This document shows, one piece after another, positions 1-64,000 of a stretch of 64,000 bases of DNA; position 1 is the first letter of the stretch, and every line of letters begins with the position of its first letter. The notes under the pieces were generated by a model, which ran no database searches, had not been told where the DNA came from, and saw only the letters and a program-made list of their open reading frames with translations. A program made the translations under genes and the position numbers. The DNA comes from Bryoerythrophyllum caledonicum (lineage: Eukaryota; Streptophyta; Bryopsida; Pottiales; Pottiaceae), in NCBI GenBank assembly GCA_963971425.1, contig OZ020517.1, forward strand, positions 17,822,904 to 17,886,903, in the 5' to 3' direction.

Positions 1-1002
1 GTCCAGTTTTGGTGCTTCCGTAGATGGTTCAGCAGCGCTCCGCCACTCTTCCCACCACTGGAAAGTGTTCCGCCGAGCTACTTCTTTTCGCCGCTAAATG
101 TCTTCGACCCTCTAGACTTCCAGGCATCGTTGCTCGTCGTGTCATGCTTTTTCTGCATCCTGACGTTGTGTCTGCTCTTGCAGTAGCCGCATAGCTTCCG
201 GAAGTTCAAGTCTGGACCTTGTCGGATAGCCCCACTGACTCCGGTGTTGCTATATTGGGTCTCCTTGTGTTCGTTGACGTCTTGCCTCCTTCTCTGCCCT
301 CTGATGAGCCTTAAATTTGTCCAGCATGCGCCTTTGTTCCGATATGAACTCTGGATCATGGTCAAAATCCTCTTCTTCTCTGAAGTGGACGGTTGGTTTC
401 CTGTGCTGGTCTGGTCCAGGATGTCCCAGGACTGGACCCGAACGTCCCATGTCTGGACCGTATCTCTTAGGATATTCATGCCCCAACCTCTAGCTCATTT
501 CGTCTAGACTTGCACGTAGATTGTCTGGAGTTTGAGCTTCATGTCTTGGAGTTGGCGGTCTATCCCATGCCCGGAGATCCATCTTCTCCTCTAGGTCTGG
601 ATCATTGACCAGCATGCTGATATTTGTCTGAACCGGCTCCCATCGGTGGTGGAGTGTGCCTTCGTGGACTCCAAACTCCCTCCGGTTCATCTCTGGTGCT
701 CCCTCTGCTTCTCTATTGTCCTGCCTTGTCCGGATTGGGAGCTCTCCTAGATCTCCGAGTCCGTCTGGTCCTCTCTGGGGCGAATCGTAAGCCCCCTGTG
801 ATGAATTCTCGCCAATCACCTCCATGTCTACTGGATGTCTCCGGTTCGCCGTACTCTCCTCTGAGCTTGGATTTCGGTATCTTGTAGTGTCGTCTGTCTC
901 GACTATCTCCTCTTGAATCCTTGATAGAATTCGTCTCCTCTCCTGTTGTGCTTGGAATCTTGTTGCGAGCTCCATGTCTAGACCTTCATAGTCTCCCTCC
1001 AT
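1..1002 (-). pseudogene. Degenerate retrotransposon gag-like region (partial)
   Basis: Read on the minus strand from the ATG at 1000-1002, one frame runs to the window edge. It is interrupted by TAG at 490-492, TAG at 250-252 and further stops nearer position 1. The reading is charged and low in hydrophobics: an N-terminal Gln/Arg/Glu-rich helix, a Pro-rich middle, then HFREEEDFDHDPEF and a long Lys/Arg/Glu helix. That composition suits a plant LTR-retrotransposon Gag. No CCHC knuckle, protease or polymerase is visible, because the element continues off the left edge. The ATG lies 25 bp inside the LTR ending at 1027, the usual gag position. Retroelement assignment is fairly safe; the lineage is unknown. 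Confidence 0.5.
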
Positions 1003-1026
1003 CCTGCAGCAAGTGCTGCCACTATA

Positions 1027-1720
1027 TGTTGGATTTCTCTATTGTATCACTCCAGTAGTGTGCTTCTCTAGTACTCGAGTGTGTGGTCATCCAGTCAGTT
1101 ACCTCCTTCGGTACTGCTTTTGTCACCTACACCTCTCCTGGTCTCTACAACTGTCCTGTTTCTACACCCAGATCACTCCACTCATACCAGTAGTCAGTAG
1201 TACATGCTCGTCATTCATGTTAGGTCCTTTCCCGGTTCTAGATCATTTATTTCGCCGTCAAATATTCTCTGCCAACATTCTCCCTGGGATAACACTAGTC
1301 CAGCCACTGTTTCCTTTTTGGTTCATTTCCCATTGGATGTCCTGATCTAATTTCTAGCTACACCCTTTCTTCTTACCTAATTCCTTTGAGTCTTAGGTCT
1401 CACTTCTGCCCTAACTGTTCCCAACTGGTTTAGGTTTTCTCCTCTTGTTTTTCTTTCCTCCCTACACATTTGTTGCATTTGTTGTTTTGCTCTTCCTTTT
1501 TATGGTTTTTATGGTTTTTATGTATTGATCGTAATTTTTAGTGAATATCCAGATGTCTGACAAATATCTAGGATTATATCGAGTTCATGTCCAGTTTTGC
1601 CCAGATTCTTTACTGATGTATCTTGTAAATGTCCAGATTCTTGATTAATGTCCACATTTATATCTAGTTTTTTCCAGATGTTTCACTGGTTTGTGTTCCA
1701 TTACTGATTTTCGTTTAACA
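1027..1720 (-). mobile_element. LTR of the gag-bearing retrotransposon
   Basis: On the plus strand the segment starts TGTTGGA and ends TTTAACA, so on the minus strand it has TG...CA ends with short inverted termini. It lies directly upstream of the minus-strand gag-like frame. The 24 bases between (1003-1026) would hold the primer-binding site; I do not recognise the tRNA. The gag-side border is well placed. The far border at about 1720 is chosen only from the ACA end. The second LTR would be outside the window. Confidence 0.4.
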
Positions 1721-2473
1721 CACTTCGATGACAATCAACCAAACATATTTCCATTCCATCTAATTGTTGCAGAACTGTGAAACGTTTGGATTTCGAACTT
1801 ACTTCAGTAACACTGGACTATCCCCCTTTTGACGTAGGATCAGTCCTCTGATCCAGATCTGGACAAATCTTGGCCGCACGTTGTCTCCTCCAGTATCTCG
1901 TGGCCCAGACCACTGCTCCAAGGGTCCAATGCGAGTACCCGAGTCACTGCAGGTGTCCGTATGTTGTATGTAGAGGTGCTGGGTGCGCCACTGTCCGTCT
2001 GTTGCTAGGATCAAGATGCAGTTCCGGCATCTGTCGGTGGAGAGTCCAAAGGTAGTCTTCGGGAGTTGTGCAACTCCAGTCCCTGGATTGTAATCCTGGA
2101 CGTCTCCTTGTAACGTGGAGTAGGTCGGGGAAGACTCTGATTAGGGTGATAAGAGTCTGGACACTCCAGATTTCGCAAGATGCCCCTCTATAATTCTTCA
2201 GGTGTGAGATGGTCACAGCCGGAAGGGCTGTTTGGGGCGGTGTAGAAGTCTTCCTCCTCTTTAAAGCCCCGGTAGTGTCGATTACCGAAGTAATGGTCAA
2301 AGGTTGCAATAGGTTGTGCCAATGGGAGTTGCGCCTCACTGTTGGGCTCTACGTTCTTCCTTGACTCCATCCACCTTGAGTTGGTCAATTGTTTGGGGCT
2401 GCTATAGATACTACTGTGAGCGTCACCAGCGTTGGAAAGTGCTCTCCATCACTAGACTGAACTGTAGTCTGTA
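1721..2473 (-). pseudogene. Second gag-like remnant, heavily decayed
   Basis: Minus-strand reading between 2388 and 1799 is coding-like but split over at least two frames with stops. It contains FKEEEDFYTAPNSP, which resembles the FREEEDFDHDPEF segment of the gag remnant nearer the left edge. It may be the internal region of the older minus-strand retroelement whose LTR and primer site lie at 12.9-13.8 kb, since the E1 element was inserted between them. No domain can be assigned. Confidence 0.3.
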
Positions 2474-2506
2474 GTGCAGGATTTCCTCAGGGTATCCGCC
2501 GGACTT

Positions 2507-2705
2507 CACTCCAGCTCGATATCGACTGAGTATCCTTTAGACTACACTCCAGCTCGGTATCGACTGAGTATCCTTCAGACTACACTCCAGCAGGGTATCG
2601 ACAGGGTATTCTCCAGTCTTCACTCCAGCAGGGTATCGACAGGGTATTCTCCAGTCTTCACTCCAGCAGGGTATCGACAGGGTATTCTCCAAACTTCACT
2701 CCCGC
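2507..2705. repeat. 38-bp minisatellite, about 5 copies
   Basis: The motif CACTCCAGC recurs at 2507, 2545, 2583, 2621 and 2659, with a decayed copy at 2697, giving a constant 38-bp spacing. The last three full copies are nearly identical (GCAGGGTATCGACAGGG core) and the first two are diverged. Probably within the old retroelement's internal region. Confidence 0.85.
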
Positions 2706-2744
2706 ACGGCCCATGGTATGACGTGGGTATATGCCGGACTACTT

Positions 2745-2850
2745 CTGTCTGTGGCTGTCTGTGGCTGTTTGTGACTGTCTGCAGCTGTCTGTGTCTGTCT
2801 GCAGCTGTTTGTCTGTGTCTGTCTGTGTTTGTCTGCAGCTGTCTGTATCG
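2745..2850. repeat. CTGTCTG-type simple repeat
   Basis: Imperfect runs of CTGTCTGTGG and CTGTCTGCAG with a 6-bp beat. The long open frames across it on both strands are products of the repeat and are not genes. Confidence 0.8.
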
Positions 2851-3179
2851 TTTTTCTGCAACTTGATGAACCACCGCTTGCGACCCTCTAGAAGACGGCG
2901 GTTGTCGTACCACAAATTTTTCATTTTTTTTAGTGAGGTAGATATAGGTATTAAAATTAGACAAGATAAGCTAGGGTGGAAGGTTATCCCCACCCGGAGT
3001 TAATCTTTAAGTAAGATTAGGATAGGAGGAATACGGGGTTTTTATGAAAGCCTTTATAGTAGCAAGAAGGGAGCTAGAGCTATGACTTAGATTCTAGCTT
3101 AAAAACAGTCCCTCGGGCCCTAAACCCGCATGAAGACCAAGAGGCAGGGAATGCCATTATCCGAGCCAACCCACACCAC

Positions 3180-3325
3180 TCGAATTTGGCCCAGACGATG
3201 GACACCACCCGAATCTGGCCCGGAAGATAGACACCACCCAAATCTGGCCCGGACGATGGACACCACCCAAATTTGGCCCGGATGATGGACACCACCCGAA
3301 TCTGGCCCGGAAGGTGGGAAGAAGT
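3180..3325. repeat. 29-bp minisatellite, about 5 copies
   Basis: Units of the type GAATCTGGCCCGGACGATGG plus ACACCACC repeat every 29 bp in the E1 leader, upstream of the larger minisatellite. Open frames here and downstream are repeat artefacts. Confidence 0.85.
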
Positions 3326-3447
3326 AGGACAGGAAGGGACCCGGGAGGTTCCCAAGACACGGCCACCGAGCATAATAGTCAGCCCAGATGAGGAAGAATC
3401 ATCACTGCGAGGAACAGGCCACGAACACGAAGAGGCGAGGAGGATCA

Positions 3448-4255
3448 TCACAGTCGGAGGCTCCGGGCCAGCCCTTGTGAGCGAATTCCTACTGTTGAGT
3501 GAAGGCTCCGGGCCAGCCCTTGTGAGCGAGTTCCTGTTGAGTGAAGGCTCCGGGCCAGCCTTGTGTGAGAGGAGCCTTGTTTTGAGTGAAGGCTCCGGGC
3601 CAGCCTTGTGAGCGAGTTCCTGTTGAGTGAAGGCTCCGGGCCTGCCTTGTGTGAGAGGAGCCTTGTTTGAGTGAAGGCTCCGGGCCAGCCTTGTGAGCGA
3701 GTTCCTGTTGAGTGAAGGCTCCGGGCCAGCCTTGTGTGAGAAGAGCCTTGTTTTGAGTGAAGGCTCCGGGCCAGCCCTTGTGAGCGAGTTCCTGTTGAGT
3801 GAAGGCTCCGGGCCTGCCTTGTGTGAGAAGAACTTTGTTTTGAGTGAAGGCTCCGGGCCAACCTTGTGAGCGAGTTCCTGTTGAGTGAAGGCTCCGGGCC
3901 AGCCTTGTGTGAGAGGAGCCTTGTTTTGAGTGAAGGCTCCGGACCAGCCCTTGTGAGCGAGTTCCTGTTGAGTGAAGGCTCCGAGCCAGCCTTGAATGAG
4001 AGGAGCCTTGTTTGAGTGAAGGCTCCGGGCCAACCTTGTGAGCGAGTTCCTGTTGAGTGAAGGCTTCGGGCCTGCCTTGTGTGAGAAGAACTTTGTTTTG
4101 AGTGAAGGCTCCGGGCCAGCCTTGTGAGCGAGTTCCTGTTGAGTGAAGGCTCCGGGCCAGCCTTGTGTGAGAAGAGCCTTGTTTTTAGTGAAGGCTCCGG
4201 GCGAGCCCTTGTGAGCGAATTCCTGTTGAGTGAAGGCTCCGAGCCAGCCTTGTTC
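3448..4255. repeat. About 86-bp higher-order minisatellite
   Basis: Two related sub-units alternate. One carries GTGAGCGAGTTCCTGTTGAG, the other GTGTGAGAGGAGCCTTG, and both end in GTGAAGGCTCCGGGCCAGCC. About nine pairs are present. The frame stays open through the array on both strands, giving long spurious minus-strand ORFs (412 and 271 codons) that I do not call. It ends immediately upstream of the E1 coding region. Confidence 0.9.
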
Positions 4256-4259
4256 AAAG

Positions 4260-6337
4260 GCACCTACGGTGTGAAGGGAGCACCAGCAGTAGGACATGAA
4301 GAGCAAGCCCCAACCCATTTTTCACGCCTCAAAACCCTCAAACTTCGAATAGCCTCTAATCTGGTACCCTCGGGAAAGAAGGAGATTTTCCCGGTCATTC
4401 CCAAGGATTCTCTGGAGCTCACCGAGCTCAAAGCGGATCTCCTTCGCATGGGCTATCTCTCCCTCATGGATTTCTGTTGGAGCTTTTGGGTGAAATCCAC
4501 TATGCAGGAGATGCGGCAAGATCCCTTGTCGGAACCCGATAGAGATAGCATCCGGGCTTGCCCGGATAGATGGACCATGGGAAGGTGGCAAGAGGTGTAC
4601 AACTTTCCACGACAAGGGGCGGGGTGGACAAGTACGAAGAAGGAGGAGTATGCCAAGGGGAGGTTCGGTAACAAGGATGCCAAGAACGGTTATGCGGTAC
4701 AAGATTGCACGGACCTCCGCGCCCGACGGGTCTTCGCATTCCTTGTACCAATCTTACACCCCGAGAAACCCACCCGAGTAACGGTTACTCTCGCTAACAC
4801 CGTGTATGGTCCCTACCTTGGCGAGAGGGTGGTGAATTGGGCCATCATCGTGAATGATGTGGCAATTCGCTTGACTCGGAGTATTCACAATGTCAAGCGC
4901 GCCCCCCTCTGCCCGTTTCTGATCCAAATGTATTACCATTTCAAGGAAACCATTCCGGAGGAGGACATGGCGTATGGAACGCAATTGATGATGAAGAAGT
5001 TCGAAGGGACAGAATCATAACCCGAACCGGGGTCTGAGGGAGGAAGCAGCTCATCACAATCAGGAGAGGAGATTGTACCACCTCCCAAGCGTCAGAAACA
5101 GAGACAGGGAGGAGCCCCCTCCACTCGCACCCGCGCAGCCATCCGCGCCGCAGCCACCGGACCGGCCCAACTCTGAGGCAAGTCTTATCCAGCCCCCGAG
5201 CTACTCGAGGCTATTCGCATATATTTGGAAGACTCGGATAGGACCTTGGGACAAGCGAGCAACTTGGTAGGTAACCCTCCGCATGAAGATTTGATCGCTA
5301 CAATCAAGGAGAAGGTCGGAGGAGCCGACGATCTTCGCCTCATGGAGCAGAAGGTCAACCGACTCACACTCGAGGTGACAAAGGTAAGAAGTCAAGCGTT
5401 GGAGGCAGAGAGAAGTTGCAAGGCAGCTCTTCTCCAAGCCAATGCCTCGGCAGCAGCGTTACAACAGGTAGATGAAAAATTACGTTTTCCCGCAGATGTG
5501 GTACTGAAGGCCAAGATGTTCGACGTTCGATTGGAGAGAGATGATCACATTTCCAGCAAGCAGGTGATTGCCTTCGTGATGGAGCAAACCGTGAAGGTTG
5601 AGGCGGCTTATGCCAACATGCGGTTATTGGTGAGCAATCTCACTCACATTTTACCCAAGTTTGTGGAAGACTCCGACAGTTCCGACAAGGATGGGGACTC
5701 GGGTTCGGAGACCAACCCGGAGGAGCGTCACCTCGGTGATCAAGGCCCACGGAAGGAGAATGAAGTGGTGGACCTTGACAGCCCGGATCTGCCCCCTCCA
5801 CTCGTGAGCTCAAGGGTCCCGACAGGACCATTCCCTTCGGAGGTCATTGGACCGATGCAGAGCGGTTGGAAGGAACGCCCGGGGGTTGCGATGGAGTCCA
5901 CACTTCCCGTGCATCCTCGCCAGCTGCCACTCGGTGATTCCCCGCGCACTACGCCGATTGTGGCCCCTTTGTAGAGCACGCTTCACATTGGGAAGACCGC
6001 AAGTGAGAGTTCCTCTTACTTGTACACTCCAGGACAGATATCCGGCCAGGATATCATCATGGGCATCCCGAGTCAAGCATCGGCCCCTCCGACACAATCC
6101 GGGCCACATTCGGGCATGACTACCGTGTCAATCACCCCGGATGGCCCGGATTCCTCCTTGCCTTCGAGGAAAACCTTATTGAGGGCAACAATTGGTCAAC
6201 CTACGCCTTCCACCGATGTGTTTGCGCCATTGGTGGCACTTGCAGCAGCCTCGCCCACCCGGACTTCAAGCCGGAGTTCCAAAAAGCACAAGAGGAGGGA
6301 GGAGCAGAAGAGACTCGAGGAGCTAGCCCGGAAGTAG
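4260..6337 (+). pseudogene. E1 ORF: conserved element protein, broken
   Basis: One frame runs from the end of the minisatellite to TAG at 6335-6337, broken by TAA 5018-5020, TGA near 5174 and TAG 5972-5974. I see no convincing ATG; the frame continues back into the repeat. Protein order: an N-domain of about 220 residues (LLRMGYLSL, RWQEVYNFPRQGAGW, RRVFAFLVPILHPEKPT, GERVVNWAIIV, PLCPFLIQMYYHF), a Ser/Glu stretch with a basic KRQKQRQ patch, a coiled coil (LRLMEQKVNRLTLEV), an acidic Ser tail and a basic C-terminus (KKHKRREEQKRLEEL). The same order is in E3, and the N-domain recurs in the intact E2 protein. I do not recognise the family. A vague likeness to plant-mobile-type domains (VNxxxII then PFLI) is inference only. 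Confidence 0.65.
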
Positions 6338-6879
6338 GCCAGGATCTTGGTTCGTAGGTCACTGTTCAATCCGGGAATTGGCCCCCGGTTGACTTTGGAT
6401 TTTGACTTGGTGTGGGAGTGTGAAAACTCCCACTTTATAGGCCCCACTAAAAAAATGAGTTAAAAGTATTTGTTTTGATTAATTGTTGTTAGAAAGTAGT
6501 TAATTGTACATATAATTAGTTAGTATAAGAATTAGGTAAAATAGGAAAATGCTTAACTTCTTAATTAGTTTTAGAATGGTAATAATACCGGGTCTTAAAC
6601 TAGTAAATTCCTATACCCGGAAACACTATGAAAGATGCCCGGGAGGCCGGGAAAACCTTTCCCGGGATAGTCCGAAAACCTTCCCGGTACTTCTTTATGT
6701 GGAACCACCATTCTAATCAAATTTTTATAGTTAAGGTTTTCACATATTAGTTAATACCTTATTTAACTAGATTAGTAAGAAGATAGATTAGTTATATTAG
6801 TAATTGTAGTTTCTTTTCAAATTCTTTTAGTCAGTTAGTTAGTCTTTATGTTTTGTTTTGTAAATGAATTAGATTTTTA

Positions 6880-6960
6880 TTTAATTAGAAAAGAATAAAA
6901 TAAATTAGATTTTTTTTAAATATAAAAATTAAAAAAATAAATTTAATTAATTTTAAAAAA

Positions 6961-6991
<31 letters not shown>

Positions 6992-7190
6992 TAAATAAAT
7001 GGCCCAGGGCCGGGATCCCAACCCCGACCCTGTGGTGGCCGGGACCGGGTCACAACCCCCGGCTCGACCACCAGCCGGGACCGGGACCCGATCCCCCGGC
7101 CCAGACAGGACTTTGTGTCAAAAAAAAAAAAAAAAAAAGAAAGGACTGGGACCGGGACCGGGACCCTATTCCCCGGCCCAAACAGTAACT
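6880..7190. repeat. AT-rich tract then GGGACC simple repeats
   Basis: An A/T stretch with (AT)n at about 6960-6980 and (AAAT)n to 7000 is followed by imperfect GGGACC/CCCCGGCC repeats around an A18 run near 7119-7137. Long plus-strand readings across it are low-complexity and not called. Confidence 0.7.
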
Positions 7191-8010
7191 TTTATTTTAA
7201 TAGAGGAGGAAGAAGAGGAGGGCCGCGAAGACACCAAGGGGAGGAGAGGTTGTTTGTTTTTTTTTTTTGTTGTTCTTCTTGGGTTGTCTCTCCTTTTTCT
7301 TGTCCTCTTTGATGCAAGGAAGTAAGAGACCGAGGAGTGTCTAGGGTAGATACAATTGGTGGGTTTGTGAGTAAAGAGGCTTGCACAATTACAAGAGGAA
7401 GGATTTCCTCTTTTGTGTCTTTAAATTTTAGAAGTGAGGAAACTAAGTTTTGAGAGATTTAGAGTTAGGGTTTGAATCTTAAAAACCTTGGTGGAGCTTG
7501 GAGCTTGAAGGAAGAAGAAGACGGAAGAAAACCCAAAAACCTAAATCTATTTTAGATTAGGGTTTTTGGGGTTTGAAGGTTGTAAGAGTGCGAGAAGCGC
7601 AAAGAGACTAGGAGTGGCGGAAGCAACTCCAAGGCACTTGAATCTTTGTAAGCAAAGTGCCTCCACCTTGTAAATTTCATCTTTTGTGTATGTGCAACTT
7701 CTAGTTGTACAATTGCTTGTTTGTAAAATCTCTTTGTTTGTCATAAAAACTCCTACTCTCACTTCTATTGTTGTTTCTCTTCTTTTGTAAGAAGGCTTGT
7801 GATTGTTTGGATTTGTGAGAAGAGTTATGCAAATTTTGCATAACTTTGTCTTGCACAAATTCTAAGTTCGTCCCGGTCTCCCGGTGGTCACCGGTAAACC
7901 CTTGAGAAACCTCTTTACTTCAAAAGGGGTGTTGTACTTAAGTGTTGTTTTTGTGTAAGTCAAGTAGCATTTTTGAGACATAGGTGTCCTGGTGAATTTC
8001 CCGGGACAAC
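7191..8010 (+). promoter_or_regulatory. Probable transcribed leader of the E2 ORF
   Basis: No ORF of interest. The stretch is T/A- and GAAG-rich with several AGGGTTTGA/ACCCTAA-like words typical of plant 5' leaders (7460-7575), ending just before the ATG context ACAACATGG at 8011. I cannot place a TATA box or a start site. The call is based on position. Confidence 0.3.
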
Positions 8011-9483
8011 ATGGCTCTACCGGCTACTTTCAAGTTGTTGAAAGTGGATCCCAACAAGCGGGAAGGGACGGAAGAAGGAAGGCAACTTGAAGAGGATCTC
8101 ATTCGGATGGGGTGTGGAAGATTATACGAGAAGCCTTGGAAGTTGGCGGGAGGTGGAGTAGTTGAAGAATTGGCATCACCCGGGACTTCCCGGGGAGCTT
8201 ACCGGGCCAAGCCTCGGGTATGGACTCGAAGGAAATGGAGGAAGGTCTACTCATTCGAAAACCGGGAGGGTTGGAAGCCGAGAAATAACAAGGTATTGCT
8301 AGATTCTCACACCTCTCGGAGCTATGATTCCTCCGAGGGATATCATAGCTCATGCTTCATCGATTTAAGGTTGAGAAGGGTGATTGAGTTTTTAAACTCG
8401 ATTTTCCATCCCAACCGGAAGGAGCGAATCCCGGTGAGGTTGGCAACGGCTTATGTGCAAGCTTATTTCGACGTCTCCTCTCCGGATTGGGCACTTCTTC
8501 TTCAAGAAGTGTTAACACCTCAAATTCGTGCCATTCAAGAAGGTGAGAATACGAAAGTTTTCCTCACGCCATACCTATTTCACCTTTACGAGCATTTTGA
8601 ATGCTTAGAGGAGGAAGAGAAAAACATTTGGAGGCTAGCCTCATTATCTCAAGGAGCTTTTCCCGGGAAAACCTCCCGGGTGACTCTACCGGTAAACTCA
8701 CCGACGACCTCTCCTTTACTTCTTCCCGGGGAGTCTTCCCGGCCGCTCCAGCCTACACCGGAGGAGTCTCCCCGTTCTTCTGGATCATCCACTTTAAGAG
8801 ACACCTTAAACAAGTGTGCTCGCAAGGTGAATGATTTAGAAAACGAGCTTTTTGAAACTAGAAGTCTTCTCCGGGTGCTCCGGGGAATTTTTGAAGTGGA
8901 GGACAACCGGGACATCGTAGCCGCTTCCCGGGAAATACATCGGAAATTATCGAAGGCTATGACGGACCTCAAAACAGCGAAGGAGGCCCAAGAGAAGACA
9001 AGCAAGACCATGGCCAAACTCACGGAGATGTATGTGGAAGGAAAGGAGGTCATTACCGGAGGTCCACCCGCGGGTCTTGTCCGGGCTCAACATCGGGATC
9101 TTGTGCAAGACAAGAGGAAGTATGTTCCTCAACAATCATCCTCTTCGGAGGAAGGTAATTCTCCTCCAAATTATTCTATTAGTGAAGTAGGCTCATTGTC
9201 CTCCAAAGGTTTGGAGGCAAGAGTTTACAAGAGGCAAAAAGGGCTTCCGAGAAATTCCACCGGGAAAGTCCCGGGACACCCTTCTTCCTCTTTGGGGGAG
9301 TCTTCGAAGGTTATACTTGAAGAGTTGAGGAATGATACTCACATTACGGAGAACAAGCCTAAGGAGCTTCGGATGGTGGTTTATCAACCACCGGGATGCG
9401 GTGACAACAAGCTTTTCCGGGACAGCCTCCCGGTCTCTCCTATATCGGAGGAAGAGGAGGATGTTTATTATTTCTCCGACTAG
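8011..9483 (+). CDS. E2 ORF: intact conserved element protein, 490 aa
   Basis: Starts at ATG 8011 in a good context (ACAACATGG) and ends at TAG 9481-9483. Residues 1-210 form the conserved N-domain shared with the E1 and E3 pseudogenes. Shared points include EEDLIRMG, RKWRKVYSFENREGW, LRLRRVIEFLNSIFHPN, the alternating VRLATAYVQAYFD segment, and a TPYLFHLYEHF block. Residues about 265-345 are a heptad-rich coiled coil (LNKCARKVNDLENELFET, then REIHRKLSKAMTDLKTAK). The rest is Ser/Pro-rich with a basic KRQKG patch and an acidic EEEEDVYYFSD end. There is no zinc knuckle, protease, polymerase or transposase motif. Function is unknown; a Gag-like structural or DNA-binding element protein would fit. 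Being intact in the youngest nested copy argues for recent use. Confidence 0.7.
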   Translation: MALPATFKLLKVDPNKREGTEEGRQLEEDLIRMGCGRLYEKPWKLAGGGVVEELASPGTSRGAYRAKPRVWTRRKWRKVYSFENREGWKPRNNKVLLDSHTSRSYDSSEGYHSSCFIDLRLRRVIEFLNSIFHPNRKERIPVRLATAYVQAYFDVSSPDWALLLQEVLTPQIRAIQEGENTKVFLTPYLFHLYEHFECLEEEEKNIWRLASLSQGAFPGKTSRVTLPVNSPTTSPLLLPGESSRPLQPTPEESPRSSGSSTLRDTLNKCARKVNDLENELFETRSLLRVLRGIFEVEDNRDIVAASREIHRKLSKAMTDLKTAKEAQEKTSKTMAKLTEMYVEGKEVITGGPPAGLVRAQHRDLVQDKRKYVPQQSSSSEEGNSPPNYSISEVGSLSSKGLEARVYKRQKGLPRNSTGKVPGHPSSSLGESSKVILEELRNDTHITENKPKELRMVVYQPPGCGDNKLFRDSLPVSPISEEEEDVYYFSD

Positions 9484-9870
9484 ACTTACCGGAAGTCTAT
9501 GTTTCAATGCTACTGGTTATGTCATGTTATGTTTCGTTATGTTTTTTTTGTTAAATGTTATGTTTTGTTATGTAATTTTCCTACCATTGGTGGGAAGATT
9601 TTGGAAGGTGGTTGATTGAACTAAGTGAGAGTAATGATGTCGATGGGGCCCTATTGTGCACCCGGTCATTGCCACTTAAGTGAATTCTTCCATTTTCCTC
9701 TTATTGTTGAGGATATGGTTACCGGGAAGGGAAACCGGGATTTCCCGGTGTCCCGGTGACTAGGCCACCCTAGATTATAGGATCTAGATTCTTTTTTCCA
9801 TGATTTGTGGATCTAGGTTTTCGTAGTTTAGTGAGTGGCCTTGGTGTACTTAAGGGGGGCTTGGTGCTCC
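9484..9870 (+). other. 3' flank of the E2 ORF, no gene seen
   Basis: T-rich sequence with several TTATGTTTTGTTATG words directly after the stop, then unique sequence. It could hold the 3' untranslated region. No clear polyadenylation signal. Confidence 0.3.
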
Positions 9871-9879
9871 TTTTAATTC

Positions 9880-10190
9880 ATTCCCTCTTTGTGTCTTTGC
9901 TTGTGTTTTTGTGTCTTTACACTCCTTCTTTGTATCTTCATTCCCTCTTTGTGTCTTTGCTTGTGTTTTTGTGTCTTTACACTTCTTCTTTGTATCTTCA
10001 TTCCCTCTTTGTGTCTTTGCTTGTGTTTTTGTGTCTTTACACTCCTTCTTTGTATCTTCATTCCCTCTTTGTGTCTTTGCTTGTGTTTTTGTGTCTTTAC
10101 ACTCCTTCTTTGTATCTTCATTCCCTCTTTGTGTCTTTGCTTGTGTTTTTGTGTCTTTACACTCCTTCTTTGTATCTTCATTCTCCCTCT
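9880..10190. repeat. 60-bp minisatellite, 5 copies
   Basis: Five nearly identical 60-bp units containing TTTGCTTGTGTTTTTGTGTC and TTCTTTGTATCTTCATTCCC. Because 60 is a multiple of 3 and the motif lacks stops in most frames, it creates five long overlapping false ORFs with 20-residue periodicity. None is called. The array lies in the 3' part of E2, and the high copy identity suggests recent expansion. Confidence 0.95.
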
Positions 10191-11244
10191 TTGTGTCTTT
10201 GCTTATGTTTATGTCTTTGCTCATGTCTTTGGTGTCCTTATATGTATCCTTGTGTCTTCTTTCTTTTCTTTGTGTCTTCATTGATATGTTGTCTTGACTT
10301 TTGTAGAGTTTGTTGCAAGTGAAGATAGAAAGAGGTGAGTCCTCCTAGTGTGTCTTTGCCTAGGTGATGTGAAGTTGTAACTTGCTAGTGTGTGTTGTGA
10401 GCCCGAGGCTTTTGGAGGGTGTAGGGCATCCAAGTTAGAATAGGTGAAGGGAGGTCCGGGACCTACTTCAAACCCTAGAGACCGGTCCGGGACCGGGAAG
10501 GGTTGTTTTCACCGGATCCGGGATCCGGGAAAACCCACCGCTATTAATGATAGCGTTCCTTAAGTGGGAAGTGCTTGGATTGGTAGGAGAGGAGGGGTGA
10601 TATCCCCACTCTTGGTACGCCGGTAGAGGTGCCGGTTAAGCCTTATCTTAGAGTATTCTAAGGTTTCTACCCTTGCGGCGGATGAGGCTCCATAATCCCC
10701 GTAGAAGGAAGTCTTGCTCATTTTGTTTGTATGACACTAGCTTGTTATGATTCTTACATTATTTTTGCTTTGATTCATTAGGTGTGGTTGTGGTGGGAAA
10801 CCCGGGTTTGCGTGACCTATTCACCGGGAAGGCTTTTCCGGGAAAACCTCCCCGGGGTAGCCTTCCGGGAGATTGTGAAACCCGGGGAAACTAACTACAA
10901 CCTTTTGTCTAAATCTAAGGGTAGTTTAGCTTGTGGATTTTTGATGGCCTCTGGACTGTGAGAACGGAGGGTAGTGATTTTCCGGGCACTATAAAAACTC
11001 ACCGGAAATCTACTCCGACGCTCAACGGAGTTTAAACTAAACAAGTCGGTTGCTATTTGTTGGTCATGAAAATGCCCGGGAAGCCATTCTCCGGGATGTG
11101 CTAAGGTATTTTGAAATGGCTTTGTGTTTAGAAGTAAATTGTTTAACGCACGATAGAAATCCCTGGAACTAATCCGGTTAGGTGGGGCTTTCTTAAGGTT
11201 AATTTTGGTTAATTTTAAGAAATACGAACTACTGGACTACGACA
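10191..11244 (+). other. Non-coding 3' part of E2
   Basis: No ORF. It contains many CCGG/CCCGGG words and the segment GATTTTCCGGGCACTATAAAAACTC near 10970, which recurs inverted at about 14580-14620. It ends in an inverted repeat around 11208-11222 and the terminus ACTACGACA. Confidence 0.5.
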
Positions 11245-11249
11245 CTTGG

Positions 11250-12440
11250 TTTTGCCTTGGGTTTTGTGTAGTAAGTGACCTCTGACGGTGCACGTCGTGT
11301 GTAGTGGCAGCACCGCCGCCAAGAGTAGTTATTATCACCGTTTTTAGTTAGAAGGTATCGTTTGAGTTTGGACTCTTGTGTGAGTCCTTCGCAGTATAAG
11401 AAAGGAGTCTCGTGGCCTCTCTCTTCACTTGATGTGTGTACTTGCTTTTAGTTTAATTCTAAACCTACGCTCTCAGAAAACCTTCGACGGTTGGAGAGCT
11501 CGGATTCTATATGACTGTGAGTACCATCTCAAGTAGTCCACTCCTCAAGTCCATACTAACCGTCGAGTCGTTGTTTCCTTGTTCCATCAGGTAGAGTTAG
11601 TCCGGGTGGATGGGAATAACATGTGAGATGGTTAGATGGTTAGATTGGGCGTGACTCTAACTCTAACCTCTTGTAATTGTTTCCTTGTTCCATCAAGTAG
11701 AGTTAGTCCGGGTGGATGGGAATAGCAAGTGAGATTATAAGTGGCTAGGGGAGGACGAGGGGGGAGTGACGGGTGTGGAAGGAGTCTTGATATGTCTTGT
11801 GTGACCGGTCTGCGGCAGGATGTCATGGATTGTGAAGATGTACGCTGGATCCCGGATGCATCAACCTTTGGTCGGATAGGTTGATCCATAGGAGCATTAC
11901 ATACCATCAACCCTTCGTGTTGAGGACGGAGTAGACTGGTTTGACCTAAGGGCAGTAAATCCAGAACAACTCTAACAGCTCGGATTATCTTGAGAGAAGA
12001 AAGACTATCCAACTAACCCCTTTGCGCTGTGATCCATCGGAGTAATAGGAGGAAGACTTTGTTCCTTGAAGAAAAGGAGTGGAATCAGGTATCGTTTCAG
12101 TTAATAGCTATGCTAGCCTCTAGTTAATACTCCTTTAGCGGATTCAAAGGTAAAGGAAGGTCTCATAGCTCGAATGGTAGGTAAATCGCATACTTGCCAC
12201 CAGAGTAGTGTTAGTCCTTAAAGGCCCAAGCCTTAACCCCTCTTACGGGGGGGGAACCCAGTGACACCACAACCACCCCAAGTTAGTGAGTAGGAGTGAT
12301 TGAAGAAACTGTGAAGAAGAAAGTGACGTTTACTAAAAACTTGTTTGAGTCCGTGAACCGTCGTTCATGGTGATAAAACACTCTCCGGATACGCAAGTAT
12401 CCCGGATGTCTATAATGTATATAGTTGTAAAGTCCATGTG
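11250..12440 (+). repeat. E1 3' region, homologous to 47.3-48.3 kb inverted
   Basis: Shares long blocks with the reverse complement of the E3 3' region, for example GACGGTGCACGTCGTGTG, GAAGGTATCGTTTGAGTTTG and the twice-occurring TGTTTCCTTGTTCCATCA. No coding frame is conserved between the two copies. The twice-repeated block (near 11570 and 11680) is also doubled in E3, so that duplication is older than their divergence. Confidence 0.8.
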
Positions 12441-12625
12441 GGATCCGGGCCGTGTACGATCCGAGCCATGTAGGATCCGGGCCATGTAGGATCCGGGCCA
12501 TATAGGATCCGGGCCATGTAGGATCCGGGTCATATAGGATCCGGGCCATGTAGGATCCGGGCCATATAGGATCCGGGCCATGTAGGATTCGGGCCATGCA
12601 CGATCCGGGCCATATGAAATCTGGA
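12441..12625. repeat. 16-bp minisatellite in the E1 3' end
   Basis: About 11 units of GGATCCGGGCCATGTA with minor changes, just upstream of GGTGTAATTAACGC. In E3 the same position carries a different minisatellite (14-bp unit, 47155-47330). Confidence 0.9.
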
Positions 12626-12853
12626 CCATGCAAAGTACTTGGGTGAGGCGGCTGGTGTAATTAACGCTCACCCCTTGTGATCTAAACCTTTCTCTCCTTT
12701 CTTTTGATGTATATATTGTATAGTTGACATTGTAGAGATCATGGTTTGTTGTTAGTCGTTGTAGTTCTCGGTGACTCTCTGTGGGAACGATTACCTTAAG
12801 GGTATCTTTGTGTTAAGATGTGAATACTTGCCAACGCGTACTACGACAGCGGT

Positions 12854-13795
12854 CTTGCGATGCGGGTCAACAAGAGCCATTTGATCCAAACTTATGCATG
12901 GTCGCCAATGTTAAAGGGAGTATTCACCTCAAGGTTAAATGTACAATTATCTCTACGCTCATTCAAACTGCAGTTCAGGGCAATTAGACAAAAGTCCCGA
13001 TCCGGACCTTTACTGAGTCTTAAACTCCAGAATTGATCTAGATTTGAATCTAGATCTGAATCTAGAATTTAGTAGAATTGTGTTTTTGTTGTTTTGCTTG
13101 AGTTTAACTCATAGATCGGAAGTTTCCGCACTCAATTACAGCAAATCAGACCATACCCACAACCAATCCGGACTTGTTTCTTACTCTAACACACTAGATT
13201 AGATTAGGGTTTCGTAGATCAAGCTAGATCTATACCGGATCCAGGGTATTTAGGCCAGATCTACACTACCCACCACCAAGTTTCACTCCAAATGCTCTTC
13301 TAACAACCAGATCTACTCACACCTTCACAATACTAACACAAACACACAATTGATAGTGCTCAAGTCTTGCTTTACTTCCTCAAACCGCCATAAACCTCTT
13401 CCATAGTCCATACAACTCAAGATCCACACCATACGTCTACTCCCTAGCTGTCTAACTCTCCTACACCCTCTAGCTCTAACACACCAAGAGAGATCCACCC
13501 AAAAGAAGAGAGAGAAAAGAAAGGAGTGCCAAGTGCCAAGGAGTGGCTCTCTAATTCCTCCAAACCCTAATCCTCCACAATGGATGAAAGCTGTCCGGAT
13601 GGATGACATCCATGTCCGGATAGTTTCATCCAAAGTCCAGACAATTTCATCCACTATCATTCTGGACAGTTTCATCCACAGTCCAGATTCATTCACTGTT
13701 TACTTTTATCCATAAAAACTACTTGGTAACTCAAAAATTTACTTCCGGGACCTTATAATGAGCCAAAATCTCCGGTTAACAGTGGTACTAAATTT
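12854..13795 (-). mobile_element. Partial LTR of an older minus-strand retroelement, host of E1
   Basis: On the minus strand the sequence runs through AGGGTTT-type leader words to a CTTTAACA end, followed by TTGGCGACC near 12910. TTGGCGAC after an ACA end is how many plant Ty3-type elements begin their primer-binding site. About 740 bp is repeated at 53060-53790 in the same orientation. E1 inserted just inside this element, so its continuation lies left of 2898. The outer LTR end is not resolved. Confidence 0.5.
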
Positions 13796-15545
13796 GAAAC
13801 CAGATATCTACAAAAAAATTTAGTTAATACATTCAAATAGCTCTTCCCAAGGACAAAGTAACATAAAATTTTCGAAAGTTGTTTCTTCATTTTCGCAATC
13901 TAGAAACCTGCCCAAAATTAAATACTCACCGCGAAGGAGATTTAGTCATGTAGAGGCCAAAAATCCTCCCATACAAAGTTATGCCTATGCCGTGGGCAAT
14001 GTACCCTTGGCCCTTGGAACATTGTGCCCGTGGGCCATTCCAATTTCCTCCGGGTGAGTCAAACATTAAAAAAGGAAACGAGCATCTCTTACATGTTATG
14101 TAAGATATTTTAAGTGGAACCATTATTAAGAAACTATATAAATCTGTGCTTCCACGCGCACTGTCGTAGTTTGCAGAGTCAGTATTCCTCCGGAATGCAC
14201 TCAATCGTCACTAAGTACGTCCAAAGTAAACCACTTCGGTTTCATTCCCACAGAGATCTATTTATCCTTTCAAATTATCCAAAACCTTTAAGTTATCGAT
14301 CACCTAGGTTAGTTATTCTATTCCGTAAAGGCACCGGATCCTTAAACCGTAAACCGGTTTTCAGGAACTTATCCAGAATGTACCGGAACTAGTTTCCGGA
14401 AGTTATGTATAGTTGTTTCCGGAAATGATTTTCGGCAAAACCAGGTGGGTAGTTTGATTTACCTCTGTTCCCCCTCAGAGCAACTTCCAGAAGGTTTAAG
14501 CGAGTGACCGGAAGGCCACTGATCCTATTTTGTGTAAGTGGCCGGATTCCCCACTGCCTTGTGACTTTAAGTGGCTAGACACCCACTGCCCCGGATTTTA
14601 TAGTGCCCGGACAATCACTCTCCTCCTAATCTTCTAACCGGTGATGTGGTGTCGATTCTAGACTTAACTCTCACAACATCCGGAAGGCCTTCCGGATGCG
14701 GTCACACAATGATAAGTCCGGACTACAATGACGTTCCGGTAGCACACTCGTAGGACTCTAAAGATAGTGATATTGTTTTACTTGGAAGGACTCCTTCTAG
14801 ACTCACATAGCAGGTTTTTTTCCTATCGTGGGGGTAAACTCCGGTTTTGGGGACCGGAATCCGGATTCACACGGGATATTCTATGCCCTAGAGACTACCA
14901 GGAACACCTCTGCAATATATCTCTTCCCCTCGTGGTTCTTCCGGACTTTGGAGGTGACCAGGAACGCCTCTGCAATCTCCTCCAGTTATTCCGGACACTC
15001 CCCTACTGGAAATCTAAACCGGCTCACTCCTTAGTTCATCAAAACATCCTTCTCTTCACAAAAATTTGCGTAAGACGTACTACAGCAACGGACCTTGCAC
15101 CTTACAAGAGAACATCATATGTCGCACAAACTAGGTAGCAAATCTAGTGATAGCTCCGGAATATATTCAAACAAAAGGAAAACAAGATCCTGAGTTAAGA
15201 AAACTCATTTACCTCAGTACTAGAAAATCAACTGGATCCACACACTACCTTATCTGCAAGAAATCCGGAGAATCTAACCTAGAAAATCTTATCCCTAAAG
15301 GTCCGGGATTTCAAACCTGAGATCCGAAAATTATGGATCTCAGATCCGATTTTTCCGCCGGTCAACAATTCTAAGTTTCCGGTTTCGACAGACAGGTCGA
15401 TAGCCGGGTGCAATCTGGAGCCCCATCGTTAATCGCTACTGCAAGTCTGATAACCAGTACTAACAATTCTTCTAATAAAACTAATAATCTAACTAAAAGG
15501 TCTTCTTGTTCCGTCCACTCCGGCGCATCGGAGACGCTCCCACGA
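13796..15545. other. Transposon debris, no gene
   Basis: No supported gene. TGTCGTAGTTTGC at 14162 matches the inverted 3' terminus of the E1/E2 family, and 14580-14620 matches an E2 3' segment in reverse, so about 14162-14720 is probably a decayed minus-oriented member. Between 14890 and 14990 the words ACCAGGAACACCTCTGCAAT and ACCAGGAACGCCTCTGCAAT form a diverged repeat. Confidence 0.4.
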
Positions 15546-15834
15546 CAGGGTTGTCTATCGTGACATTGTGACAGTGACGTGCCGTCATGACGTGACCTGT
15601 CGTGACGGACCCTCTCGTCACGACACAATAGAGTCAACCTAGGGTCAAAGCTGAACTTTAACCCTATGTATGGTACATATGTTACCTCGGCGTCGACGTG
15701 GCCGTCCTATGTGGCATTGACATCCTACGTGTCTCTCACGACTTTTACCCTTTGCTGTGTTGTATTAACCTTTGAGTGAAAATCAATTAAGTTGGGGGGT
15801 TTTTCAGAGGGAGCAGTTTAGGAGCGGACTGCAC

Positions 15835-16625
15835 GCGGACATGCGATGTCCGTCTGCGGACATGCCGCGGACTGGCTGCGGATACGCAGCGGACTGAATT
15901 TGGACCCGCGGACTGCCTGCGGATACGCAGCGGACTGGATATGTACACGCGGACTGGCTGCAAACGCTACTGCGGACTGATCGCGGACTGGCTGCAAACG
16001 CTGCTGCGGACTGATCGCGGACTGGCTGCGAACACTGCCGCGGACTGGCCGTGGATACGTAGCGGACTAGATGTGGACCGGCGGACTGGCTGCGGATACG
16101 CAGCGGACAGGATGGGAACCCGCGGACTGGTTGCGGACGTTGCTGCGGACTGGCTGCGGACGCTGCCGCGGACTGATCGCGGACTGGCCGCGGACACTGC
16201 CGCGGATACGTAGCGGACTGGATGTGGACCCGCGGACTGGCTGCGGATACGCAGCGGACTGGATGGGGACCCGCGGACTGGCTGCGGACGCTGCTGCGGA
16301 CTGGCTGCGGACGCTGCCGCGGATACGTAGCGGACTGGATGTAGACCCGCGGACTGGCTCCGGACGCTGCCGCGGACTGATCGTGGACTGGCTGCGGACA
16401 CTGCCGCGGATACGTAACGGACTGGATGTGGACCCGCGGACTAGCTGCGGATATGCAGCGGACTGGATGGGGACCCGCGGATTGAGTGCAGACCCGCGGA
16501 CTGGCTGCGGACGTTGCTGCTGACACTGCTGCGGATTGGCCGCGGACACTGCCGCGGACTGGCTGCGAACACTTCTGCGGACTGATCGCGGATTGGCCGC
16601 GGACTGATCCCGGACTCGCACCGGC
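15835..16625. repeat. GC-rich GCGGACTGGCTGCGGAC minisatellite
   Basis: Short units (GCGGACTGGCTGCG, GATACGCAGCGGACTGGAT, GACCCGCGGACTGG) alternate over about 790 bp. CpG and CGCGG content is very high compared with the AT-rich neighbours. Long ORFs on both strands are repeat artefacts. It lies just beyond the stop codon of the kinase-like gene. Confidence 0.9.
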
Positions 16626-16925
16626 CTAGGTGTGGGGGCGCTAATGCAACGCGGATTGGGAGTGGGGGAGCGCGGATATGGTAGTTGGGATATTTTTTAA
16701 TTACGTTATTCCATTTTTATTTCTGAAGATACAAAGGGCGGATTGGGAGACCAATTCAAAACAATTTATACAAAGTTGTTCTTCATTCAAAATTACAGGG
16801 AAGTCCAAAAAGGCATTCTCTTCTTGCAAATAACCGAATACAAATTAGACAACACTTCACAACATAGAGAAGATGCTACATACCCTATAGTATCTAAGGA
16901 CTATGAAATCACAATATATTATATA

Positions 16926-18007
16926 CTACTCATTGCGGAAGAAATCCCATGGTGTAGCTAGGTTGTAGGGCGGTCCTTTCAACAAGTCTACTACATGCGT
17001 GACGGTTGATCTCTCTAGTGGATCGGGTTTCAACAACTCGTCCATGGCTTGCTCAAATCGCTTGGACAATGAACTCGGATCTTTGTTCTTTTGGAACAAG
17101 CTTGAAGAGCAATCGCGGTTGTAGATCCTCCTTGCCAAGTACCCCACTGCATACGCCTCAGATCTATGGTTGTGCTTATGCTTTATTCCCATTCTCCTCG
17201 GTGACGTTGGTGTTCCGGGCTTCCCATATACATAGAATAGCTCGGGGGCAGCATGACGATACTTAGCTCGGAAAGCACCGAGCTCTGTACTAGAAGGTCG
17301 ACCGTAGTTTGACATCTTGTCTTCGCCGTCCCATGATGCCATTCCCCAATCACACACCCCGATGTACACTACATCTTTTTTCTCTTGCGGAAAATGAAGC
17401 ATAACATTGTTGGGGCTCAAGTCGTTGTGCAAAATGCGCTGGGAATGTATCACATCCATGATGCACAGTAGTGCCCATGCTAAATAGGCCCGATTTTTAC
17501 GATACACGCATAGTTCCATACGAGCCTCAAGGTCGATTCCAGCTGTTTTAAGAATATCATCTTCGTGTTCCTCCTCATATTTTGAATCGATCCTCCAAAT
17601 AGATGCTAGTGAGCCACCGTTCCACCATAGAGTATACGACTCGTATGTTCTTCTATCCAGGTACTGGATTTTGATAACCCCTGCATGGTCCACTGGACAT
17701 GCTAACGCCTCAATTGAACGTTTCTCCCGGTTTTTTTCACGACTATCCTCCTTCATTGTTTTCCCCGCAAACTCCATGTGTGCTGGAATGCAACTTACAC
17801 CGTCAATACTCACACGACGGACAACTCCAAAGCCTCCTTCATAATTTCTAGTATCCAACGCCTTTACCTCCGCATGCATTGGAAGCCACACTACACCTTC
17901 ACGACCTCTACTCGCAACCCGCGCAACCAAATCTTGATCAATCCAAGGAATAGCGAGGTTAGTTCTCCCTTTCGGCTTGATTGCTTCTACCCCCTCTTTG
18001 AGTCTCT
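16926..18007 (-). CDS. Protein-kinase-like gene, N-terminus lost in gap
   Basis: The minus-strand frame is open from the gap edge to TAG at 16926-16928, about 360 residues. Kinase landmarks in order: glycine loop EGGFGVVRRV; AGKTMK, supplying a candidate ATP lysine; HNDLSPNN for the catalytic loop (about 17405-17430); CDWGMA in place of DFG (about 17340-17356); and AAPELFYVYG for the APE motif. HND replaces HRD, and DWG replaces DFG. Catalytic Asp and Asn are kept, so activity is possible. Closest relation here is the pseudogene at 54.5-58.6 kb. General kinase fold is safe; substrate and subfamily are unknown. It sits inside transposon-like sequence, so it may be element cargo. Confidence 0.7.
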
Positions 18008-18207
18008 NNNNNNNNNNNNNNNNNNNNNNNNNNNNNNNNNNNNNNNNNNNNNNNNNNNNNNNNNNNNNNNNNNNNNNNNNNNNNNNNNNNNNNNNNNNNN
18101 NNNNNNNNNNNNNNNNNNNNNNNNNNNNNNNNNNNNNNNNNNNNNNNNNNNNNNNNNNNNNNNNNNNNNNNNNNNNNNNNNNNNNNNNNNNNNNNNNNNN
18201 NNNNNNN
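18008..18207. other. Assembly gap, 200 N
   Basis: Exactly 200 undetermined bases, the usual placeholder for a gap of unknown size. Open frames drawn across it are meaningless. Sequence on the right side (18208-18362) cannot be assumed contiguous with the kinase. Confidence 0.99.
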
Positions 18208-18547
18208 CGGACACTCCTTCGACCCAAGCTGAAAATTACCGCGTCCATGAATTTACCGCAGTTGATGACATGTCTGCACATGTGGCATGCAGATTCCTTT
18301 CTGAATCCAACGTGTCTCTCCAGAGGTAAATGTGAAAATTGTGTTTTCTGCCATCAAAATGGCTCCGTCACAGTAAAGTCACGATCCGTCACAATGTCAT
18401 GCCGTCATTGTGTCGTGACATCGTGACATTGTGACGGAAATTGTCCCCGTCACGACACAATAGACAACCCTGCCGTCCGTCCTACTGTCCGTCCATTCTA
18501 CTGTCCGTCCGTCCGCTGTCTTTGGGCCCTTGTCCGTCTATGTAGAC

Positions 18548-21264
18548 AACCCTGCCTATGTGCGAAGTCGATTTGTCAATTGTGGAAACATTGTTTCGCA
18601 ACGAATGACAGGCGGGGACATGTATGGCGGAGATTCAGGCCCGAGTGGTCCATCGAAGGCACCAACTATTGACACTTCAAGCCAATCCAACGCTCAAAAT
18701 AATGTGGCGGGTGGGGTAACAAGTGGGCCTCAGGAAGGAGTGCCTAATCTCTCTGAAGGAAACGACCGCGAACATGTGTCGGGTGGTCTTACCGCCTCGA
18801 ATTCCACTAGATCTGGGCAACTACATCAACAACGGATGCTTGATGCTTTTAACATTGCAAAGAGGAAGGAACTTGATTCAGAGAAGTGGGCGACTTTGTT
18901 CTATCAAGCGAATGTGCCTTTTAATGTGGCGTGAAATCAAGCGTTCATCGATGCAGTGAGGGCAACATCCGTGGCAAAGTTTGAGTACACTCCTCCTACA
19001 TATCACTAGTTGAGGACTAGATTGATTGAACCTAAGAGGTTGCAAATTGAGAAAGAGATTGAAGCCAAAGTTGGTTTTGCAATCAAGAATTATGGGGTGT
19101 CGATATGCACGGATGGTTGGGATGATGTCCATCGGAGGCCCCTCATGAATTTAATGATGTCGTGCCCCACTGGTGACGTATTCTTGGGGAGCATAGACAC
19201 CAGTGGAGAGAAGAAGTCCATGCGGTACATAGCGGACCAAGTGAAAGTTTACATTGAGAAGGTGGGTTCCAAGAATGTGACACAGATTTGTACAGACAAT
19301 GCTCCCAACATGCTTGGAGCGATGGATGATATTATTCTCACATACCCCCACATTCACAAGCAGGGGTGCATGGCACATGCATTGGATCTCATGTTCGAAG
19401 ATTGGGCGAAGGTCCAAGAATTTAAAGATTTAATAGAGAGGGCAAAGAAATTGTGCAAATATATTAGAAACCATCATGCGACAATGGGGACACTTCGTGA
19501 GTTGAGTCCAAACCTGCATATTATAGTGTCCACTGAAACCCGCTTTGCTTGTAATTTCCTTACGTTGGATCGATTGGTGAAACTCAAAGGAGTGTTGGAG
19601 CAGTTGAAAGACGACCCCCGTGTTGTAAACTACTTTGCAACCCTACGGAATAGACAAAATGGAGAGCAAGCAGCAACCGCAACGCGTAATGTGGTGCTCA
19701 CCATCCAAGATCTGGCCTTTTGACAACAATGTCAGAATTATGTGCACATGACTGGGGATGTTTTGAAGGCATTGCGTGTGTTTGATGGCCGCGAACCAGC
19801 CATGGGTCGTGCGTGGCTCGTGATGCATAATTTGCGAGAACACGTGTACTCTTTGAGAAAGTCACCCTTTACTCTACGAGCTGACTTAGCATCCACTCTT
19901 GAGCAATCTTTTGATGCCCGGTGGCAAATGGTTTTTACCGATGTTCACTACGCCGGGGCTCTTTTGAATCCGTACCTCAAGGATAATGTGGCGCTTAGGG
20001 CTGACGGAATCGCACAAAGAGCATTGAATCGGGTTGTTCGCAAAATGATGGAGGTATTGGAAGTCTCATATGAGGACGTCCAATATGAGTTAACACAGTA
20101 CGAGGAGGCACATGACCATATGGCCTTACCGAGGCATCTGACATCCGCCAGACAAAGATTCAACTCCACCAATGGTGGGCCAGGATCGCAGACAAGGCAT
20201 TGTCTAAAATAGCTGTTCATATTCGAGCCCTTACGTGTTCAGCTAGCTCTTGCGAACGAAATTGGAGTATGTATTCGTTTGTCCACAACAAGAGCCGAAA
20301 TCGATTAGCGGCAGAAAAGGCTGGGTCATTGGTGTATATTTATACCAATAGCCGATGCCTTCAACAAAGACCAGGGGCCGATCCCGTTCGATGGAACGAT
20401 GCGAATATTCACTCAGAGGATTCCGACCCAGATGCCCTGGGGCCGGTCGCGGTGGGTAAATCTAATCGTGAATTTGATGTGTTGATAGCCGAGGAAGAGG
20501 AGGAGGACAATATGGCAACTCCCCGCACTCTGCTGGAGTACCGTGGACACCCTAATCTTTGGGCGAAAGGCGCCGATCATCTTGAGGAAACGAGAAACTA
20601 TTATGGAGATGATGACGATGTGGAAGAAGAATTGGCTCAAGGTCGTTGGGGACCTTGGAATCAAAGTCCTCGTTGCAGTCCTTCGCCTCATCTTCTTCAA
20701 AATGAGGGCATTCATGAAGTGCAACCTTTGTCTACTTCCTTAGAGAGCGACATCCGAGATGTGACTAACTTTGAAGAGCGTGAAACGGGAGGGGGCAATG
20801 TCGGGAATGTTCGCGACGAGGACAATTCCCCATCAGACTATGGTGGTGGAAATGGAGATGACGACAACAACGGAGCGGGAGAGAATGCAGTAAATACTGC
20901 GACTCCAAACAACCAAGCATCGGTTGAAAACTGGTATGGCCAAGAGAGCCCTATTGGAATGGGTGCATCATTTCATAACACTGGAGTCGTTCAAGGAGAC
21001 TCTAACGCAAATGTTGTAAACACAACAATTGTAGGGACGACTCGAAGAAGTGAAAGGGTTGTTAATCAGCGAAAGCGTTTTGACCCGGAATATGTAGACC
21101 CTGATGATGCTTTTGCATTCATAGAGGACCTTGAGCCACAACCATCTCCGGTTGTGGTGTTGCCTACGGTTATCAATGACCAGAATGTACCAACGCCGCC
21201 TTCCCGGAATTCCTCTCTCCTAGAACGGCGAATGCCATGTATGGACCTTTTCAACGAAGTGTAG
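18548..21264 (+). pseudogene. hAT transposase (DUF659 and hAT-dimerisation), broken
   Basis: One frame is interrupted by TGA 18932-18934, TAG 19007-19009 and TGA at about 19721. A frameshift near 20170-20200 then leads into the dimerisation region. Recognisable parts: an RNase-H-like DUF659 core (ICTDGWDDVHRRPLMN near 19105, CTDNAPNML near 19295, GCMAHALDL near 19362) and the hAT C-terminal dimerisation signature CSASSCERNWSMYSF with NKSRNRL (20235-20310). A long acidic Asn/Asp/Glu-rich tail follows to TAG 21264. An N-terminal BED finger is not visible. Family assignment is secure; the copy cannot make full-length protein. Confidence 0.9.
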
Positions 21265-21755
21265 GCGCTGAGGGGATGGGTCTAAACACTTCCGCTACTA
21301 CTACCAGAAACGGCAGACCCCCTTTGGCCGCTACAAGGACGCCTCTTCTTCCAATGGGTCAATATATACAACCGAGTGCAAGGACTAATGCTCGTGGAGG
21401 GTCTAGAGGCCGTGAAGGAAGAAACAACGGCGAAGCATCCTCCTCAAAGCATCGTAGACGTCCCCTCCTTGGAATAGGGGCACGAGATCCGAAGGTGGTT
21501 GTACAACCGTTTTTGGACACGTATGCTCCAGGACGCTCTTCAACAACTCCGGCGTTTGTTGTTCCGAATCGAGAAATTCGTCCTACCAGCGGTCCAACCA
21601 TAAATTCCGACGGCAATGATCCTCACGCACATCGACAGAAGAGATTCAGACGCTCGCGTTGTGATGGTGAAAGAGTCGTAGAGCTTCGCAATGACAACTC
21701 TGAAATAGAGGGCTTTTGGACTACGGATGGTAGCAATGGAGAATTCTCAGATTGA
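21237..21755 (+). pseudogene. Basic Arg/Ser-rich tail frame after the hAT transposase
   Basis: An ATG at 21237, overlapping the end of the transposase frame in another phase, opens a 172-codon reading. It is rich in Arg, Gly and Thr (RGGSRGREG, KHRRRPLLG, RQKRFRRSR) and ends in an acidic stretch. It is most simply the continuation of the transposase C-terminus after a frameshift, or a small downstream ORF. I recognise no domain. Confidence 0.3.
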
Positions 21756-22355
21756 GAGCGATCAAGGAGCTGATGATGACAACCGTCCAGATTGCAATGA
21801 GGCACCAGATGATGATGATATCGTCCTTCGAGATGCGGTTATAGGTGGCCCGTCCACCGAAGGAGTGTGCTGTGCGCAGATCGGGTCGTTTGAATAATTA
21901 AAGGACAAGAAAAATAATTACATATATGTACGCGAAATCAAGAGAGTTGTGATAATTCATAGAAGAAGCTAGGAGAGAAAAATGTTTCTTAGATAACTAC
22001 AAGATATTACTTCGTTTGGAAGTATGAGATTAGGGAATTATTGTTTTATCGTGAAACTTTTTAATGTATTAAACATATTTTGCTTCCAGACATTAAGGTT
22101 CTCCGCTTAATGATGCAGGGGCGTGGACGCCTACATGAGGGGCGGGGACGTCCCCGTTCTTCATGGAGACGTCCCCGCCCTAGTGCCACGGTGGCGTGAC
22201 ACATCCGTATGTGACGTGGCGATCACAGTAAAAATTTCTTACTTGCAAAAAATTAGTGGGCGTTCTTTGGGCAATCCGTCCAAACCGTCCGTCCGTACCG
22301 TCCGGACCGCCCGTCCGGTTGTCCTATCCGATCACCTCAACCCGTCCGTTATGAC

Positions 22356-23613
22356 AACTTTACTTTCAACGGTATATTATTGTGGTTGCTGTAGAAAACC
22401 TAGAGTGAGAAATTCATCTCGGTGCCGAGATGAGTTGAAGCGGCGAAACTTCATGCACAAAATTCGACTTCACCAAGAGTAGAGACAAGACAGGCACCAA
22501 TGCGCGATCCATGGAGCACAAATCATACTATATTCATACCATCTTGGTGCCTATAATTTTGTTTTTCTCACTCTTGCTTGGTTATTACATCTCATTTACA
22601 ATCTTTCGCGACCAATTTTGCCACTTCAGACGTTGTCACCATCTACGTTGCGACCAATTTTGACTTCAGACGTTTTCACCATCTACGTTGTCACCATCTA
22701 CGTTGTCACCATCTACGTCACTTCAGACGTTGATACCATCTACGTTGTGACCAATTTTGACGTTCATAAGTTGACCAATTATAAGTTCAGAAGTTGACTA
22801 ATCATGTAGATATCATCACATAGAAAGAGAACAAGAGTGTGATAAAGCTTCACCAATGTGTGTCAATGAAGCTGACTCTACTACCTCTTCCAATGAATCA
22901 ATCCACAATGACTGAAGATCAAATGAACACTAATTTGTTTCTTGATCCAACATGCATTACATGCGGTTCATTCACCAACTTGACAACACCAGCTTTACAT
23001 CTGACTACATCAAAAGTATCGTCGAGACAGACCTTGAAAACCCTAAAAAGCACAACTCATACTCAATACATATCATCTCGGTGCCGAGATGGGTTTGTTG
23101 GATCTACAATTATGTTGCACAACTCATCACTAGAACAAAACTGGAAAAAAAACCGCACTTGATTTGGAGTTGCGGTTCTTTTGACCACGCTGTCAGAACA
23201 ATTAGCATTGTTCCTATATTGGGATGTCCCGGGTTTTTTGGCCATAACTCTTTCATTTTTGGGAGTATTTGGACGTGTAAAATATAGTTGAAAGCGTGTT
23301 TTCAATAGTACTAATGTATTCAAATTCTTTAGTATATCATTTCATAATACATCAACCACTACAAATGTTATGTCTATTATCTACTGGATCGATGCACATT
23401 TGTTGGTTGAAGGAACTCGCTGTTATAGCATATTTACCATGCCAAGTTCAATTTCAGTTTCTTGTGTCTACAAATCAGGGGACTTTTGTGCTTTCAATAG
23501 TGACATTTTTCTCGTAGACTTTGTCTTCACCCAACATCCATCATTTGGTAAACTAATGCATTATCTTGTTGAGGTTGTTGACTGGTATGAGCACAATCAT
23601 ATTGCTAAGTTGA
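22356..23613. repeat. Non-coding stretch: 17-bp repeats and a palindrome pair
   Basis: No gene is supported. At 22620-22745 ACCATCTACGTTGTC units repeat with ACTTCAGACGTT spacers. The perfect 18-bp palindrome CATCTCGGTGCCGAGATG occurs at 22415-22432 and again at 23074-23091. A 111-codon open stretch at 22952-23287 has a protein-like composition but matches nothing I know. Confidence 0.5.
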
Positions 23614-24268
23614 ATGGCAGTTGTTCGGGCACATGGCGTACCAGTCCCTATTTCATTTCCTATTCGTGACATGGGACATGTGGTTGTCACTGCCTTTTGT
23701 CTAAGTGTTCATTTTTGTTTAGTTGAGACTTCATTGCACATCGATGAAGAGCTTTTTGATAGTATTACTGGAGAGCTGACGCATACAGTTGGTCAGAAAC
23801 TTGTACATGTTTCCTCTCCAACGCAGTGGCATTTGCGCCCTGGTAGATACCTATTTTCTTGGGGTGAGATTACTGTGTTGGACAATCCATTGTTCCTTAT
23901 CTTCGAAAGCTTTGTCTCACGAAGGGATCAAAGAACCCCTTCAAAAGATTGATTACAAGTCAATTTCAATCCATGTGGTTGAATATCTTCCACCTGTCTT
24001 CAATGGTGATGTGATTTTTGAATTACCACCGATCCAACTTTCTGGAGCTCTATGTCAGGCGAAGCTTTTAAGTGGCATGGAGAAGCGCTACGACGGGAAC
24101 GTCTGGTCAAACACCAATACGACAAATATCAAGATTGGTGATGGGCTTTCATTTCAATTCTTGTCATGCATGGGACATATGCGATGTGACAACGCCAACT
24201 GTGAATACCTTACTCAAAAACTCAGCGTGGCAGCTATCAATGGAACGGAATGGGATGGATGTTCACCC
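23614..24268 (+). pseudogene. MULE-type SWIM transposase, outer copy, 5' part
   Basis: ATG 23614 opens a reading that aligns with the start of the minus-strand transposase at 29252: VPVPISFPI against ACVPLCF, and EELFDSITGELTHTV against EEFDEVIGELTHTI. It then shifts frame near 23930 into IDYKSISIHVVEYLPPVF...DVIFELPP and FLSCMGHMRCDNANCEYL, matching VDYDSIRVEKVDFLPAAF, DVLFELPP and SCLGHLQCLNPQCEYL. The acidic linker of about 110 residues in the other copy is missing here. The gene breaks at 24268, where the 18.2-kb MULE begins, and resumes at 42463. Domain family is inferred from the SWIM-bearing 3' part. Confidence 0.75.
24259..24268. repeat. Target-site duplication, left, of the 18.2-kb MULE
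   Basis: ATGTTCACCC here and at 42463-42472, exactly flanking the inverted termini. Ten bases is in the usual 9-11 bp range for Mutator-like elements. Confidence 0.85.
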
Positions 24269-24269
24269 G

Positions 24270-24942
24270 GACGAAGCTATCTTGCGTGCGGTGAGACGTG
24301 AGCAGTGAGCGGTGAGGCATGAGCGGTGAGCGGTGAGACGTGAGCGGTGAGTGGTGAGCGGTAAGGAAAAACTTGGTGAAAAGTTTTTGAAAAGTGTCTT
24401 TTTTTACTATATGAAAGTAACTTTTTTACTAAACAAAAGTAATTTTTTTACTATACGATCGAAATTAGACTACTGAAACTGAAAATTATGTTAACAAACA
24501 TAATTTGAAACAAGGACTTTTAGACGGCTTTATGATCATGAATTGAGCACTACAATATCTTGGAAATGACCATGGACTTGAAACAGGGTTTAGGGTCCTT
24601 CAAGAAGTGTTTGAGGTCCAAATTTGAACAACGGTCTGAGACGACCAAAAACTACCCGGGGGATATTGTCGGATACCTAGAACTATGAGGTCTACGGTTC
24701 GATTCTTGGCTGTAAACTCTTCTACTTTACGAGATAGCAGAAAGTAGGCATTGCAGCAGGATGTCCGACCCGGGTGAAAAAAAAAAAAAAAAAAAATTGA
24801 TAAAAAAAAAATAGGAGGAAAAAACAAGAGGGTAAACCCCGAATAGGTCATATAGTTGCAAATCCCACGGTGGCCCTGTAGTCTCACCGTCTCATCTATA
24901 TTATAGAAAATCAGTACAAGGGTGACTTCGTGAAATCAAACA
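24270..24942. other. MULE left terminal region, no gene
   Basis: GAGCGGTGAG repeats to about 24360, then AT-rich sequence with an A-run near 24778-24796. Short ORFs here have no support. Confidence 0.5.
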
Positions 24943-27900
24943 CTACGTGCAGCCCTTTTTCTGAAGGAGGACTTCGAGAACACGCTTTATCTCGTTGAAG
25001 CTTAAACTAGGGGCGTGCATATAGACATCCACTTCTGGATCAAGCTCACAAACAATGGTGAAGATATAGTATAGGTGTTTGCAGTAACACCATTGAGGAC
25101 GTCTGCCAAGTGACTTGCTAGACATCTCCTTGAAAGACAGGCAGTCACAACTGGGAAACTGACTGATAGAGATCATGTAGTTTGACACCTTAGTTATGGA
25201 TTTAGACTCGAACGAGAGAATGCAGCCAAAGGCGGGGTCATGGAGCATAAGAAGGTTACTGATTTTTCCAAGAACCAAAACCGCAGATGCGCAGATGTTC
25301 CGATGTCTCGTGGTTGGGGCCTTCGGATTCCGGCGGACGTTCTTGCCAAATCTCCGCTTCGGATGCTCATCTGAGTTTGCCGGAGTTGGAATAGATTTCA
25401 AGTCATAGACTGTACCATCCTGAGAGAACAACTTCCGAGGAGAGAGCATTACGCGCTTGGCGAGTCGAAAACCTGCATTTCCAAGACGTAGAATCTCGGC
25501 CTTCGATAGGGACGTGCGAGATTTCATCGGCCAAACGTCGGGGACCGCTGGCTTAGAAATAATCCAATCCCTCTTTGAACCCATCACACAGCGATGGATG
25601 TCATCGTTGCGAAAGAAAAATTGCATCCTCTCAAGCCTTGTCTTCTTATAGTTTTTCATCATGCCACTGTAGGTGGGTGCGGCAGTACTCTTGTTGTTCT
25701 GCACAATTTGAGCAGTACACTTCTTCTTCGTACCAGCTTGTTGTGCAAAGCAAGCTTTCACTGATGTCCTAGGCAGCCTTGCAATATGCCATTTGCTTTC
25801 GTCACAGGGCGTCTCCATAACACCTACAATATGCTTTACCCCTGCTGCAGTTCCTGTTTGAGGAAGACTGGTGGGGTTGGCTGGAGCGTCCCCCACTGGC
25901 GAACACACACACTCGTCAGTAGTAAGGTCCACAATAATTCGTGATGACGCCCGTGTCGTGACCCTGGGACGTGAAACGTTGATTTTGTCGGGACGATGAG
26001 AATCAAACTCAGATCCTAGAGGCAGGTCAGGCTTCCGTTTTAGGAACAAGAAGACTTCCTCTCCTTTCAAACGCGGAGGGCGAGTGCAAAATTCTGCAGC
26101 TCCAAGCATATTGCAGAAAGCCTCATGAAGTGCTTTGGAATTTCCCGAATGTTGAGCAATCCGTTGAGCAGCACAAAGTCAAAGCTCTTCCTTCCCAGGC
26201 CCTTGCCCTCCTCGCTCTCCTTTCAAGAATTGATAGCAAGCTACGACTTGCATGAATGCACGAACCATGTCATCAACAGTGGCAACGTATAAATCATTAC
26301 CACGCTTTCCGGACTGCTGCAACCACTTATTGTGGACAGTCTCCGCTAAATTGCAAGATGGCATTTCTGCCAATTCAAAATCTATAAGTCCCTATAGACC
26401 TCAATCAAGAGAATTTGAGTTAGAAACTTGTAATAAACGTACCATAAAATGAAGATACCGACCAATCAGAAAGCACAAGGCGAAGCATTCAACGTACAAA
26501 GTTCTTCTAGAATTCAGTGATCTTCAGGAAAGGGAAAAATATTAAGGCCACAAGAGAGAAAAGTACCACTCCAGGAAGGTGTGCCGGCAACGGCAGACCC
26601 ATTTGCTAAGCAAGAGGACACGGGCTGGCTGGTTTAAAATAAGTGAAACTGGGAATTGGAAGTCAAGGGAAAATCGGAAGTCTTAAAAAATCAGCTAAGA
26701 TGAGTAAATAAGACCGCCAGAAGAAGGGACAGAAAGAATTTTCAATGTAAAAATGCTCTTGCAAGTAGGTATGCCGTTGACGGCACACCCTTAACCAGTG
26801 GTACAAAACTCACTAGCAAGGTCAACACAACAAGGGTGTGCCGCTAACGGCACACCCTTAACGAGTTGAACAAGACTCACTAGCAAGGTCAACACAGCAA
26901 GGGTGTGCCGCTAACGGCAGACTTTAAACCAGTGGTACATGACTCAATAGCAAGGTCAACACAGCAAGGGTGTGCCGCTAACGGCACACCAGTTTTGACT
27001 ACAAGATTCAGACTGCCGGTACATTGGTGCTAGAATATGTGAATATTAGATTGACTAAATAACTGAAGATTAGATTAGGATAAATTTATCAATTATATAA
27101 ACTATGTGGCAGGAGAAAAAAAGGACATACCGATACCATAAATCCACCCCATTGTCGGTATCAAAAATGCCAGAAGGCTAGCCATAAATCCAGACGTACG
27201 GCACCGGCATCCGATGTTGCGCCCAACGACAACCACCACGCTTTGATCGCCAAGTACTTTGCTTCGGCATCCTCCATACTCTTTGCATCTTTGTATAGCT
27301 TGCAAAGCTGACGATGTTGCTCTTGAAGATCGGCTCTAATCTCAGCCTTCGTATGTTTTTCAAGGGATTGAGTCCAATGAAAAAGGCACGTTCTCTCCCG
27401 ATTGTCCATCGGGACTGACGCATCACCGCTCCCGTAAAGAATGCGGACCGCATTCCACTTGGCCTGTGCGCTATCAGCCATGAATCTTTTGAAAGAAACT
27501 GTCAGACAGTCGTGTCGTGCAACAACTGCATTCAAGTTCTTCCAAAACACTAGCTGAGCTTTGACGTCCTCGGATTGCATGTCACATACGGCAATCGTCA
27601 TCACACGGCAGTAGGTTGAGTTGTACACATGACAACCCATCGTCGTCCATCCCTTCACTCGTTTGACATGGTCAAACATGATCCAGGAATCTTCAAGGTC
27701 TCCTCCAGGTTGCATTCGTTTCACAAGATCAACGCCGCTGCCAGGTCCTACTTCTGCCATCTTGAAGACGAATACCTTGTCCGAATCAGCGCCTTGCCCC
27801 GGAAATCTATTCTCCTGAACAAAAGCCCAGTTGCTTGATCCCCGAAGTCTAGTGATGCTATCCATTACACCAAAGCGTCGCAAATATCTAAAGTTTGTTA

Positions 27901-29252
27901 CCTCGTTTCGGATACTAGGAGACGTCATTTGTTTAAATTTCTCAAGGACCGGAACTAGTTCGTCTAAGACTAGTGGCTTCTGTGAAACTCCCTCTGGACA
28001 TAGCAGAAGCTCACCGAGAAAATTCCTTGCTTGCTTCTAAAATAATAGCAGAGTTTGTAGCAGATGGGGTCCGCTCTACTTGCTCAGAAATGAGAGTCTT
28101 AAGCTTTGTAGAAGAATCTCGGCAGTTGCCTAATTTTACCGGATGCTCATGTGTTCCAATATGGACACATAAACAGGACATGGTGTCCGTTTCAAGCACA
28201 TAGTATATTTTGGCTTTGCAGGTTTCTAAGCAAAAAAGCTGAATTCGGCAAAGTTTGCAGACAACTGTCGAACCAGGAGGAGAAGTCCCACCGACCCCGA
28301 AAACTGATGAGGACGTGCCCTCCCATTCGGTCTCATTAACGTTTGACGCTCTATTTTTCCGCTCTAAGTATTCGCATTGAGGATTGAGACATTGCAAATG
28401 CCCCAAACAAGAAGATGTCCTAAAAGTGAGGTCCGAATCATTGGCAATGTGAGTGGTCACGGTTCTTGTCCAACTATGGCCATCATGTTTCTTATCCATT
28501 CCCAAGAGCGACCCAGCCTGTGATGAAGCAATTCCCTTCCCAAGGGGAGGAAGCTCAAAGAGAACATCTTTTTTGAAAGCTGCTGGAAGAAAGTCAACCT
28601 TCTCAACTCTAATAGAATCATAATCTACCTTCGTTAAAACTGAATTTGATCTGGATCTAGACCGAAGGTTACGTAGACAGTCGATAGTACTGGGGAATTG
28701 AACAGGAGTTGAAACCAAAGGAGGTTTGGACTTAGGAGGTAGAGAGGAGGTGCCAACCGTTGCTTGAGGCCTGGCCGGAAGTGACGATGTTTTTTCGAAT
28801 TCGAATGGACTAAAACCGAGACTGTCACTGTCGGAATCATCGCTAAGGATGTGAATCGAGTTCTCCACTGGTTCTAGTTTCACTCTCTGCATCAAAGGTG
28901 TCACCTGGGTTGCAATGGTAGTCAACTTCGGAGTTAAGGAAATTGAAGGGGAATCGTCAGGCACCTCCCTAGGTCCATTCACTCTGTACTTCCCACACCG
29001 AAGTGACCAGACTACAACGTTGAATCGATTACTAGATGACTGAGCTATCGTGTGTGTGAGCTCTCCTATAACCTCGTCAAATTCCTCTTTCTCAACATTC
29101 AAGGACCCCTCAATGATATTGAAACGCTGACTTAAGTGAAGAGAACTAACAGTTGCTAAACCCTCGGAATCAGTAGTGAAACAGAGCGGGACGCATGCAG
29201 TATCCCCTTGGATTACGACGGATCCCGCCTCATAATCCGCCAAAGAAGCCAT
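24943..29252 (-). pseudogene. MULE-type transposase with SWIM finger, two exons
   Basis: ATG at 29250-29252 (context AAAATGGCT). Exon 1 runs to 27131, with an acidic Ser/Asp linker (LSDDSDSDS), a Cys cluster (SCLGHLQCLNPQCEYL), a second Cys pair (VCKLCRIQLFCLETC) and the transposase core (FDHVKRVKGWTTMGCHVYNS, MADSAQAKWNAV, FHWTQSLEKH). Donor GTATGT at 27130 and acceptor CTATAG bound a 739-bp intron (26392-27130). Exon 2 carries a SWIM finger (CDCLSF...WCYCKHLYYIF, about 25065-25155). Breaks: one extra T near 28011; TGA replacing CGA near 27161 (the outer copy keeps CGA); and TGA at 26179-26181. Orientation and position beside the left terminus suit the autonomous transposase of the 18.2-kb MULE. 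Confidence 0.8.
26575..27000. repeat. Palindromic minisatellite within the transposase intron
   Basis: GTGTGCCGCTAACGGCACAC, a perfect hairpin with an 8-bp stem and CTAA loop, recurs near 26834 and 26970. Variants lie near 26580, 26768 and 26908. The last units share spacers such as ACTAGCAAGGTCAACACAGC at about 75-bp spacing. All lie within the 739-bp intron. Confidence 0.85.
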
Positions 29253-31357
29253 TTTGAGCAATCAACAAAGCTGCAAATGAAAAGAGGGTGGAAGGAACAA
29301 GGGCTACTCCTTGTAGTGAATTGAAGGTGAAGCAGGGCACGGTCATATGCTCCAGCTAAGAATTAATGCACTAGCTAGATTTACAGTTGATTGTATTAAA
29401 ACATATCTCTTGCCGTCAAGAGCGGCTTTCCATGCAACAAATTTGGTGGCAAAGATAGGTATTTATGAGTAGCAGATCTCAGTATAATAAATTCAAGTCG
29501 GGACAATTTAGGAATTATGTTTTAAGGTCGTTCCACATTACAGGATATGAGTCGTTTGTTAAACAGAAATGTATTTTATTGAAGTCGTGGTTTGGTACAC
29601 TGAATTTATGATAGTGGAATACAAAATAAATAGGACGACGTTCACAAGAAGTATGGGGGCACTGCAATAAAGTGAATCTGGCGGTTAGATCACATTATGG
29701 TGAACTTAATGAAAATGAGTTTGGCAATGCCGGCTCGATTCATTTATGCTGGCAGTAGCTGGCGCCTAAAGGTGGGGGCACAAAATATTGCGCATCACTA
29801 TTAGTTGAAGGTGTAAAGAGAGTTTAGGAGTAAGGGCATAGCTAAAGTCTTTTTAAGCGAGGCAGAATATCTGAATCCATTTCACATGGACTTACGAGGG
29901 CTATCTTTGCCGATGAGCCTCTTGCTATTATGAAAAGACGAAAGCAGAAGCTCTATTTTAGTGATCGGAAGACATTGATGAGAAGTAGAGTAGTGAGAGG
30001 TATTGCAATGGGGAAGTCCAAGGATTCCTTTGGTGAAACTTCAAAGAAATTAGACTTTGAAGAAGTTCAGATTAGAGATAATAGAGAGAGGACTGCTCTT
30101 AGTGTAATTCCCGAATGTTTTGTTGGGAGCAGCCATTTGCCGGAGGAAGCCAATGAACTTGCAGAAGCAGAAATGAGTGAGTGGACCCAATTAGATCCTG
30201 AAGTGAGGGAAATGAAAGGTCGCTCAGGTACTTGAGTGACTGGATTATGTGAGCGAACATCGTGATGGACAGGAGATTAGAGAATGCTTAGTTGTGAATT
30301 GAGATAATGAAAAAGTTGAACTTCATTGAGAGTGAGTGTAAGAGGAGAGAGCGATTTTGGATCTATCGTTTGAAGTACATAATCTCTTTTCGTATTCCAA
30401 ACCATGTCAATCACTGAGGAGGACGTTTAAGGAACAGTAGAACATCTCTTCGTGAACATGGATTGTTAAACCGGCGACTGACCTAATTCGTGACTAAGCA
30501 ATATGGTCAATGCGATTTGATGAAAGTCGCACTTTGTTGTTGCTCTCTGACCTGAATATAGTTGCTTTTGTAGGAGAGAGAGAAGAGCGATAGGTTGGAC
30601 CGAGCAAGTCGTTGAAGGACGGCAGCGAAGCGGAATCGGCGGCTCTTTACACAGTACTGTTTACAAGCTTTATGTGAGGATTGCATTAGGGTTCCTGGCA
30701 TATCGGTGCGCGTTTGAGTAGGGTATGATTTGACTGGCGGTCCACATGTGATGTTCTTAATTTCTTTTGCGTTCAAGACTGCATTGGGGTTTCCTGGAAT
30801 GTTCATGGCGATTTGCGTAGCGAATTAAGGTGTCCCGCTGGAATGTTTGATCTGAATTGGAAGTTGGCGTTGCAGAGGCGATCGGAGTGTTTGAGGGCGG
30901 GGTCGGCACCTTCTCGAGGATGGACGGCGCCGAGGCGGATTCCGCGGGGCGATCAACAGGTGATAATCAGAAGTGTTTTGTGAGAGTTTAGGGCCTTAGG
31001 GTTTCACGGATATGGCTGCGTATGTGTTGATCGCAAGTCTTAGCAAATTTGCATTTGGGTTTATTCCTGGTGTGGCTTCTTTTTTCGAGTAGCAAACTTA
31101 ATGGACCCGCAGGAAGGTGTATTCTGACCTAGGAGTTGGAGCTGCAGGCGAGAGAGACGTAGTTGACGGCGGGGGCGGCACCTCATCGAAGATGAACTAC
31201 GCCGAGACTTATTCGGCGGCACGATCCACATGCGAGATGCTTGCTATATTTTTGTGCTGAATAAGTTGATCATAAGATTGAATAATTTTATCTTCCTAAT
31301 GAAAGAGGAGAAGCCTGCTCCATAGGACTTCCGTTACCGGCACTCCATTTGCGAAGT
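29253..31357 (+). other. MULE interior, possible small ORF at 29930-30235
   Basis: An ATG at 29930 opens 101 codons, Lys/Arg/Glu-rich (MKRRKQKLYF start), without a domain I know. It could be an early exon of the methylase gene downstream. Otherwise there is only AT-moderate sequence and two related GC-rich patches (near 30890-30950 and 31150-31210, both with GGCACCT and GCCGAG) that look like promoter or leader duplications. No other gene is seen. Confidence 0.3.
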
Positions 31358-33925
31358 TGTGAGCCCCCAAAACGGCTCACGATGTCATTTGGGCATTAAG
31401 TTTAACTAGTTAGCATTAGAAAGTGGTAGTTAGGGTGAGATGGTTAGACTAAACCACCCATTGTGGTTAAAGGGCTTGAAAAGGCCTTTTACTTGCCATT
31501 TCCTAATTTAGAAGAGGTCATCATCTCCAAGTGGAGATCTAATTTTGTTAAAAACCTAAAAATTAAAAGAAAGAAAAAAAAGGGAAAAAAGAAAACTTAG
31601 AAGACGAAAAGAATTCTTGCAAAAAGGGAGACACCTCAAACCACATGTGTTTTTAACACAATGGGTTGAAGCCTTGGGAAAAACACACTAAAAAACCAAG
31701 GAGGTAAGTAAACAAATAAGTAATTAAATAAACAAAAAACAAAAGTAAACAAAATGCGGAGTGCAACCATGATGTGGCCACTTTTGAGTTAATCTTTTAA
31801 AAAAAACATGCACGAAGTAGTGGCACATGGCCTTGGAAGAAATTAGAAAAGTTAGATGGTGACGAGGGGAGAAATTAGCACCAATTATTGGCGATCATGG
31901 GCTGCCCTTAATGGCATGCCGAAGTTACCTTTAAAAAAACTTTTTTTATTTTTGTTTTCTTCCTTCCCCCGAGCTGGCGAGGGGGAATTTTGGGTTTTCC
32001 CGGAGAATATTCCCCGGAATCTGCTGAAGAAACGCTGGACTTCCAGCGTGAGTTACGTGCGCGGCTGCCGTTGGAGCTGGAGGGCGCTGGGTTGACTGCG
32101 GACAGGAAGTTGTTTTCGCCCCCTCGTTTTTTTTTTGGTCGTGGGGTCTCGCGTCTGGAGAGGGGAATGGCGGAAGAGCCGGAGGGAGAGTTGGAGGGAG
32201 ACGAGTGAAGGGGAAGAGCCCCGCCTGTGAGAGTGTGTGCGAAGTAGGGTTTTGAGAGTGCAACAAGTTCGTAAATGTGGGCAGGCTCGGCGAGTGGTGC
32301 CGGAGGTGGTTGGGTTCGCGTGTGTGCAGCTGCAGATCGGGGGTTGTGTCTGGAGCGCCGAGGGCGCTGCACGGAACGGGCGTGGATCCACGACGGCAGA
32401 ACGGAGTTGCGCACGGATTGAGAGCGGAGGACGATCCGCGGCGTCTGCGAGTGGACCGTAGCGAGCATAAGTGAAGGCGGCGGTCGATTCTGTAAACATT
32501 GGAGGGGACGTGCACGAGTTCGAGGTCGCGTCTGTGCTGGATCCGAGTCGTTGTTGCACTAGAGTGGGACGCTTGAATCTGTGGGCGGAAGGTGTGAAGG
32601 CGCGCTTCGGTTGGGCAGGATCGGAAGAGGTGCTGGAGTCCGTGGAGGGCGGTTCAATTCTTAATCGCTGGTGCCGTGCACGATGAGGATGTGAGTGCAA
32701 GGTTCTTTGGTCTGTGAGGAGGTTGTGTTCAACGAGAGGAGCGCCGGAAGGCTGGAGCAGCGTGCGGAGCGGACATCGAGGTGCGGAGGAGGCTTTGGCG
32801 TGCACGAGGCAGCACAGGGCGAGCGATCGGAAGGGCTGAGGAAGCACCGAGGCGAAGACGAGCAGCTGTGGATTACGACAAGACGAGGGGCTCTGGAGTA
32901 GCAAGGAGCAGGGAGTCTCCTTGTTCCTGTTCCTACCCTCTGTTCTTGGTTGTCTCGATCTCCCTCCCTTCTTCCTTGTGTGCAAGCTGATTGTTCTTGG
33001 TTGTAGAAGGCTCCTGATTGCGTTAGTTGCCTAATTTCCTTGTGTTAAAACTAGCGCGGAAGCGCTGCCCAAATGATGGAAAATTAGGTTATTGGAACTT
33101 AGGCATGAATTGCCAATCAATTGACAATTGTCCACATTAGTAGCTGGTTCTTGCATGGTGAATTGAATTGTGGTGGAGTGTGTATGGAATTGTCATAGTT
33201 CCGTAATTGTTGTGGAGATGACTGCTGGTCGCCTTGGTGAGGGTCAATACACATGTTAACTTGAAGTTGTGGATTGCTCATTAAGTCGGTCGTGACAAAT
33301 TAGTAATAATAGGCGTTTAAAAAACCGGATTTGGACGATTACACCAGAAGTTATGAAGCTTTGAAGTTACACCAATAGCGTGCAATCTTTAAGAAGTAAA
33401 TCGAAGTCACTGATCAGTATTAAACGGCGGGTAAGTGAAGTAAGGACCTGAACCAAAAGTGGAAGTGAACGTAACAAAAAAAATAAAAAAAATAAAAAAA
33501 TAAATAAAAATAAATAAATAAAATAATAATAATAATAAATAAATAAAATAAAATAAAATAAAATAAAAATAATATAAAATAAAAATAAAATAAAAATAAA
33601 TAAATAAATAAATAAAAAGGGAAGAAAAGAACAGTAAAAGAACAGTAAAAGAACCATAAAAGGAAGATAAAAGAAGAATAAACCAGAAGTCAGAAGAAGG
33701 GCGTAGGAGTCAAGGACTGTGAAGTGAAGATAAGTGCATTAATTGAATTAAATACCTAACTTAGTTGAGCAAGTTTCACTAACCATATGATAGAGAATAC
33801 TTCCACCACTTGCCATCTTGTGTATGTGGGAGCATGAGCTCCTTGTAGTGATAACCTTGTGAGTAGGGTTAGGGTTCGGTGTCCACAATAAACCCTTCCA
33901 CAGAGGGGGGCTTAATTGGTTCACA
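31358..33925 (+). mobile_element. Solo LTR C (TGTGAGCC family)
   Basis: Starts TGTGAGCC, ends TTGGTTCACA, and is flanked by perfect GAAGT duplications (31353-31357 and 33926-33930). It belongs with LTR A (55315-57805) and B (60155-62386): all start TGTGAGCC, carry GCGCGGAAGCGCTGCCCAA in the second half, and share the end. The GC-rich centre (31970-32990) gives long minus-strand ORFs (310 codons, Pro/Ser/Arg/Thr low complexity) that I do not call. No internal region or second LTR exists here, so it is a product of LTR-LTR recombination. Confidence 0.85.
33476..33622. repeat. (TAAA)n and (AAT)n simple repeat within LTR C
   Basis: A continuous A/T tract of AAATA, AATAAT and AAATAAAATA units. 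Confidence 0.9.
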
Positions 33926-34059
33926 GAAGTCCTTGTCTACATTAGGGGGACTTGTCAGATGGATTGCCGGCAGCGGCAGTCCTATCGCGCAGGTTTATTT
34001 TGAGAGACTAGAAGGCTCGAGCTGGATGTTGGGTCGATGGAAGACTAGGATCTAAGATT

Positions 34060-34763
34060 GCTGTCAATGAGCACACCTCCATTTTACTTCATTCTAATTT
34101 CACTCTCCATCAAGACATCTTATATTCAATGTCGGTGCATTGCAAAGATTCAAAGCGAGTCCGAGACAGAATTAGAGACTCACAACTCTTTAAACTCAGC
34201 TATGCACCAATCAGGTAATCTGCTGAAATTATCATTTGACTTGTAATTTCACCACTAACATCAATGTTTGGATAGGAAATTCTCCCGCGGAGAGGTTGAA
34301 TGATGATGGTGCAGATAGTGAGGGGGTTGAAGTTTCAAGGTCGGAGAGAAGATTAGCTGAACCACTCTCTGCTGCGGAGTTGGAGAAACAAATGGATGAT
34401 CTTGTTCTTAAAGAGACAGTCAACACCACAGCGCTGCTTGATGGACTCCGATTTCAACCAAAGGAGAAATCAAAGCTTGACATCCCCATATGCCGGATGA
34501 TTGGGCTGCCAATCGTTCGGCCATACTTGAAGAACGATGTCCAGGGGCTAGGATCTCACTTTCTGAAGAACGAGTATATGGAAGGCTCATGTGATTTCTA
34601 TATGGCGACAGAGAACCACGAGGGGAAGTCGATCGATGTCTCAGAGGAAATCATGAAGAGTTGGAGTTCAGCTCGGACTGAAGCGAACAAGGCGTTTGAG
34701 CAAAGACTGAATTTAGATCCAGACTTTAGAGTATTTTCAAGGAAGATGTTTCATTTCTGGGAT
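34060..34763 (+). pseudogene. ParB-like / DNA methyltransferase gene, 5' part
   Basis: One exon ends at 34214 (SETELETHNSLNSAMHQS) with donor GTAATC. A 61-bp intron (34215-34275) ends GATAG, and the next exon joins in phase (GNSPAERL). An acidic linker is followed by a ParB/sulfiredoxin-like start (DIPICRMIGLPIVRPYL, DVQGLGSHFLKNEYMEGSCDFYM) leading to KMFHFWD. The exon is cut exactly after the Asp of the DGNHR motif by the fold-back hAT and resumes at 39078. The ParB assignment rests on the pattern of a short substrate-binding segment followed by DGNHRLQA, and is inference. The true first exon is not identified. Confidence 0.6.
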
Positions 34764-34946
34764 CAGGGTTGTCATAACGGACGGGTTGAAGTGATCGGAC
34801 GAGACAACCGGACAGGCGGTCCGGACGGTACGGACGGACGGTTCGGACGGATTGCCCGAAGTGCGCCCAGTAAATTTTTGCAAGTAAGAAATTTTTACTG
34901 TGATCGCCACGTCAAATACGGACGTGTCACGCCACCGTGGCACAAG

Positions 34947-35963
34947 GGCGGGGACGTCCCCGCCCCTAAATGGCAGGGGCGGAGACGTCACCGCCCCTCC
35001 TCGCCCAATTTTGGAATCAGGATCTTTAAACGGCTATATCTCACTCAAAAATAGTCCAAATTAAGCGTGTGATATGTTTTTTGGCATCTACGGAAATTTA
35101 GATGTCAAATCACACCTCAAACGCTTAATTTGGGCTGTTTTTGAGTGAGTTATGCCCATTCAAACATTCTAACTCCAAATTTAGGCGGGGAAGGGGCGGG
35201 GACGTGAGGGCGGAGACTCAACCCTTTGATGGTTGTAGAGGAACAAAGTTGGGCAAACTCCATTCTCGCCTTGGCAAAGGCCTTCCTCCTTCCCATGCGT
35301 TAGAGAAACGATATTTTTAATGTACATTTAGTTTTCCTTCCAACTTCTAGGGAATGACATGATTGCCGTGATGATTAGGGAATGCAAAGATCTTGTCGGA
35401 ACCAAATATTGCAACTTTTTGTTCTAAATGATTCTATTGGACTTGAGTTAGGAGAAGAAGAAGAACTATGGTCTTCCAATGGGACCGGCGTGAATGTAGT
35501 GTTCGTTCATTCTCTTCACTAAGCATATGGCCACGGGACATAGGCTAGTGTGTATAGAACTACTTCCCCCTCTTGAGGATAAACACTTTTTTACTCTAAG
35601 TGTTTTTATATACTAATTGCATTAGTGACAACCGACATTTGATCTCCCCCAAGGACTTTGTAGGTTCCCATACAACGGAGCCGTGGGACCCTCTACCATA
35701 ATTGGGTGGACTATGGTGGTACTTGAATTAGAATGTTGTATTACGCTATAAACAACAAATTCTTCTTGACATTTTCAAAGAAGGTAATATTCTTTGCACA
35801 AGTGAAACCTCCTTTATTATCGACGGACAAATACCATTGAGCAATGTGGTTTTAATGTAAAGATGTGTTCTTAAATGACTCATCTTCAGGTCATATTCAA
35901 ATTTATGAAGCATAATGTCGAATCATCGAATGTCCATATATCCCTTGTGTAACAACCCTTAAA
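34947..35963 (+). repeat. Left arm of the fold-back inverted repeat
   Basis: Reads from GCGGGGACGTCCCCGCCCC through TTGAGTGAGTTATGCCCATT and CCAATGGGACCGGCGTGAAT to TGTGTAACAACCC. The reverse complement is at about 37240-38235 with scattered substitutions, more toward the loop. Confidence 0.9.
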
Positions 35964-37239
35964 CTTTACTTTAGAAAGGAATTACGCAACTCAACTTTAC
36001 AAACAAATTATTTAAACATGCAATGAGAGAGAAATATATATATCCTCAAACATAAGGGCTTTTGTAAACTTCTAACCATCGAGGAAATGTACAAGTTACC
36101 CAACAATAAAATGTTGCATGAGTGCCCCACAATAAATACCCCCTTTTCATCCATTGAGAAATAGTGAGAACCTAAATCACTGTAATCTACCATTCAAATT
36201 TTGTACCTATTTTTTCCATGATATTTTGTATGTATCAATTACATAGTTCTTTGACATTATATCTATTTATATATTATTTATAACCATATTTCACACTTTT
36301 AAAGCAATGTATGTTTCATGTACTTTCTTTAAAAAATTTATCCTAAGTGAATATTTTTGCCCCTATTTATTTATCGTACGTCGTTTCTACAATTTATGCG
36401 AGTGGCCCCTTCGAGATTACTTTTTTTCCCAACTTCCCCAAAAAGTGTAAACGTGCTCTACTTGGGTTAAAATGTATTTTAACAACAAAGAAAATACTAT
36501 GTTTTTGGAATCTTAGAAGAAGGTAATAAGCTTTATATATAAGTATTCTACAATTGAATCCAATGTTAAGAAGGGGCATGGAAAGATAAACAAAAAAGTT
36601 AAGGAAGATATAAATAATTTGCACGTGTTAGAGGAAATGTAATAGTTTCTATTTGAACATAAAGAAATTGACATTCCTATTTTATAAATACGGCATATGT
36701 ATAGTACATCACAACGTCAAAATTATATTCATTTAGGAAAAGAATTTCATACAAACCATACAAAGTTCTATCATTATTGTATATAGACATGAGTTCAAGA
36801 AAGAAGTTAATAGTTATGTCCTATATTGCTAGAAATTTTACTAGAGCTTCTATTGACATTTATATTTTTTGTACATCTATATGGATACTAAAAAACATTT
36901 GGTCGTGTATCTCTCCCCTACATCCATAGCTTTTACAATAGACATGTTTAATGTGACCTTTTGAAGGTGTCACCCTTAGTTGCAAAGCCTTTTGGAGTTT
37001 TATCTAACCTTTGCAAGGTTTAATCAATTTAAAGTTAAATTGACACCATTTAGTAAGAAGTGTTGTGAGAGAATCACTTCGACTTTGGAACATTGTGGCC
37101 TTTCGAGAATGCTTTTATTTGCATCATCTTTCTTTATGATTGAATAAAGCGATAAATAATCATAACCTCAACGATTTAAAGATAGATATTTCATCGACCC
37201 TACGGTTATGAAGAGTAATTCGTAGATTGTTCCAAAGGG
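35964..37239. other. AT-rich loop of the fold-back hAT, no gene
   Basis: Very AT-rich. Short ORFs only, none with recognisable content. Confidence 0.6.
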
Positions 37240-38235
37240 GTTGTTACACATTAGATGATTCGACATTATGCTTCATAAATTTGAATATGACCTCAAGATG
37301 AGTCATTTAAGAACACATCTTTACATTAAAACTACATTGCTCAATGGTATTTGTCCGTCGATAATAAAGGAGGTTTCACTTGTGCAAAGAATATTACCTT
37401 CTTTGAAAATGTCAAGAAGAATTTGTTATTTATAGCGTAATACAACATTCTAATTTAAGTACCACCATAGTCCACCCAATTATGGTGGGAGATCCTACGG
37501 CCTCGTTATATGGGAACCCACAAAGCCCTTGGGGGAGATGACATGTTGATTATCTTTAATGCAATTAGTGTAGGGAACACTTAGTGTGGAAAAGTGTTGA
37601 CCCTCGAGAGGGGAAAGTAGTTCTTTATACACCAGCCTATGTCCCGTGGCCATATGCTTAGTGAAAAGAATGAACGAACACTACATTCACGCCGGTCCCA
37701 TTGGAAGACCATAGTTCTTCTTCTTCTCCTAACTCAAGTCCAATAGAATCATTTAGAACAAAAAGTTGTTATATTTGGTTCCGACAAGATCTTTGCATTC
37801 CTCAATCATCACGGCAATCATGTCATTCCCTAGAAGTTGGAAGGAAAACTAAATTTACATTAAAAATATCGTTTCTCTAACGCATGGGAAGGAGGAAGGC
37901 CTTTGCCAAGGCGAGAATGGAGTTTGCCCAACTTTGTTCCTCTACAACCTTCAAAGGGTTGAGTCCTCGCCCTCACGTCCCCGCCCCTTCCCCGCCTAAA
38001 TTTGGAGTTAGAATGTTTGAATGGGCATAACTCACTCAAAAACAGCCCAAATGAAGCGTTTGAGGTGTGATTTGGCATATAAATTTTCCGTAGATGCCAA
38101 AAAACATACCACACGCTTAATTTGGGCTGTTTTTGAGTGAGATATGGCCGTTCAAAGATACTGATTTCAAAATTGGGCGGGGAGGGGCGGTGACGTCTCC
38201 GCCTTTGCCATTTAGGGGCGGGGACGTCTCCGCCC
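37240..38235 (-). repeat. Right arm of the fold-back inverted repeat
   Basis: Reverse complement of the arm at 34947-35963. It could pair with it into a hairpin of about 1 kb in a transcript. The outer part merges into the 295-bp tandem array. Confidence 0.9.
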
Positions 38236-38800
38236 CTACCATTTTGGGGCGGAGACGTCCCCGCCCCTAACGTGCCCACCCCTTCCCCGCCTAAATTTGG
38301 AGTCCGAATGTTTGAATGGGCATAATTCACTCAAAAATAGCCTAAATCAAGCATTTGAGGTGTGATTTGGCATCTAAATTTTCCATAGATGCCAAAAAAA
38401 ATATCACACGCTTAATTTGGACTATTTGTAAGTGAGATATGGCCGTTTAAAGATCATGATTCCAAAATTGGGCGGGGAGGGGCGGTGACGTCTCCGCCTT
38501 TGCCATTTAGGGGCGGGGACGTCTCCGCCCCTACCATTTTGGGGCGGAGACGTCCCCGCCCCTAACGTGCCCACCCCTTCCCCGCCTAAATTTGGAGTCC
38601 GAATGTTTGAATGGGCATAATTCACTCAAAAATAGCCTAAATCAAGCATTTGAGGTGTGATTTGGCATCTAAATTTTCCATAGATGCCAAAAAAAATATC
38701 ACACGCTTAATTTGGACTATTTGTAAGTGAGATATGGCCGTTTAAAGATCATGATTCCAAAATTGGGCGGGGAGGGGCGGTGACGTCTCCGCCCCTGCCA
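37911..38800. repeat. 295-bp tandem repeat, about 3 copies
   Basis: TGCCATTTAGGGGCGGGG starts at 38206 and 38501, and a variant at 38796, giving exact 295-bp spacing. The copies 38206-38500 and 38501-38795 are almost identical; the copy before 38206 is diverged. Each unit repeats the outer end of the inverted-repeat arm. Confidence 0.9.
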
Positions 38801-39077
38801 TTTGGGGGCGGGGACGTCTCCGCCCCTACCATTTAGGGGCGGACACGTCCTTGCGGCCAATATTTTATTTTATATAGTCAACTATTCATTTTTTTAGTGT
38901 AAATCCTGCGTGGCATCTCTTTAGTTCATTTGTGGCTGCCACGTCGCCTGTTTTTTACCTTGCAGGTAAGTCAACCCTATGTTGACTATATCGGACGGGC
39001 GAGAGCTCTATCGGACGGGCGTATCGGACGGACGGATGAATTGGACGTCCGTCCAGTATGACAACCTCGTCTGGGAT

Positions 39078-41395
39078 GGAAATCACCGGCTCCAGGCATG
39101 GTTGCCGATCATCAACCGAGATCATGGGGATGACCAACGTTGGCATTATGCGGTAGAGTCTATTGTGCTGAATGTGAATGGATACTAGGTAATTTCACTG
39201 TGTATTTTTGAAACATCCCAATTATAAAGTTCCAAGTAACATTCTAATTCGTTTCATTTCATGGCAGCTGTCTTTCGAAGCAGAGAAGCTTTTGGAAGAC
39301 TCTCTGTTGGATATTGGCATTCATGTGAATTACGACCCCGATGGTGGAGAGCCAATCACAAGGATTGCCGACTACATTGAGGAGATGCGCATTCAACTAT
39401 GGGAGACAACCTTTTTTTGGGAGTTTAATGTGGACAAAGGCGTTCACAAGAACTATGAATCAGCGGATCAGTGCGGGTTCCCCAGTGCGTTGCGACGTAC
39501 CTTATACAGGTATTTCACGTTTATTCTGATGCCGGCCCGAGTTGTGACCCGCAACCCTCCCTTCTTCAAATCGTACCTTGATCCCAGGGGCACATATACA
39601 ATGTTATTGGAGGGAATCAAGAAGGATTGGGGACCTCAGCACTGGGAGCGCTGCAGTTGGTATCTTGACTGCCCCGTTCAGAAACCTCCTCACTTCGACA
39701 TCTCACTCCGAGATGGCCTTCAGCTCGATCTGATTGGGGTGGAGTCCACTATCGAGGGGGCTGCCGTGGCTACCAAAGCTAAGGGTAAAGGCAAAGCTGC
39801 CTCAAAGAAGGCCAGGGGATCATCATCTCGCGACCCTGATGTTGAGGTCCTTATTCCACCATCAGTCACCACGGCCATCACATTACTTGCTGCAAGTGAG
39901 AGCTTTCAAGAAGATCATCCGTCTCCCGATGTTCCTGACTCCCTCTCGCGTCAGCCGGCCAATGTGGTGAAACGGAAGGCGTTTCATGACGCCTTTTCTC
40001 CACCGAGCGCGTCAGCTCCAAAGATGGGTATCAGAGTGGAGCTTTCGACTCTGCAAGATATGATGAATGGTGGGAAAGACCATCCCTGCATGAATCGACT
40101 GAACGAATTCATGCTTAAGGTGAGTGTTCTTCATCTTCTCTCCAACCATCCAATGTGCTTCCTATTTTGTTTCTTCTTTTGGTCATATTTTGGATCTTCA
40201 TGGAGTGCCATTGGCCGCGCTGGAATTCAGTACCTCGGTGTTTTCATTCCTGACTCAGTTTTATTTTAGTTCCCAACATCTTAATAGGTATTTGGTTAGC
40301 TTTGCCATTGAATGAATTCATCTGTTTTTGCTCCTTCATTACTGAAAATAATATTCATGATTTCTTCTTGCAGGTATACCCTCCGACGTCAAACCAGGCA
40401 CGAAGTGGAATACGTCCCCACCAAGGTTTTGATCTTGTTCTCGGAGACATCCCAGAGGGGTTGCGGGTTCCATCAATTTTGCGAGATTCAAAGGACATCC
40501 CACCATGGAATGTGTATTCCGAGCAAGTTGTTGAGGCCCTCTTTGAGTTCGCTGAGTTGTTCCTTCATGAGCAGGGGTGCGTTCTCGTTATCATTCCAGA
40601 GTTTGTGCAGCTCCGCACCGATGTGAGGTCATACGCTGCTGCATACGATTTCAAGCTACTCCGTGATTGGTGGGGTGTGAACGAGTTACCATTGGCGTTG
40701 CCCACTGATCCAACAAAGAAGGTTAGTCTTAATTTATCAATGCCAGACTCTGATTTTTAGTTCGATTCACCAACTAACAATATTCTATAATGTCATCTTT
40801 TTTTCAGACCCACCGTTTTCGGATCCTTCTCTACGTGAGAATTGCATTACCATTGGAGTCCTTCACATTCATTGTGAATATGGAGCTATCTAAGAGAGGT
40901 TGGGGAGTCGAAGAGACGGACGTCCTTCTCAATCACAATGACCTCAATACCCAGTCTATGCGAGGTACTGTTCCATGGAGGGCTGGAAGAGAGAAAGGCG
41001 TTATTTTTTTTCAGATGCTTTTCGAGGCTCTCACGAAGCCGAGTGGCGCAATTTTTGATGCATTTGCTTCTACAGGTATCTCATCATCTATCATCTTGTG
41101 ATTTTCATGTTTATCTTTCATTCCATTTCATTCCCACATTTCTTTTTCACGTAATCCCTATGAACAGTTCTAATCATTTCTTCTCTTCCAGGGAACTCCC
41201 TTCGCGCGTGTCGCGCTGCTGGTCGGCATTTCGTTGGCTTCGAATCCGATAAGTTGGTTTTTGAGGCGGTGTTGAAGCCACTTTTCATGCCCAAGCCGCC
41301 ACGATCTAGTTCCGCTATACCGGCCACCATGGACCTCACCATTGATGAAGATCCCCCAATCCGGAAGATCACAAAGAGAAATCGATTGAGTAAGT
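39078..41395 (+). pseudogene. ParB-like / beta-class DNA amino-methyltransferase gene, 3' part
   Basis: Resumes with GNHRLQAWLPIIN, completing DGNHR. Exons: 39078-39188, 39268-40119, 40374-40721, 40808-41075, 41192 to TAA 41393-41395. All introns are GT-AG. Exon 1 ends TAG just before GTAATT, where CAG would fit a splice donor, so this is a C-to-T nonsense change. The middle has a Lys/Ala linker (KAKGKGKAASKKARG). The C-terminal 220 residues fit a beta-class N4/N6 DNA methyltransferase: motif IV-like DLVLGDIP (DPPY in the family; 40431-40454), GCVLVIIPE, then KGVIFFQMLFEAL and motif I-like FDAFASTGNSLRACRAAGRHFVGFE (split between 41048 and 41250; family FxGxGTT). Both catalytic motifs are degenerate. 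Bacterial and phage proteins joining ParB and methylase domains are known. Confidence 0.65.
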
Positions 41396-42462
41396 AAGTC
41401 TTGTTTTGTATTCAACTTCTCTTGTTTTTTTATTCAGTTTTATTAATCTGATGTCGTTTTTTGTCTTCAATTTGATGTCGTTGGCTGCTTCACCGGATCG
41501 TGATTTCTCCCTCCCATCGTATGCCGGCCAAGCTGCAAACGAGATGGCAGACCTGCTTTCTCCATCATCAGCTTCAACTTCCACTAGTTCTCGTTTTCCA
41601 TCTAATGACTTTCTTGATCTTGAGGCTTTCGAGGACTCAGACAATGGCCTCTCATCGTCAGATAGTATTTGTAACTCATCATCCTAGATGCTTTGCGTGT
41701 GAACCGTATTTCATTGCAACAGTTTTATTGGTGACATGGCTTTCCAAGCATTTTCTCTCAACTGTTATCTTTGTTCTTTGTATTCTTTGCTTCTCTTCCT
41801 TCGTTGTGGTTTTCTCCCATTCCACTACAATATTCTCCCCACGATCACTCTTCCTTCAATCTCGTGAACAATTGTATTACGGTTGTATTCTCATTTCTTG
41901 AACTTTCTACTTCACTTTAAATCTTCGCCAAATCCACCGCCAGAGCTTCAACTCACTGTGTTATTATCCTTTCAATTCCAAACATCACAAGAATTTCCAG
42001 TATATTTTGTTACACTTTCTGCTCTACCCAAAACCCTCAAATTCGTTCATGTTCTTTATTCGAACGGAATATTACTAATTTCCCTTCTCTTTTCTGACAC
42101 TCTACCCACTAGGGACCTTTACTTCCACTACGATACCCTGTACTTTTAACGGATATTATAGGGGTTTTGCCGAGTGTCGTCCTTTACTCTAGTTCCTAGG
42201 CCAATTTTTTTAACCTTCCACAATAGAGAGCGTCTGCAGATATAGGGTTCCCTCTGACCTCTTCTTCTTGAGTCTTAACTAAAAATTTATTAAATTTCTC
42301 ATCATGACATCAAAATCATTACTATATTATAGAATTTGAGGTTCCTTCCAATTTGCTATTAGTAACATTTTTGAAGTGGATGCACTTCAAAAAGTTACCC
42401 CTCAACGCTCACCGCTCACGTCTCACCGCTCACCGCTCACCGCTCACAAGATAGCATTCTCC
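41396..42462 (+). other. MULE right end, possible extra Ser-rich exon
   Basis: A frame ending TAG at 41685-41687 encodes a Ser/Asp-rich stretch (SPDRDFSLPSYAG, DLEAFEDSDNGLSSSDS), which could be an alternative last exon of the methylase gene; I see no good acceptor in phase. From 41690 to 42400 there is nothing recognisable. 42400-42462 is the inverted GAGCGGTGAG terminal array. Confidence 0.35.
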
Positions 42463-45287
42463 ATGTTCACCCGTCCCATTTCAAGTTGGCTCAATACCTC
42501 CATCTGGTTCGACCTTAACTTGTAAGATATGTTCTTTCGTTCCAACTTGTGTTGCAAGTTGTGCAGCCAAAATCTACTATGTTCTTGGGAAGAAGGAGAT
42601 GAGGCGTGCCTGTGTTCACTTTGGTGTTCATGATGACCCTGTGAAGCATGGACTTTGTCGTGATTCTAAGGAAATGACGCGGTCTCTCATTTCGGATCAA
42701 GTTCAAAGAACTCCCACTGCAATTAACTCTTCTATTGCACTTGAGGCAAGTAAGGAGTTTCTGGGAGGGTTGTTTCTTTGTCCTGAAGGAGCCCTACCTC
42801 TAAAGTTTGGACTTGACGAACTCATGCTAGTTCTTGAGAAGCGCAAATACATGAGTTCTCCAAGTATTCAAAACGAGGTGAGTAGCTTCAAGCATTTCCG
42901 ACGGTTTGGTGTCATGGACAACATTACAAAGCTTTGTGGAAGCAGTAATTGGGCTTATGATCAAGAGAGTAAGTTCTCGGGTCACAGATTCAATATAGAC
43001 AAAGTTTTTGTCTTCAAGATGTTGGAAGTTGGCCCAGGTGGTGGTGTAGATTTGGTTTCACGAATGCAACCTGGGGTGATCTTTAAGATGCTTGCATCAT
43101 GTTTGATCATGTGAAGCAAGTGAAGGAGTGGACGATGATTGCATGTCATGTGTATGACCCAGGATACTGCCCTATAATGACAATTGCTATATGCAACATG
43201 GAGTCCGAAGATTCAATAGCACAGATGAATTTCTGGATAAATTTGAATGTAGTGATGGGTAGGCATGAAATTGCATTACCTTATTTCAATTTTCAAGGGA
43301 TTTATGGCTAATTGCGCACAAACAAAGTAGAATGCGGTGCACATTGTCTATGGGAGTCGTGATCCATCAGAGCCTATGCTCAATCGGGAACGCACATGTC
43401 TCTTTCATTGGACTCAATCAATGAAAAAACACATCAAAGCAAACATTTGCGCTGACCTTTAAGATCAACATCAAAAGTTGTGCAAGCAGTACAAGGATGC
43501 GATATCCATGGCGGAGTCTAAGATTCGATTTCATGCAATCCGAGCTTGTTGGCACTTGTCCGGGGCAACAACTGAAAAAGGACTTCTACGGCTCGAGCCG
43601 CATGGTTAGCTTTTTGGCACTTCCGATATAGGCAATGGGGCGGATTTATGTTCATTGTGAGGTTCTTCAACTCTTGTACTTGGTTTTTCTCAAGAAACTT
43701 GCTTAATTCAATGCATGTTAGTATTGATTTTATGATTCCGTATTCTAGCTACGGCATGTACCTCTCGTGCATCTGATGACATGATTGAATAGCGCAGTTG
43801 TTGTTCTGTAACTTCTCATTTCTTACTGCACTGACAGCAATTTCATTGTTCAGGACTTACTAGTTGATGAACTTGCAGAGATGCCATCCTGCAACCTTGC
43901 GGAACCAGTGCATAACAAATGGTTGCAGCAGTCCGGAAACAGAGGGAATGACTTATATGTTGCCACTATTGATGATTACGTGAGGATGTTCATGCAGATG
44001 GTTTGGTATTATTAGTTTTTAAAAGGTGAGAATCTTGGAACCAGTTCTGGTAAAGCCAAACTCCAGATACGGGTAGCACAGAGGTATGCTCAGCAAACCG
44101 GAAATCCGAAAGGACTCAATGAAGCCATGGCTACTGTACCAAGAGTAGGAGAATATTGCACAAGGGATCCACGTTTCGAAGGTGAGGAAGTTTTTGGCTC
44201 TCGGAAGCGGATGTCGAATTTGCCGTCCGGTTTTGAGCATGATTCACACTGCCACGACAAGGTGAATTTCTCTCGACCATGTGTACTTACACGGTCCACC
44301 CAAACAAGTCCACCTATGATTCATTTGAATACGATTTCAAAGGATTCCTTACCTCATGCGGTAGAAGAAGAGGCTAAAATCCATATGTCAAGTGGCCCAT
44401 TGAACGCATCAACCGCACCTCCAGTCAATCGCATAGAAGAATCAGCTTGTGATGAGTGTGAGTGGCACATTGCACGGTTGCCCAAGACGTTGGCTAAAGC
44501 ATGATTTGCCTTACAAGCTCTAACGAGGAAGAAATGCGTCACTAAGGTTGTGCAAGAGAACAGAGGAACAACTGCACCAACTTATATAGGGAATATGGAA
44601 AATTACCAGAAGGACAAATATGAAAGGATGCAGTTCTTCTTTTGCAACGATGACATTGAGCGGTGTGTTAAGGGTTCCAAGCGGAAATGGATTCTTTTGA
44701 AGCCTAAAGTCCCAAACGTTTGGCCAGTCAAGCTTGGAACTAATCTTACACCAAAAGAAATATTGGATTTTTAGAATGTAGGGTTCCATCTTCCTCAAGG
44801 TGTTGAGATGTCTCCCGGAAAGCTATTTAGGAATCGTGACCCTTCTCCAGATTTATCAGGATTCCAAGTTCCGCCTGTTCGAGAGGACCATCCGTGTACA
44901 CGGTCTGAGAAGAAGATTCAAGGAAATCTTGATGCACCAACAACAAAACAAGCAAACAATTGCGCTTCTGCACTCACCTTAAAGGCAGTTATTCGTCAGG
45001 TAACTTTGATTCCCAATCCTGAATTTGGATGCATTGTATTGCTTGATTTAGGCATCGCACCTTCAATTCAACAATACATCATTACAATAAGCTCGTTTCC
45101 TGAGTGCACTTGTCCTAATTTCAAGGAAATGTCAACGAAGGCACTAGGAAAGGGGGGGCAATGGGTGAATTGCAAGCATTTGTATTTCATATTGATTGCC
45201 ATCTGCCAATTTAGTGCGGAAGTAGATGTTTTTATTCATGCTCCAAGCTTTAGCTTCAATGAGATTAGCAACAACAAGACCGTGTGA
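42463..45287 (+). pseudogene. MULE-type SWIM transposase, outer copy, 3' part
   Basis: Continues in frame after the duplicated ATGTTCACCC. It aligns in order with the minus-strand copy: Cys pairs and AAKIYYVLG, VHFGVHDDPVKHGLCRDS, LEASKEFLGGLFLCPEG (the intact form where the other copy has an extra T), FDHVKQVKEWTMIACHVYD, FHWTQSMKKH. AWLAFWHFRYRQWGGF near 43600 is followed by an intron ending TTCAG near 43853. Then come ELAEMPSCNLAEP, a DNA-binding basic part, and the SWIM finger (CTCPNF...WVNCKHLYFIL, about 45108-45190). Many frameshifts and stops (for example TAA near 43460, TAG near 44013 and 44773). Confidence 0.8.
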
Positions 45288-46942
45288 CTCGCACTTAGAG
45301 AGCGTTCACAGTGAGCAGAAATAAAGACCTAAAATTAGCAAACTTTTTTAAAAAATCAATTTTTTCTTCTAAATTTGAATTTTAAAAACTATAATTTCTA
45401 ATTTAGACCATCTAAATTTGGAAACAATATGGACCTATTACCGTGGAATATTTTACTCATTCACCCTTCTAACGAATGTAAATGAACTGTGAATCATTGG
45501 AATTTTGAAGATAAACTATAAAATTTGGAAAAATAAGGGTCCTATCACCGTGGAACATGTCACAAATTTTCCTTTTTTACAAATGCAAATGATAACCCTT
45601 TTGTCTATGGATGACTGCATCGGATGATAAATTGAAGTAGGGTTGTGAAAGTTGAAACAAATGAAACGGAAGACATTTGTCAAGTTGCATGAACATTGAA
45701 TCTATAGATATATGATTAAAGAAAAATATGCAAACATGATATGCGGCAAAAACTAAACACAACAATATTGGCCTCTTGTATAATGCTCAGTATTATAGCA
45801 ACATCCCTAGTTCTTATCTGCCTATAAAGTTTCAAGCAAACTTCTACAATAGAATTGCTTCGGCAATGGATGTGAATTCGTTGAATTTAAGTGTTGGGGC
45901 ATGGAAAAACATATCTTGCAGCTCGTCGAGCTTGCATATGATCTTATTGATGAAGTGTACATGTTTGCAATTAATCCATGACTAGCCAAATTGGTTGGCC
46001 TTCGGCTGTATTGAAACAAAGTCTGGACATGTGCAAGCCGGAATTGAGTTCAACGTATCAATGCTCCAAAGGCGTGGATAGTGTAGGAGTTAACCTCAAG
46101 ATCTATAATGCAGCCAGCCCGGAGAAAGGCAACATTGAGCACTTCCAAATCATTGCCTTTATTGTAGAGGCAGACCTCCATTGATGAAATTGAGCGGCAA
46201 TTAGCCTGCCTAAATGGTCCTTCACCACTTAGATGAATGGAGATGTAGAATGTTTGTCAACATTCTCTAGAATTGGGTATGCAACATGGACGACACCATG
46301 GACATTGGTTAATTGGAAGTACCGATGGACAGACAATTTTTGCTTCTGAGGATGCATGAAAATTGGCGCGCTTGACAACAATGATCTTTGACTGCTTGAG
46401 ATTGGTGTCTTTCATATTAGGCAAGATTTATAGGACGTTATTCGGGCAAGTAAAAACCTACTTATGGCAAGAGCCTAAAACACAATGGTAACTATTGTTG
46501 GGGTAGAAAAAGAACCCATGTTGCTAGATTCTACCAACATAATAGTCGATCCAGTTCCTGGTGTATGTGGAATATAAAGTGGTATTTTTCTTTTGGATGA
46601 TCTTCATTGGGCACTGCTTCTTTGAGAAGGCGTCAAGAACCTATTATGCTAGACTAGAGCAATGCTTAGGTATTTGGATGATATGCCAATCGGTAACATC
46701 ATAGATGAATTCCTCTACCTCGTAACATGAGTAAGTTGATTGTGCCCGACAATGTCCATACATTCTGGATTTGGCAAATTGTATGTGCTGGTAGATAGAT
46801 CAACATCAACATCCAAGTCCGCACCCTCACCGACCTCTCAAAGAACTTCACGAGTCCTTTTGGCCTTAGCCAACTTGGAGACGGGAAATTGGATTTTCTC
46901 CAAGGGGAGAGGGGGGTGAGTCGAACTTCGATTATGGGGATA
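45288..46942. other. No gene recognised
   Basis: Two diverged copies of a GGACCTATTACCGTGGAA-type segment lie near 45420 and 45540. The rest is unique, AT-moderate sequence with only short ORFs. Confidence 0.5.
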
Positions 46943-47154
46943 TGTCGTAGTACGTGTTGGCAAGTATTCACATCTTAAGACAAAGATACCCTTAAGGTAA
47001 TCGTTCCCACAGGGAGTCACCGGGAACTACAACGGCTAACATCAAGCCAAAATCTATACAAGGTCAAATATACAATAGATACATCAAAAGAAAGGAGGGA
47101 ATAAAGGTTTAGATCACAAAGCCTGGGTGTTAACTACACCAATTACCCTGCTCT

Positions 47155-47330
47155 TCGTACGCATGTTGTCTCCTCGTACGTCCTACCTCGTACGTGTTAC
47201 CTCGTACGTCCTACCTCGTACGTGTTACCTCGTACGTCCTACCTCGTACGTGTTACCTCGTACGTCCTACCTCATACGTGTTACCTCGTACGTCCTACCT
47301 CGTACGTCCTACCTTGTACGCGTAGGAAGT
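47155..47330. repeat. 14-bp minisatellite in the E3 3' end
   Basis: TCGTACGTCCTACC and TCGTACGTGTTACC alternate about 12 times. Same position relative to the terminus as the unrelated 16-bp array of E1. Confidence 0.9.
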
Positions 47331-49477
47331 CTTTTATTACTCAAACTTTAGATTAGATCTGGGGCTTATAGTTACACCTATGCACAATATGGACATCTAG
47401 AGCACATGCGTACTCGGCAGGGGTTTATATCACCACGGACGATGATCCGAGGACTCACAGAGATTTTAGTGTTTGGCACAAGTAACATAGACTCTTCCTC
47501 CCATTCTCTCCTTCTAACTCTACTCACTCACTTGGATGGTTATGGCGTCACTGAGATCCCCCGAAAGTTAGACCCGTGTTTTCGAAACTGTGAGTGGCGT
47601 AATATAAGTGAGCAAGGGGCCTACCCGCCCACTATCCGTCCTCCTCTCACTCTCCCTCCACATCCGATGCGGCTCGAGATAAGATGTTTCAGGGGATGAT
47701 ACGAGTCTTCACAACCGACACCAATCGGTACGCCGGAAGGTCACTCAAGACTCACTATGACCCTTACACATCCGTCACTCCCCCCTCGTCCTTCCCTAGA
47801 CACGTACAATCTCACCTATTATTCCCATCCACCCCAACTATTCTACTTGATGGAACAAGGAAACAACTGTAACGGCTTAGAGTTAGAGCCACGCCCCTAC
47901 TAACTATCCTCTCACCTCACCTCTTATTCCCATCCACCCGGACTAATCTACTTGATGGAACAAGGAAACAGTGATTAGACAATTAGTATAGACTTGAGGA
48001 GTGGACTACTTGAAATGGCACTTACAGTCATGTATGCAATCCGAGCTCTCCAACCTTCGAAGGTCTTCTCAGAGCGTAGGTTTAGAATAAAACTGAAAGC
48101 GAGTACACACATGAAGCAGTCTAGAGAGATGCCCCGAGATTCCTCTCTTATACTGCAACAAACACACACTAACGTCCAAACTCAAACGATACCTTCTCAC
48201 TAAAATGGTGCATTAACTACTCTTGGCGGCGGTGGCTGCCACTCCACACGACGTGCACCGTCAGAAGGTAATTTATTACACAAATCCCAAGGCAAAACTA
48301 AGTCAAAACCAAAGTCAACCGGGGGCCAAATCCCGGAATGAACAGTGACCTACGAACCAAGATTCTTACCCTACAGACATAGGGTCCTACCTACCCTACG
48401 CCAACTCCTCGAGCCTCTTCTTCTCCTCCTTCCTTCTATGCTTGTTGGAGCTTCGGCTTGAAGAAGGAGTGGGTGCGGCTGTAGCAAGTGCCATCAATGG
48501 TGCCAAAGTGGCCTCCGAAGGCTTAGTCGGCGTGGCAAACGGACGGGACACAATTTCCCTTGCAGAGAAAGGAGTACCAATTTCGGTGGAGGTGACTGGC
48601 AGAGAAATTGAAACCGGATGAAACTCTGGCCTAGTTGGGGGAATTGGTATGTGGTTCGGAGTCGTCATGATATCCGGGTCGGATGTAAGAACCGGGAGGT
48701 GCCAGTGAGAAGAACTCTCACTGGTAGTCTTTCCTAGGGGAAAGACACTCGATGATGGGACCATAACTGGTGCAGAACGAACGGAGTCGCCGCAAGGTGG
48801 CTGGCGATGATGGATCAAGGGTGGAGGTTCCACTTCTGCATCTGAGCTCTCCTTCCAACCACTCTAGGTTTGGGTGGTGATTTCTAAAGAAGATAGTCTC
48901 GCAGGAACACTCGCAGGTCGTACGAGAGGAGTTGGACTGTCAAGGTCCACCACCGCCTTCCCTTTGTTGTTGTCGGTGCCGCGATCTTTAGTGTCGGAGT
49001 CCGAATCTCCATCCTTGCTTGAGCTGTCGGAGTCATCCACGAACTTGGGTAAGATGTGTGTGAGGTTGCTTACCAATAACCTCATGCTGGCACAAGCCTC
49101 CTCAACTTTCACGGTTTGCTCCATCATGATGCGATCACCCTCTTGCTCGAAACGTGGTCATTTCTCTCCAACCTAGCATCAAACATCCAGGCCTTGAGTA
49201 CAACATCTGCAGGTAGGTGCAAAGCATCCTCCACTCGCTGTAATGCCTTTGCAGAGGCATTGGCTTAGAGAAGAGCCTCCTTCTCTCTCTTCTCTGCCTC
49301 CAAGGCTCAACTCTTCATCTTGGTCATCTCAAGGGTGAGCCGGTGGACCTTCTGCTCCATACTACGGAGGTCACTCGCTCCTCCTATACGTTCCTTGACC
49401 GCCGGGACGAGTCCTTGGATGGGTGGGTTGCCCACCAAACTGCTCACATGTGCCAATGTCTTGTCTGTGTCTTCTAC

Positions 49478-51143
49478 CACTATAAGAAAACCATGTTTTT
49501 GGTGTCGTCAAGGCTGTTACGTGTTGTGTTTTCTGTTATGTCACACGTTAGTAAAAAAATTGCTACAGTACCTCGAATTTAATTTGACGTTGCATCAAAC
49601 GTGTTCCTGTTAAAGACAAACGCGTTGATGTCACCGTAGACATGCACGTTTTTGGTGACGTAAAAAGAAACGTGACCACGTCAGACTGTGACGTCATAGA
49701 AAACACGGGATGTCGACGTCAGCCACAGTTGCATTTAATTTTTCTGTGGAATGACTGCAATCCGCTGCCCAAAAGCCAAAAATTGAGGAATTGGATAGCT
49801 TTCATCCGTAGTGGATGAAATATGTTGCAAGGAAGGAAGAGCCGAAGTGCGACTCACACAAAAACAACCTCCAGAGCATCTACACTTAACTTTTGGGAGT
49901 GTGGGTGAGAGCAAATTGAACTTAGGTGATAGAAGTAGGAGGTGGGGAGCGGCGAACCTCACTTCAACGCTAAGAAGAGAGAGATTAGGAGAACAACAAG
50001 GAGTAGAAAGAGGCAACTTGAAGGTGATGGAGCAAAGCAACGGCGGCTATGGCGGTGGCTATGGCGACGGCTATGGCGGCAGCTATGGCGGGAGCCATGG
50101 AGCGATGACGACGAAGCTAGCTGGGAGCAAGGAAGGTGATCTATGGCAGATCAAGACGGCAAGGAGAGAGCTCAAAGGGAAGAAGAACGATGGCAGGGGG
50201 AGCTTTGGCCATAGCCGGCAAACCCCAGCCATAGCTGACCTCAACCATGGCCAGGAAACCCTAGCCATAGCCAAGTTGAGTATTCGCCACCGCAGAGAGG
50301 CGGAGCAGCAGCAAGGCCAGTACGTCCTCCACTTACTTAGAACTCGTGAAGCACGTCGTGAGGTCTTCGCATCGAACTGCAGGTACGTGGTTCTAACACG
50401 AACTTATGCCGAGCTACACCTCGCAATCATCTTCGCGCCGAATTCCTCCTCGTGGCGCAGGTCGTGCTAAGCTGCAAACCGCAACTCTCCCTAAATCCTT
50501 CCCGAATGCCCCTGCTCGTTCATCAATTGCCCTAGCAAGCGCCAAATCACACACATTAGGATTTTGATCATTTTTAGAAACATGTTTAGAAAAACGTCCA
50601 GAAGAACATGCTAGATGTTCAAGTGAACATGATCTCCAGCATGAAAAAGGTCAATGACAACATATAGGCAGAACGCGCCAATGTCAGGATTGATGTCATG
50701 AGCAACAGGAGCATGTAAAAACAAACGTCAAAACTAATTGCCTTGTGTGGACGAAAAATGCTCTAAAAGCATGACGTCAGCTGACGTGGGTTGTCCACGT
50801 CATAATTCTTCGGGTCCAAGTCAGCAACTTTTAAAATTCCACATCACTACCCGCTCAAAATGGAGTTGGATGAAAAAAATCCCGCGTGGCGCTGCCCAAA
50901 GGAAAACATAGCTGATGTGGACATGGGCCCCCCTCCACGTGGAGCCCTTTCCCACACATTTCAGGCCACGTTCACTTGGATGTCAAGAGGTTGACAACCA
51001 TGTTACGGCAAATTTTTTGACATTTTTGGCGTGTTCATCTTGACGGATTTTAGGTGACATCAACATTGATGCAACAACATGTTATTTTTGACGTTCAGGC
51101 ATGTTTTTCACCGTGTTACCAAAAACACGGGTTTCTTATAGTG
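49478..51143. mobile_element. Non-autonomous CACTA element, 1666 bp
   Basis: Begins CACTATAAGAAAACCATG and ends with the inverse of CACTATAAGAAACCCGTG; the inverted termini match over about 26 bp with a few mismatches. Perfect 3-bp duplication TAC (49475-49477 and 51144-51146), as expected for CACTA/EnSpm. Subterminal ACGTCA/TGACGTC and AAACGTG words are dense. No transposase inside. Confidence 0.95.
50028..50469 (+). CDS. Possible captured ORF inside the CACTA element
   Basis: The first in-frame ATG is at 50028; the open frame extends upstream to about 49811 without one. It starts MEQSNGGYGGGYGDGYGG, followed by basic stretches (RRELKGKKNDGRG, RHRREAEQQQ) to TAA... at 50469 (TGC TAA). Glycine-rich, repeat-like and without a known domain. 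Since CACTA elements often capture host fragments, it may be a captured exon or chance. Low confidence. Confidence 0.25.
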
Positions 51144-52199
51144 TACGTACACACGAAGGGCTTCGATTAGCTCAAATGTCCGGTATGTCTTGTCTCCGAG
51201 GTGTGCGGGTCTCGTAACGGCTGTGCGGAGTGCGGCTCGAGTTCGAGTGGAAGGGGCTCCTCCGTCTCTCCTTCTCTGACGCTTGGAGGGTGGAGGTGCC
51301 TCTTCTTCTGATGGGGAGGAAGTGCTTCCTCCTTTAGAGCCTGACTCGAACTCCGATTCCGTCCCCTAGAACTTCTTCATCATCACATGAGTCCCGTACG
51401 CCGTAGTCTCCTCGGGCATTGTTTCCTTCAAGTGATGATAGAGGTGGATCAAGAAGGGACAAAGAGGAGATCGCTTGGCATTGCTAACACTATTTGTCAA
51501 TCGAAAAACTACGTCCTTCACAATGATGGCCCAATTCACCATCCTCTCCCCTAGATAAGATCCATACATGGTATTGGCAAGAGTCACGGTGACCCGTGTA
51601 GGTTTTTCAGGGTGCAAAATTGGTACAAGGAATGCAAAGACCCGTCGGGCTTGAGGGTCTATGCAATCCTTCAAACCGTAACCATTCTTGGAGTCCTTGG
51701 TGCTGAATCGTCCCTTGGCATACTCCTCCTTCTTCAAACTCATCCATCCTGCCCCCTGCCGAGGAAATTCGTACACCTCCTGCCACTTTCCCATAGACCA
51801 TCTACTTGGGCAAGCTCGGATACTGTCTCCTTCAGGGTCTGGCAACGAATCTTGCCTTAACTTCTGCACAATGGACTCAATGCAAAAACTCCAACAACAT
51901 TCCCAAAGGGAGAGGCATCCCATGCGCAGAAGATTCTCCTTGAGTTCCATAAGCTCAAGGGGGTCCTTGGGGATGGCGTAAAAATGGCTTTGACCGAGGC
52001 CATTACTAGGGTAGAAGAGGCCATGATCCCCCCTACTTCCTCGTTCTACTTCATTCCCTCTTGTTTGCAATTCTTGGGTACCAGCTGCTCCCTCGTGGAC
52101 TGTCTTGGAGTACCGACTCGTCCTCTTGGGTTCCCCAAGTTCCGTACTCCGGGCTGGACATCTCCGATGCTGCAGCTGGTGTGATGGTGCCTCTAGGCG

Positions 52200-52880
52200 C
52201 GTAAGTGGTGGTGCCTCCGGCTCAGCTACTACAGTATCCCCCGGGCTGTAAGGAACAGGGCCTCCGAGCTTACCTCAACAGTGCCTCCGGGCTATAAGGA
52301 TGAGTGCCTCCGGGCTTACCTCGACAGCGCCTCCGGGCTTGTACGTGAAGGTGCCTCCAGGTTTTAAGGAAGAGTGCCTCCGGGCTGTGAGCAACAGTGC
52401 CTCCGGGCTGTATGGAAGAGTGCCTCCGGGCTCGATAGCGCCTCTGGGCTTGTAATCGAAGGTGCCTCCGGGCTGTAAGCAACAGTGCCTCCAAGCTGTA
52501 AGAGTGCCTCCGGGCTTGTACGTGAAGGTGCCTCCGGGAGTAAGGATGAGTGCCTCCGGGCTTACCTCGACAGCGCCTCCGGGCTTGTATGTGAAGGTGC
52601 CTCCGGGCTGTAAGCAACAGTGCCTCCAAGAGTAAGGATGAGTGCCTCCGGGCATACCTCGACAGCGCCTCCGGGCTTGTACGTAAAAGTGCCTCCAGGC
52701 TGTAAGCAACAGTGCCTTTGGGCTTGTACGTGAAGGTGCCTCCGAGCTGTAAGCAAGAGTGCCTCCGGACTTGTACGCGAAGGTGCCTCCGGGCTGTAAG
52801 GATGAGTGCCTCTGGGCTTACAAGGATGAGTGCCTCCGGGCTTACCTCGACAGCGCCTCCGGGCTTGTACGTGAAGGTGC
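52200..52880. repeat. GTGCCTCCGGGCT minisatellite upstream of the E3 ORF
   Basis: Irregular 20-30 bp units built on GTGCCTCCGGGCTTGTA, GTGCCTCCGGGCTGTAAG and GACAGCGCCTCCGGGC. It keeps minus-strand frames open (216 and 144 codons), which I do not call. It occupies the same place as the 86-bp array of E1, immediately 5' of the ORF. Confidence 0.9.
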
Positions 52881-53059
52881 CTCCGGGCTCAGCTCGTCCT
52901 CTCACCTGCTCCTGGCTCAACTTGTCCTCTCCTGTTCCTCGCTCAGCTCGTCCTCTCTCTAATCAATGGTGCTATAGAGGTCAGGTCGGGTCGGTTAAGT
53001 AGTTGACCCGAGCTTAAGGAGAAGATTCCGATGGGTTGCGGCTGTAGATTCCACGTTCC

Positions 53060-53790
53060 TTCCTTTCGTTTCTGTTGAATCTAGATCTGAATACAGGGTT
53101 AGTTGGGACTTTGTTTACGTGGTTTTTCTCAGGTTTAACTCACAGACCTAAAGCTTCTGCACTCAATTATAGGATATCAGATCCTAATCACAACAAATCC
53201 GGACTTGTTTCTAACTCCCAACCATTAAGAATGTGTAGGGTTTTGCAGATCGGGCTAGATCTATATCAGATCTAGTGCATTCAAGCCGAATCTGCTATAC
53301 CCACAACCAAAGCCTTCTCTAAATGCTTCCCTAGCAACAACATCTACTCACAACTTCAAGACACAAGCAATCACACAACAGATAGTATTAAGTTTTGCTT
53401 TACTTTCTCAAAACATCCATACACCACACTCATACACACAACAACTCCAGATTTGCATGGTATCTCTACCTCCTAGTTCTCTAATTCTCCTCCTACACTC
53501 TAGTTGCAACACCTCAAGAGATCTGCCCCCACAATGAAGAGAGAGAACAAGGTCCAAGGGAGTGAACCCTAATCCTCCACAATGGATGAAGATGTCCGGA
53601 CGGATGACATCCCTGTCCGGATAGTTCATCCAAAGTCTCGACAGTTTCATCCATTGTCCGGATTCATCCATAGTCATACTTCTACTCAAAACTACTTCAG
53701 TAACTTCAAAAAATTACTACCAGGATCCTGATAACAAGTCAAAATCCCCGATTAACAGCGATGTTAATTAATTAGAACGGTGATCGATGC
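53060..53790 (-). repeat. Second copy of the partial LTR at 12.9-13.8 kb
   Basis: Shares long blocks with 13050-13795, such as AATCCGGACTTGTTTCT, CCCTAATCCTCCACAATGGA and the GTCCGGATAGTTTCATCC words, in the same orientation. Coding content nil. Ends of similarity are abrupt at both sides. Confidence 0.8.
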
Positions 53791-53934
53791 GGTGATGCAA
53801 TACGTCATATGGATGTGTGCAAATCTGGAGCCCCAATCGAAGATCACCCAATCAGCCACATTAAAAAGATAGTTGAAGGCTACGATTTCAAATTGGAGTT
53901 TGTGAGATGGATTGGGCGCGCGCAACCATTTATA

Positions 53935-54320
53935 CTAGAGGGCCGGGCGCGCACGCGGCATAGGGAACGCGCGCATGCCGTATGAGGACCGGGCACGTAC
54001 ACTGGGTCTCGCGCGTACGATTCAGGGTCTCGGGCGTAGGGTTTGGGGCCTCGCGCGTAGGATCCATGGTCAGGCGCATGGACACAGGGCCGGGCGCCTG
54101 CGAGAACAGGCCTGGTGCGTGCGAAAACAGGCTGGGCGCGAGCGGGAACGGTCGGGCGCGTGTGAGAACAGACTCTATTCGTGTGGGAATAGACTCTATT
54201 CGTGCGGGAACAAGCTGGGCGCGTTCGGTTACAGGCCGGGCGCGTTCACTGGAGGGCCGGGCGCGTTCGCTCGAGGGCCGGGCGCCAGAGGGAACGGGCC
54301 GGGCGCGTGGCGTCTTGGTC
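53935..54320. repeat. GGGCCGGGCGCG minisatellite
   Basis: Short units (GGCCGGGCGCGTTCG, GGGAACAGGC, TCGGGCGCGTG) over about 390 bp, very CpG-rich. The reverse-complement type (CGCGCCCGGCCC) lies at 58800-59165, beyond the other end of the kinase pseudogene. ORFs here are artefacts. Confidence 0.85.
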
Positions 54321-54540
54321 AGGCGCATGCGGACGCGCATGCAAGGTCAGGGTTTTCCATTTCATTATAAATGGAACAGATTCTAATATGAATCACATAG
54401 GCTCCTCTCAAGTGGCTCCTTGTCCTAGTTCTATACGTACTTTGCTAGGAACTAAGAGAGGGGCCACCACACATTGGGTCTGGGGGAGGTTTTGATTTTT
54501 TTTATAAAATTATAGTTTGTATAGGGTTGTGATTATTGCA

Positions 54541-55314
54541 ATGGCCACTGATCGTAATACTAGAAAGCGGCCCGCGTATGTTGATTTAGATACTCCATAT
54601 GCATCTGAGCTTCCACCTACTAGCTTTGCACAGCCGAGCGGCAATCCTTCCGATGCACCGAAGGCACCGTCGAAGAGGGCGAAGCAAAAAATGTCTGCGC
54701 ACGAGAAGGATGCCGGTTATCCACCAAAGGAGTATACCGCATTTCTTCAAGGTGTGGCAATACAATACTACCGTCGATGGTGTGAAACTGACGTGGTGCA
54801 ATTCCGTCAAGTTTATTTAGAGAAGGGAGAGCCAAGAATCATGTGCCTACAGTGCCGACTTCTAGTCAAAATTCGAGCGCGCTCTGGAGAGTTCTGAATC
54901 ACTCAAGGATGCATATGGCATGTATCACTATGCCTCATTCATGGAGAGAGTAATCACTCAATGCACGAGTAATGCATCGCATGTATTCGATTGTGAGGTG
55001 AAAAAACCTCGCGGGGGCCAGCATCAGCCACGAGACTTGGAACTCCGCAAGTTCCTCGAAGGTGTGAAGACCACCATCGGCAGGTTTTCAAGCTCTCGTA
55101 CGAGAGGTATGCCTTGGAATGAACAAGCGATGAAGTCAGCCATGGAGGCGCATATGTTGCACAACGTGCAATACCTTCCAGAATATATCGGAGTTTATGG
55201 ACTTTCCGGATATGACGCCGTTGGTGGATACGGAAAGGGTCAGAAGGTCTGCATTGTGGGTGTGCGAGCCATTTCGGCATACATGGTGTTTGCCGGGAAA
55301 ATGCCAACGGCGTC
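54541..55314 (+). pseudogene. Kinase-like gene, second copy, 5' part
   Basis: ATG 54541 (GCAATGGCC) opens an N-terminal region with a basic KRAKQKMSAHEK patch and a Cys pair (MCLQC). A frameshift near 54870-54890 leads to SLKDAYGMYHYASFMERV and on to the glycine loop (VGGYGKGQKVCIV) and VFAGKMPTAS, which aligns with EFAGKTMK of the kinase at 16.9-18 kb. Solo LTR A cuts the frame at 55315; it resumes in phase at 57806. The N-terminal 150 residues show what is probably missing in the gap of the first copy. Confidence 0.65.
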
Positions 55315-57805
55315 TGTGAGCCAAATAAATCGCCCCTACCGGGTGGCCTATCTTGAACACAAGTTCCTAAAATCGGGATACAACCCCATATGCAATCATC
55401 AGTGGAACTAACCATTCATGCTACCATCATGTCATAGTGGTTAGGTTGTGGTTACTAAATGTTTTGGTGGACCTAGGGGTGGTGATGATTGAATTCAGCC
55501 TTAAGGAGGTTCTGAACTTCATACACATATAAGTTTTACCCTAGGACTCCGTTTTCAACGTTTTAAAGTTTAAATAGGTTCAGCTCGGCCTTATGGACTT
55601 GATTAGACCCTCAAAGACCACTTCCAAATCAAGGCGTGACCCTGACAGCAGCAGACAGCAGACACACTTCCTTTTCATATCCAGAATTTATATGCCCATT
55701 ATCTCCTAGGTTTTAACTCCGTTTTTTATGTTCGTTTTTTGTATCCTTAGTGTTTTTTTGTGCTTAACGCAATGGTAGCATTCAATTACCTATCCAACTT
55801 AACCCTGGACTCACAGCCTAGCAATCAGCAGTGCAAGACTCAACTTTTACATTTATTCAAAACCATGTTCCAAACATCACGTGCACATTACATACATTCA
55901 CACAAGGAGCCTTACTCGAACATCATGCCATCCAGGTACCTCCAGTTGCGTTTACCTACTATTGTCTTATTAAAACCGGTTGTGTTGTTACGATTGAAAG
56001 GAAACCCTAATTCTATTGAAAATTGGGCAGCGCTTCCGCGCGATTGTTGTAACTAGAAAATTTAGGGTTCCTTCTCCACAAGCAATCAAGAAGATAATGA
56101 ATCAATTGGGAGAAGAAGGAGGCTCCCTGATCTCGCTCAATTCACCCTCTGCCGTGTTCGTGTTCGTTCTTGTGATTGTGTCGTCCTCCTCTTCTTGGTG
56201 CTGTGGTCGTCTTCCTCTTCTGTGATCGTCTCGTCCTCCTCTTCTTGGTGCTCTTCACTCCGCAGCCTGTATCTTCGTCGTCACAACTCCGATCTGCTTG
56301 TTCTTGATTTTGTTGGAAAGTCAACACTCAAATCTATCTAAAATCTTAGCTTCATCGAACAAGAACTCTACGACAGACAAGGGGAAATCTGAGGCCAAGT
56401 GAGATCCGCCGCCGATGCTCCAGCTGGTTGTCCTCGCCCCGCAGCTGATATCTTTGTCGTCACAATTCCGATCCGCACGTTTGTGAGCTTGTTAAAAAGC
56501 CAACGCTTTGATCTATCTATTCCTAAAATCTTAGTTTGATTGGACTAAAACTCTGCAACAAACGAGGGAAAAATCGAGGCCATGTGAGATCCGCCGCCGG
56601 TCCTCCAGCTGGTCGTCCTTGCTCCGTAGCCCGTATCTTTGTCGTCACAACTTTGATCCGCACGTTCTTGATCTCGTTGGAAAGCCAACGCTCTGATCTG
56701 TCTACTCCTAAAATCTTAGCTTCATCGAACAAGAACTCTACGACTGACAAGGGGAAATCTAAGGCCAAGTGAGATCCGCCGCCGATGCTCCAGCTGGTCG
56801 TCCTCGCCCCGCAGCCCGTATCTTCAACGTCACATCTCCGATCCGCCTGTTCGTGATCTTGTTGAAAATCCAATGCTTTGATCTAACTATTCTCCGATTT
56901 TCGTAATGATTGACTCAAATTCCAGCCCACAAGAGGGGGAAATCTAAAACCCTACCTCTCTCTCTTTCCACACACCTCCTCTCGGCTTCCTAGCTCCTAC
57001 CACACACACCCTCGAATGAGCGGCCTCCCAGGGGGTAACCTCAAGGCTTCTTGCTCCCTTCTTTGTTTCCAAGGTGGTTCTCTGCCGCCTTTGCCTTCTT
57101 CCATTAATGACCCTCTTTAATTAAAAACCATTAACCTATGACTACTTAACTCCGTGCCACTCTTGCATTAACAAAAGTGGGTGTCCCACTAACCAAGGAA
57201 TATCTAAATCTCAACTTTGACTCCATGCCAGATGTGTGTGCATGATCTCAATAAGTGAGCTATCAAGCTAAATTCAAGGATGCTAAATCTAACTAATCTA
57301 CCTAAATTGAATTCCCCTCGCTTGGGGTTAGGATTAATTTACCAAGTGATGGTGAGGGTTTTTTCCCACTTCTTTTGGACCTTTTTTCTACTTTTTAAAC
57401 GCTTTTTAAGCCTCCTTCTTTTTTCCTTCTCCTCACCATCATTCTTCTTCTGCTCCTAATTTTTCCCATGGTTTCTTCACCGTGGCTAGTTGCGGCCCCC
57501 GACTCGGTATGAGGTAATTTCTTCTCCACCACTTCTATTTCTCCTTCTTTTCTATTGTTTTTTGTTTTTTCCTAATCTTCTCTTCATTTTTTCCTTTGTA
57601 ATTATTTTTTGGTTAACTTAATAAAATCCATGGTTGCCATAAAGTGGCTCCTATTTAAGGAATTAGTGAATGGAAAGGCCATTTAGCCATTTTGGTCAAA
57701 AATTATGAGCTAATCCAATTGGATAACCCACTTCTACTTCTCTCTAACCACAATGCATACGTTGTGTGACCTATTCGTCACCGTGAGCCGTTTTTGCGGC
57801 TCACA
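55315..57805 (-). mobile_element. Solo LTR A (TGTGAGCC family), inside the kinase gene
   Basis: On the plus strand it starts TGTGAGCCAAATAAA and ends TTGCGGCTCACA, flanked by perfect GCGTC duplications (55310-55314 and 57806-57810). It aligns over most of its length with the reverse complement of 60155-62386, for example ATTAGGGTTTCC and CCTTGGTTAGTGGGACA. No coding content. Confidence 0.9.
56340..56900. repeat. 185-bp tandem repeat within LTR A
   Basis: GTGAGATCCGCCGCCG starts at 56399, 56584 and 56769, exactly 185 bp apart. Units include CTTAGCTTCATCGAACAAGA and CGTCACAACTCCGATC words. Confidence 0.9.
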
Positions 57806-58620
57806 GCGTCTCATCCGAAGGAGGAATTTAGACAACGGTCTCAGGAGGCGATGATATGTTATGTTGCACACCCAGGAGTTATAAAGTTTTGGGCGGTGAA
57901 TACGAAGAATATGGAGGCGTACACATTGTGGTGGAATGGTGGTAGTTGGGCCCATTTTAAAACCGTGGATTCAAAGGCAAATCCGGCGGCTTCGAGCAAC
58001 TCAATCCTTTCAACTCCATATATTTTGGCAGAGGATACAACACAAATCTTAGCCTTCCGGAAGAAAAGAGCAAGACTTGTCTGGGCTTTGATGTGCACCA
58101 TGGCCCAAGTCCACAAGGCAAATGTCATTCACAATGACATCGCTCCCACAAACGTGCTTTTCTACTTTCCTCCAGAGAAACCAGGGTCCGTCTTCATTTG
58201 CGTTTGTGATTGGAGAATTGCGAGCCGAGTATCACACGAAGAGCCATCAAAATATGGATTCCGGACGGACACGGAGCTTGACAATCAACGCCGTAGATGA
58301 CATTGGATAGCTCCAGAGTTGTTTTACAAATTCGGCCCACATGATTCGGAAACGGCATTGAATGTCATGCAGCGGCGACACCAATACACCGAGTTCGCCG
58401 ATTCGTACTCCGTTGGGTGAATGGCTAGAGCCATTTGAAAGAAAGAATCTGACTCAACATTCTTCAAATCAACCGTAAACTTTGCAGCTTTTCAAGTGAA
58501 GATCGAGAAATTACTGGAGCGAGATCCCCTCAAACTTGAAACGTCCAACACTCTGTAAAGTGGTTGACGAGCTAATGGCTAAACCATTCAACTTTGAAGT
58601 TCCAGACGCTTGCTTCCGCT
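57806..58620 (+). pseudogene. Kinase-like gene, second copy, 3' part
   Basis: After the LTR the frame continues with HPKEEFRQRSQ, AHPGVIKFWAV, AYTLWWNGGSW, a catalytic loop HNDIAPTN (about 58130-58155) and CDWRIAS (about 58207), where the DWG of the other copy has become DWR. TGA near 58300 and later stops break the C-terminal lobe (APELFYKFG, then SYSVG with a stop). Catalytically doubtful and decayed. Confidence 0.7.
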
Positions 58621-58799
58621 ATGAGATATAAAAATTTTGACTTAGCGTATTGATAGTAAAGGTTTCAATTGTTGATCATTTCGCAATATGTACTAGCATG
58701 GTGATGTAACGGTGTTTTTTGCCCATCTCGTGATAAATAAAAGATTAACATTTTTCATACACATTGCGACATGAAGCTCATGCATGTTAAGAAGTGAGA

Positions 58800-59165
58800 C
58801 AGCGCGCGACCTCTGAATTCAATACCCGTATGCGCGACCCCAAAGGCCACACGCCCGGCCCAGCCCACTCCACGAACGCACCCAGCCCTCCCCCACGAAC
58901 GCGTGCAGCCCCTCCACGAACGCGCGCGACCTTGGTCGGACGCGCTAGCCCCTCCAAGTATGCGCCCGGCCCTTCACCGCGCGCGCCCGGCCACTTGCGG
59001 TACGCGCGCGGTCCTCCCTGCCCGCGCCCGGCCCCTCACGATACGCGCCCGGTCCACCCCTGCATGCGCCTGGCCCTTTCAGTGCGCGCCTGGCCCCTTC
59101 TGTTTGTGCCCGGCCCATCTCCGTACGCGCCGGCCCTCTTCACGCGCCTGCCCCCTTGTCTGCAC
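58800..59165. repeat. CGCGCCCGGCCC minisatellite
   Basis: Units such as CGCGCCCGGCCCCTC and ACGCGCCTGGCCCTT over about 365 bp. Inverted counterpart of the array at 53935-54320, on the opposite side of the kinase pseudogene. Confidence 0.85.
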
Positions 59166-59254
59166 GCACGCGATCCTGTTGACGACGTGTCAGCCACGTA
59201 GTCGCCTTCGTGGCAGTGGATAAATTGATTTACCTCGAGTCATGGTCAAACCAG

Positions 59255-59345
59255 CGATGACCCTTATCGGACGGACATCAGCCTCCACCGGACGGACAAC
59301 CGGACGGACGGACACTACCGGACGGACGGACGGCCAAACAACTCT
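59255..59345. repeat. hAT-type subterminal CGGACGG cluster
   Basis: Eight or so CGGACGG words within 90 bp, of the kind seen at both ends of the hAT at 34764-39069 and at 22280-22340. It adjoins the phosphatase fragment, so it is probably the right end of a hAT-like insertion that includes the kinase region. The left end and duplication were not found. Confidence 0.5.
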
Positions 59346-59379
59346 ACGTAGGAGAGAAGACTACTGTCTCATTCTGGAG

Positions 59380-59841
59380 CAGTGTGGTGGAAAAAAATAT
59401 TGTGGATATTATCAAGGAGTTGCGCAAGAAAGGTGTTGTCATTCCGGAAGGCGTCAGAGTCCTGACGCAGGCCGATTGCACAAAAACATCATATATGCTC
59501 CCATCCCATCTTAAGAAGCCAATTTCCCTTAAGGCCTGATAGTTTATAACACCAAGGCGTGGCCCAGGTCTCCCAAGGATGTCTTGCTTGTGGACGATAC
59601 CCTAATAAAGAACGTCCTTAACAATCCCTTCAGCGCACTTCATCCGCCATCATGGACTGGGTTTTCGAATGAATCCTGGTTGACCACCATTTTTCTCCCA
59701 TGGCTCTCCGGACTTCTAGCGTCAAATGAGGTTGTTCCCGACTTTGTTAGACGGAATGAATTGAGATTTGTCAGTGTTCGAGTAGACAAAAAATCCTCTG
59801 AGGCCCGCTCGGTGGTGAAGGGCATAATTCCGGCGCCTTAG
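59380..59841 (+). pseudogene. FCP1/NIF-like HAD phosphatase, C-terminal fragment
   Basis: Readable in two phases joined by a one-base shift near 59535: NIVDIIKELRKKGVVIPEGV, then VLTQADCT and HLKKPISLKA, then PKDVLLVDDTLIKNVLNNP and WLTTIFLPWLSGLL to TAG at 59839-59841. In FCP1/CTD-phosphatase-like HAD proteins the C-terminal half has a Lys in a KPL segment followed by an (I/V)DD(S/T)P(Y/F)K motif and a PWL helix; this matches except that P-Y is L-I. The N-terminal DxDxT motif is absent, cut off by the insertion on the left. Another shift lies in the A-run near 59395. Family moderately sure. Confidence 0.55.
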
Positions 59842-60154
59842 AACAATGAAATATACAAGATATTATAAACTCTATGCTTTGTAAATGTTAAGTCAAGAAT
59901 ATCTGTGGGATTTTGACCTTTCAATTTTGAAGATAAATGTTGTTGTCAATAAAGTCATTTGTTGAGGTCCTTCGTTTGATTTGTTATTATTAGTTTCTCG
60001 CCCCCAAACTTCACCTTCCAATATCTGTGAACAGTATTGAGTATTCTCCTGACCATTTCGACTGCGGAACGTTGGTCTGGGAGGGGCACCCGGAGATCTC
60101 CGGTCGAGGATGTCACTTGAAATCCTCCTACCATATTTTCTCTTCGTTTCAATG
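59842..60154. other. No gene seen
   Basis: Downstream flank of the phosphatase fragment, AT-rich at first, without repeats or ORFs of note. Confidence 0.5.
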
Positions 60155-62386
60155 TGTGAGCCGCAAAAACGGCCCACGATGACGAATGGACCACGCATCG
60201 GGTCCATAAAGGTTAACAAGTAGTAGGAATGGGTCATCCCATTGAATTAGCTCGTGGTTTTTTATCAAGATGGCTAAATAGCCTTTCCATGCGCTAATTC
60301 TTTAATTAGGGGCCACATTATGGCAACCAAGAATTTTATGAGGTTAACCAAAAAAAAATAGAAAGGAAAAAATTAAAAAAAGGTTAGAAAAAAAACCAAA
60401 AACAATAGAAAAGAATTAAAATTAGAAGTGGTGGAGAAGAATTTACCTCCTACCGAGTCGGGGACCGCAATTGGCCACGGACCACGGTGAGGAAATCACG
60501 GGAAAAAATAGGAGAAGAAGAAGAATGATGGGAGGTGAAAGGAAAAAAAACAATGAGGTGTTAAAAGCCCTTAAAAAATAGTCAAGGGGGTCCAAAAAGA
60601 AGTGGGGAAAAAACCCTCACCATCACTCAGTAAATTTGTCCTAACCCCAAGCAAGGGAAATTTAATTTAGGTAGAATTAGATTTTTGCATCCTTGGAATT
60701 AGCTAAAATAGCTCACTTATTGGTGATCATGCACACACCATGTGGCATGAAGTTAAAGTAGGAGATTTAGATATTCCTTGGTTAGTGGGACATCCACTTT
60801 TGTTAATGCAAGGGTGGCACGGAATTAGTTAGTCATAGATTTATGGGTTTTTTATGAAGAAGGTCATTATTGGAAGAAGGCAAAGGCGGCAGGGAACACC
60901 CTTGGGAACGCAAGGGGAGCGAAGGAGCTTGGGGGTTACGACCTCAAAGGCTCTCATTCTTTGAGGAGTGAGTGAAGGATAGCGAGAGAGTTTTTGGGGA
61001 GAGTGAGGAAAAAACAAGGAGAGTAGACTGAGAGCACGAAAAAAAAAAAGTCGGAAGCCCGAGCCACAAAGACGAGTGAATTAGGTTAGATTAGGCGAAG
61101 AAGAACACGATCAGCAGGATCTCACGAGGGCGAAGAAGAACACGATCAGCAGGATCTCACGAGGGCGAAGAAGAACACGATCAGTAGGAGCTCACGAGGG
61201 CGAAGAAGAACACGATCAGTAGGAGCTCACGAGGGCAAAGAAGAACACGATCAGCAGGAGCTCACGAGGGCGAAGGAGAACACGACCAACAGGAGCTCAC
61301 GAGGGCGAAGGAGAACACGATCAGCAGGAGCTCATGAAGGCGAAGAAGAACACGATCAGCAGGAGCTCACGAGGGCGAAGAAGAACACGATCGGCAGGTG
61401 CTCACAAGGGCGAAGAAGAACACGACCAGCAGGAGCTCACAAGGGCGAAGAAGAATACGATGAGTAGGAGCTCACGAGGGCGAAGAAGAACACGATGAGT
61501 AGGAGCTCACGAGGGCGAAGAAGAACACGATCAGGAGCATCATGACAAGGGCAGAGGGTGAATTGGAAGAATCTGAGAGCCTCCCTCTTCCCTCAGATTA
61601 GCTTGTCATTCTTCGTGCGTGTAATTGAAGGAACCCTAATTTTGTTATCTACAACTGTCGCGCGGAAGCGCTGCCCAATTTTCACTAGAATTAGGGTTTC
61701 AACATCAATCTAAGGAAGCAAACCGATTATTAATGCAAACAAGAAGTTGACGCCGCTGGAAGTAAAATATATGGTAGGGTGCTTGAAGGAAATTCCTTGT
61801 ATGAAGGTGCATAGTGTGACGTGATGTATGGTGCTTGGCTTGAATAAACGTATAAGTTGAATGATGCATTGCTGGTCGCTGGTTGTGAGTCCAAAGGTCA
61901 TTCAAAAGGGGAATTGAACACTGCCATTGCGTTAAGCACGAAAAAATAATGAGGATACAAAAAAACAACCATAAAAAACGGAGTTATAACCAACGAGATA
62001 ATAAAAATATAAATTCGGGATTGAAACAAGAAGCATGTCTACTGTCTGCTGCTGTCACGGTCACGCGTAAACCTGGAATTGGTCATTAAGGGTCTAATCA
62101 AGTTTGGGAGGCTGAGTTGAACCCATATAGGCTTCAAAATGTTGAAAACAGGGTCCTAGGGCAAAACTTATGCTCGTTTGAAGGTTGGGTCCAAGTTAAG
62201 GCTGGACTCAATCACCACATCACTAATCAGCAACGAAGAGCCCAAAGAAACCACAATATGGATCACCATGCTTGTATGGGGTTGTATGAATGGTTTGAAT
62301 GATGTTTGCACAAGGGGCTGTATCCCACATTAGGGTCTTGTGTTCAAGATAAGCCACCCATTAGGGGGCGGTTTATTTGGCTCACA
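60155..62386 (+). mobile_element. LTR B (TGTGAGCC family)
   Basis: Starts TGTGAGCCGCAAAAACGG and ends TTTATTTGGCTCACA. Aligns with inverted LTR A nearly end to end. Flanking 5-mers (CAATG and ATACC) do not match, unlike LTRs A and C, so it may be one LTR of a rearranged element or have mutated flanks. No gene inside. Confidence 0.8.
61095..61545. repeat. 35-bp minisatellite, about 13 copies, within LTR B
   Basis: GGCGAAGAAGAACACGATCA then GCAGGAGCTCACGAG repeats at exact 35-bp spacing from 61095. LTR A has a 185-bp array instead, so the internal repeat content of this LTR family turns over quickly. Confidence 0.95.
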
Positions 62387-64000
62387 ATACCTGTTATAGC
62401 CGTGACATACACATGTACTATGTGGTGACATAGTCCGCGTCACATTTCGTTACACGATATCCCGGGTTGCGAAGGTATATAATATATAAAGTCAAGGTAT
62501 TAAGGTCAAAGTATTAAACAATTTAATACCATTTAAGAGCATGCTATATATAAGTAAATGAATCAAATCTTCCAAACATATAGAAACTTGTTAGTGAAAG
62601 TATGAATGTAAAAGAATTAAATCATACGAAAGCATGGAAACTTGTTTGTAAAAGTACCAATTTAGTAAAAGAATCAAATTTTCCAAATACATGGATAAGT
62701 TTTGCCAGACAAAAAGTAAGAGTTTATTAATATCACATATCAATACAATGGGAACATAGATGGAACAACATTGCAAAGTGAAGAATCAAAGTACAAAGGG
62801 CTAAGACCTTTTTTATGTCCTTATAAATGTATTTTGAAACCTCTACGTAATACTAATTGTGTGAATATTTTTAAAAATACACGTGCGCACATGAATATAA
62901 AAGGAAAAAGAACATTTTCTTATTAATATTACAAGGTGAAGTAGAGAAAAGGGTAAAAAGTGAGCTTGGAAAAAACACTAATATGGGATAAATATTTTAT
63001 TATGTTTCAATTGTTAAATATATATGTATAGACCTTTACATACATTACAAATAATGTAATGAATTTTAGTGTATTCCTTATACTCATACTTTAATTAAGT
63101 AAAGATTATTTCTTAATAAATAAAATAGAAATTGACCTTAGATTTAATTCTTTTAATATGATGTTTGAACTATTAGGTTTCTACGCTTTGAGAAGAATTA
63201 ATTACTTTTCTCTGATAATTTTACTTTAGCACTTTCTCTTGTGTCATGTTAAGTTATGTTACAATTATAGATACAATTACAAGGACAAGCATGGTTGAGT
63301 GAAGTTACCTTACCCCGTTGGAAACAATACGATTCCGACGGTAAGTAAAAAATTAAATAAAAAGCTTCATAAATATCACATGTTGTAAAGTATTTTAGTG
63401 TATACAATGTGTTTGGAATTTCAAAAAGGAAATGAGGATGGAACAATAGTGTACAAAGTCAAGAAACAAAGTACAAAGTGCTAAAACATTCTTTATGTAC
63501 TACTTAATATATTTTCGAAGCTCTAAATCATTTTAATTATTGTAATGTATTTTTCCAATAGATGTTCTTACATAAATATAAAAGAAAAAAATAACAATTT
63601 ATTTATAATATTACAAAGTGAAGTAGAGAAAAGGGTATAAAGAATAATATGGGTATAACATTTATTATGTACTGTTAAATATATCTATGCTCAAAAAAAA
63701 AAACTGCAAAATGCAATAGACAAAAATGTCAAAAGGCCTTACTGGGGAAAATCACCAAAAACCCCACGATTTGAGTAGCGTGGTATGACGGGACATGTAC
63801 GGGTCGTAGACCAGGTCAGATGGGTAGTTGAAAGCCCAACACAAGCGCCACGAGGGGCTGCTACGACAACTTTCAAGTCCACCTTGATCCAAGTGACGAA
63901 GCCGACTTGACCAAGTCACCCAAAGGCTCTCTTGGTTATTCGAAAGCACTTGGTATTGTCCTCTCCTATATACAACCCCATTTCCAAACTGACAATCGAT
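62387..64000. repeat. AT-rich gene-poor end with a diverged 675-bp-spaced duplication
   Basis: 62756-63030 and 63430-63690 are diverged direct copies (AAGAATCAAAGTACAAAG against AAGAAACAAAGTACAAAG; GTGAAGTAGAGAAAAGGGTA in both). No gene is supported. The last 250 bp (63760-64000) is more GC-rich, with a minus-strand frame of 65 codons that I do not recognise. Confidence 0.6.

Follow-up and report, generated by a model that had tools for sequence, protein, structure and literature searches.

The window (the whole 64,000-nucleotide stretch analyzed) contains a MULE-like element with two genes lying head to head, a transposase gene on the minus strand and a second gene, which we call the cargo, on the plus strand (Table 1). 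The ends of the element are related sequences, GGACGAAGCTATCTTGCG and, on the opposite strand, GGAGAATGCTATCTTG, and they bear terminal inverted repeats of the MULE kind, imperfect (GGACGAA-GCTATCTTG and GGGGAATGCTATCTTG) and accompanied by matching arrays. Its insertion split a further transposase copy, whose open frame returns in the empty-site view. The 18.2-kb MULE that an earlier note had proposed here is thus borne out by the terminal arrays and the perfect 9-bp target site duplication (TSD). Both ends were located in 7 of 11 copies of the element (the window copy and ten others fetched from the genome, c1 to c10), and each of these seven has a perfect 9-bp TSD when the ends may be offset by up to 3 bases each, compared with 3 positives among 5000 random places. 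According to PMC6446971, TSDs of MULEs measure 8–11 bp and mostly 9 bp, and this family falls within that range in 7 of 7 cases.

The cargo gene is broken in the window. A hAT-like element has inserted immediately after the D codon of DGNHR, and the gene lacks exons X1 and X2 (47 and 139 codons), which all ten of the other fetched copies have. The earlier note had described a spliced gene with GT-AG introns. Its pieces were rightly joined: the motifs DGNHRLQAW, DLVLGDIP, FDAFASTG, and CRAAGRHFVGFE are all present, and the intron positions match introns of the other genomic copies, but with the hAT-like insert and the two lost exons the gene is not intact. A hAT transposase with DUF659 was also found.

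In copy c1, the N-terminal and core exon of the transposase is a single open frame of 699 amino acids. The protein collection holds 58 relatives of this transposase, 52 of which were aligned (alignment A3 omits 6 of the 58). Two Asp are conserved in all 52, and the conserved residues are Asp, Asp, His, and a candidate Glu. A SWIM-type zinc finger, common but not universal in MULEs, scores above the cut-off in one relative (P0058; PF04434, 22.8 bits) and below it in the nested transposase copy of the window (E = 0.26); c1 and the window's own transposase had no PF04434 match. The MULE domain of Pfam (PF10551 was sought) had no match in the window, in c1, or in the three metagenomic relatives scanned.

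Table 1. Features of the element and its surroundings (positions in the window)
Feature	Positions	Strand	Details
Interrupted transposase copy, left part	23780..24258	+	flanks the element
Left TSD, ATGTTCACC	24259..24267		perfect 9-bp repeat
Whole MULE-like element	24268..42462		18,195 bp; from termini, 9-bp TSD, and empty-site view
Left terminal sequence, TGAGC array of 7-bp period	24268..24377	+	6 TGAGC per 130 bp versus 0.10 expected from the interior
Transposase C-terminal exon	24943..26178	-	SWIM-like CxC...CKH; upstream part, with NLAE, read in c1
Five palindromes, GTGTGCCG-N4-CGGCACAC, in transposase intron	26579..26989	+	0 or 1 mismatch; 5 versus 0.08 expected
Transposase N-terminal and core exon	27161..29261	-	two frames in the window (28011-29261, 27161-28036)
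Probable first coding exon of cargo (MHQSG)	34202..34214	+	conserved in c1
Cargo exon AB, first part, ParB-like lead	34276..34763	+	3' end broken by hAT-like insert
hAT-like insertion	34764..39069		4,306 bp; TIR CAGGGTTGTCATA / CGAGGTTGTCATA; 8-bp TSD TCTGGGAT at 34756-34763 and 39070-39077
Cargo exon AB, second part	39070..39183	+	DGNHR at 39075-39089
Scar of missing exons X1, X2 and the intron between	39184..39188	+	in-frame TAG left
Cargo exon E4, central region	39268..40119	+	open in the window; 78 genome places
Cargo exon E5	40374..40721	+	motif-IV-like DLVLGDIPE (40431-40457)
Cargo exon E6	40808..41075	+	motif-X region and FDAFASTG (motif I, from 41054)
Cargo exon E7	41192..41397	+	NSLRACRAAGRHFVGFE (motif II side) through stop
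Right terminal sequence, TGAGC array of 7-bp period	42370..42462	-	5 TGAGC per 130 bp versus 0.10 expected from the interior
Right TSD, ATGTTCACC	42463..42471		perfect 9-bp repeat
Interrupted transposase copy, right part	42472..45287	+	flanks the element

Copies of the cargo gene and selection

Exon E4 has matches at 78 places in the genome. Among the ten other fetched copies, the cargo is free of stops in four (c1, c2, c3, and c6), and its exons have stops or frame breaks in six. Whole-protein dN/dS is 0.09–0.14 between distant copies, 0.03–0.08 for the ParB half and 0.12–0.24 for the methylase half without the window copy, and 0.42–0.83 in young copy pairs. In several pairs dS exceeds 1, which makes their ratios rough. 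The cargo protein family is under purifying selection, and single copies, including that of the window, have decayed. A second, distant family has the identical head-to-head two-gene layout, with the transposase core 48–52% and the cargo 32–39% identical. The E4 matches, the TSDs, and the second family agree with the earlier note in placing the cargo in a multicopy MULE-like element rather than among host genes. Homologues that are always single-copy host genes outside MULEs, the outcome that it had named against itself, did not occur, and the search for intact copies that it proposed yielded the four stop-free ones. Telomere repeats of the plant type (CCCTAAA) stand at the starts of C1 and C7, and C4 begins with N; these repeats and the DUF659 hAT transposase indicate a host of the green lineage.

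Domains of the cargo protein

At ~955 residues, the cargo protein joins a ParB-like head, through a central region, to a tail of beta-class methylase descent. Pfam N6_N4_Mtase was matched in 4 of 4 members (best value 3.8e-7). Eight genome places lie above the Pfam methylase cut-off, and all four that were fetched belong to family 2. The methylase half also matched the DpnA and CcrM structures, and hhalign gave E = 9.5e-15 over 205 columns in a single comparison with methylases that left out the Brujita phage methylase (L040). Motif IV precedes motifs X and I. On these comparisons, the beta-class DNA amino-methyltransferase ancestry of the C-terminal half, as originally proposed, is secure.

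The ParB-like identity of the head rests on a motif and the order of elements. The GxxR of Box II, as DGNHR, is the same in each of 5 aligned rows, which represent four groups, and altered in the single copies c1, c7, and c10. The profile searches suggested by the earlier note succeeded for the methylase and were negative or borderline for ParB (PF02195 or ParB proteins): 0 matches in the genome scan, 0 of 5 cargo members with ParB in Pfam and NCBIfam, none in PDB, and a borderline hhalign result, obtained solely once an insert was excised. On these results we rejected taking the ParB assignment as proven.

The cargo lacks the [DNS]PP[YFW] and FxGxG of active enzymes. Motif IV reads DIPE, DIPK, DLKD, DFPD, or DQPF, and motif I reads FASTG, FASVG, or NASTG. 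At the aromatic position of motif IV stands E in 10 of 11 family-1 copies, K in c9, and D in L056 and L057, the DLKD of L056 being also without proline; an aromatic residue, F, occurs solely in family 2 (DQPF). Each of the four groups read (family 1, L056, L057, and family 2) retains the motif IV Asp. Ser replaces the first Gly of FxGxG in all four; motif I keeps its final Gly, and most copies keep the motif II Glu, which is Lys in c8 and c10. With conserved alterations in its catalytic and SAM motifs, the cargo is probably not a normal methylase enzyme. Degenerate motifs had been taken to favor a non-catalytic role or decay; the alteration of motifs IV and I stands, but decay of the family does not, the changes being conserved and selection purifying.

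Among 5.8 billion proteins, no cargo homologue was found at E ≤ 10 with the 557-residue C-terminal part among the best 8000 word-sharing candidates scored, nor at E ≤ 1 with alignment A1 among the best 8000 such candidates; the collection may lack exon-split genes. Pattern matches in viral (92) and prokaryotic (44) contigs contained 0 relatives of the whole cargo. With no such relative in these searches, the prokaryotic donor inferred in the earlier note is hypothetical.

Palindromes in the introns

Intron palindrome arrays whose sequence differs between families are new here. The family-1 palindrome, GGTGTGCCG-N4-CGGCACACC, occurs 118 times in ten elements (c5 excluded; c3, c7, and c10 as partial sequence): 29 in the transposase intron, 78 in the cargo intron between X1 and X2, 7 in intergenic sequence, and 4 elsewhere. 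Its arms carry 1.7 bits per base, its spacer 0.8, and the flanks 0.12–0.19. When sites on both strands were selected by one arm, 214 of 242 (each palindrome counted twice) matched the other arm at 7 or more of its 9 bases, compared with 0 of 12 in shuffles. Paired changes at the dyad are few (10 double changes at position 4, of which 4 are complementary, and 1 at position 3), and we therefore make no argument from covariation.

The family-2 palindrome, GGTGTTCTG-N2-CAGAACACC, occurs at 12 places: the transposase intron has 5, a cargo intron 2, and the intergenic sequence 1, and 4 lie at 20.8–21.0 kb outside both genes. Those of the cargo lie in the next intron after that of family 1, within the X2 region (exon X2a, ~14369-14566 of the joined sequence). 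The family-2 motif has one match in the family-1 copy c6. Subfamily L056, represented by one copy with its cargo introns included, has no palindrome.

Discussion

The explanation that we consider best, and hold at roughly even probability, is that the window locus is a decayed member of a lineage of autonomous MULE-like elements with two genes, the second of which would encode a sequence-specific, element-protecting DNA-binding protein. This protein would be dimeric or clamp-like, with the palindromes as putative loading sites, and would keep its own element accessible, an anti-silencing role like that of VANC for VANDAL elements. The methylase fold would act mainly in binding DNA or SAM rather than in methylation of the ordinary kind, and the transposase would use the separate TGAGC arrays at the termini. 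Weighing against this explanation are the negative or borderline ParB profiles, the palindrome-free L056, the placement of the family-2 cargo palindromes in another intron with 4 of 12 sites outside both genes, the family-2 match in c6, and the dissimilarity in sequence to VANC. In anti-silencing itself as the role of the cargo, our confidence falls somewhat short of even.

More specifically, though here we are doubtful, the cargo may be a eukaryotic ParB-type clamp with a repurposed methylase fold that loads at parS-like intron palindromes of its own two genes, spreads, and blocks silencing, protein and palindrome having co-diverged between families. The ParB fold is known in eukaryotes mainly as sulfiredoxin. 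A clamp of this kind, if real, would be a DNA-loading use of that fold in eukaryotes and a further, unrelated invention of transposon anti-silencing. ParB-like loading and spreading would also offer a physical means by which a single factor might extend over a long element.

Several other readings share parts of this evidence. The cargo could be a transposition helper, bound to the element in support of the transposase and with no silencing role; second ORFs are known in MULEs (mutB and vanB, according to PMC6446971), and the divergence of cargo and transposase is correlated (Pearson 0.94 for 36 pairs from nine elements and 0.67 for 28 pairs without family 2, the pairs not being independent). 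We think this unlikely, as the palindromes are internal and mostly intronic, whereas the ends bear a different array. Both genes share one element, and the transposase could be the binder of the palindromes instead. It is improbable, in our estimate, that the palindromes are uninformative about the cargo altogether, being transposase targets, splicing RNA hairpins, or mere tandem repeats. Successive palindromes are spaced 64–75 bp apart in several copies, as tandem repeats might be, yet the sequence flanking the arms, pooled across copies, is nearly free of information. An RNA hairpin as the leading reading was rejected because the 9-bp arms of family 2 with their 2-nt spacer cannot close fully.

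Equally improbable to us is an active, atypical amino-methyltransferase (N6-adenine or N4-cytosine) that marks its own element, for protection or for the timing of transposition. The beta-class order IV-X-I is maintained under selection; the motif IV Asp, the final Gly of motif I, and in most copies the motif II Glu persist; family 2 has DQPF; and D-I-P-Y is seen in one phage protein that carries a methylase annotation and in one that carries none. We nevertheless rejected it as the leading reading on motifs IV and I, with E, K, or D in place of the aromatic residue outside family 2, DLKD in L056, and Ser for the first Gly in every group; in the bdelloid N4C methylase, PMC8885841 reports, changing SPPY to APPA abolishes activity. 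A passive, decaying fragment captured from a host or a bacterium, as in Pack-MULEs, would account for the two breaks in the window copy, the six other damaged copies, and the ratios of the young pairs. This pseudogene reading is very improbable and already largely refuted by dN/dS: constraint between distant copies is strong, four copies are stop-free, and the same gene in the same orientation is found in two old families.

Detailed knowledge of how transposons protect themselves from silencing exists for few systems. The element-protecting reading makes the cargo family a good candidate for a new transposon route of escaping silencing. As cargo, palindromes, and their change between families can be read in one genome with at least 78 copies, the co-evolution of protector and target site is directly testable.

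Known systems resemble this one in part. Phage and bacterial ParB–N6_N4 methyltransferase fusions, as described in PMC12704722 and PMC5512222, likewise combine a ParB-type domain, with GxxR in the head, and an amino-methylase. In contrast, the cargo, at its ~955 residues, has a long middle region, a head insert of ~40 residues, and altered catalytic motifs, is split by introns, lies on a eukaryotic DNA transposon, and is without a detectable close relative. Shigella VirB is a ParB-superfamily protein with an anti-silencing job, but a bacterial regulator that PMC10653881 describes without a methylase domain, and the analogy is one of mechanism only. Transposon-borne DNA methyltransferase genes occur in dinoflagellate and charophyte retrotransposons (PMC5890265); those enzymes are C5-cytosine methyltransferases shown to be active, whereas here a relative of amino-methylases, probably no normal enzyme, is on a DNA transposon. 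The TET/JBP genes of fungal DNA transposons are also DNA-modification genes, likely directed against silencing, but they oxidize methylcytosine, and MULEs are absent from the carriers named in PMC12730594. Bdelloid N4CMT is, like the cargo, a bacterial-type amino-methylase in a eukaryote; according to PMC8885841 it is instead a host gene that aids transposon silencing and has a canonical SPPY. Finally, the VANC protein of Arabidopsis VANDAL21 has DUF1985/DUF287 (PMC5735166), whereas the cargo is methylase-derived, its motif is a 20–22-bp palindrome, and its anti-silencing role is a prediction; Pfam gave no VANC homology or DUF1985 in 4 of 4 cargo members, the matches being N6_N4_Mtase and two weak ones in single members. 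As described in PMC5735166, VANDAL21 is nonetheless, like the element here, of MULE type, with a second gene beside the transposase. Its arrays of short motifs likewise occupy introns and upstream sequence (for VANC21, they lie in VANB21 and VANC21 introns and ahead of VANA21) and vary from one related element to another.

The element and its copies

Contig C4, which contains the window, belongs to a genome of 437 Mb in 894 contigs (plant-type telomere repeats stand at the start of C1 and C7). The 18.2-kb element of the earlier note is borne out as a MULE-like transposon: ATGTTCACC occurs on either flank of the element, and the cargo gene lies within it (see the table). Related sequences at both ends are each followed by a TGAGC array of 7-bp period, with 6 and 5 TGAGC per 130 bp at the two ends versus 0.10 expected from the interior. 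The element is inserted into another transposase gene, whose open frame is given back when the site is viewed empty. The interrupted copy is diverged but of the same family (46–64% identical to the window's own transposase); the insertions are nested.

Features of the window, and of the second family (positions in the window unless a contig or joined loci are named)
Feature	Position	Strand	Size	Remark
MULE-like transposon	24268-42462		18,195 bp	one element
Transposase	29261 to 24943	minus		inside window element
Cargo gene	34202 to 41397	plus		inside window element
Interrupted transposase copy	23780-24258 and 42472-45287
hAT-like insert	34764-39069		4,306 bp	8-bp duplication; three 295-bp tandem repeats
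Inverted-repeat arms in hAT-like insert	35094-35604 / 37576-38086			96%
Copy of left end of hAT-like insert	22165-22358		194 bp	92%
DUF659 hAT-type transposase	18464-21264	plus		Pfam 4.6e-35 for piece 19010-19723
Kinase-like open frame	16926-18353			N run at about 18000-18300
Tandem repeat	47139-47348		14-bp unit	TCCTACCTCGTACG alternating with TGTTACCTCGTACG
Family-2 element	C3:3856855-3876560		19.7 kb	head-to-head gene pair as in family 1
Third open frame, family-2 element	22325-23581 (L052+L033+L054 joined)	minus	419 aa	by eye, terminates in a cysteine-rich, RING-like stretch; Pfam gives nothing above cut-off

The window copy of the cargo gene is broken; the family is not. In the window, the hAT-like insert splits the exon encoding DGNHR, and two exons present in all ten other fetched copies (c1–c10, 20 kb each) are missing, with a stop left behind. 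The exon series AB, X1, X2, E4–E7 is present in 10/10 of these copies, and four (c1, c2, c3, c6) have no stop in any cargo exon, the other six having stops or frame breaks. Among the four, c1 has CT for one GT donor and reads GGNHR, and c6 has AA for one AG splice site. Exon E4 is matched at the window and 77 other places (67–90% identical), a total of 78 that is a lower bound, as 78 candidates were scored, and that may include duplicates on a few small contigs. The right end of the element was found in 11/11 copies (window included) and both ends in 7/11; all seven have a perfect 9-bp duplication and span 11.7 to 18.2 kb. An upstream minus-strand transposase, whole or partial, accompanies the cargo in 9/10 copies; in c5 it is no more than a fragment next to a different element, and c3 has none inside the fetched stretch.

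A search of the protein collection gave 58 relatives of the transposase (P0002–P0059), on contigs reaching 750 kb; 56 of them are 45–74% identical. None has a precomputed Pfam domain, and P0058 has a SWIM finger; together they may form an undescribed MULE transposase clade.

A second, distant family has the same two-gene layout, with transposase cores 48–52% identical to those of family 1 and cargo proteins 32% identical overall (35–39% over a short stretch of E4). Its ends also have TGAGC arrays (3 and 6 per 130 bp), and by eye its target duplications share 11 bases in one copy and 8/9 in another. Because its copies are 97–99% identical across the compared stretches, family 2 must have been active recently.

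Selection on the cargo protein

Among twelve copy pairs, whole-protein dN/dS is 0.09–0.14 in eight distant pairs; once the window copy is set aside, these pairs give 0.03–0.08 over AB-X1-X2 versus 0.12–0.24 over the methylase exons, all values being approximate because dS exceeds 1 in several pairs. The close pairs c2–c3, c5–c6 and c7–c10 give 0.42–0.83, and c2–window 0.33, which is the expected pattern if single insertions decay. The low values between distant copies thus indicate that the cargo protein is useful to the element. The earlier note had favored decay or a non-catalytic role for the gene; decay is seen in single insertions, but the constraint between distant copies argues against it for the family as a whole.

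The two halves of the cargo protein

The methylase ancestry proposed in the earlier note was confirmed by profile search: Pfam N6_N4_Mtase matches 4/4 aligned members (best 3.8e-7), although the score of the first member (24.2 bits) stays under the cut-off of 26.7, and the cut-off is exceeded at eight genomic places, of which the four fetched are members of the second family. The top solved structures are DpnA (E 2.6e-4) and CcrM (E 0.032). A single profile comparison with four phage and bacterial methylases, picked because family 2 had found them, gave E 9.5e-15 over 205 columns. In the joint alignment, DIPE falls on DPPY and FASTG on FxGxG, and in a normal methylase both the aromatic residue and the glycine that comes first in FxGxG would be retained. 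Motif IV reads DIPE in 10/11 family-1 copies (DIPK in c9), DQPF in family 2 and, in the groups L056 and L057 (one copy each), DLKD and DFPD; motif I reads DAFASTG in 10/11 family-1 copies (FASIG in c1), DAFASVG in L056, DAFASTG in L057 and DLNASTG in family 2. These changes are fixed within each group. We think that the methylase half is a binding fold retained for another use, and family 2 may still be active as a methylase.

It is less straightforward to place the head, which the same note had called ParB-like. Across four groups, 5/5 aligned rows have an identical DGNHRLxAW, even though identity over the head falls to 39% between the two extremes of the series; PMC12704722 gives GxxR as the Box II motif, and by eye the elements follow ParB order (strand, helix, GY-loop, strand, DGNHR, helix, strand). 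Motif and order thus agree with the proposal, but PF02195 has zero matches in the genome, the head has none in Pfam, NCBIfam or PDB, and hhalign is negative or borderline. Against twelve ParB proteins, the head scores 16.0 (best of 30 shuffles, 18.1); with an insert of ~40 residues removed, the best alignment is in the right register at 20.6 versus a shuffle maximum of 16.3 (n = 40), although with two other sets 20 and 2 of 40 shuffles scored at least as high. With a wider query and four sets, 1 to 7 of 60 shuffles equaled the insert-removed version, and 7 to 45 of 60 equaled the version with the insert. On balance, the head is likely to be ParB.

Palindromes

The family-1 palindrome GGTGTGCCG-N4-CGGCACACC occurs 118 times in ten elements (window, c1–c4 and c6–c10, with c3, c7 and c10 counted in part and c5 left out), in a count that tolerates 3 mismatches and favors conserved arms. 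Seventy-eight sites lie in the cargo intron X1–X2, and the transposase intron holds another 29. Of the remainder, 7 are intergenic, 1 lies past the cargo and 3 are to the left of the transposase core of c10, a copy in which no C-terminal exon was found; the rest of the cargo gene has none in these elements. The spacer is 4 nt in 116/118. When sites were selected on one arm, at least 7/9 bases of the other arm were present in 214/242 (both strands, each palindrome thus counted twice) versus 0/12 in shuffles, with 0.58 bits of information in the spacer and 0.12–0.13 bits in the flanks. In the window, where the cargo intron is deleted, all five palindromes are within the transposase intron, versus 0.08 expected.

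Family 2 has no family-1 palindrome. It has its own, GGTGTTCTG-N2-CAGAACACC, at 12 places when up to 3 mismatches are allowed, one of them with a shortened spacer. Five are in the transposase intron that corresponds to that of family 1, 2 in a cargo intron other than the one used by family 1 (it lies in the X2 region), 1 is intergenic and 4 are at 20.8–21.0 kb. This motif is absent from ten shuffles and has a single match in 1/10 family-1 elements (c6). In the X1–X2 intron of L057, four palindromes follow the pattern GAGTGCCG-N4-CGGCACYC, with one arm varying; L056 has none, in a search that included that intron. Since intron sites recur while motifs differ by family, the kind of location is conserved and the sequence changes along with the proteins.

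Discussion

On the simplest reading, one of the two element proteins would recognize the palindromes. Because the ends carry a different array, which would suit the transposase, the cargo protein is the better candidate. The element, its genes, the selection and the arrays are observed; palindrome binding by the cargo, perhaps as a dimer or clamp, and an anti-silencing function would be plausible inferred roles for it.

Other transposons are known to carry DNA-modification genes, and phages and bacteria have ParB-methylase fusions. Literature searches confined to open-license papers gave none on a MULE with a ParB-like cargo derived from a methylase, which is weak evidence of absence. VirB, of the ParB superfamily, provides a bacterial precedent for countering silencing (PMC10653881), and the targets of Arabidopsis VANC are tandem motif arrays that lie in introns and ahead of the transposase gene (PMC5735166) and are similar in behavior to the palindromes here.
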